Of a DNA stretch of 33,359 nt, positions 1 to 33,359 are shown in pieces. The translations under genes and the position numbers were made by a program. The notes beneath the pieces were generated by a model. It worked only from the letters and a program-made list of their open reading frames with translations. It did not search any database and was not told the origin of the DNA. The stretch's first letter is position 1, and every line of letters begins with the position of its first letter. This stretch comes from a virus: the IMG/VR virus record IMGVR_UViG_3300024433_000027, positions 1 to 33,359 of that record. One strand, written 5' to 3'.

Positions 1-1719
1 ATGCTATGGGCATGGTTTCAGAAGGTTCGAGCAGACGAGACCTTTGAGTGCCTAGAGGGGCAGAATATCAAGTTCGACATCGCGTACCTCCGCTACGCTT
101 ACCCCGAGTGCCGGCACTGGCTGAACTACCCTCTCCCCCTGGCCGACCTCATCATCGACAACTACCTCCTGGATGAGGGCCGGCCCGAGCGGTCCCTCAA
201 GGCCGTCGCTCCCCTCCTCCGTATCACGAAGTACGTAGACGGCGGCAAGTTCCGCCAGTACCCCTCCGAGGACGACCCCGCCCTCCATCAGTACAACTGC
301 CAGGACACGATGGCCGTTCACCGAGCCCGGAAGATCGTCGAGCAGGACATCCGGGACTTCTACGGAGCCGGCACATCCAAACTCTCCCCCTTCAGCCGCC
401 GGTGGTACTCCGACCTCCTGTGGCTCCTGATCTGGATGGAGGAAACTGGCATCACGATGAACGAGCCCCGACTCCAGACCCTTCTCGACCATCACACCAG
501 TCGGCTGGGTCGCCTGGAACAAGGAATCGAGAAGCGATGGGGCTTCCGGCTCCGTGGCAAAGGTTCCGAGAAAGCCAAACGCCAGATCATGGAGGATGCC
601 ATCAGTGAGTGTGGTGAACTTCAGATCGAGACACCTCGACTCAAGCAAACAGACATCAAGAAGGAAATTTCGTTCTGTATTGAGAACCGCAATGCTCTGA
701 CGGACATCCTTCCCTCGAACACAGAGTCTTACGCCCAACTGCGAGCCGTGGGCCGTGTGCACGATGTGGGGGGCATCTTGGATCGCTATCTCTATCCGAT
801 CCTGAAAGGCCGTGGTAAGGACCATAGTGACCCTTCCACCCGCCTCATCCGTGGTGTGCTCTATCCTCGTTGGTACCCGGTCCCATCTGACTGGGAAGAC
901 GGTTCCTCGGGCGGCACCAAACAAGCCCGGATCGTTGCTAAGGGGCCGCCGGCCCAGACCTTCCCTCCCCTCATCAAGAAGTGCATCACCGGCTGCTACC
1001 CGGGCGGGTGGCTCATCTGGGCCGACTACAGCCAGATCGAACTCCGGATCGCCGCTCTCCTCTCTGGCGACCCGTGGATGGTGGACACCTACCAGCAGGA
1101 GGGTTCCGATCTTCACCGAGCTACCGCTGCCCACATCTTTGGGGAGGATCAAGCCGACCGCTACCGCCAGGTTGGTAAGACCCTCAACTTCCTCGTGATC
1201 TATCTCGGTGGAGCCCTCCAATACCAGACAACCCTCATGCGGGACGAGGGTATCGCCCGCAGCCTCTCTCAGTGCCAGGCGGACATCGATGCTTTCTGGC
1301 AAGCTGCTATTGGCCTCCGAGCCTGGCAACACTCTGTCATCCAATTCGTCCACCGCCACGATTACTATGAGCTGCCTCTGATCGGCCAGTCCCGTCTCTT
1401 CCTCGGTGGTAAGACTTCCAAAGACCGCTCCACCAGCGAGATAGTGAACATGCCCGTCCATGCCATCGCCGCGGATATCATGCTCTCAGCTCACTTTCAC
1501 CTGTGGTGGGAGTTCCAAAAGGCAGGCTTGAAAGCGTCCATTCCTCTCAACATCTACGATGCAGTGGCAGTTCAATGCCCCCGCGACGAGAGGTACGCCG
1601 TCGAGAGAATCATGGATCGAATACTTCCAAACCCTCCCTATTACGACGCCCTTTGTACCGAGTTGGACCGACGGCTTCCCTTGAAATGCGACACGAAGTT
1701 TCTCCGGGTTCCGTCTTGA
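1..1719 (+). CDS. DNA polymerase, family A, 5'-truncated at window edge
   Basis: This is the phage replicative polymerase with a 3'-5' proofreading domain. The visible part keeps exonuclease motif II (GQNIKFD, residues 20-26) and motif III (Y98xxxD102, the DEDDy type). Exonuclease motif I must lie upstream, so the gene starts outside the window. Polymerase motif A is DYSQIELR at 342-349. Motif B is R389xxxK393xxxF397xxxY401, with Phe at the position equivalent to E. coli Pol I F762. Motif C is IYDAV at 518-522, with the catalytic Asp at 520. The usual His-Asp-Glu is Tyr-Asp-Ala here, which is unusual. Polymerase identity is firm from the motifs. The true start is unknown. Confidence 0.95.
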   Translation: MLWAWFQKVRADETFECLEGQNIKFDIAYLRYAYPECRHWLNYPLPLADLIIDNYLLDEGRPERSLKAVAPLLRITKYVDGGKFRQYPSEDDPALHQYNCQDTMAVHRARKIVEQDIRDFYGAGTSKLSPFSRRWYSDLLWLLIWMEETGITMNEPRLQTLLDHHTSRLGRLEQGIEKRWGFRLRGKGSEKAKRQIMEDAISECGELQIETPRLKQTDIKKEISFCIENRNALTDILPSNTESYAQLRAVGRVHDVGGILDRYLYPILKGRGKDHSDPSTRLIRGVLYPRWYPVPSDWEDGSSGGTKQARIVAKGPPAQTFPPLIKKCITGCYPGGWLIWADYSQIELRIAALLSGDPWMVDTYQQEGSDLHRATAAHIFGEDQADRYRQVGKTLNFLVIYLGGALQYQTTLMRDEGIARSLSQCQADIDAFWQAAIGLRAWQHSVIQFVHRHDYYELPLIGQSRLFLGGKTSKDRSTSEIVNMPVHAIAADIMLSAHFHLWWEFQKAGLKASIPLNIYDAVAVQCPRDERYAVERIMDRILPNPPYYDALCTELDRRLPLKCDTKFLRVPS

Positions 1720-1742
1720 CATGACCACGAAAGGATGATAAA

Positions 1743-2162
1743 ATGGCCGATATGCCTACCACCCGTCGCACCCGAGTCTACATCGCCGGCCCCATCTCCA
1801 TCGGAGACCAGGCCGTCAACGTCCGCAACGCAATCCTGGTGGCTTCCGAACTCCTGGAGCGAGGGTACGCCCCCTACTGTCCCCATCTAACTCACTACTG
1901 GCAGACCGTAGCTCCCCAGAAATACGAGACTTGGATTGCCCTGGACCTGGAGTGGCTCCCCTTGTGTGATTGCTTTCTCCGACTTCCAGGTGAGTCCAAA
2001 GGGGCCGATCGGGAAGTAGAGTTTGCTATGGAGAGGGGGATTCCGGTTTACTTCGCCAACAGCATGGATGCCAATTCTTATACGATCGGAGGCTTCCTAG
2101 CTAGATATGAAGCCCCCGAACGGGAAAGGACCGATGATGCACCGAAGAATCTGCCTGAGTGA
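1743..2162 (+). CDS. DUF4406 / nucleoside 2-deoxyribosyltransferase-like protein
   Basis: This 139-aa Rossmann-like protein has the hallmarks of DUF4406 and related nucleoside 2-deoxyribosyltransferases. It has an N-terminal strand ending RVYIAGPI (11-18), a central D68..CD76 segment, and the signature S85-K-G-A-D-R-E91-V-E93 before a final strand GIPVYF. Family members act on nucleosides or nucleotides, so a role in nucleotide salvage or modification is reasonable, but the substrate cannot be read from the sequence. It starts 23 nt after the polymerase stop, with AAGGA upstream of the ATG. Its 3' end overlaps the next gene by 26 nt. Confidence 0.75.
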   Translation: MADMPTTRRTRVYIAGPISIGDQAVNVRNAILVASELLERGYAPYCPHLTHYWQTVAPQKYETWIALDLEWLPLCDCFLRLPGESKGADREVEFAMERGIPVYFANSMDANSYTIGGFLARYEAPERERTDDAPKNLPE

Positions 2163-2925
2163 TTGCCACATTCCGTTCCACGACAAACCTCTCTTGGGTT
2201 TGTGGCTTGAGTTCGTGAAGGTTCTGAAGCCCGGCGGCATCGACATCATGGGGGACCTCATCGACTGCTACACCCTCTCCCGGTTCGAGAAGAATCCCCT
2301 CCGGCGACACAATATCCAGGAGGAGGTTGACGTGGCACGAGACTTCCTTCTTGAACTTGTTGCTACAGCTCCCCCGGGGTGTGACATCCGTTACTCCGAA
2401 GGCAACCACGAGAACCGTCTCCAGCGGGTTCTTTGGGGTAGAGCCAAGGAACTGGCACCTCTCCGGAACCTCTCCATCCCCCAGTTATTTGAGTTAGAGG
2501 ACTTGGGTGTCCGGTACTACACTCCCGAACAGCCCTACCGGATCGGTTCCCTTTGGTACCTCCACGGGGACCTCGCCCGCAAGTCCAATTGGGCCATGAC
2601 GTGCGGCGGCATGGGGGCCAAGGCCGTCTCTCAGAGGGTCGCCGGCAATGTCATCATGGCCCACACACACCAGATGGGCTACATCTCCTTCCGAGGTTGG
2701 GAGGGCCTCCGCGAGGGCTACGAAGTCGGCTGTATGTGCAGGTTCAACTTGGAGTACATCGTCGGCATTCCCCAGTGGCAGCAGGGATGGGCCGTCGTGG
2801 AGTTCCCCACACCCGGCACTTTCGATGTGTCCTTCGTCCGTGTCCTGGAAGAGAAACGCCGCCGCAAGGTGATCTATCGTGGAGAGGTCATCGGGACCCT
2901 CCCTCCGATCAAGAAACACGTATAG
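2137..2925 (+). CDS. calcineurin-like metallophosphoesterase
   Basis: This 262-aa protein carries the complete metal-binding pattern of the calcineurin-like superfamily: D9-C-H11, G39-D40, G89-N90-H91-E92, H143-G-D and H176-T-H178. It probably hydrolyses a phosphoester, either a nucleotide or a DNA end. Phage members near polymerase and nuclease genes are often linked to recombination or repair, but no SbcD-type capping domain is obvious. In-frame ATGs lie at 2107, 2134 and 2137. I chose 2137 because AAAGGA at 2125-2130 is 6 nt upstream. The stop codon directly abuts a copy of the dispersed GTGGGTGAGATT motif. Confidence 0.85.
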   Translation: MHRRICLSDCHIPFHDKPLLGLWLEFVKVLKPGGIDIMGDLIDCYTLSRFEKNPLRRHNIQEEVDVARDFLLELVATAPPGCDIRYSEGNHENRLQRVLWGRAKELAPLRNLSIPQLFELEDLGVRYYTPEQPYRIGSLWYLHGDLARKSNWAMTCGGMGAKAVSQRVAGNVIMAHTHQMGYISFRGWEGLREGYEVGCMCRFNLEYIVGIPQWQQGWAVVEFPTPGTFDVSFVRVLEEKRRRKVIYRGEVIGTLPPIKKHV

Positions 2926-2941
2926 TTTTGTGGGTGAGATT
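2926..2941 (+). repeat. dispersed motif copy 1 (TTTTGTGGGTGAGATT)
   Basis: Exact 12-bp core GTGGGTGAGATT on the + strand with a preceding T4. It fills the whole gap between the phosphoesterase stop and the next ATG at 2942. GGGTGAG could also act as a weak ribosome-binding site here. Confidence 0.9.
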
Positions 2942-3148
2942 ATGCTAAGAATAGTATGTTGCGAGAACGACTTTAGTGCGGCTGCGAATGTGGGTGGACC
3001 CTCCGAGGTACGCTACAAAACCTTTGACGTGGAGTGTCCAGAAATCGAGGCTTGGTTGGGTCGTATCCAGGAAGAGAAGTTTCGTTACGTAAATCGGTTC
3101 ATCTCGGGGGTGGAGGTATTTCAGGAGACGAGCGATGGGGAAAGGTGA
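2942..3148 (+). CDS. hypothetical 68-aa protein
   Basis: I do not recognise this small protein. It begins MLRIVCCEND and is mixed in charge, without a transmembrane segment or clear motif. The ATG follows the dispersed motif with no gap, and the motif supplies the only Shine-Dalgarno-like sequence (GGGTGAG). The stop overlaps the start of the next gene by 14 nt, which supports it being translated as part of the operon. A function cannot be assigned. Confidence 0.6.
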   Translation: MLRIVCCENDFSAAANVGGPSEVRYKTFDVECPEIEAWLGRIQEEKFRYVNRFISGVEVFQETSDGER

Positions 3149-3548
3149 CACACCACGACCCCTCTCCATTCCCCGGGAGGAGTATGAGAAGAACTACGAG
3201 GCAGTCTTCGGACGCCGCGAGATTAAGACCTGGAACCCTGACCTCGCTACATGCTGTGAATGTGGGAGGAGTTGTCCAGTAGCGGAAATGCTGCCAGCGT
3301 ACAACCTTCCCGAGTCCGACCCGATCTGTGCTCAGTGTCTTGCTAGGAAGGGCATACGTGAGGGGTTCTTCACCCGGGGGGAAGCGGACGACTTCCTAGC
3401 AGACCGGGGCCTATCACCCACATCACAATCTCACCCACAAGAGGAGGACTTAAATGACCGCGAACAGCAGAGAAAATCTTCAACTAACTCTGGAGACGGC
3501 CCGCCAGAGGAAGGAAGCTCTGGAAGTCCGTCAGTCAAAGCTGATTGA
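3135..3548 (+). CDS. small zinc-ribbon protein
   Basis: This 137-aa protein has two cysteine pairs, C40xxC43 and C65xxC68, spaced as in a zinc ribbon and embedded in a charged sequence. Such phage proteins often bind nucleic acid or protein partners, but no specific role can be named. GGAG lies about 8 nt before the ATG. The last 95 nt overlap the next gene in another frame. The region around codons 97-103 crosses an inverted copy of the dispersed motif, so the C-terminal third may be unconserved. Confidence 0.6.
   Translation: MGKGDTPRPLSIPREEYEKNYEAVFGRREIKTWNPDLATCCECGRSCPVAEMLPAYNLPESDPICAQCLARKGIREGFFTRGEADDFLADRGLSPTSQSHPQEEDLNDREQQRKSSTNSGDGPPEEGSSGSPSVKAD
3427..3441 (-). repeat. dispersed motif copy 2, inverted (AATCTCACCCACAAG on +)
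   Basis: Exact core on the - strand. It is followed on the + strand by AGGAGG and, 6 nt later, the ATG at 3454. The motif plus ribosome-binding site (22 nt, 3427-3448) is identical to 13796-13775 on the - strand. Confidence 0.92.
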
Positions 3549-3705
3549 CAAATTCATGGCTGCCGACCTTAGTCCACATCCCGGCCCCGGGAGTGTTACC
3601 AGGATTTTCATGGGTAAGAACAACAGGTTGAAAAGTCAGATTGCCAGCCTAGAGAAGGAGATAGACCGATGTCGGGAGTCCCTCGACGCCTTACCGTTCT
3701 CATAG
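3454..3705 (+). CDS. small coiled-coil protein
   Basis: This 83-aa protein is mostly predicted helix with heptad-like stretches at residues 5-34 and 53-76, broken by a Pro/Gly-rich link (SPHPGPGS). It has a perfect AGGAGG 6 nt before the ATG, one of the strongest initiation sites in the left arm, immediately downstream of a motif copy. It overlaps both neighbours. No known family is recognised; an oligomerising accessory protein is as much as can be said. Confidence 0.65.
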   Translation: MTANSRENLQLTLETARQRKEALEVRQSKLIDKFMAADLSPHPGPGSVTRIFMGKNNRLKSQIASLEKEIDRCRESLDALPFS

Positions 3706-4187
3706 ACAAGCGAGAAAAGCTGCCGATTACGTTTCCGGCTTCCTTAAAATTTTGGCCGGATCGCGGTCTCCACCCAGTTTTCATCCCAGTCCGCACCAAG
3801 AAAGTCACCATGAACGCGGGGGACTACGCACTGAAAGACTACGAGCACATTTGCATTATCGAACGGAAGGGCTCCATGAGGGAACTGCACAACAACTTCC
3901 TCACCAAGGACTGGAAGCGAGCGTCCGCAGCACTCGACAGGCTCGCCCGATCCACCAACTACCCATACCTGATGTTGGAGATGCCCAATCCGGAGTTCGC
4001 CCGTGTGACAAAGGAAGTCCCTAGCCCGGAGCGAGTCTTCGACATCCTTACCCGGCTGGCTCACAGCTATGACCTCCGGTTGTGGTTCGCTGGGAACTGC
4101 AAACACCCTCGCACTCGTCGTGCCCTGGGTGAGCAGATGATCCGTATCATGCTGGCCCACGCACTAGGCTTTTACGGAGACAAGTGA
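3669..4187 (+). CDS. ERCC4-domain (XPF/Mus81-type) nuclease
   Basis: This 172-aa protein matches the ERCC4 nuclease core. It has an N-terminal strand with D13-x-R15-E16, then G51-D52-Y53 and the catalytic E65-R66-K67 triad, followed by helices containing NNFLTKDWKRA. ERCC4 nucleases cut branched or flapped DNA in repair and recombination. This one consists of little more than the nuclease domain, without a helicase part or an obvious C-terminal HhH2 domain, as in other stand-alone phage members. GGAG lies 8 nt before the ATG, and the gene overlaps the preceding one by 37 nt. It sits upstream of the recombination genes, which suits a role in processing replication or recombination intermediates. 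Confidence 0.82.
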   Translation: MSGVPRRLTVLIDKREKLPITFPASLKFWPDRGLHPVFIPVRTKKVTMNAGDYALKDYEHICIIERKGSMRELHNNFLTKDWKRASAALDRLARSTNYPYLMLEMPNPEFARVTKEVPSPERVFDILTRLAHSYDLRLWFAGNCKHPRTRRALGEQMIRIMLAHALGFYGDK

Positions 4188-4636
4188 TGTCTGACTATAC
4201 CCTCAAGCAATCCGGGAAGAAAGAGACGTTCCCCGAAGGAGCCCAGCGAGACTCCCAGAAGGGCAAGCCCCGCTACGATCTGATCCCTCCACGTGCTCTC
4301 AAGCGAGTCGCAGACCTCTACACCAAGGGAGCCGAGCACTACGGCGACCGGAACTGGGAGAAGGGCATGAAGTTCAGCCGTTTCTTCGCTAGCCTTCTCC
4401 GCCACGCCTACCAGTTCTCGATGGGTGAGACTGACGAGGACCATCTGGCCGCCGTCGTCTTCAATGCCCTCGCCATCATGCACTTCCAAGAGACTTATCG
4501 CTACGACCTAGAGGACATCCCGGTAGGGAACGAAAAAAATCTCGAACTCGTAAAAAAAGTCTTGACTTCCGAACCGCCGCCCACTAAGATCGAAGCGAAG
4601 GGCAACAAAAGGAAACCAGGTTATGGACTCAGCTAG
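4187..4636 (+). CDS. dATP/dGTP diphosphohydrolase-like protein (DUF5664)
   Basis: This 149-aa helical protein has the conserved stretches of the phage DUF5664 family: GKPRYDLIPPRAL (26-38), KGAEHYGDRNW (47-57), the helix around H73 and DEDHLAAVVFNALA (83-96). Related all-alpha NTP pyrophosphohydrolases, including MazZ of Z-genome phages, remove pyrophosphate from purine dNTPs. No PurZ is seen in the window, so a modified-base pathway is not supported here. The ATG at 4187 overlaps the previous stop (TGATG) and has GGAG 7 nt upstream, so I prefer it to the GTG at 4184. The 3' end contains A-tracts and a possible promoter. Confidence 0.75.
   Translation: MSDYTLKQSGKKETFPEGAQRDSQKGKPRYDLIPPRALKRVADLYTKGAEHYGDRNWEKGMKFSRFFASLLRHAYQFSMGETDEDHLAAVVFNALAIMHFQETYRYDLEDIPVGNEKNLELVKKVLTSEPPPTKIEAKGNKRKPGYGLS
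4562..4590 (+). promoter_or_regulatory. possible sigma70-like promoter with A-tract upstream region
   Basis: TTGACT (4562-4567), a 17-nt spacer and TAAGAT (4585-4590). Two A-tracts (around 4536-4542 and 4552-4558) lie just upstream, like an UP element in otherwise GC-rich DNA. It would start about 30 nt before the nuclease gene at 4623. The -10 match is 4 of 6, so this is tentative. Confidence 0.35.
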
Positions 4637-5822
4637 CTACACACGAGGGGTTGAACCCCGTATGATGCACAGGGACCCCGGAGTCCGGGAGCACACGATT
4701 CACCAGACCCCGGCTCCGGACTGCAAGTTCGGGATAGCTGTCCCGAAGTCCCTGGAGGAGTTCTTCACTGACATCCGGGTCTCTCCCATCAGGTCTACGG
4801 CGATCTCTACGTTCGAGCATTGCCCTCGCAAGTTCCTCTACCGAGAGAAGCTGGGTATAAAGCCCAAAGGATATTCCTCCGCCCTCAGTATGGGTGGTGT
4901 CTTCCACAAAGTTCTCCAGGCCATGTTCATGGGGCAGCCCCCCGAGGAAGCCCTGGATGCGGCCCAGCCCCTAATCACGAAGACTGTTTGCGAAATCAGG
5001 GGACAGGCTGATGAGGTCGGGATGGTCGGCAACCAAGACGCCGAGTCCCTCGTGAAGAAGACGGAGGAGGACTACCACAAGGCTCGTGCAATGGCTTGGG
5101 CCTTCATGCAGTTCAATCCTTTCAACTGGGACGAGTGGGAAATCCTCACCCACCCCGACGGTACTCCTATGGTGGAGTGCCTACTCGCCACCAACGTCCC
5201 CGGCATCTCTGTTCCCCTCGTCGCTCCCTGCGACCTGGCCCTAGTCAACAAGGATACCCGTGAAGTTTGGATTGTGGACCACAAAACCACCTCCATGAAC
5301 ACCCGGGACCGAGCGAACTCCGTCCGCATCTCCGCCCAGATGTCCCTCTACCGCCTCGTCCTCCAGTGCCACCTCGACGCCTGGGTCAGAGAAGGAGAGG
5401 AGCCTAAGCGAGAGGTGGTAGGTTCCATCCACAACATCGTCAAGAAGCCTACCATCAAGTATTGCCCTTCGACGAAAGACAAGGGGGGGTTCCAGTCCTA
5501 CCTGGATCGTCTTCTCGCGTGGTACAAAGAGAAACACACAGCCGACCCAAAGAACTCTCCTATCTTCCAGTCCCAGACTCGCTTCTCCGAACCGGCCCTC
5601 ACTGAGGAGGTCTACCTTCGACTTCGGCAAATGGCTCGGGCCTCCCGTGCCTGCCCGGACATCCACCGATTCTACCGGGCGGGGGACTACGCCTGTCTCA
5701 ACTTCAATAGCGTATGCCCCTACTCGTGCTTGTGTTCCAGTGCCCCCACCATGTGGCCGGGCCTGGTCCGTGACCGTTTCCAAATCTCATTCCGCGAAGA
5801 CGAAGAGGAGGGAGAAGACTAA
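4623..5822 (+). CDS. PD-(D/E)XK nuclease, Cas4/RecB-like
   Basis: This 399-aa exonuclease candidate has the RecB/Cas4 layout. SxFEHCPRKF is at 62-71, GxxFH at 92-95 (H95), the acidic residue at D204 in PCDLA, and the D219-H-K221 core in VDHKTT, followed by QMSLYRL as the usual Q-motif helix. C67 together with C358, C365, C369 and C371 near the C-terminus could hold a 4Fe-4S cluster, as in Cas4 and AddB. It probably resects DNA ends for the ATPase and ssDNA-binding protein encoded next. The start overlaps the previous gene by 14 nt. An in-frame ATG at 4662 is an alternative, since the true domain begins later. Confidence 0.87.
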   Translation: MDSASYTRGVEPRMMHRDPGVREHTIHQTPAPDCKFGIAVPKSLEEFFTDIRVSPIRSTAISTFEHCPRKFLYREKLGIKPKGYSSALSMGGVFHKVLQAMFMGQPPEEALDAAQPLITKTVCEIRGQADEVGMVGNQDAESLVKKTEEDYHKARAMAWAFMQFNPFNWDEWEILTHPDGTPMVECLLATNVPGISVPLVAPCDLALVNKDTREVWIVDHKTTSMNTRDRANSVRISAQMSLYRLVLQCHLDAWVREGEEPKREVVGSIHNIVKKPTIKYCPSTKDKGGFQSYLDRLLAWYKEKHTADPKNSPIFQSQTRFSEPALTEEVYLRLRQMARASRACPDIHRFYRAGDYACLNFNSVCPYSCLCSSAPTMWPGLVRDRFQISFREDEEEGED

Positions 5823-6730
5823 TGACAACAACAATCAGTAGCCCCATCAGCATCCCGGACGACCTTGCTAGGATTCCCGGCGTGTCCTCCGGCTTCGACA
5901 TCCCGTCCGCGAACCGGGGCCGGTACGTCATCACCGGGAAACCCGGCACCGGCAAGAGCACGTTGGTCCACAGCAACCCCGCGGCGTTCGTCCTTGACCC
6001 CGAGCACGGCGGCAGTTCGGTCGCCGACCCGATGGCCCTCCGCTATACACCCCCCGACGATACCCCCGAGGGCTCGCACGCCGATGCCTATCTAGCGGTC
6101 GTTGAGGCTCTCATCAAGCGACGACGCTCCGGAGCCCAGGACATCCAACTCATTGGTATTGACACGATCGACGAGATGATCGAAATCTTCCTCCGGGACT
6201 TCTGTAGGAAGCACAAGATCGACGACCCTCTCGACTTCAAGGACGGCACCGGCAACGCCTACACCATCGTCCGCAAAGACCTCTTTGGGATGCTCGATCG
6301 AATCTATCGGGCCGGCTTCGGTTGGGTCATCCTCGCACACGTCCAGCCCAAGACCGTCAGGCTCGGCCAGGAGTCCAAGATCATACAACAACTCGCCGTC
6401 TCGGACTCTTTCAAGGGTATCATCAAGCGCAAGTGTGAACACATGCTGTTTGTTGAACGGAGCACCCGCCAGGACAAAGAGCCCGACACAGTTCGCATGG
6501 TTGGCGACAAGAAGATCATGCTCCCCGGCAAGACGATCACCATCCCCTGCCGTATCCTCAAGACCAGTCCTGGTGGTCTCTGGGAAGGTGACACCACCGA
6601 CGAGATCAAGGTCCGCATCCCCCTAGAGAACCGTATTGACTTACCCGAGACCGGAGGTTGGGATGCGTTGTCCCAAGCCTATGATCGAGCCGTATCCATC
6701 CTAACCAAGGAGAAAACAAATGCCGAATAA
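5822..6730 (+). CDS. RecA-fold ATPase (AAA_24, Sak4-like)
   Basis: This 302-aa protein is a RecA-fold nucleotide-binding protein of the phage AAA_24 type. Walker A is GKPGTGKST (39-47), Walker B is LIGIDTIDE with D114, and a sensor-like strand WVILAHVQ starts at 168. Sak4-group members promote single-strand annealing with a partner SSB. Here the next gene looks like that SSB and the previous one like the exonuclease, giving a complete phage recombination module. The ATG overlaps the previous stop by one base, with GGAG upstream. A role only as a DNA-repair or replication ATPase cannot be excluded. Confidence 0.82.
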   Translation: MTTTISSPISIPDDLARIPGVSSGFDIPSANRGRYVITGKPGTGKSTLVHSNPAAFVLDPEHGGSSVADPMALRYTPPDDTPEGSHADAYLAVVEALIKRRRSGAQDIQLIGIDTIDEMIEIFLRDFCRKHKIDDPLDFKDGTGNAYTIVRKDLFGMLDRIYRAGFGWVILAHVQPKTVRLGQESKIIQQLAVSDSFKGIIKRKCEHMLFVERSTRQDKEPDTVRMVGDKKIMLPGKTITIPCRILKTSPGGLWEGDTTDEIKVRIPLENRIDLPETGGWDALSQAYDRAVSILTKEKTNAE

Positions 6731-7220
6731 CGAAGACGCTGCTTTCATGGAGGTCCTCGCAAGCTGTAACGAGGCCGCCGAGCAGATGGACTATGCCGAC
6801 GATGGTTGGATGCCCGACGACGGGGAGTACACCGTCATCCTGGTGGGCTACACCATCGGAACGAAGGCGAAGAATGACGTGGTACACGGCTACGGAAAGC
6901 CCCTGTTCCGCATCCTGGATGGGGACTTCAAGGACCGTTCCTTCACGGACTTCATGTGGCTCCCGCCAAACCCCTCCGAGCCGAGTCCCGGCCTCCGCCA
7001 GATGCTCCGCCTGGGCACCTGCCTGTGTGACCGTGAACTCCACAACGCCGCCGAAGCCTCCACCATCATCAAGGAGGCTGCCGACGCCGGAGAAGTTCTG
7101 AACGTGGAGGTGTTTACTACCGTCTCCAAGAGCAATGGGAAGGCCTACACGAACATCCGTTACAAATCGCGGATCGCCGCGTCGGCCCCTCCGACCGAGG
7201 CTCCTAAGTCAGCCTCCTAG
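6720..7220 (+). CDS. probable ssDNA-binding / DUF669-like protein
   Basis: This 166-aa protein starts with an acidic segment followed by GEYTVILVGYTIG and other alternating strands, including NVEVFTTVSKSNGKAYTNIRY near residues 121-143. It resembles the OB-fold proteins (DUF669 and similar) encoded beside Sak4-type ATPases in phages. The likely role is coating single-stranded DNA and partnering the upstream ATPase. GGAG is 7 nt before the ATG, and the gene overlaps its neighbour by 11 nt. The acidic tail typical of some SSBs is absent. The assignment rests mainly on context and fold impression. Confidence 0.6.
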   Translation: MPNNEDAAFMEVLASCNEAAEQMDYADDGWMPDDGEYTVILVGYTIGTKAKNDVVHGYGKPLFRILDGDFKDRSFTDFMWLPPNPSEPSPGLRQMLRLGTCLCDRELHNAAEASTIIKEAADAGEVLNVEVFTTVSKSNGKAYTNIRYKSRIAASAPPTEAPKSAS

Positions 7221-7236
7221 TTTTGTGGGTGAGACT
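7221..7236 (+). repeat. dispersed motif copy 3 (one mismatch)
   Basis: TTTTGTGGGTGAGACT directly after the stop at 7220. Its last bases overlap the 5' acceptor strand of the tRNA-like RNA. The core differs by T to C at position 11. Confidence 0.85.
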
Positions 7237-7390
7237 CCCGTGCATCTGGATGAGCTACGCGGTGGAGGCGATCGGGCCTCAGTCATCCTGAACCATTGGT
7301 CAGGAGGCAGTAGCTACACTGGGACAACCTGATCTTACAGGCTAGTGCCCATCCCGCCGCCGAGTGCCGGGTTCGATTCCCGGGGGAGTC
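7233..7390 (+). ncRNA. 158-nt tRNA-like structured RNA
   Basis: The 5' end GACTCCC (7233-7239) pairs perfectly over 7 bp with GGGAGTC (7384-7390). Just before the latter is a textbook T-arm: stem CCGGG/CCCGG (7367-7371, 7379-7383) around the loop TTCGATT with the invariant GTTCRA..C. A normal tRNA would be about 75-95 nt; this is 158. The interior folds instead into hairpins: AGCTAC/GTAGCT (7253-7258 with 7310-7315) enclosing GCCTC/GAGGC and TCCTGA/TCAGGA (7286-7305), then a stem-loop at 7320-7352 with CCTG/CAGG closing a 6-nt loop. I see no convincing D-arm or 7-nt anticodon loop, and no encoded CCA. It could be a tRNA with a structured insertion, or a tRNA mimic. Confidence 0.55.
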
Positions 7391-7406
7391 TTTTGTGGGT
7401 GAGATT
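7391..7406 (+). repeat. dispersed motif copy 4 (TTTTGTGGGTGAGATT)
   Basis: Exact core immediately after the 3' acceptor strand of the tRNA-like RNA. It forms a direct repeat with copy 3, 170 bp away, bracketing the RNA. Confidence 0.92.
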
Positions 7407-7440
7407 GGGGGGGCCTCCGAGGCTGGCCCTCGTGCCCCCC
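7407..7440 (+). other. GC-rich hairpin in leader of zinc-ribbon gene
   Basis: G7 at 7407-7413 can pair with C6 at 7435-7440, and an inner CGAGG/CCTCG stem closes a CTGGC loop. No T-run follows, so it is not a classical terminator. It may be a processing or stability element between the tRNA-like RNA and the gene at 7468. Confidence 0.5.
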
Positions 7441-7467
7441 TATCCTGACAGTGAAAGGGAAACTACC

Positions 7468-7623
7468 ATGAAGACTAAGAAGAAGGCCTCTCACAAGTTC
7501 CGGTGTTCCATGTGTGGAAGGCTTTTTGATACACCCCCCGTAGAAGGCCATCACCGGGTAGTGTGTCAAACATGCTGGGCCAGGATAACAGTTTATACTG
7601 GTGGGTCTGCTATCTGCCTGTAA
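7468..7623 (+). CDS. 51-aa zinc-finger protein
   Basis: A small basic protein with CSMC at residues 13-16 and CQTC at 33-36, i.e. two CxxC knuckles typical of a zinc ribbon. The N-terminus is Lys-rich (MKTKKKASHK), so nucleic-acid binding is plausible. The ATG at 7468 has AAAGGGA about 7 nt upstream; a longer in-frame reading from 7345 would cross the tRNA-like RNA and the motif, so I reject it. It is one of several tiny zinc-ribbon proteins in this genome, three of which lie near motif copies. Confidence 0.65.
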   Translation: MKTKKKASHKFRCSMCGRLFDTPPVEGHHRVVCQTCWARITVYTGGSAICL

Positions 7624-7646
7624 GAGAAAAGCTTGGAGATCACCCC

Positions 7647-8180
7647 ATGACCACTGAGAAAGTATCACCCCGGGTCACAGCCCACCCGGCTGTGATGACG
7701 AGCAAGCCTCGTAGTCATACGTCTTCGTCAAGTAGGTCGGTAAACCTCACTATCCAGTGTCAGTTTATGCCTCACATCTTGGAGACATGGGAAAGACCTC
7801 TCCAGGTCGCTTGGCACCAGCCGTCCTGCCGATCTAATCTTACCCACCTCCTGGTGTTTGCTGGGACTAAGAAGCCTCCCTCAATCAAGTGGCATAGGGT
7901 CCACACCTGGCGTTTCCAGAAGTCCGATGGGAAACTGATCCTCACCCTGCGATCTAAGCATACCCGGTCCATGAAACATCCGTTTCCCATTGGAACATGG
8001 AGTGGCCGGATGGAAACCTCACCCACAAGATGGTGTCTATTTCATTTCCAGGCACAAACTCTAGTGATGAAGTCGGAAGAACCGAAGGTCCCCGAACGTC
8101 GTCGGATTATTCTACCCCATGAAGCGAGAGGATTGCCCCGTGTCGTCGCCCCTCCAGGAACTAAGATCGTACTTCCATGA
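7647..8180 (+). CDS. hypothetical basic 177-aa protein
   Basis: I do not recognise this protein. It is rich in Ser, Thr, His, Lys and Arg, has no membrane segment, and includes aromatic stretches such as KWHRVHTWRFQ. The ATG at 7647 has GGAG 8 nt upstream. Its last 62 nt overlap the next gene. A one-mismatch motif copy at 8015-8029 lies inside its reading frame (encoding TSPTR). Conservation of the frame cannot be judged from one sequence, so the call is moderate. Confidence 0.5.
   Translation: MTTEKVSPRVTAHPAVMTSKPRSHTSSSSRSVNLTIQCQFMPHILETWERPLQVAWHQPSCRSNLTHLLVFAGTKKPPSIKWHRVHTWRFQKSDGKLILTLRSKHTRSMKHPFPIGTWSGRMETSPTRWCLFHFQAQTLVMKSEEPKVPERRRIILPHEARGLPRVVAPPGTKIVLP
8015..8029 (-). repeat. 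dispersed motif copy 5, inverted (one mismatch)
   Basis: AACCTCACCCACAAG on the + strand; one mismatch to AATCTCACCCACAAG. It lies within a coding frame, 89 nt before the ATPase start at 8119. Confidence 0.75.
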
Positions 8181-9336
8181 GTTGATGGATTGGTCCGGTC
8201 CCGAGTTGGACCCAGTAGACTTCGTGTGTGCCGCCTACCTGGGGACCTTCCTTTTGGGCTCGGTCGAGAGGCCTTGGTGTGACCTCTGCGGGGGGGCTGG
8301 CACCGGCAAGGGAGAACTGATCCGTATGATGGAGGAGTACGAGCGATCCCACGTCCGTCACCACCTGACAGAGAGTGCCTTCGCTAGTGCCTTCCGGGAT
8401 GAGAAGGACCCCGACAAAGACCACTCCCTTCTGGAGGACCTCAGCTATGAGAGCAAACCCGTTGGTCCAAAGGTTCTCCTACTCCCCGAGCTGTCCAGCT
8501 TCCTATCCATGCGGACAGAGAAGGTTGGAAAGTTCTTCTCCGATCTTCGTGCTGCCTTCGATGGGAAGTTCGACGTACAAGCTGGGAATATTGGGAAGGT
8601 CTCCCACGGAAAACTGAACTTCGGGTACATCGCTGGATGTACTGAGGCCCTGGACATCTTCCGAAAGCGGAACCAAACGCTGGGGGAACGAACCCTGGTG
8701 TGTCGGATCGCCCGGCATCTCTCCCGGTATGAGGCTCAGCGGAGGCTGGCCCACCACGCAGCCTGCACAGATTGCCTCAAGAAGGAGGCCCTCCGAACCA
8801 CGATTGTGGAATACTTCAACGTCGCTATGACACGAGCCATCCTACGAGTGTCCCGGGGGGAGACCGTCCGCCGTGATAGGGCCATAAACATTCGCGTAGG
8901 GGATGTAGCTCACCTGTCCGTCATTGCCCGCTCCGTCCCGATGGAGTACAACGGTACCCCCTACTTCGTGACACACGGAGAGGTTCCCACTCGCCTCCCT
9001 CTCCAGCTCCTCTCCTGGGGGGACGCCCGAGCACTCTTCGACCGCCGCGACACCTGGAACGACAGTGACTATCAGATGGTTCGCCGCATTGCCCAAGACA
9101 CCGCCCCCCCAGAGAACCTCCGCATCCTCTCCACAATGTGGAAGAATCATCATGGCCACTGGTGGAGTGTAGGAGACCTCGCTATAGCCGCCAAGGTGGA
9201 GTCTCCCCCACTGCGGCGTCAACTAAGACAGTGGACTATCCTCGACCATTTTGAGCAGCGAGGAACAAACGAGTTTCGTATGAACCCTCTGATGGTGGAG
9301 GACATCCACTCCACAGACTTTATGAAGGACCTGTAA
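8119..9336 (+). CDS. P-loop ATPase, putative helicase/replication protein
   Basis: This 405-aa protein has a Walker A loop GGAGTGKG (58-65), a hydrophobic strand KVLLLPEL (118-125) where Walker B is expected but with Pro-Glu instead of Asp-Glu, and a later strand FGYIAGCTE resembling sensor 1. The C-terminal third looks like a helix-turn-helix region (LAIAAKVESPPLRRQLRQW). This suggests a phage helicase or AAA+ replication ATPase, but the exact family is not clear to me. The ATG at 8119 has no good ribosome-binding site. A GTG at 8140 preceded by AGAGG is a credible alternative start and would keep the whole ATPase domain. Confidence 0.65.
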   Translation: MKREDCPVSSPLQELRSYFHELMDWSGPELDPVDFVCAAYLGTFLLGSVERPWCDLCGGAGTGKGELIRMMEEYERSHVRHHLTESAFASAFRDEKDPDKDHSLLEDLSYESKPVGPKVLLLPELSSFLSMRTEKVGKFFSDLRAAFDGKFDVQAGNIGKVSHGKLNFGYIAGCTEALDIFRKRNQTLGERTLVCRIARHLSRYEAQRRLAHHAACTDCLKKEALRTTIVEYFNVAMTRAILRVSRGETVRRDRAINIRVGDVAHLSVIARSVPMEYNGTPYFVTHGEVPTRLPLQLLSWGDARALFDRRDTWNDSDYQMVRRIAQDTAPPENLRILSTMWKNHHGHWWSVGDLAIAAKVESPPLRRQLRQWTILDHFEQRGTNEFRMNPLMVEDIHSTDFMKDL

Positions 9337-9545
9337 TGATGGACTTCTTCGACGACCTCAACGGTGAACCAGACCCCTACGAGCCCTGTAGGGGGTGTGG
9401 CCGCGAACCTGGTGAGTGTGTATGCCCCGACGATCTGTACGACTTCGATCCGTTGGGAGAGACTAAGGACTACGATCCCGACTGGGATGACTATGTGGAG
9501 GACCTTAACCGTGACGAAGACGATGAGCCCCAGGCCTTTAGCTAA
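9336..9545 (+). CDS. small acidic Cys-containing protein
   Basis: A 69-aa, strongly acidic protein (many Asp/Glu) with C18xxC21 and C28xC30 near the N-terminus. The ATG overlaps the ATPase stop (TAATG), with AAGGA just upstream; a second ATG follows immediately. Its 3' end overlaps the GroES gene by 23 nt. Compact, highly acidic phage proteins are often protein-binding mimics or inhibitors, but there is no direct evidence for that here. Confidence 0.55.
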   Translation: MMDFFDDLNGEPDPYEPCRGCGREPGECVCPDDLYDFDPLGETKDYDPDWDDYVEDLNRDEDDEPQAFS

Positions 9546-9807
9546 AAAGATTCTGGTGGTACATGAAGCTGCCCCTGAGACAACGGAGGGCGGTATTGTA
9601 ATCCCCGACAGTGTGAAGGAGAAACCCCAGTTCGCCCGGGTCATCGCTGTGGGACCAGACACAAAACACATTCTTGTGGGTGAGATTGTGATCTACTCCT
9701 CCTTCGCAGGGACCCCCCTGAGTCTGGACGGTCAGGAGATCGTGATCGTAGATGAGGAGGACGTGCTCGTCCGCTTCGAGGAAGAAGGGGCATCCGATGA
9801 CGACTAG
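9523..9807 (+). CDS. groES: GroES-like co-chaperonin
   Basis: This 94-aa protein matches bacterial GroES (usually about 95 aa) along its length: the mobile-loop segment ETTEGGIVIPDS (19-30) followed by VKEKPQFARVIAVGP, then VGEIVIYSSFAGTPLSLDGQ and the final strand EEDVLVRFE. It would cap host GroEL during folding of phage proteins such as the coat, as T4 gp31 does. No GroEL is present, so it must use the host ring. I chose ATG 9523, which gives normal GroES length. A copy of the dispersed motif is in frame and encodes residues 51-55 (LVGEI). Confidence 0.88.
   Translation: MSPRPLAKKILVVHEAAPETTEGGIVIPDSVKEKPQFARVIAVGPDTKHILVGEIVIYSSFAGTPLSLDGQEIVIVDEEDVLVRFEEEGASDDD
9673..9687 (+). repeat. 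dispersed motif copy 6, inside groES
   Basis: Exact 15-mer CTTGTGGGTGAGATT, in frame in groES as Leu-Val-Gly-Glu-Ile. Its presence within a conserved coding segment shows the motif is not only intergenic. Confidence 0.92.
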
Positions 9808-10309
9808 AGAAAGAGTCCTCCGCCACTTGGAGACAGCGGGGGATTTCGGGGTCACAGTAGCGGACTTCCTCACTAGCCACCCCTACATGAAACCACAATC
9901 GGTTTACCCTGTCTTCACGAAGTTGTGTGCAGAGGGTCAGATTAGGGACAGCCGCAAACGCCGGCGAACTAGGAGCACGCCCCGCCGCTGTATCGTATGG
10001 TGGTTGTCACGCTACGGTGGTACAGTCCCAGTGTGGGGTTCCGGCTCCCCCCGGTACTCCTACTCAAACCGGGCGAGGATCGTTCTGGATATGTTAGCCG
10101 CTCATGGACCCAGGACTGCCCCCGAATTAACCGTTTGGGGTGGCCCCCGGCTGACTTCAATCGGAACCTCCTCTCTACTGTCCTCGTTGGCTGCTCAGGG
10201 GTGGGTCCGCAAGACTAAAGAGCGACGAATCTCACCCACAAGTAACCGTCGGTGTATCGTGTGGGACATTACCGCCCTCGGGCGGTCCATCAGAGGAGAA
10301 TCGAAATGA
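9797..10309 (+). CDS. tandem winged-helix protein, possible regulator
   Basis: This 170-aa basic protein seems to be an internal duplication. Each half (about 3-70 and 92-157) has three helices, then a wing ending in the same string RRCIVW (63-68 and 151-156). The pattern of helix, recognition helix (SVYPVFTKLCAEG; SSLLSSLAAQG) and charged wing is that of winged-helix DNA-binding domains. Two domains in one chain would suit a long asymmetric site, so it is a candidate reader of the dispersed motif, one copy of which lies in its own gene. That link is inference only. The ATG at 9797 overlaps the groES stop, with AAGGGG 6 nt upstream. Confidence 0.65.
   Translation: MTTRERVLRHLETAGDFGVTVADFLTSHPYMKPQSVYPVFTKLCAEGQIRDSRKRRRTRSTPRRCIVWWLSRYGGTVPVWGSGSPRYSYSNRARIVLDMLAAHGPRTAPELTVWGGPRLTSIGTSSLLSSLAAQGWVRKTKERRISPTSNRRCIVWDITALGRSIRGESK
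10228..10242 (-). repeat. dispersed motif copy 7, inverted
   Basis: Exact AATCTCACCCACAAG on the + strand, inside the tandem winged-helix gene (encoding ISPTS), 63 nt before the next gene start at 10306. Confidence 0.92.
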
Positions 10310-10593
10310 TACATTATTGCGACGTGTGTGGTGGACCTCTCCCTCCGGGGGGTCACATTAGAACCCAAAGCGTCCGGTCGGAGGAGTTGGCTGCCGGCCC
10401 ACCGTCTGAGGATTCACCTGGTCGAAAGGCCCCGTCCGGTATGGCTTTCGGGACACTCGACCACTCGGCCCTCTTCCTGGCCGAGGTTGACGTGCAGCCT
10501 CGCGTTGAGGTGCGGGTTCCCCCAGCATGGCGGGGTCTATCCCTAGAAGAGCAGGTGCGGAAGCTCCAAGCTCTGTTGCAATCAATTGGATAA
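10306..10593 (+). CDS. small CxxC protein at end of left operon
   Basis: A 95-aa protein beginning MIHYCDVCGGPLPPGGH, a half zinc-ribbon-like knuckle with only one clear Cys pair. The C-terminus has a short amphipathic helix (SLEEQVRKLQALL). GAGGAG lies 7 nt before the ATG, and the start overlaps the previous stop. Its last 236 nt are antisense to the end of the large - strand virion gene, so both cannot vary freely. Function unknown. Confidence 0.6.
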   Translation: MIHYCDVCGGPLPPGGHIRTQSVRSEELAAGPPSEDSPGRKAPSGMAFGTLDHSALFLAEVDVQPRVEVRVPPAWRGLSLEEQVRKLQALLQSIG

Positions 10594-13500
10594 ACTGGTC
10601 TCTCGCGGGGCCGGGAGGCATGGTACGGACCATCTGCTCAAGGCGGGCGGTCCGTCTTCGTACCTGCATAGCCTCGATGTGCTGCTCGGTCACGGGCAGA
10701 GCAAATCCAAATTGCTTGACGAACCGCTCCGCGATACTCTGGGCCGTGTCCGCATCGTTCTTGAGGCGAGCGTCCAGGTAGTCCCGCCTGGTCTCACGGA
10801 TTGCATCCCGGTTCTTGACCAGTAGGGTCATCAGCTCCTGCTCTGCGGCCTGGTCCCCCGTGCGGACTCCGAGCCCCATCCTTATCAGTTCCCAGGGGGT
10901 GAAGAATCCCTTGAGGGCTCCCTTCCCAGAGTACACAGCGATGCGGCCATCTGGGGCCGGCTGCTCGTAGTCAGCGTAGGTCCGCTGGAACAGTTTGGCG
11001 GCTCGCTGCCCCGGGGCTCCGGCCTCACCTGGGAGTAGGCCCATCACTCGGAATGCTGAGACACCACCGGGGATCAATAGGGGAGTCGATCGCATGGCTT
11101 CCGAGAAGTCCCCCGTTGCGAGGCTGTAGCCCACGCTGCCGGCAAGCTGGAACGCCGGTGGGATAATCGGAAATCCACCGAAGGCCCCCTCCCGTCCTTC
11201 CTGGAACGTCGGCATGGCCCCCCCGAGCAGTGCATCCCGCATGTCCACCCCCGCGGCGTCCCCCAACTCCATAGCGAGGACTGACCCGGCAATCATTCGA
11301 GCGAATGTCCCCGGGTTCCTACCAAGGACGTTCCGAGGCTTCTTTGTGATGGGATCAATGTCCGTCACCCCCAGATTGAATGCAGTGTGTGTTGCGAACT
11401 CCAGCATCCGGAGGGGGAACTGCATCAACTGTCGGACCAGAGGATTCTTGTCAACCAAGAAGTAGGGGGTATTCTGTGGCCCCGTCAAGAACTGTGTCTC
11501 CTCCACCAGTCTCGCTGCGAACTTGTGGGCCTTCTCCACTGGCATCCGGGACCTCTTTGCATGGAGAATCCCCGCCTCCCACGTGCTCAGCCGCACAGCA
11601 GTTTCCGAGGCCGTAAAGATCGCCATCATGGCCGCCGAAATCTTCTGGCCGACGTTCCTCAGCTTCCCTGTAGGGAGAGCCGCAATGTTGTGAGCATTCT
11701 CAAAGGAGTTTAGGAGTACCACATCTGTAATTGGAGCCGCTGCTACCCCACTCTTCCCATATTCCGGCCATGCGAATCGAATCGCAGCATCATGGCTCAG
11801 TTTTCGAGGTCCTAGCCGGACGGCAAAATACTTGTGGGACTTCTGCATAGCCCGCATCAACCCGGTGGCAGCAGTTCTGTAGCCCACCACATTACCAGTG
11901 GTAAGAACCAGTTGGAGCATGTTCTTCAGGGCGGACGCGGGGTTCATCCCCAGCGTGCTCAAGTAGAACCACCCCGCGGCTCTCTGACTCATGTTGACGT
12001 AGGAGAACGCTCCCCGATTCGTTACCATTTGCTGGGCCATAGTCTTCGAGAGGCCTTCCCCGAGTACCCTCCTGACCTTCGGGGTCTGCGTCCACGCTGC
12101 GAGCTGGTGCATACTCTGGTCCCAGGCCTGTGCTTTCAATGCTCCCTGCATTGTCCCCCGCCCGAGAGCCATCGGGATGTACGTATCCTCCAACATTTGA
12201 GCCCGCATCTTCGCATAGGCCGACCCTGGTACATCATCCCGGCCTAGGGTCTTCAACATGACGAGCTGTTCTGTAATCTTTTCCCCACCCCCCTTGATCG
12301 TCCAGCCATACGTGTGAGACAACGTATGCCGGTACGACGACAACACCGGCAGTAGCTTCAAACTGTACGGCTTAGGTTTTGCCCTCGCAAAGATGAGTGC
12401 GAACTCCTCCGCCTCCCCACGGCTCATTAGCTTCGGGTAATGCTCCTGAATTGTCGCCAGGTCATACTTCTCTAGCTTTCGGAGTGTCTGGAGAGCCAAG
12501 TCTCCCTCAGTCCTCGCCGACTGGAGAACCTTCGCCTTAACTACCTCCTCCAACCGCGTCATCTGTTGCGGGTCTACCAGGTCCCCCAACCCTTTGAGGT
12601 CCTGGACGGAGGGGAGCATCCCGAACTCCCGCTTATATGTCTCTGGCCCCAACCACCGCATCGACTTCCGTTCGGCTGACCGAGCAAACGCCTTCAGTCC
12701 AGCAGTGTTCGTCATCGCGTACATGAGCTGCCGGAAGTCCTCCTCACTCTGAAGAAGCCGGTGTGGGAAGTAGTCCTTGACCTTCCTGGGATGCTCGATG
12801 AACTCTCGCATCGAGATAGAGAGTTCGTCAGCCCACCCCTTCTTCTCCAACCCCTGAATCACCTGAGCCAGTCGCTCTCGGTTCTTCACACTCCCAAACG
12901 ACCTCTCCCACATATCGTCCAGGATAACTCGCGTGTCTCCTGCAAACTGCCGCAGGGCCGGCGTCATCTGCCGCTCCAGGTTCGGGAGTAGAGCCCCCAC
13001 CGCCGGCACCACCCTCCGTCCTTCCCCCTTCCCAATTGTGATAACTCCCCTCGTCCCCTGGAACCCCCGCAGTGGCTTGTGTAGTCCGTCCAGCCACGCC
13101 GCAGCCATGAGCTGCTCCCGTTGTGTCAGGTCCCTCCCGGTTCTCGCCTTGAACCGATTGAGAGCCGTGAGTGTCGCCCCCTCGTACCTCGACTGGAAAT
13201 CCCGTACATCCCGCACGACTCCCCCAAAGATTTCCGGTACCTTAGTCCCTCGATACAACCCTTGCATCGACGCGAGCCGCCCCAGAATCGGGAACCTCCT
13301 CGTCATCGCCTTGATTGCATTTTCCGCCCGAAAGATATTCTTCGCAGACGCGACTGGGAACTTGTAGCACAGTGCCAGTGACACCAACAGCACCGGATTC
13401 GTCACGGCTCGGAACAGCCGGCCCCACGGCCCCGTATCCAGCCCGTGCTCCTTCAAGAAGGCATCTCGCTCCTTCACCGTCAACGTCTGAGGGGTAAACA

Positions 13501-13609
13501 TCGCCCGCATACCGGCGTCCAGGTCCCCCAGCATCAACTGCTGGGCAGCCTGTCCAGGCCGCTCCAGGGCTCCTACGTCCGCCGGCAATGCCCCGATCTC
13601 AAGACCCAT
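10358..13609 (-). CDS. large internal virion / DNA-ejection-type protein
   Basis: At about 1083 aa this is the largest protein in the window and the last of the virion operon. It is mainly helical with scattered hydrophobic stretches (for example NPVLLVSLALCYKF near the N-terminus) and a Pro/Arg-rich C-terminal tail. Size, composition and position after the tail genes match the large inner-core or ejection proteins of podoviruses such as T7 gp16, though no sequence motif such as a transglycosylase site is seen. Possible starts are GTG 13648, ATG 13624 and ATG 13609. I prefer 13609 because GGGGGG lies 7 nt upstream. The tail of the gene overlaps the convergent gene by 236 nt. Confidence 0.65.
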   Translation of the reverse strand: MGLEIGALPADVGALERPGQAAQQLMLGDLDAGMRAMFTPQTLTVKERDAFLKEHGLDTGPWGRLFRAVTNPVLLVSLALCYKFPVASAKNIFRAENAIKAMTRRFPILGRLASMQGLYRGTKVPEIFGGVVRDVRDFQSRYEGATLTALNRFKARTGRDLTQREQLMAAAWLDGLHKPLRGFQGTRGVITIGKGEGRRVVPAVGALLPNLERQMTPALRQFAGDTRVILDDMWERSFGSVKNRERLAQVIQGLEKKGWADELSISMREFIEHPRKVKDYFPHRLLQSEEDFRQLMYAMTNTAGLKAFARSAERKSMRWLGPETYKREFGMLPSVQDLKGLGDLVDPQQMTRLEEVVKAKVLQSARTEGDLALQTLRKLEKYDLATIQEHYPKLMSRGEAEEFALIFARAKPKPYSLKLLPVLSSYRHTLSHTYGWTIKGGGEKITEQLVMLKTLGRDDVPGSAYAKMRAQMLEDTYIPMALGRGTMQGALKAQAWDQSMHQLAAWTQTPKVRRVLGEGLSKTMAQQMVTNRGAFSYVNMSQRAAGWFYLSTLGMNPASALKNMLQLVLTTGNVVGYRTAATGLMRAMQKSHKYFAVRLGPRKLSHDAAIRFAWPEYGKSGVAAAPITDVVLLNSFENAHNIAALPTGKLRNVGQKISAAMMAIFTASETAVRLSTWEAGILHAKRSRMPVEKAHKFAARLVEETQFLTGPQNTPYFLVDKNPLVRQLMQFPLRMLEFATHTAFNLGVTDIDPITKKPRNVLGRNPGTFARMIAGSVLAMELGDAAGVDMRDALLGGAMPTFQEGREGAFGGFPIIPPAFQLAGSVGYSLATGDFSEAMRSTPLLIPGGVSAFRVMGLLPGEAGAPGQRAAKLFQRTYADYEQPAPDGRIAVYSGKGALKGFFTPWELIRMGLGVRTGDQAAEQELMTLLVKNRDAIRETRRDYLDARLKNDADTAQSIAERFVKQFGFALPVTEQHIEAMQVRRRTARLEQMVRTMPPGPARDQFIQLIATELGASAPALLGIDPAMLGEPAPQREAARQPRPGRGPSGRVSRKPYRTGPFDQVNPQTVGRQPTPPTGRFGF

Positions 13610-13769
13610 ACCGTGGCCCCCCATCCGGTGACAATTCTGCCCTCGCACAACTTAGACAGATCAACTCTAACTTCTGGCCCCTGTAGGTTGGCACGGCCAT
13701 TGCCATGTCATGCCACTGCTGGCACCTGTGGCAATAGAAATGATCCTGATTCTCTTTCGTTTCAACCAT
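13599..13769 (-). CDS. 56-aa zinc-ribbon protein
   Basis: A small protein with C13-H-R-C16 and C38-L-S-C41 (CxxC twice), a zinc ribbon. ATG 13769 has a perfect AGGAGG 6 nt upstream; the earlier ATG at 13775 touches the AGGAGG directly and is less likely. A motif copy lies just before the ribosome-binding site, an arrangement identical to that at 3427-3454. The gene is inserted between virion genes, and its stop overlaps the start of the large virion gene. Role unknown. Confidence 0.65.
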   Translation of the reverse strand: MVETKENQDHFYCHRCQQWHDMAMAVPTYRGQKLELICLSCARAELSPDGGPRYGS

Positions 13770-13781
13770 AACCATCCTCCT

Positions 13782-13796
13782 CTTGTGGGTGAGATT
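13782..13796 (+). repeat. dispersed motif copy 8
   Basis: Exact CTTGTGGGTGAGATT on the + strand, hence AATCTCACCCACAAG upstream of the - strand zinc-ribbon gene. It occupies the 26-nt gap between two - strand genes and touches the stop codon of the upstream one. Confidence 0.92.
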
Positions 13797-14041
13797 TATG
13801 CAAGGTGTCGTCCCTGGATGGGGGTATCTACGGGGGCGGGGTGCCAGTCGTTTGTGAGGAAGTCTGCGAGAAGGGGAGTCCATCGCTTAGGTTCCTTCCC
13901 TCTTTCGTGAAACCACATCTCCCCCTTGGGTCCCTCGACTGACACATAGCGTCGGCCCCCAAAAGCCCAACACACACCCCAACCCGAACGTGTAAATACT
14001 CGTCCGTCCCGGAGGCCCTCTATTGCTTCTTGGAACGTCAT
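13796..14041 (-). CDS. DUF2829 / Tad2-like protein, candidate anti-Thoeris
   Basis: This 81-aa protein follows the DUF2829 pattern: MTFQEAIEGLRDGRVFTRSGW at the N-terminus with R18 and W21, a short beta region, then W54-TPLLADFLTNDW66 as the closing segment. DUF2829 includes Tad2, which sequesters the signalling nucleotide made by Thoeris defence. The length fits the family (about 80-90 aa). The ATG overlaps the upstream stop (TAATG), with GGAGGGG 5 nt before. It is a non-structural gene sitting inside the virion operon, as many anti-defence genes do. Other DUF2829 roles cannot be ruled out. Confidence 0.6.
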   Translation of the reverse strand: MTFQEAIEGLRDGRVFTRSGWGVCWAFGGRRYVSVEGPKGEMWFHERGKEPKRWTPLLADFLTNDWHPAPVDTPIQGRHLA

Positions 14042-15219
14042 TACATCCCCTCCATCTCACCAAGGAGTTGGTCCAAGAGGTACTTCATCTCCTCGGGGCT
14101 TCGTTCTTTCTGGGCTGGCTGGCTTGCGGCTGTCCCCAGGGCCATCTCGCTCCGGGTGAGGGGTCCACGTCCGACCTGCCCGGCGAGGGCCTGGATAACC
14201 TGGTTCATCAGGTCCGGGTCCTTGTTGAGCATCACCCGACGCCGTGAGATCGCGTCCCGCTTCGCTAGAATCTCCCGGATCATCTCCAGGGATTGCAAAG
14301 GCTGTCCAGTCCCACCCCGACTGGCCTCCACCATCGCACGGGCTCTCTTCTTCTTACCGACGAGGCTGTCGTATAGGCCCCACCCAACGAGACCCGCTCC
14401 GATTATCGGGCTGGCTCGACCTAACCCCCGCAAACCTCTCGAGACTTTCCCGAGCCCTTTGACCCCCTGCTTTCCGGCAGCCTTCAGGACTCCCGGCTCT
14501 GGCGGCGGCAAAGCCCCCGGCCTGGTGACCCCCATCTTCCGGGCTGCTTTCCCAACTCGTGTGGTGGGCTCCCCCCCAACCTCGAAGCCTTGGACTCGTG
14601 CCAACTCACTCTTGATCTCCGCGGAGAGCTGGGGCCGTCGTTTCCCCCAACCTCCGGGCTTACCTTTACTGAGGGTCCACGCCCACATCTTCGCAGCGAG
14701 AGTCTCCGGTCGAGCTGATTCCAGGGAGGACAGTACCCGGGCTGCCCCGAACCGCCCGATCACCTTGGGGCCGACCTTCCGAAGGTCCGCGATGGCCTCC
14801 GCCGGTACCCCCGCCTTCTTGGCCATACCCAGGGCTTGCTCCAGGTACTTCTTCTGGATTACTGGAGGCACACCCTTGGGATACTGCCGTGCTAGAGAGA
14901 GCGTCTCGGAGACTAGAGCCTTCTGTTCCTTCGTCCCCGCTGCCTTCCAGAGGGCCTGCCCCAGTTTGTTTGGACTCTTCCTTAGAACATCTGGACCCTC
15001 GGCTTCGAGGATGTTGATAGCTTCCTCGGGAACCCCCTCCGCCCGCAGCGTCTCAATCACGGCTGCGAACCGCTCCTCCAGACCGGCCTTCTGCATCCAG
15101 ATTCGGCCCCAGTCTGCCATACGACGGAGGTTCCCAATGTCCTCGCCGGCACCGACGGCGGCTCCACCCTCGGCCAGCCCCAACACGTCCCCTGGATCAC
15201 TAAATGGGATTCTAGCCAT
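14041..15219 (-). CDS. internal virion-type protein with one membrane-like segment
   Basis: A 392-aa, Ala/Gly/Lys-rich and largely helical protein. A hydrophobic, Gly-rich stretch (SPIIGAGLVGWGLYDSLVG) in the second half, about residues 269-287, could enter a membrane; the C-terminus is helical and charged. Composition and position suggest an inner virion protein ejected with the DNA. No known family is recognised. GAGGTGG lies about 9 nt before the ATG, and it starts 3 nt after the upstream stop. Confidence 0.55.
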   Translation of the reverse strand: MARIPFSDPGDVLGLAEGGAAVGAGEDIGNLRRMADWGRIWMQKAGLEERFAAVIETLRAEGVPEEAINILEAEGPDVLRKSPNKLGQALWKAAGTKEQKALVSETLSLARQYPKGVPPVIQKKYLEQALGMAKKAGVPAEAIADLRKVGPKVIGRFGAARVLSSLESARPETLAAKMWAWTLSKGKPGGWGKRRPQLSAEIKSELARVQGFEVGGEPTTRVGKAARKMGVTRPGALPPPEPGVLKAAGKQGVKGLGKVSRGLRGLGRASPIIGAGLVGWGLYDSLVGKKKRARAMVEASRGGTGQPLQSLEMIREILAKRDAISRRRVMLNKDPDLMNQVIQALAGQVGRGPLTRSEMALGTAASQPAQKERSPEEMKYLLDQLLGEMEGM

Positions 15220-15222
15220 GTC

Positions 15223-15765
15223 TCAAACCACCTCTATCAAGAAAAGGTCTTCATCCCTGGGTTTTGAGGGAGGACCCTTCACGATGTCCCACCTCCAGCT
15301 TGGTCCTGTCGCTTGTAATACCCAGTCAAGTTGTGTGAATTCTCTCTCGTGAAATGCCCTCGCCTCCTCAATCTCCTCTTTCCTCCGCTTCCTTCTTAGA
15401 CACCGGGTTTGGTGGACCTGACTCATCACGGCTTTCCAAACCCACGCCGGACACCAAGGGTAGTCATCCTGGACCTCTTTTAACAGAAAAAGACCATCGG
15501 CAACCCCCCCGGCCCACATGGAAATGAAAAGATTGACGGTAGCCTTTCCCCCCAACACCTTCTTCAGTAGTGGAGCCTCAGAACAAGGATACGGTCCCCC
15601 ACCCTCGTTATCTTGCTTGCTGAAGGCTTGGAGAGCTGTACGCCCTATAGGGCAGGGGGCCACCCAAAAGGTTCTACAACAAGGTCCCCACTCCTCCCAC
15701 GCCCTCCGGTAGAACTCAAAGTTGCGTCGCGTCTTCACATCAATCTTTTCCTGAAATCCTCCCAT
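15223..15765 (-). CDS. hypothetical 180-aa protein
   Basis: I do not recognise this soluble protein. It is rich in Trp (e.g. WEEWG, WAGGVADG, WCPAWVWKAV) and Cys, with a charged helix RRKRRKEEIEEARAFHERE. The ATG at 15765 follows a motif copy by 3 nt, and GGTGAG inside the motif is the only ribosome-binding-like sequence, 6 nt upstream. This mirrors the gene at 2942. It is followed by an internal virion gene, then the Tad2-like gene, so it may also be an accessory host-takeover gene. Confidence 0.6.
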   Translation of the reverse strand: MGGFQEKIDVKTRRNFEFYRRAWEEWGPCCRTFWVAPCPIGRTALQAFSKQDNEGGGPYPCSEAPLLKKVLGGKATVNLFISMWAGGVADGLFLLKEVQDDYPWCPAWVWKAVMSQVHQTRCLRRKRRKEEIEEARAFHEREFTQLDWVLQATGPSWRWDIVKGPPSKPRDEDLFLIEVV

Positions 15766-15768
15766 AAC

Positions 15769-15783
15769 AATCTCACCCACAAG
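15769..15783 (-). repeat. dispersed motif copy 9
   Basis: Exact 15-mer reading CTTGTGGGTGAGATT on the - strand, 3 nt before the ATG at 15765, in the gap after the 142-aa gene. Confidence 0.92.
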
Positions 15784-15790
15784 AACTGGT

Positions 15791-16219
15791 TTATCTCTCT
15801 GTACTCTTGGGTCTCCGACCAAACACTGCCCGGGAGAGGCTACTGAAGTCCCCCCCTCGGCGGGGGTCAACTCGGCGAGCCAGGTCACGAGGGTTCATTC
15901 CCATTCTCGCGGCCACCGTAGCCAGAAGTCCCGTCTGCACACCGCCGGGGATGAGTCGTTCGTCCATCGTGCCGGCCCGAACTTGGGCAGCCCGTGCTCC
16001 CATCCGCCCCGGGGGGACTTCGTACTCCCGAGCCAGAGCCTCTTCGGACATCTGCTCGTGAGCCGCCCCCATCTGTGCTGTGGAAGCTAGGAACTGCTCC
16101 CTCTGTAGCTCTGCCTTCACATCCTCCTCGGGCGTCCCCCCCAGACGACGGATGACACCATCAATGAAATACCACGCAAGGATGGTTCCTCCGATAGCAA
16201 TAGGTGCAGGAATAGGCAT
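15791..16219 (-). CDS. 142-aa protein with N-terminal membrane segment
   Basis: The first 25 residues (PIPAPIAIGGTILAWYFIDGV) are hydrophobic and could span a membrane; the rest is charged and helical with Arg/Gly-rich parts. It lies between internal virion-type genes, so a small virion or ejection protein is likelier than a holin, which usually has little soluble tail. No family recognised. It starts 9 nt after the upstream gene. Confidence 0.55.
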   Translation of the reverse strand: MPIPAPIAIGGTILAWYFIDGVIRRLGGTPEEDVKAELQREQFLASTAQMGAAHEQMSEEALAREYEVPPGRMGARAAQVRAGTMDERLIPGGVQTGLLATVAARMGMNPRDLARRVDPRRGGDFSSLSRAVFGRRPKSTER

Positions 16220-16228
16220 CTCGATCTC

Positions 16229-18358
16229 CTAGTCTTGGGCCATCCCGGCGGCTGCCTGGGGCCACTGTGGACCCCGTGGGCTTGGCTGCCCCCCCGGAGC
16301 CGCCGGGGCTGGTTGTGGTTGCTGTAGTTGCTGACCCGGCTGAGCCTGACCGGACATCTCCTGCATCCGCTGGCGTTTCTGCTTCTGGTACTCCTTGACC
16401 TTCTGTTCAATGGAGGCCCGGTTCGCTGCGAAGAATGTGTCCCGTTCCAACTCTGCCTTATTGAAGTCTTCCATTTCCTTCAGACCACTAGGTAGGTCTT
16501 CGTCATACCCACCGGAGAGGATAGCCATCACAAGGTCCGTCTGCCCCGGCACCAGGGTGGACAACTCCACCATCGCCTCCATAGTGCTGATCTGGAGTTC
16601 GGCCTTGGGACTCGGGCGGAACTTCATCGACTCGATCTCCTCCAGAGTCATACCCTCCACGTCCTCTTCTAGCTCCCCTCGCATGGTTGCCAGGATTTTT
16701 GGCCCACCGATCCCGCGGGGCATTCCGTTCTCATCCTTGTTGGACTTCCAGGAGGTGACGAGCATGTCGGAGTACCGGCCCAAGAAGCCAGCGTCCGCCC
16801 GAAGCTGAGCCACGGGGGCCGACCGCTCCAGGGTATTGATACCTTGTGTCATCCGGGCACGGGCTCCCCCCAGCATTCGCCGGAGACCAGCCGCCACCTT
16901 TACCTCAGACGCCGCAGTGTACTTCTCCTTGACGAGCCAGGCTCCCCAATACTTCTCGACGTGGCCGGCGATGTTGGCTACGGTCTGTTCGTCCTGGGTG
17001 TCCATAAGCTGCCTCGCCATAGACGCCAACATGGAGCCCTCGGCAGCCGGAGCCGCCGATTGGGTAAGAATCCAGTTCGAGGCTGCTCGGAGTCCAGCCT
17101 TCACGTGGGCTGCCAGAAAGAACTCAGCGGGGGTGTCCAGCACCCGGTCCCCTGTGGTGATCTTGTCGTACTCGGCCAGTAGCTTGTCGGAGCCCTCCCC
17201 CAGGACCTCCCGTAGGACGTGCCGCTCCAATTCTTGTTCAGCATTCCCCCACTTCTTCTGCAACCGTCCAGGGTCCCCAGTCCCATCTCGGAGGAAGTTC
17301 TCCAGACCACGCAGTACCCCCTCAGAGGCTCGGTCCTCCATGACCTTGTGGGTCCGAGTCTCGAACTCCCGGAGTGGGCGAATGGAGGCGTCCACACGCT
17401 CCAACATCTGCATCTGCCCCTCTAGGTACTTGTCCCGGGCCTCCGCTGTCCCCATAATATTCAGAACCTCCTCATCCATGAGACCCTGCATGACGGTCCT
17501 GAAGTCAAAGACGGAAACATGGGGTAGCATCGGGTCGTCGGGGTCAGCTCCCGTCAACCCTCCGGGAAGGTAACCCCCACTGGACACGATCTGGTCGGCC
17601 TGCTCCTGGGTGATCTCCGGTAGTTCCCGACTACGCTCTCCGTCCGCGTCCGGGAGGGGGAGCATTAGAGGATCAACCTCAAGTTGGGTCAGGTCCATCG
17701 GGTCACGCCCGGCCATGATGTCCTGGAGACTCTCGTTCAGTAACTTCTTCGCATTCTTGAGGTACTCTGGCCTAAAGTGGTTCTCCGTCAGGATACGGGA
17801 GGTCGCCAGGTAGTTCTTGATCTTAGCCATTCGTGACGGGCCGTTTGGGGCTTGGTCCCACAGCCCGGACAACCACATATCCTCCACCCTCTTATCCATC
17901 GCCTCGATGGTATTCAGGACGGTACTCCGCTGCCGGTCAAACTCCACGATGTAGTCCCGTGTAGCGTCTCGCTGACCCTTCATGGCCTCCATCATGGAGA
18001 GTTGCTCATTCTGCATGTCCTTCTGAAGCTCTGCCTGGTACTGTACGAACTCCTCCTGGAACTGTCGCTCCTCCATCCGCTCCCCCTTACGTTCCTCCTT
18101 CTCCCTAACCTCCTTCTGTCGGGCCACGATCTGATTCAAAGCGTCGGTTACTCCCCGACCAATAGCACTCCCTTCCTCCGCCTGTGTCTCCTGCATCTTC
18201 CCAAAGGTGTCCAGCAGCTTCTTCATGGAGGCATCCTGTGACTTCGCAAACCCAGATAGGGCAATCTCCGCTGCACTAGGCCCACGAGGTCCCCCACCAC
18301 GCCGCCCACCTAGAGCTTCCTGGGATAAAAGTGGAATCTGTGGTTGCTGTCTCGGCAT
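16229..18358 (-). CDS. 709-aa coiled-coil internal virion-type protein
   Basis: A long helical protein with a charged coiled-coil region around residues 70-165 (KEVREKEERKGERMEER and following) and a Gln/Pro/Gly-rich tail (PGQQLQQPQPAPAAPGGQ). No enzyme motif is visible. The position, 4 nt after the 390-aa gene and before the membrane-segment gene, and the composition suit a podoviral inner-core or ejection protein. The role is inferred from context. Confidence 0.55.
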   Translation of the reverse strand: MPRQQPQIPLLSQEALGGRRGGGPRGPSAAEIALSGFAKSQDASMKKLLDTFGKMQETQAEEGSAIGRGVTDALNQIVARQKEVREKEERKGERMEERQFQEEFVQYQAELQKDMQNEQLSMMEAMKGQRDATRDYIVEFDRQRSTVLNTIEAMDKRVEDMWLSGLWDQAPNGPSRMAKIKNYLATSRILTENHFRPEYLKNAKKLLNESLQDIMAGRDPMDLTQLEVDPLMLPLPDADGERSRELPEITQEQADQIVSSGGYLPGGLTGADPDDPMLPHVSVFDFRTVMQGLMDEEVLNIMGTAEARDKYLEGQMQMLERVDASIRPLREFETRTHKVMEDRASEGVLRGLENFLRDGTGDPGRLQKKWGNAEQELERHVLREVLGEGSDKLLAEYDKITTGDRVLDTPAEFFLAAHVKAGLRAASNWILTQSAAPAAEGSMLASMARQLMDTQDEQTVANIAGHVEKYWGAWLVKEKYTAASEVKVAAGLRRMLGGARARMTQGINTLERSAPVAQLRADAGFLGRYSDMLVTSWKSNKDENGMPRGIGGPKILATMRGELEEDVEGMTLEEIESMKFRPSPKAELQISTMEAMVELSTLVPGQTDLVMAILSGGYDEDLPSGLKEMEDFNKAELERDTFFAANRASIEQKVKEYQKQKRQRMQEMSGQAQPGQQLQQPQPAPAAPGGQPSPRGPQWPQAAAGMAQD

Positions 18359-18362
18359 TAGC

Positions 18363-19535
18363 TTACCCCCCGAAGAAGGGAAGGAATCCGGCCACCCCTT
18401 CTATGATCCCCAAAATCATATTTGTCCGGGCCATCTTGTTCGCCATCTCTACGTTCTCATGCATGATGTCGAGGGTTTCATCCATGTGCCCCATCCTGAT
18501 CTCTGTCGATACGAGGTTGTTGATAGCCTGGTAATTATTTATCGCAGCCGGGGTTGTCAGAATCGCAGTCTCCGCAAGATGATCCAACATCGCTATCCTT
18601 GTCGTGTCGTTCGTAGCGAAAGCAGCAGCCCGATCCGCAACAATCGTCGAAATCTGAACGTTCCTCTGGTTCGTAGCCTGAGCATCCAGTTCCGTCAGCC
18701 GCACGTTCAACTCGCCCACAGCTTGGGAGGTAGCCGTAAAAGCCTGGCCAGCCGCGACTCCCATCGCCCCCCCTTCCTGGAGGCCAGTTGTCTCCACTGA
18801 CGTAAGCATACTCCCAAACTCTATGGCAACTTCGGCCTGTGTCTGGGTGAACTGGTGGGTTGTCGCCCCGATCGCCGGGGCGATCGCCATCGCTCCCGAC
18901 ATCCGAGCCTGCATCTTCATCGACTGAGCCTGAGCCGGACTGAGCTGCCCAGTCACTACCATCGCGTCGATCTGAGCGACCGCCTGGTTGACCTGCCCGT
19001 GCATAGTCTGGACGGCTGCGTCCATCGCGGCGGCCCGGCCCTGCATCACGTTCGAGAGGGCCTCATCCCGCTGGGTCCCCACCATACCCTCGGCATGTGT
19101 AAGCTGCTCCTGGAGTTTCCCCCCTTGCCGCTCGAATTCTGCTGCCACCCGCTGGGGTAGCCGGCTGATTTCGCCCCGGGTCTGCTGGATAGTGTCCCTG
19201 ATCTCTGTCAGCCCGGTCTCAGTAGTCGTCTCCGCTCGTGTAAATCCTGCCTCGGCCTCCTTCTGCCGCCGTTCAATCTCTGTCGATGTTCCTTCAGCTT
19301 GGGCGAGGCGATCTGCCTCCGTCCGCTTTTGCTCAGAAATATCCTCCTCCCCTGCCGCCCGGAGTTCCTCCCCTACGTCCCGAAGAGGATCGAGCGGGTC
19401 AGCCGGGGCTGTTCCTAGAGGAGTACCGACTCCGACTTCCCGGGTATCCTCCTCCTGCTCGCCGAGGGGACGACCCCCGAAGATTCCTCCCAAAATCCTT
19501 CCGAGACCACTCTTTGGGTTGTAAGTACCTGGCAT
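18363..19535 (-). CDS. 390-aa helical virion-type protein with hydrophobic C-terminus
   Basis: This Ala/Gln/Thr-rich helical protein has a Gly-rich N-terminus (LGRILGGIFGGRPLG), a long coiled-coil-like middle and a hydrophobic end NMILGIIEGVAGFLPFFGG. These features fit a membrane-active ejection or internal virion protein. GGAG is 9 nt before the ATG. A near-perfect sigma70 promoter lies directly upstream (19560-19588) and contains a copy of the dispersed motif, so this gene and the three or more after it can be transcribed separately from the tail genes. Confidence 0.6.
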   Translation of the reverse strand: MPGTYNPKSGLGRILGGIFGGRPLGEQEEDTREVGVGTPLGTAPADPLDPLRDVGEELRAAGEEDISEQKRTEADRLAQAEGTSTEIERRQKEAEAGFTRAETTTETGLTEIRDTIQQTRGEISRLPQRVAAEFERQGGKLQEQLTHAEGMVGTQRDEALSNVMQGRAAAMDAAVQTMHGQVNQAVAQIDAMVVTGQLSPAQAQSMKMQARMSGAMAIAPAIGATTHQFTQTQAEVAIEFGSMLTSVETTGLQEGGAMGVAAGQAFTATSQAVGELNVRLTELDAQATNQRNVQISTIVADRAAAFATNDTTRIAMLDHLAETAILTTPAAINNYQAINNLVSTEIRMGHMDETLDIMHENVEMANKMARTNMILGIIEGVAGFLPFFGG

Positions 19536-19559
19536 AGAAAGACACTCCGACTACCCACC

Positions 19560-19588
19560 ATTATAGTGGGTGAGATTGGTTTTGTCAA
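19560..19588 (-). promoter_or_regulatory. consensus sigma70 promoter with motif in the spacer
   Basis: On the - strand TTGACA (19588-19583), exactly 17 nt, then TATAAT (19565-19560): both boxes match the consensus 6 of 6. The last 12 nt of the spacer (19577-19566) are AATCTCACCCAC, the core of the dispersed motif. The expected start near 19553 leaves a leader of about 18 nt with a Shine-Dalgarno before the ATG at 19535. A protein bound to the motif would block polymerase. Confidence 0.85.
19566..19577 (+). repeat. dispersed motif copy 10 (core only), in promoter spacer
   Basis: Exact GTGGGTGAGATT on the + strand. The usual leading CTT is replaced by bases of the -10 box. Confidence 0.92.
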
Positions 19589-19593
19589 GACCC

Positions 19594-22134
19594 TTATGCA
19601 GATTGAGTCTCTGATGCACCCAGGATTCCCTTTACCAAGAGGGACTGTAGTTGGAAGTCAATATTGGACCCCACGAATTTCAAGTACGGGTACAATCGGA
19701 CATCTGCGGCGTTGACCCGCCCGACACACTGATCTGGGATGAGGCTGAGGTCCACCTCCGTACTCCTCAATACCTGGTTGTTCCGCTTGAAGCCCATCGT
19801 CACGAAGGCGTTGGGATCACTACCTCCGGTCTCGCCCCCGAAGTCACTGAACGCTACCGAAATGGCGTTCCCAGTCTTCCGGCAGAAGGGGTCCAGCCCC
19901 TGGGGACCAGAGAGCTGGGGCATCACTAGCTCCGTTACGACCGGAGCTACAGAATACTGGTCACCGATCGTCAGGGAATCCGACAGCCCGGTGACCGTCA
20001 GGTCCGTAGCCGAGCCGCGGGCTGTAACGGTCGCAATCTCACCCACAAGGTCTCCGCTCGTGATGTAAACCTTGTGTCCCACACAGTTTACGGGAAACGT
20101 AGCCCCGGTGTCAACGATGTGGGTTTGGGAAGCGGAGGTGACATCCCCGTTCACGGTCTCGCCGGCCCCCGTCCCACACATGGTACGCTTACCCATCTCC
20201 CTGGCAGCGTCGATGCAGGAGACGACTCCCGAGTCGTCAACGAAGTACGCCCGCTGAGGTCCGTCCGTCTTGACGTTGGGTCCGCCTACCAGGAACGTCC
20301 AGGGGCAATCCACCAGGCGGGTGACAGCCCCCGTGGACTCCCACAGGATGAAGCATTCATGTAGGGTCGGATTCAGGAGGATCAGGGCACCACAGGTCGC
20401 GTCATACTCCAGTATGACGGACTCCAAGGACTGAGCCCACTCCGCGTTGTCCTGGATAATCCGGTTCATGGAGGAGATCGACTGGATCGAGCCACTGTTC
20501 CCATCAATGGCTTTCATGCCGGCCTTCGTGATGATAAAGAGGACGTTACCAACTCCGGTCTGTCCGTGGCGAGACACCCCTCCGAGGCGGAACAGGAGTT
20601 TCGTTAGAGCCAAGGAACTACCGGAGCGTGTCACTTTGTAGACCGCCCCTGTACTCACAGCGAAGAGATGATCCCCCGCCCGCTCCAGCGATAGGAACTT
20701 CTCCCCCGCATCGTCCACTTCATACAAGTTCGCGGGAGGGAAGTTCTCCGGCTCCTGGGTAGTTAGGGTAGACCATACCAGGGATTCCCTTTTCTGCTCC
20801 GTCTCTGACCAGTCTACGTCCAGGGTTGCCGGCTCCTCCGGGTCCGTAACGCCCACGAGGAGGTTATCGTAAGTAGCGATACGCTTCATGCGGGGAGCCG
20901 GGAAGAACCCGTGATCGTAAGGATTATATGTGGGCTGCCCCACTAGTCCTTCGTCTACCCACCACGTTGATTCCGCATCCCAGGAGACTACCCCAGGCTC
21001 CGAGTCGTGCTCGTATGTTTGCTCTAATTCTGTCCGATCGTGTAACTCTCTATACTCATCCACTAGGTGTAGGGGTTGCATGAGTGTGTATTTATCCCAC
21101 TTCACTCCCGTATCGTTCACCAAGGTTCGCCAGAACCGGAACCCATCCATGTGGGGAATTCCCCACATAATCAGACACGTAGAGAGACTGGCAGGGGCTT
21201 TGATTTGCTGAGTATGTCCTCCCCCGTCCTCCGGTAGGCGGCATCCTCCAGGAATACGGTAGCCGACTGCTGCCGACCCCCCGTATGAGGGGTCCTCAGT
21301 ATACCAACGCATCCAGGACCGCAGGTTGTGCTTCCGGCTCACCTGTTCGACAGCATAGGTGTATGCCCCGGCAGCCTGTGAGTGACTTCCACCCGCATCG
21401 TATATCCCCGCGTAGAAGGCATAGTCTGATCCTCCCTGTACGAACTTGCCATCGGTACGGTCTTCATTCACTGGAATCCCTAGACACCGAAGAGGGAGAA
21501 GACCCATGAACCTGTGCTGGAGACCCGCCGAATAAGTATCCCAGTCGTTGACCTTGAAGTCCCAGAAGTACGCCTTGTTGTAGGGGAGGGCCATCTGGTG
21601 GAATGAGTCAACCCGGTCTCCCGCCGGGGACTCCGTAGCTCCCGAGGCCACGAAGTAGATGTACCGTCCGAGGGAGCACACATCATACTCGTCGGGGGTG
21701 CCTACCAACTTGAAGTCGTCCCAGGAGTCGAAGTCCTCCAGGCACACCACGTCTGAAGCAGGGGGACCACCAGAACTATCTTTATAGGCAAAGTACAAGG
21801 CAGGCCCAGTGCCTCCTTGGTTGTCTGCCAGGTAGACGAGCCCCTTCAGTGTATGGCCGGCAGTTCCCCGTTGGATGGAGACATACCAGGCTCCGAGGAT
21901 ATTGGCGATCGACTCGATCGTCGTTACACCTGTCTCGGGCTTGGGGACCCCGTGGACGGTAACGTCTGCCATCCCGGGGAAGGGTCGGACGGCCCCGAGG
22001 AATCGGCCATCGACGCCCGTAGCCTCCACTAACTGAGGAGGTGCTACGCCCGCACGGTTCACCTTATAGTCAGCTCCGGGGAAGAGAAGATCATACTTCC
22101 AAGGAGCATTCGGGTCGTCTCGTCTCTCTGCCAT
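19594..22134 (-). CDS. probable tail nozzle / stabilisation protein (beta-propeller type)
   Basis: This 846-aa beta-rich protein has repeated blade-like segments such as YDNLLVGVTD, GDHLFAVSTGAVYKVTR, VGNVLFIITKAGMKAIDG and RAYFVDDSGVVSCID. This is the look of podoviral tail nozzle or stabilisation proteins (T7 gp12, P22 gp10 type). Near the C-terminus GDLVGEIATVTARG contains the LVGEI encoded by a motif copy. AAAGGA lies 6 nt before the ATG. The position after the fibres and before the ejection-type proteins agrees. The assignment rests on fold pattern and context, not on a diagnostic motif. Confidence 0.6.
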   Translation of the reverse strand: MAERRDDPNAPWKYDLLFPGADYKVNRAGVAPPQLVEATGVDGRFLGAVRPFPGMADVTVHGVPKPETGVTTIESIANILGAWYVSIQRGTAGHTLKGLVYLADNQGGTGPALYFAYKDSSGGPPASDVVCLEDFDSWDDFKLVGTPDEYDVCSLGRYIYFVASGATESPAGDRVDSFHQMALPYNKAYFWDFKVNDWDTYSAGLQHRFMGLLPLRCLGIPVNEDRTDGKFVQGGSDYAFYAGIYDAGGSHSQAAGAYTYAVEQVSRKHNLRSWMRWYTEDPSYGGSAAVGYRIPGGCRLPEDGGGHTQQIKAPASLSTCLIMWGIPHMDGFRFWRTLVNDTGVKWDKYTLMQPLHLVDEYRELHDRTELEQTYEHDSEPGVVSWDAESTWWVDEGLVGQPTYNPYDHGFFPAPRMKRIATYDNLLVGVTDPEEPATLDVDWSETEQKRESLVWSTLTTQEPENFPPANLYEVDDAGEKFLSLERAGDHLFAVSTGAVYKVTRSGSSLALTKLLFRLGGVSRHGQTGVGNVLFIITKAGMKAIDGNSGSIQSISSMNRIIQDNAEWAQSLESVILEYDATCGALILLNPTLHECFILWESTGAVTRLVDCPWTFLVGGPNVKTDGPQRAYFVDDSGVVSCIDAAREMGKRTMCGTGAGETVNGDVTSASQTHIVDTGATFPVNCVGHKVYITSGDLVGEIATVTARGSATDLTVTGLSDSLTIGDQYSVAPVVTELVMPQLSGPQGLDPFCRKTGNAISVAFSDFGGETGGSDPNAFVTMGFKRNNQVLRSTEVDLSLIPDQCVGRVNAADVRLYPYLKFVGSNIDFQLQSLLVKGILGASETQSA
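20035..20049 (-). repeat. dispersed motif copy 11, inside the tail gene
   Basis: Exact 15-mer on the - strand, in frame in the tail gene as Leu-Val-Gly-Glu-Ile, the same peptide and frame as in groES. Confidence 0.92.
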
Positions 22135-22157
22135 TCTCTATCCTTTGGGACTAACTC

Positions 22158-22373
22158 CTAGTTCACAATGTCCGGGTCGATCACAACTTCCCCTGCCGCC
22201 GCAGCAGCCTCACACACCTGCACTTTCTTCCGCATGTCTTCACAGACGCAGCGGTGGATGAAGTCTAATGTAGACTCCCCTGCATTCTTAGTACGGCCTT
22301 CATACAGGAACCCCGCTTCAATACGAAGTCCATTCTCGGTATTGGTATTCAACACCAGTTGATGTTGTGCCAT
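22158..22373 (-). CDS. small 71-aa virion-region protein
   Basis: A short acidic protein starting MAQHQLVLNTNTENG and ending in an Ala-rich, acidic tail (EAAAAAGEVVIDPD). AGGAG lies 8 nt before the ATG. It sits between fibre-type genes and the nozzle candidate, so it may be a small tail or structural cofactor. No family is recognised. Confidence 0.6.
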   Translation of the reverse strand: MAQHQLVLNTNTENGLRIEAGFLYEGRTKNAGESTLDFIHRCVCEDMRKKVQVCEAAAAAGEVVIDPDIVN

Positions 22374-22384
22374 TGTTCTGTCTC

Positions 22385-23089
22385 CTATCCTATAAGAATC
22401 TCTCTATCGCGGCTTGCATAACCGCTACCCAGTGTAACCCCACGTGCAGCCGGTGAAGCTATCTTTATCAGCAGCGAACACAGACAATCGTACATTTTCC
22501 AAGTTGGCGGGAAGCCGCCGGGGATAGCGGCCTCAAACCCATATTGAAAATACTCATCCGTCGTCGGCACGTCGCCAGCAGCTTCGCTTACGATAAGATG
22601 GTTGGTAGTAAACGCCTTTGAACCGAGATTGGTTTCACTTGTATTATCAACACCCGTCTCGTCGTTCGGCGTCTTGCCATAATGGAAAATGAAGGTGGCA
22701 GTGCTCCGTCGCACTAACCAACTGGCACCGAGAATCTCATCGTTCTGTCCGATTCGGCCATCTTCATATGGACCAGGGGTTGCCGCAGCACCACCGTAAT
22801 CTGTTGTTACAACACCTTCATCACCAGCGGTAGTGTACTCCCCATAATTGGCATCGTTAAACGGTATCTCCGCCGCATTCGCCCAGGTGCCTGAGTCAAG
22901 ATCATCCCCGATGTCCGGTGTTGCCTTGCCCTCATCGTGCCGATAAGTCAAGCTGCCGAACGGTCCGATGAAGTCTGCGACACTGGAAGCACCACTATAG
23001 ATGTAAATTCCTGCAATGTGCACATGCACATCGTCCAACAATGTAGGTCCTTGCGACTTGAAATGGGCTGACCAGTTAGGAACTGCCAT
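22385..23089 (-). CDS. putative minor tail / receptor-binding-region protein
   Basis: A 234-aa, beta-rich protein with many Gly, Asp and Thr residues, following the lectin-like gene. No motif is recognised. The ATG at 23089 (MAVPNW) is preceded by GAGGA and overlaps the upstream gene by 14 nt. It lies at the edge of a low-GC patch and may be part of a recently exchanged host-recognition cassette. Confidence 0.5.
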   Translation of the reverse strand: MAVPNWSAHFKSQGPTLLDDVHVHIAGIYIYSGASSVADFIGPFGSLTYRHDEGKATPDIGDDLDSGTWANAAEIPFNDANYGEYTTAGDEGVVTTDYGGAAATPGPYEDGRIGQNDEILGASWLVRRSTATFIFHYGKTPNDETGVDNTSETNLGSKAFTTNHLIVSEAAGDVPTTDEYFQYGFEAAIPGGFPPTWKMYDCLCSLLIKIASPAARGVTLGSGYASRDREILIG

Positions 23090-23579
23090 CGTAATCCTCG
23101 CCACTGGTGTTCAGGGCCTCACTGCCGTCAACATGAACTATCAAATCGCCCGGATCGCCATGGGTAAGCAGAAACTCCACAAGGTGCCATGTATCCGCCG
23201 AAAAGACCCCATTGCTTGACTTGATAACGAGAGCATTATTGGCATCGTAAATGGAGAACGCCCCATTGTCGTTTAACTTGAGACGGAAATCTATCGCAGT
23301 ACCATTAGTGCACCACTGAAAGAATTCAAAATCCGTAATCCTGCCAACGTAACTGAATCGAACGTAGAAGCCTATGACATATTTATTCTCTCCGGTGGGA
23401 ACAGTGTCAACAAATATCTCATTGTAATTGACAGAATCCTGTTCCAACTCCACCACGTAAGTTTCATGCCCATATGGCGGTGCTGGACTTGTCTCAATTG
23501 TAGGACTACCTTCAGTCCAAATAAGTTCATGTAATGAACCCGACTCGAAGTTGATGAATGTCTTTAGGGCAAGTGCCAT
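23076..23579 (-). CDS. lectin-like (concanavalin/LamG-fold) protein in an AT-rich patch
   Basis: This 167-aa protein has the look of a concanavalin A-like jelly roll: alternating strands with YVIGFYVRFSYVG, FRLKLNDNGAFSIYDA, WHLVEFLLTHG and a closing LIVHVDGSEAL. These modules bind glycans and are common in phage tail tips. Its DNA is much more AT-rich than the surroundings: 49 of 120 bases (41%) are G or C in 23221-23340. That suggests a separate origin. The ATG at 23579 overlaps the fibre stop by one base (TAATG); an earlier in-frame start would overlap the fibre gene by 31 nt. Confidence 0.6.
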   Translation of the reverse strand: MALALKTFINFESGSLHELIWTEGSPTIETSPAPPYGHETYVVELEQDSVNYNEIFVDTVPTGENKYVIGFYVRFSYVGRITDFEFFQWCTNGTAIDFRLKLNDNGAFSIYDANNALVIKSSNGVFSADTWHLVEFLLTHGDPGDLIVHVDGSEALNTSGEDYDGSS

Positions 23580-24736
23580 TAGTCCACCGTGTACTTTCCG
23601 AATATCCACACTTTGCCGGGCGTCCCGACAACGGCGGAACTGTGATAGACCAGCACTGAGTTGGCCGCCATGCCGGTATTGTTCATCGTAACGTCCGTCG
23701 GTGTCGTCGTCGCCGTGATCGCCGCAGCCGAAATGTCCGTGCCCCCCGCATCTGGTGTGTCATAGCCGCGTTCCGTCAACTCAAAGGTAGTGCTGGTCGC
23801 AGCCTTGACGTGGACTCGCACTTGGGTAAGTGTCGCCGCATGTGGGAACCAGTGAACAATGAACTCATCATCATCCGCAGGAGTAGGAACTTCGACAAGG
23901 AAGCTCCGTGTCCGCCACTTGGCAAGTAGGGGGAGGTCTTCGACCTTGACTTTCCTGTGGCGGGAGACACTGACATCTTGTATACACAACCAATCACCGC
24001 CGACTGCCCCTCCCGAAGGTTCCGTGAGTTCCGAAAAATGAGCCCAATACGCTTTACCCTGTGGGGAATACAGCAGGAAATCGGTTTCTACCTCACCCCC
24101 GCTCGCAGGCCATTCTGTACCATCGAGGACTATCTCTCCAGGACCGTCCGGGGTGATGTTTATGTCCCCACTGTTGATGGAGACTATCTCTAAGTCTGTA
24201 GCCACAGCCCGAATAGAGGCTGTCCTCAGTTGCGTAGATACAGTTTGGACGGTCCCATGAGGATCAGTCACGTCCGCAATGTGAGTATCTATATCAGCAT
24301 GGCTGGTAGTCCCAATGTTCGAGATGGCCGTGTGGTCGATGTCTCCGTCGTTGACCATCGTAGCATCAACGTGGCCATCCGCATCGAGCTTGATGGGCTT
24401 ACCCGCATCCCCGGCACCAGCACTCGAATTCAGGTGTTCAGCTTCGGTAAAATAACGGTCATCGAGTTGACCACCATCCAACTCAGTTTCAGTGTAGTAC
24501 CGAGCATCCCCCCGTGCGTCATTGTGGTATTGATTGTGGTCATCGTCAGCAAGTCCGGCTACACTGCCATGGTCAATACTTCCTTGGTGTTGCGTCACAT
24601 TCGACGCTGCCACACATGCATCCGGCAGGGTCCCAGCCGCACCTCCGCCGAGCACCTGGTCCGCTTCCACCATACCGATGAAGCCGTCTCCCGCCGGAGC
24701 CACCTTCGCAATGAGATTGATGTCGCCTTCGCCCAT
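23579..24736 (-). CDS. tail fibre protein 2
   Basis: A 385-aa fibre-type protein. Residues 55-101 carry the motif DHGSVAGLADDDHNQYHN followed by ARGDARYYTETEL, typical of trimeric phage fibres, and then Asp/His-rich repeats (HADIDTHIADVTDPHGT). The C-terminal 100 residues form a beta domain that may be the tip. The fibre motif is shared with the preceding fibre gene at protein and DNA level. It overlaps that gene's stop by one base. Confidence 0.75.
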   Translation of the reverse strand: MGEGDINLIAKVAPAGDGFIGMVEADQVLGGGAAGTLPDACVAASNVTQHQGSIDHGSVAGLADDDHNQYHNDARGDARYYTETELDGGQLDDRYFTEAEHLNSSAGAGDAGKPIKLDADGHVDATMVNDGDIDHTAISNIGTTSHADIDTHIADVTDPHGTVQTVSTQLRTASIRAVATDLEIVSINSGDINITPDGPGEIVLDGTEWPASGGEVETDFLLYSPQGKAYWAHFSELTEPSGGAVGGDWLCIQDVSVSRHRKVKVEDLPLLAKWRTRSFLVEVPTPADDDEFIVHWFPHAATLTQVRVHVKAATSTTFELTERGYDTPDAGGTDISAAAITATTTPTDVTMNNTGMAANSVLVYHSSAVVGTPGKVWIFGKYTVD

Positions 24737-26472
24737 TATGCCGGTTCCGTCGTCGTAACGACTTTCGTACCAAGATTCGGATTCGTAGACCGCCAGGCAT
24801 AGTAATCTTCGGTATACCCGTTGGCGTTGGTCACCGACACCGTTTCAGGGTTTTGGAATCCGCCCTCAAACCCCCCAACCCAAAACGCTACCAGCCCCAA
24901 TCGCTTCGGGAACGCGAAGAGCATGTACTCTCCCGCGCCGGTGGTCACCGCGTCCCACTCCTGCGTGTTGTCGTTCGTGACCTCCGAATTGGCGAGCCCC
25001 TCAATGTCCGCCTCGGTGAACGTGTCGGTCTTTACCGTCACACCGTAGTAGAGCGGGTCGATCGTCGCGTTGCCGGAAGAGGAGACGAGCGTATGGTCAC
25101 CAAGACTAGCAAGATTGGAAACGTAGACCTTGTAGTTCTCAGTGAAGCCCGCCGAGTTCGTAATACTGAGAGTCGAGCTATCAAGAGTCATCGCAATGGC
25201 AATACCGTTGTACGTGAAGCCGGTATGCCCGTCGGTCTCGTAGTCTGAGCCCGTCTTGATGGTTGTGTAAGTCGCTGGGTGCGCGAATACCAAGTAGTTC
25301 GTACCGACCGACGACAATGCCATGCTGCGGGTGGTGTCGTTACTGATCGCCTCGCTACCACCAGTAAGACCTTCGACCTGAGCCTCAGTCAGACTGCTCC
25401 CGTTCGCGTGGCTGCCCCAGATAATCAGATTGCGAAAGTAGACCGTTTCGGTATCCGTATCATTCTCCTCGCCTTTGTCTGCACTAAGCGTGAACTGGAT
25501 GTAGGTGTCCTTACTGGTCGGGTAGTTCGTAGCTTCCGTCGTACTCTTCTGGGCGTAGGGGGAATCCATTACGAGTGGGTTCGTACCCCACACCCCCCCA
25601 CCGCCGTTCGTTGCCATCGTGATAGTCGCCGCAGTCGGAGGCCCGTTGTCATACGTAGCGTCGAAGGTAATGTCCCCCGCTGCTTCCCACACTCCATCAC
25701 CAATAAGTTGTGTAGTTGCCTCGTTGTCGGTGAAACTAGCAATCGAGAAAGCAAAGGTGTAATCGTAGGCGGCGGGGACCCAGTTTGCACCATCCCACTT
25801 GAGAACCTCGTTCGTCTCCGGAGAATCAGTAGTCGTATCTACGTCGGCTACCGCATCCACACTTTCTGTGCGTTTAACATACTGTGCATGGTCATCGTCC
25901 TCCAGGCCCCCCAATACCCCATGATCTGTTACCGCATTGTCGTCTACGTATTTCTTGGTAGCCGGCTCGTAGTCCTGGTTAGGTGTGAACTCACGATCAT
26001 TGTTCACTGACAGATATTTCCTCACACCATCAGGCCATCCTAGAGGGTAGTCCCAGTCTAGGTTTCCTAGAAGGGTGATGAGTGTTTTCGTGTAATACCG
26101 AGCATCCCCCCGGGCATTGTTATGATACTGGGTATGGTCATCGTCCGCGAGACCGTCGAGGTTACCGTGGTCGGAGGTGCGGGTTCGCTCCAGCTCCTCA
26201 GCCAGGTCGGCTGTCTCTGCCACCATCCGGGCTATACTATCCAGGCTACCAATGCCCCCCGGCGTCTCATCGACGGGTACGATCTCAGGAATAGAAGTGA
26301 TTTGTTCCAGACGCTTAAGGATATTCTTCTCTGTGGGTGAGATTTCCTCCGCCTCGGGAAGAGTCTGGAAAGGGATTTGGTCAGCAAAGGCGGAGGCTAG
26401 AGGAGAGGACTCCCGGACAACCTGCCGCACCCGAGCGGGTGGGTGAGCCATACTCCGGGACCAATACCGCAT
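24736..26472 (-). CDS. tail fibre protein 1
   Basis: A 578-aa fibre-type protein. The N-terminus (1-100) is helical and probably anchors to the tail. It is followed by two copies of the DHG..GL.DDDH.QY motif (101-130 and 183-199), with YEPATKKYVDDNAV between, a widespread fibre sequence. The rest is a beta-rich shaft and tip ending with a repeated theme (AYAWRSTNPN-like). A motif copy at 26330-26344 encodes ISPTE near residue 44. The ATG 26472 lies 6 nt after the upstream stop. Confidence 0.78.
   Translation of the reverse strand: MRYWSRSMAHPPARVRQVVRESSPLASAFADQIPFQTLPEAEEISPTEKNILKRLEQITSIPEIVPVDETPGGIGSLDSIARMVAETADLAEELERTRTSDHGNLDGLADDDHTQYHNNARGDARYYTKTLITLLGNLDWDYPLGWPDGVRKYLSVNNDREFTPNQDYEPATKKYVDDNAVTDHGVLGGLEDDDHAQYVKRTESVDAVADVDTTTDSPETNEVLKWDGANWVPAAYDYTFAFSIASFTDNEATTQLIGDGVWEAAGDITFDATYDNGPPTAATITMATNGGGGVWGTNPLVMDSPYAQKSTTEATNYPTSKDTYIQFTLSADKGEENDTDTETVYFRNLIIWGSHANGSSLTEAQVEGLTGGSEAISNDTTRSMALSSVGTNYLVFAHPATYTTIKTGSDYETDGHTGFTYNGIAIAMTLDSSTLSITNSAGFTENYKVYVSNLASLGDHTLVSSSGNATIDPLYYGVTVKTDTFTEADIEGLANSEVTNDNTQEWDAVTTGAGEYMLFAFPKRLGLVAFWVGGFEGGFQNPETVSVTNANGYTEDYYAWRSTNPNLGTKVVTTTEPA
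26330..26344 (+). repeat. dispersed motif copy 12, inside fibre gene 1
   Basis: TCTGTGGGTGAGATT on the + strand: exact 12-bp core, with two differences in the leading CTT. It lies in the 5' part of the - strand fibre gene. Confidence 0.88.
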
Positions 26473-26478
26473 TGCACA

Positions 26479-28074
26479 CTACCCCCAAGCCAAGAAGCCA
26501 CCGCGGTTCTCATTGTCCGACGTGTCCCCCTCGGCGTGCCCTGGGAACCTTGCACACTTACGCTCGACCATCAACCGCATCGCCCTCTGTTTCGCAACGA
26601 ACCTCGTGTGAAGGGCTTGCAGTCGTTTCGTGCTGGCCTCTATCGCCAGAATGTCCATCGCCGCCGACATGCACACGAGGTGCTTCAAGACCAGACTGTA
26701 CTGTGGGACCACCTCATACGTTATCGTCCCAGTGGGAAGCTCAGTCCAATCCTCCGCCAGAGTTGCTACCCGCGTCACGTTGTTGTAGGCCGTGATGAGC
26801 CTCTCCTGAACCACCTTTTCGTAGCCGGCTGGCCCGGTCGCGGTCAGAACCCTCACCAGGTACCCCGCATACGCATTCTCACGGGTATCGAGGGTTCCAT
26901 CAGTGGGAGTGGCTGCGAGTGTGATCGACCCTGCTGCCATTGTTCCCGCCGTACCGTAGTGCATGAGCGGCTCACCTAGCGGCACGAACAGTACCTCCAG
27001 CGTGTCGGTTGACTTCCAATCCCGCAGCAACCGGAGAGTGTTCCCCTCGATAACGACACCACCCTGCCCCGAGCTGAAGTGGTTGTCCGGCCACATCTCA
27101 TACTCCGGCAGACCGCTCGTCGAGTTCAGCTTCGCAACCCGCCAAACCTCACCCACATTGGGGGGCAGTGTATAGTTCTGCTTCCCGGACTCCAGGGTGA
27201 TGTTGTAGCGAACCAGCACCGGGTGGTCCGTGTTCACATTCAGGTCCGTCAATATGGCAGCAAACGCCGTCTGGAGGAAGTCCACAATCTCCCCGTTCGT
27301 GTACTTCGGGTTCACAGAGGGTTCGTCCGTCATCTTCCGGATCAGGGTCACACAGTCACTCAGGAACCCCGCTCCCGACATCGCCGAGGACCCCACCACA
27401 GCCGGAGCCACGAGCGTGTCGATCGCGTCCCGAATCTTCGTCAGGCTGTCCGTCCCCGTGGCGAATCCGGCCCCGGCCGTACCATCCCCTAACTCCCGAA
27501 GAGACTCCACACTGTCGGTCGCTGGGTCAAACGTACCGGCACCCGTAGGAGCCGAAGCTGCCTTAGACATCAGAGCCAGAAGGAATGATCGTAGGTTGTT
27601 CGGTCCAGCAGCAGCAAACCCGGTCGTCAGATAGTCATGGTGATGGTACCCAGTACCGTCGTAGTCGGCCTCCAGGTTCACGGCTGCCGTTGCGTCCCCA
27701 CTGATCTGCTCCACGTTCACATCGGGGGTGGCACTCACCAACCGGACCTCCTCTACAGCCGGGTCAAGCCCAGCTCCCGTTACCATCAGAGTCACGCCCT
27801 CTGCTCCAGTGGCAAATGCAGCATCGGGCCAGTCCACCCGATAGAGACCCGGGGAGGAGGTCGCGTCGATCTGAATCATCTTGTTGTCGGCGTGGGCTGC
27901 ATCCGTGGACCCCAGGGCCGTAGCATCTACCTTCGCAGCCGGAGCGGCTCCATACCGAGTGTACTGGAGGTCCAGGTCCGTGATGGTATACCCCGTCTCT
28001 GGAGTAAAGTCAGCAGAGTCCCGAAGCATTATGTACCGCGAGACATCTACAGTGTCTACAGCAATCTCAGCCAT
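26479..28074 (-). CDS. probable head-tail adaptor fused to an N-terminal beta domain
   Basis: A 531-aa protein that seems to have two parts. Residues 1-120 are beta-rich with MIQIDATSSPGLYRVDWPDAAF, a stretch seen in phage minor structural proteins. From about residue 260 the pattern YTNGEIVDFLQTAFA, NYTLPPNVGEVWRV and LRDWKSTDTLEVLFVP, then a helical end, recalls podoviral adaptor or tail-tube A proteins. The location after coat protein and before fibres fits an adaptor. The ATG at 28074 overlaps the previous stop by one base. The fusion reading is inference. Confidence 0.5.
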   Translation of the reverse strand: MAEIAVDTVDVSRYIMLRDSADFTPETGYTITDLDLQYTRYGAAPAAKVDATALGSTDAAHADNKMIQIDATSSPGLYRVDWPDAAFATGAEGVTLMVTGAGLDPAVEEVRLVSATPDVNVEQISGDATAAVNLEADYDGTGYHHHDYLTTGFAAAGPNNLRSFLLALMSKAASAPTGAGTFDPATDSVESLRELGDGTAGAGFATGTDSLTKIRDAIDTLVAPAVVGSSAMSGAGFLSDCVTLIRKMTDEPSVNPKYTNGEIVDFLQTAFAAILTDLNVNTDHPVLVRYNITLESGKQNYTLPPNVGEVWRVAKLNSTSGLPEYEMWPDNHFSSGQGGVVIEGNTLRLLRDWKSTDTLEVLFVPLGEPLMHYGTAGTMAAGSITLAATPTDGTLDTRENAYAGYLVRVLTATGPAGYEKVVQERLITAYNNVTRVATLAEDWTELPTGTITYEVVPQYSLVLKHLVCMSAAMDILAIEASTKRLQALHTRFVAKQRAMRLMVERKCARFPGHAEGDTSDNENRGGFLAWG

Positions 28075-28511
28075 TACCCTATCGCCCTTGCTGGACCAAC
28101 CTGCCCACCGGAGATCGGAGACGAGAACGCATAGGGAAGAGGACGGTTCATCTTCTTCTTCAACCAGTCCCACTTCTCCTGTTGATCCATGATGTCATCC
28201 GTCTGCTTCCGGATACCGGCTCTGTTCTTCTCCAGGAGTCGTCTCTTCGTTTTCTTGAGGTCCACCGGCCCGTAGCACCCCACGATCATCTCAACGAACT
28301 TTGCGGTCATCTTCTCGAAGCGAGCCCCCAGGTCCTCGATCTCGTCCACAATCCGTAGCGTCCTGTGCAGCCAATACGCGAGGACCCACTGCCCCGTAGC
28401 CTGGTTCCAGAACGTCACCATGTCGGGGTCGTGGAGCCTCCTCCGGAAGAATTGTGCGGCTGGGGTCTCCCGCACCAAGTGCTGCTGAGGGTTTAGGACT
28501 GTCACACTCAT
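28074..28511 (-). CDS. 145-aa protein downstream of coat protein
   Basis: A helical, charged protein with Trp-rich parts (VTFWNQATGQWVLAYWLHR) and a Lys/Arg-rich middle (KKTKRRLLEKNRAGIRK). Its place between coat and adaptor suggests a small head or head-completion protein. ATG 28511 has GGAGGA 5 nt upstream; a longer frame from GTG 28547 would begin inside the motif copy and is less likely. It is preceded by a terminator and a motif copy, so its expression may be reduced relative to the coat protein. Confidence 0.6.
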   Translation of the reverse strand: MSVTVLNPQQHLVRETPAAQFFRRRLHDPDMVTFWNQATGQWVLAYWLHRTLRIVDEIEDLGARFEKMTAKFVEMIVGCYGPVDLKKTKRRLLEKNRAGIRKQTDDIMDQQEKWDWLKKKMNRPLPYAFSSPISGGQVGPARAIG

Positions 28512-28535
28512 ATCGCTCCTCCCAATCTCCTCCTC

Positions 28536-28550
28536 AATCTCACCCACAGA
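28536..28550 (-). repeat. dispersed motif copy 13
   Basis: TCTGTGGGTGAGATT on the - strand: exact 12-bp core, lying right after the T-run of the coat gene terminator and 24 nt before the ATG at 28511. Confidence 0.88.
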
Positions 28551-28596
28551 AAAGGGTTGGCGGGTCCCGAGCTATGGGAGTCGCCCAGGACCCGCC
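28551..28596 (-). terminator. rho-independent-type terminator after the coat gene
   Basis: A 9-bp perfect stem GGCGGGTCC/GGACCCGCC (28559-28567 with 28588-28596) has an inner TGGG/CCCA stem. On the - strand it is followed by AACCC and TTTTCT. It lies between the coat gene stop and the next gene, where partial termination would favour coat protein. Confidence 0.65.
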
Positions 28597-28610
28597 GGAG
28601 GAGGAGTTTT

Positions 28611-30107
28611 CTAACCTAGCACCTCTGAGATGCCCGTCAGCTTCATAAAGTTCGGCTGAGTGGGCATACAGTTCCACTGCCGGACGAACGGAGCCTCGAT
28701 GAAGTCCGTCGTCGCTCCGGAAGCACTGTGGGCGTGCTTGAATATACCTTGGTAACCACCGCCGCCACCCAGTGACGCGACGAAATCAACCTCAGTACCG
28801 AACCGGGAGTCCGTCTTGGTCCCGGGGATACTGGGGGGTACATACCGCGTGATCCCACCGTTTTTCAGCTTCCCAGCGTAGAACGTCCCGCTGGCACAGT
28901 AGGTCGAGGTGTAAATCTCGCACGGCCTGGACGCGAACCGATACCGGAATCCCTCCCAGCCGGCCTCCACTTCCAGGGGACGACCGTTTCGGTCGTACCG
29001 GAACCGACCCGGCTGATCCGCCACAGCAGCGTTGTAGCTGTCCAGGTTGTCGATGAACCCAATCAGCACGCCCATAGTCGTGATCGCCGCATCCATTCTC
29101 TTCCCCGGGAACGACTCATAGTACATGGCAAAGTGCCGGTTCAGGGCACTCTCCGTGAGAGCCGCACCCAGAGCAGCCGGAACGTAGCTCTGGAACTGCC
29201 CGTGATCCGCGATGGTAATCCCGAAGAAGTCGGTGACCGTAGTACCATCAGCGATCCATGACTCCAGGGAGTTCGGGGCCACAGCCACTGAGTCCTTGAT
29301 GACGATCACATCATTGTCACCACCAGCACCCGCGTAGGTGATTCCACCACCCAGAACCGTCTCCACCTGGAACGTCCCACCGTCCACTCGCCGCAAGGTA
29401 ATCGTCTGGTCCAGAGGAGCCACGTTGTCCACGACTACGTAGAAGTTGGCGTTACGCTTCGTCGCCCCGGTGGAGTCGTACAGGTCCACCATCATACCCT
29501 GGCGGAACCTATGCACACGACCGGAGGCATCCGTACCACTCAGGTCCACGATGATCGCAGCCGTATCCGCCGCTTTGTTGGACATCGTGTCCGAGGAGTC
29601 CCCAACGTCCCCCAGGGCGTAGGTCGTAGTGTCTGTACTGTAGAACAGGGCCGCTTCCTGCTGAGCTAGGAGGTCACCCACACCCTTCAAGTTCTGAGCC
29701 ACGACCGAACCGATCGAGGCATTCAGACGGTCTGCCCGGAGAATCTGATGAGGTAGGTAGAAGTTCCCTCGGTGCTCGATGAGCTGGAGGGTTGTCTGAA
29801 TGAACGCGGGGGCCGTGACCTCATCGACGGCCTGGAAACTCTGCGGCGTATCATACATGGTGAAGTTGTTGGGTCCGGTGACGACGTTTCCGCCCACCGG
29901 ACTCGTAAACTTCGCTCCACCAGCGATACCCGCAACCCAAGACTTGAGGACATTCCACCCTCTCCCAATACCACGGTTCCGTACCACATTGGTACTAGAA
30001 CGGGCGATCATAGGGTAAATCGGGTCGAGGGACCACAACGATTCAAAAATCGTTGGCACTATCTTTTCCTCAAGTGTGTATTGAACTGCGTCACTAATCG
30101 TTGCCAT
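28611..30107 (-). CDS. major coat (capsid) protein candidate
   Basis: This 498-aa protein sits after portal and scaffold and before adaptor and tail genes, the coat position in podoviruses. It starts MATISDAVQYTLEEKIVPTIFES with an N-terminal helix, followed by beta-rich segments (for example SPVGGNVVTGPNNFTMYDTPQSFQAVDEV), and has the size of a large coat protein with an inserted domain. No specific motif proves the HK97 fold from sequence alone. GGAG lies 7 nt before ATG 30107. A promoter inside the scaffold gene and a terminator behind this gene would both boost its expression. Confidence 0.75.
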   Translation of the reverse strand: MATISDAVQYTLEEKIVPTIFESLWSLDPIYPMIARSSTNVVRNRGIGRGWNVLKSWVAGIAGGAKFTSPVGGNVVTGPNNFTMYDTPQSFQAVDEVTAPAFIQTTLQLIEHRGNFYLPHQILRADRLNASIGSVVAQNLKGVGDLLAQQEAALFYSTDTTTYALGDVGDSSDTMSNKAADTAAIIVDLSGTDASGRVHRFRQGMMVDLYDSTGATKRNANFYVVVDNVAPLDQTITLRRVDGGTFQVETVLGGGITYAGAGGDNDVIVIKDSVAVAPNSLESWIADGTTVTDFFGITIADHGQFQSYVPAALGAALTESALNRHFAMYYESFPGKRMDAAITTMGVLIGFIDNLDSYNAAVADQPGRFRYDRNGRPLEVEAGWEGFRYRFASRPCEIYTSTYCASGTFYAGKLKNGGITRYVPPSIPGTKTDSRFGTEVDFVASLGGGGGYQGIFKHAHSASGATTDFIEAPFVRQWNCMPTQPNFMKLTGISEVLG

Positions 30108-30111
30108 CTCG

Positions 30112-30567
30112 TTACTCCACAAGGGGGCTGGGTCGTCTCTTGAGCAGCTTCAACTGACCAGCCAGGGCCATTCGTTGTTCCTTCTCGTCTTCTGTTCGTC
30201 TGGCTCCCCCTCGTTTGAACAGCGACACAAACTCCGAAGCAATCTCGGCCTGCTCCCTCTTGATTACCAAGTGCTCCGAGATCACTCGCAGGAACCCTCC
30301 TGCTTGGCGGTCCCACACAGTCCAGGACCAACATGGTCTCTCCCGTAGTCGATCCCTTGAACGTGAAGGAGTTACCGGATGATACTGCCCACCCCATAGT
30401 TTCTTCAAGTGAAGCAACATACGGGCGTCAGTATTTTCGACCCGGACTACTAGCCGGAACTCATCGGTACGTTGACCACCTCGGGTGTAAATACCAATGC
30501 ACCCTTCACCGTCGATGACTCCGGCGGTCCAACCTAAATCAGCGTCAGTCACGTCCGGTAACCCCAT
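30112..30567 (-). CDS. LAGLIDADG-type homing endonuclease, free-standing
   Basis: A 151-aa protein with one LAGLIDADG-type helix, LGWTAGVIDGEGCIGI (11-26), where D19 and E21 sit at the catalytic turn. It is followed by beta strands (FRLVVRVENTDARMLLHLKKLWGG) and the second-half signature HLVIKREQAEIASEF. Single-motif members act as dimers and cut long asymmetric sites to spread themselves. It stands between scaffold and coat genes, which normally adjoin, so it looks like an inserted gene. It leaves only a 4-nt gap to the coat gene, and part of the coat ribosome-binding site lies at its 3' end. No intron is evident. Confidence 0.8.
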   Translation of the reverse strand: MGLPDVTDADLGWTAGVIDGEGCIGIYTRGGQRTDEFRLVVRVENTDARMLLHLKKLWGGQYHPVTPSRSRDRLRERPCWSWTVWDRQAGGFLRVISEHLVIKREQAEIASEFVSLFKRGGARRTEDEKEQRMALAGQLKLLKRRPSPLVE

Positions 30568-30609
30568 TCTGTGGATGAGGTTTCAGAGGTCACAACGTCG
30601 ATTCGACTG

Positions 30610-31599
30610 TTAGCCCTTTTGCATGTGGTGGGCTATGGTCTGCGTTATGGAATCCTCGAAACCAGTCTCCGTTGAAGGCACGTGATCGGGTGGCTTCGTC
30701 GGGTAGACTTGGTTTCCAGTACCGCCCGGTGCAGGCCCCAGCCCCATTTGGGGTGTGGTGCGACTCGGGGTGCCGATTGCCTCCAGGTGTGTCCGGACTT
30801 CCGGGATCACTTCACGGAGGATTCGAGCCCCGTCACCAAACTGGCCATCGGAATCATCCAATCGCCCTCGGATTTTCTCATCGACCATCTGACGGATGGC
30901 CTCCTTACCACGATCTTCGTAGCTGTTCATATAATACCTGATTACCTCGTCCGTGTCAAGTGCTTTTTCCACAATTTCTGAGATTCTTCTCTCCTCCACG
31001 TGGAGAAGGGCCGTCCGCACGTCGTCCGACAGGTTGTCGTACCCCACCTGATGACCTTCCAGCTCAGCTTTAACTTGGGACAAGAGCTGCCGGCCATCCA
31101 CCCGTCCGCCGGCCTGTGGCCTTCCACCAGTACCCTCTTGCTTGTCCCAGTACTGATTCTCGTCGTCGGGGTCGCCGTCCGGACCCACGCCCTCGTATAC
31201 GATCCGGGCGGCCTCTTCCACCTGGTCGCCTGGGAGGCCCATCGACGCACCGATACGCCGGAACGCATTGATGTCGCCGGTTTCCTTGAGCAGGTCGAAA
31301 TCCGCCTGAAGTCGGAGAGCCGTCTCGGCCCCTTTCCGCTGCTCGGCGGCCTCTTGGAACTTCTCGTCCGCCGCGGCTCCCTTCTGGGCGAAGGCTAGGT
31401 ACTGCTCCTCAGTGACCTGTTGGTCCTTCCCGTTCACGCGGATCGTCCGCATCTGTGGATGGGGAGCGTTCGCCAACTGTGGCGGCACCGCTGACGCCGG
31501 CACCTGGACCACGGGCGTGTTGTCCCCCGCATCCGTCGGAATCGGTACCTGTGATAACCCAGCACTCGGGCTCATGTTCTGAGCATTGTCATCTGCCAT
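30610..31599 (-). CDS. probable scaffolding protein
   Basis: A 329-aa acidic, helix-rich protein with a Pro-rich N-terminus, a Glu/Lys/Ala-rich middle (AADEKFQEAAEQRKGAETA) and a Gly/Pro-rich stretch before the C-terminal helix. Position between portal and coat and the composition are those of podoviral scaffolds. GAGGAG lies 7 nt before the ATG. The coding sequence contains a strong internal promoter for the coat gene. Confidence 0.7.
   Translation of the reverse strand: MADDNAQNMSPSAGLSQVPIPTDAGDNTPVVQVPASAVPPQLANAPHPQMRTIRVNGKDQQVTEEQYLAFAQKGAAADEKFQEAAEQRKGAETALRLQADFDLLKETGDINAFRRIGASMGLPGDQVEEAARIVYEGVGPDGDPDDENQYWDKQEGTGGRPQAGGRVDGRQLLSQVKAELEGHQVGYDNLSDDVRTALLHVEERRISEIVEKALDTDEVIRYYMNSYEDRGKEAIRQMVDEKIRGRLDDSDGQFGDGARILREVIPEVRTHLEAIGTPSRTTPQMGLGPAPGGTGNQVYPTKPPDHVPSTETGFEDSITQTIAHHMQKG
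30931..30959 (-). promoter_or_regulatory. consensus-like sigma70 promoter inside the scaffold gene
   Basis: On the - strand TTGACA (30959-30954), 17 nt, then TATTAT (30936-30931): 6 of 6 and 5 of 6 matches. It would transcribe the rest of the scaffold gene, the endonuclease and the coat gene. The spacer has no dispersed motif, unlike the promoter at 19560. Confidence 0.65.
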
Positions 31600-31636
31600 T
31601 GTCTTTCTCCTCTACTGCTTCCTGCCATGCTACGAT

Positions 31637-33358
31637 CTAAACCATGTTCACACCAGGACCCGGAGCCATCCCTGGAGGGATACCAACTGCCGGGACACCG
31701 GGACGCTGTTGACCACCAGCAGCCACCTGGGCTGCCACATCTTCCGGATTTCCTAGCCCGATGGGGAATGATTGCCCCGTGAGAATCTCCAGGGCCTCTT
31801 TCCACCGCTCGAACTCCTGTCTCACCCGCTCGGAGGCAAGGGAGAACTCAATCTTATTCATAAACTGTTGGACCGCCATCAGTTGGATATCGGGGTTCTG
31901 GGTGTGTTCCCCGAGTACGAGGGGACCGGGCGTCTCCCCGTCCCGAAACAGCATGATGATCTGCCACGTAGCCTTCCGCCACGTTTCCCATATCTCCTTA
32001 TCAGCCCCCGGAAAGTCCAGATTCTCTTCCAGGGCGGCAACCCAGAATCGGGTCGGACTAACCAACTGGGCACCGTACAGTTCAAGTAGTTCCTGTTTGC
32101 GGATTTGACGATCACGTGGAGTGCGGTCTCGTACATTGACCTCAGTTTCCCACGCATCCGGGATCGGGTTCCTCGACAACTCCATGAGTCCAGTGGTCGG
32201 GTCGATAACGACCCCCGCCACCGCATCATCAACAGTTGCCAGCTCAATGGTATCACCAGGCCCGAGCCGGTCTTTAGCCGTCTGCAACATCCGAGCATAC
32301 ACGCTAGATAGTGCATCAGCCATTCCGTGAGTAGGCAACCCCAGAGCGATATTTCCTGTGTTAAACAGAAATCCCAGTCCGGCTGCTGAATCGACTCGTC
32401 CACTTGTTTCTCCCTGATAGTAAGGACCCTGGTTCGCTAGTTTCTGCATCGTGTTGGTAGCCAACTCCGCCACCTTTGCCGGCATCGTCCCCGTGTTGTG
32501 AGGTACCAGGGTGAATGGTGTCCCCGCGGGGTTCAGGGGGTCCGGCTCAAACTTCTCAATCTTCGGGCGAGGTCCAGTCCGCCACCTCTTCAGGTCGATC
32601 CCCGACGCCCCCGGTACGAACAGCGTCCCGAACATATCCATCTCCTGAATGTTCTTGAAGAGGGACGCAAACATCTTCTCCACCTGATCGTTGAACGGAA
32701 TCAAGGGGGACACAAACCCGGATGCAAACATCTTCCCAATGTCCGAGTGTCGGGCTACGTGCAATGGGCACAACGCCTCGATACTCTTCGACTCCAGGTC
32801 CTCGTCTACGATGATGAGGTCCCCACACTTCACGATGTGTCGGGCGACAAACTGCTGAGAGTCGTCGTAGACATAAATCTCCTCCAACTGCACGAAGGGA
32901 CGCCCATCCTTCTTAGACTTCCAGCCCTCCCCCTCGGGGTCACTGATCTGGGTTCCCAGGAGGTCCTGTCGAGAAACCTGCACAGTCGATCCCGGCTCGA
33001 AGCCTTGCCGGTCGTAGCTACTCTGCCCCGGAGGTGTGGTTCCCCACTGCACGTCCCGAGCCCGCAAGACCTTCCAGGGGTCCGCCTTCAGAGTGTAATT
33101 GTGGGCGGCCTTGAGACTCGCAGCGAGCCACTCTATCGGCACCCACCGTACTCGGGCTAGGGCACACAGATTCTCCGTCCCGTCCACCCAGGCGGGGAAC
33201 CCTCGTAGTTGCCTAGCCGGGACCACCTCAACGAGGTCCGGCCTACTCTTGTTCCCAGTTTCGTAGTGAGCCACCCCCACTGTCCCATACTTCAGGAAGG
33301 GGATCACAACTCGCCTCTTCAGAAGATTCTGGGGTATCTTTGACGCGAGGGACCCCAA
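31637..33358 (-). CDS. portal protein, start beyond window edge
   Basis: At least 573 aa remain. The sequence has features of podoviral portals: a wing or stem region with DLLIIVDEDLE-like beta strands, a long helical part ending in QQFMNKIEFSLASERVRQEFERWKEALEIL, and a Gly/Pro-rich C-terminal tail (QQRPGVPAVGIPPGMAPGPG). It is upstream of scaffold and coat, as expected. The reading frame runs off the right edge, and the TTG at the edge is not a trusted start. Portal is inferred mainly from order, size and pattern. Confidence 0.7.
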   Translation of the reverse strand: MGSLASKIPQNLLKRRVVIPFLKYGTVGVAHYETGNKSRPDLVEVVPARQLRGFPAWVDGTENLCALARVRWVPIEWLAASLKAAHNYTLKADPWKVLRARDVQWGTTPPGQSSYDRQGFEPGSTVQVSRQDLLGTQISDPEGEGWKSKKDGRPFVQLEEIYVYDDSQQFVARHIVKCGDLIIVDEDLESKSIEALCPLHVARHSDIGKMFASGFVSPLIPFNDQVEKMFASLFKNIQEMDMFGTLFVPGASGIDLKRWRTGPRPKIEKFEPDPLNPAGTPFTLVPHNTGTMPAKVAELATNTMQKLANQGPYYQGETSGRVDSAAGLGFLFNTGNIALGLPTHGMADALSSVYARMLQTAKDRLGPGDTIELATVDDAVAGVVIDPTTGLMELSRNPIPDAWETEVNVRDRTPRDRQIRKQELLELYGAQLVSPTRFWVAALEENLDFPGADKEIWETWRKATWQIIMLFRDGETPGPLVLGEHTQNPDIQLMAVQQFMNKIEFSLASERVRQEFERWKEALEILTGQSFPIGLGNPEDVAAQVAAGGQQRPGVPAVGIPPGMAPGPGVNMV

Positions 33359-33359
33359 G

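Follow-up and report, generated by a model that had tools for sequence, protein, structure and literature searches.

The minus strand of the window, by which we mean the whole stretch of DNA analysed (33,359 nucleotides, from an uncultured bacterial virus), carries a sigma70-type promoter with two perfect boxes, and 12 bases of its spacer are a copy of a motif that is dispersed through the window. From the arrangement of these sites here and in related phages we consider it rather probable that the spacer copy, AATCTCACCCAC, is an operator, where a protein probably encoded by the phage would block polymerase. We infer protein binding, and repression rather than activation, at this promoter.

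From 19588 to 19560 the minus strand reads TTGACA-AAACC-AATCTCACCCAC-TATAAT. The spacer of 17 nt is AAACCAATCTCACCCAC, and the two boxes score 12/12 of the consensus. The sites are as follows.

19583..19588, minus strand: -35 box TTGACA, with TTGACT or TTGAAA as the counterpart in seven relatives
19566..19577, minus strand: copy of AATCTCACCCAC within the spacer, adjoining the -10 box (19577-19566), operator-like site
19560..19565, minus strand: -10 box TATAAT, which is also TATAAT in 8/9 relatives
19553..19558, minus strand: GTGGGT, on the other side of the -10 box from its inverted partner ACCCAC (19571-19566)
19552..19553, minus strand: expected transcription start, from the spacing to the -10 box

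TTGACA and TATAAT at a distance of 16 to 18 nt occurred once in the window and in none of 1000 dinucleotide-preserving shuffles of it. The pair is non-coding, lies ahead of a gene and fills the 58-nt gap between an 846-aa gene and the gene starting at 19535. The sequence and the shuffles thus confirmed the sequence-only reading in its claim of a perfect sigma70 promoter with the motif filling the 12 spacer bases beside the -10 box. The leader of its transcript would be about 17 nt. GTGGGT is a possible second half-site, albeit a weak one. The spacer copy deviates from the extended motif, in which ..CCCAC is followed by an A in 11/12 core copies; the sole exception is the spacer copy, where the T of TATAAT takes this position.

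The promoter is flanked by the following genes.

19594..22134, minus strand: 846-aa gene immediately upstream of the promoter, with its stop 5 nt ahead of the -35 box
18363..19535, minus strand: first gene of the downstream unit, 390 aa
10358..18358, minus strand: remaining downstream unit, with a gene order largely kept in relatives; its genes are 16229-18358, 15791-16219, 15223-15765, 14041-15219 and 10358-13648

The view that the promoter heads the genes beyond the 846-aa gene was supported, as its position is kept in relatives. The label of internal virion genes, which had been attached to these genes before, was not confirmed: none of their proteins convincingly matched a profile of PHROGs or PDB, and the matches to Pfam were all below threshold. 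The 846-aa protein matched nothing in about 50,000 phage records.

A working model can be put together from these elements. Host RNA polymerase would use 19588..19560 as a consensus sigma70-type promoter and would transcribe from it the block of genes that follows the 846-aa gene. A sequence-specific DNA-binding protein would bind the spacer as an operator and shut polymerase out. Exclusion of polymerase is the commonest effect of proteins bound in a promoter spacer. The same protein would also occupy the other copies of the motif, several of which are at gene boundaries; there it may add elongation blocks or serve another role.

In the window the motif occurs 11 times without a mismatch, in either orientation. 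If up to 2 mismatches are allowed, 21 copies were found versus 3.67 expected, and no 12-mer reached more than 3 copies in Markov-3 simulations. The core AATCTCACCCAC is asymmetric, without dyad symmetry. Seven of the 11 exact copies are non-coding compared to 3.6% non-coding DNA (P=2e-8, hand-made gene list); with a mechanical gene caller, which left 12% of the DNA non-coding, the count was 9/12 core copies. The copies besides that of the spacer are these.

2930..2941, minus strand: 5 nt past a stop codon
3427..3438, plus strand: directly 5' of a Shine-Dalgarno sequence and the ATG at 3454
7225..7236, minus strand: one mismatch, 5 nt past the stop of 6720-7220
7395..7406, minus strand: following a tRNA-like element
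9676..9687, minus strand: within 9511-9807
10228..10239, plus strand: inside a tandem winged-helix gene
13785..13796, minus strand: 5' of a Shine-Dalgarno sequence and a small gene
15769..15780, plus strand: immediately 5' of the ATG at 15765
20035..20046, plus strand: inside the 846-aa gene
26333..26344, minus strand: coding DNA, kept in the relative G001
28536..28547, plus strand: 5' of a start codon, kept in G001

When the window copies were randomised within their coding or non-coding class, a copy fell into the 58-nt gap with P 0.124. The coincidence of motif and promoter is modest in the window alone, and the case is made by the relatives.

Some of these places have features of their own. 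G001 has an inverted motif pair (GTGGGTGAG...AATCTCACCCAC) at 15920-15949, just 5' of a start codon, and the matching place in the window, 30571, holds a degenerate copy only. At 7225-7406 of the window a tRNA-like element of 159 nt has a motif copy on either side. Its acceptor arms are GACTCCC/GGGAGTC, its T-arm is CCGGGTTCGATTCCCGG and its fold has -65 kcal/mol; neither ARAGORN nor Rfam called it. The corresponding place in G013 is a tRNA-His with a motif copy alongside.

Relatives were found with the 846-aa protein, one with the single sequence and ten with a two-sequence alignment. Neither the gene after the promoter nor the Sak4-like gene nor the DNA polymerase led to a viral relative when searched as a single sequence, and one scan of bacterial genomes for the host gave no relative either. 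The motif hits L003-L007 and the promoter-plus-motif hits L103 and L104 were single copies in lower-GC contigs and were taken as chance. The junction after the 846-aa gene is visible in ten genomes including the window, i.e. in nine relatives; G001 does not reach it. In seven of the nine the stop codon of the 846-aa gene is immediately followed by a promoter of 11/12 consensus bases and a spacer of 17 nt. In G006 TATAAT is present with a poor -35 box, and in G005 there is no gap at the junction. The spacers have diverged, with a GGCC end in most, and the motif of the window is absent from the junction in all nine relatives. Several of these spacers are inverted repeats, e.g. TAGGCCCCTTTGGGGCCTA in G007, and those ending in GGCC could serve there as an operator of another kind.

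Each contig was also analysed for dispersed words of its own by k-mer counts in comparison with Markov simulations. A dispersed repeat was detected in every well-covered relative; that of G007 was weak. The words are given here by genome.

Window and G001: AATCTCACCCAC
G004 and G009: CAACCGGTCCCCACCAATGGC
G005: ACTCGTTCCCGT
G006: ACTCATTCCCATTC
G008: CTCTCCCGGC
G012: CTCTCCCGGT
G013: TCTCTCCCGGT
G011: GACTCTACTCCTCTAC

The words of G008 and G012 differ in the last base, which is C in G008 (CTCTCCCGGC in 29/29 copies) and T in G012 (CTCTCCCGGT in 31/37 copies). At aligned sites of the two genomes the nine-base core is kept in 17/26, while the flanks are only about 77% identical, from which about two or three of 26 would be expected (0.77^9 x 26, our own arithmetic). 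Because the core is kept above this expectation and the words have changed genome-wide, they look like selected sites, the sequence of which changed in concert. Taken together, the words of the different phages point to a putative virus-wide DNA switch with a target sequence rewritten from species to species.

Relative to the nearest gene, 83 copies had the same and 83 the opposite orientation (166 copies in 11 contigs, summed by hand). The lack of a strand preference suggests that the word is probably recognised as double-stranded DNA. This had been claimed before on the grounds that the spacer copy is not transcribed from the promoter it lies in. That argument carries little weight, as transcripts reading through from the genes upstream would include the copy; the claim itself is upheld by the orientations and by copies of relatives located 5' of the -35 box (see below). 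Coding DNA holds some two thirds of the copies or more in G008, G012 and G013, and most copies are away from any recognisable promoter. Right behind the stop of the gene beside the Sak4-like gene, the window and three relatives each carry a word of their own; the words differ but share one orientation (window 7225-7236, G012 8237, G011 8953, G006 22617).

Three relatives have their own repeat at the promoter of the 19560 type. In G008 and G012 the word is directly 5' of the -35 box, and in G006 an inverted pair of the word spans the -35 region. No repeat accompanies the promoter in G013, G011, G004, G009 and G007. The chance of a repeat in the gap was P 0.06-0.12 per genome under class-preserving placement in the genomes having one, so a single case proves little. 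Repeats at the junction in three of about six lineages would be roughly a 0.003 event by our own estimate.

A second promoter is divergent from the DNA polymerase, in a region that the window and G001 do not cover. It scored 12/12 in G005, G006 and G011, 11/12 in G004 and G009, and 10/12 in the rest. In 8/9 genomes the phage's own word is located 5-54 nt past the -10 box, all eight in one orientation. Random placing over four lineages gave a probability of about 2e-8 with a null that ignores the preference of the words for non-coding DNA. The leaders of G008, G012, G013 and G011 show the word followed by a hairpin and a T-run resembling an intrinsic terminator, e.g. TGGGGGAGG...CCTCCCCCACATTTTTT in G012. 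In this layout, word and hairpin might act as a control element of the leader. The genes behind the second promoter were considered as regulators and rejected; we read them as beta-rich, virion-like sequences, and there was only one weak HTH match.

The recurrence of private repeats at the 19560-type promoter (three relatives) and at the second promoter (8/9 genomes) makes the operator role that had been proposed for the motif plausible. The spacer as the place of the operator did not hold up equally: the own repeat is within the promoter spacer of no relative, and this placement is peculiar to the window.

A further site was dropped as evidence for promoters. At 30931-30959 of the window a promoter-like site of 11-12/12 is inside the coding gene 30610-31599, and such a site in coding DNA recurs in G005 (21249), G006 (2091) and G011 (32273). 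A conserved peptide would spell both boxes. The recurrence is probably due to this peptide and is a caution for promoter scans.

If the motif is bound by a protein of the phage, a candidate reader is encoded in the window.

9797..10309, plus strand: tandem winged-helix protein, candidate motif reader, with the motif copy at 10228 in its gene

The protein matched Pfam PadR with 6e-5, which is below the curated cut-off, and MarR_2 with 0.012. Its two halves align with each other. An AlphaFold2 model showed helix-helix-helix-strand-strand twice with a mean pLDDT of 77; the pTM of 0.45 means that the mutual arrangement of the two winged-helix domains is uncertain. Foldseek with the single domains retrieved PadR and MarR regulators. 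The adjoining gene 9511-9807 is in the same protein cluster as a GroES-like co-chaperonin of G012 (Pfam Cpn10, 5e-18). The phage collection held no sequence relative of the tandem winged-helix protein, and homologues were found only in G008, G012 and G013; a supported split separates these three and the window from the rest. Because the homologues are confined to one clade, their link to CTC(A/T)CCC words counts as one event, and the other clades have dispersed repeats without a tandem winged-helix protein. The predicted recognition helices are the same in G008 and G012 while the words differ at the last base; the second wing differs between the two homologues. The assignment of this protein as the reader is tentative, and less likely than not.

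How else could the distribution of the motif be explained? The alternative that weighs most, even though we think it rather unlikely, is that the motif is a DNA-binding site used across the genome mainly for something else, be it as an elongation roadblock or in genome organisation, replication, packaging or self-marking, so that the spacer copy would be a by-product of the preference for gene boundaries. The many copies in coding DNA, where aligned sites are still conserved, fit this explanation, as do the copies remote from promoters, which are the majority, the P=0.12 for a copy in the 19560 gap with class-preserving placement, and the post-stop copies beside the Sak4-like gene, where no promoter was recognised. 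Recurrence at the second promoter in four lineages and at the 19560 promoter in three would be unexpected, however.

The motif abuts the -10 box in the window and adjoins the -35 box in G008 and G012, as a site for an activator or a part of a phage-specific promoter might do. Yet boxes at or near consensus do not need an activator, no -10 box stands at a constant distance from the other copies in the window, half of the copies point against the genes, and no phage RNA polymerase was recognised in G004. We regard this role as improbable. The same applies with more force to a function in RNA as a ribosome-binding, antitermination or start-associated element, which is very improbable: the eight co-oriented copies in the presumed leader of the second promoter, followed by hairpins in several genomes, and the window copies just 5' of Shine-Dalgarno sequences would suit it, but the 83 to 83 orientation relative to genes, the copies in the spacer or 5' of the -35 box and the many copies within coding DNA would not. 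That promoter and motif are both real and overlap in the window by mere chance agrees with the absence of the motif from the spacers of the relatives. It is at odds with three relatives having their own repeat inside the same gap of about 60 nt, and we give it hardly any credence. An operator at the 19560 promoter thus is the reading we favor. The full combination is doubtful, namely an asymmetric, non-directional operator word private to each lineage, coding DNA included, words that change jointly during the divergence of lineages while the promoters under their control keep their place, and a reader in the clade of the window that binds as a two-winged-helix monomer.

A few temperate phages are known to have a single repressor that acts on many asymmetric sites as a network. 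The family here has so far shown no trace of lysogeny, and it seems to operate a network of this kind in which every lineage uses a word of its own. Word, promoters kept in place and candidate reader come as paired data, from which one can ask how the specificity of a DNA-binding protein changes in step with dozens of its sites. Another question to put to them is whether such scattered sites act in control, in genome organisation or in both.

Several known systems have short dispersed repeats. Start-associated sequences of cluster K (PMC3203893) and the motifs of Microbacterium phages EC/EF/EG/EI (PMC7302621) are short, well-kept non-coding repeats near gene starts, and some window copies likewise precede a Shine-Dalgarno sequence. 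They are mostly in one orientation and tied to start codons, whereas the words here have both orientations and are found after stops and in genes. We rejected a start-associated sequence on orientation, as the copies are not mostly one-way immediately 5' of start codons. Cluster O mycobacteriophages have more than 30 dispersed 17-bp repeats, about a third of them coding (PMC4351075). These phages, too, are not obviously temperate and the repeats are partly coding, but they have a dyad symmetry that the words here lack.

Cluster A mycobacteriophages (L5 group) have asymmetric words of ~13 bp dispersed over promoters and short intergenic gaps, which the repressor binds as a monomer via two DNA-binding domains (PMC9283540). 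The sites here are similarly asymmetric and dispersed, and the candidate reader could also bind as a two-domain monomer. It consists of two winged helices, in contrast to the HTH and the cluster A C-terminal domain of the repressor. Cluster A stoperators follow the direction of transcription. A stoperator system was rejected because this defining rule fails with 83 same versus 83 opposite copies over 11 contigs. Pfam and PHROG scans of many, not all, proteins showed no homologue of the L5-type repressor; the window genome is incomplete. SPBRE of SPbeta, a phage-wide 15-bp promoter repeat, was predicted in silico and later shown to be bound by the master repressor MrpR (PMC10516654). The words here resemble it as phage-wide short repeats found at promoters; they differ in that MrpR has a tyrosine-recombinase fold, the reported SPBRE peaks are in promoter regions and SPbeta is a prophage (PMC10516654). 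Family scans covering some, not all, proteins gave no tyrosine-recombinase match.

Operators of the P1 C1 repressor occur in both orientations and are sometimes paired, as in the phages here. P1 has 22 of these asymmetric 17-bp sites dispersed over its genome (PMC8546580). The sequence here is another one and is 12-16 bp long, and in the relatives many copies are coding. No C1-like protein was recognised, there is no sign so far that the phage of the window is temperate, and in G004 no integrase or known repressor family was recognised. The agreement with P1 is in sequence arrangement only, that is in asymmetric dispersed sites, several of them at promoters. We do not file the phages as members of the P1 C1, SPBRE/MrpR or cluster A families. 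By analogy, the arrangement would work most like the P1 C1 network, with its short asymmetric word in many dispersed copies, some beside promoters, and it also has a likeness to SPBRE/MrpR and to the operators and stoperators of cluster A.
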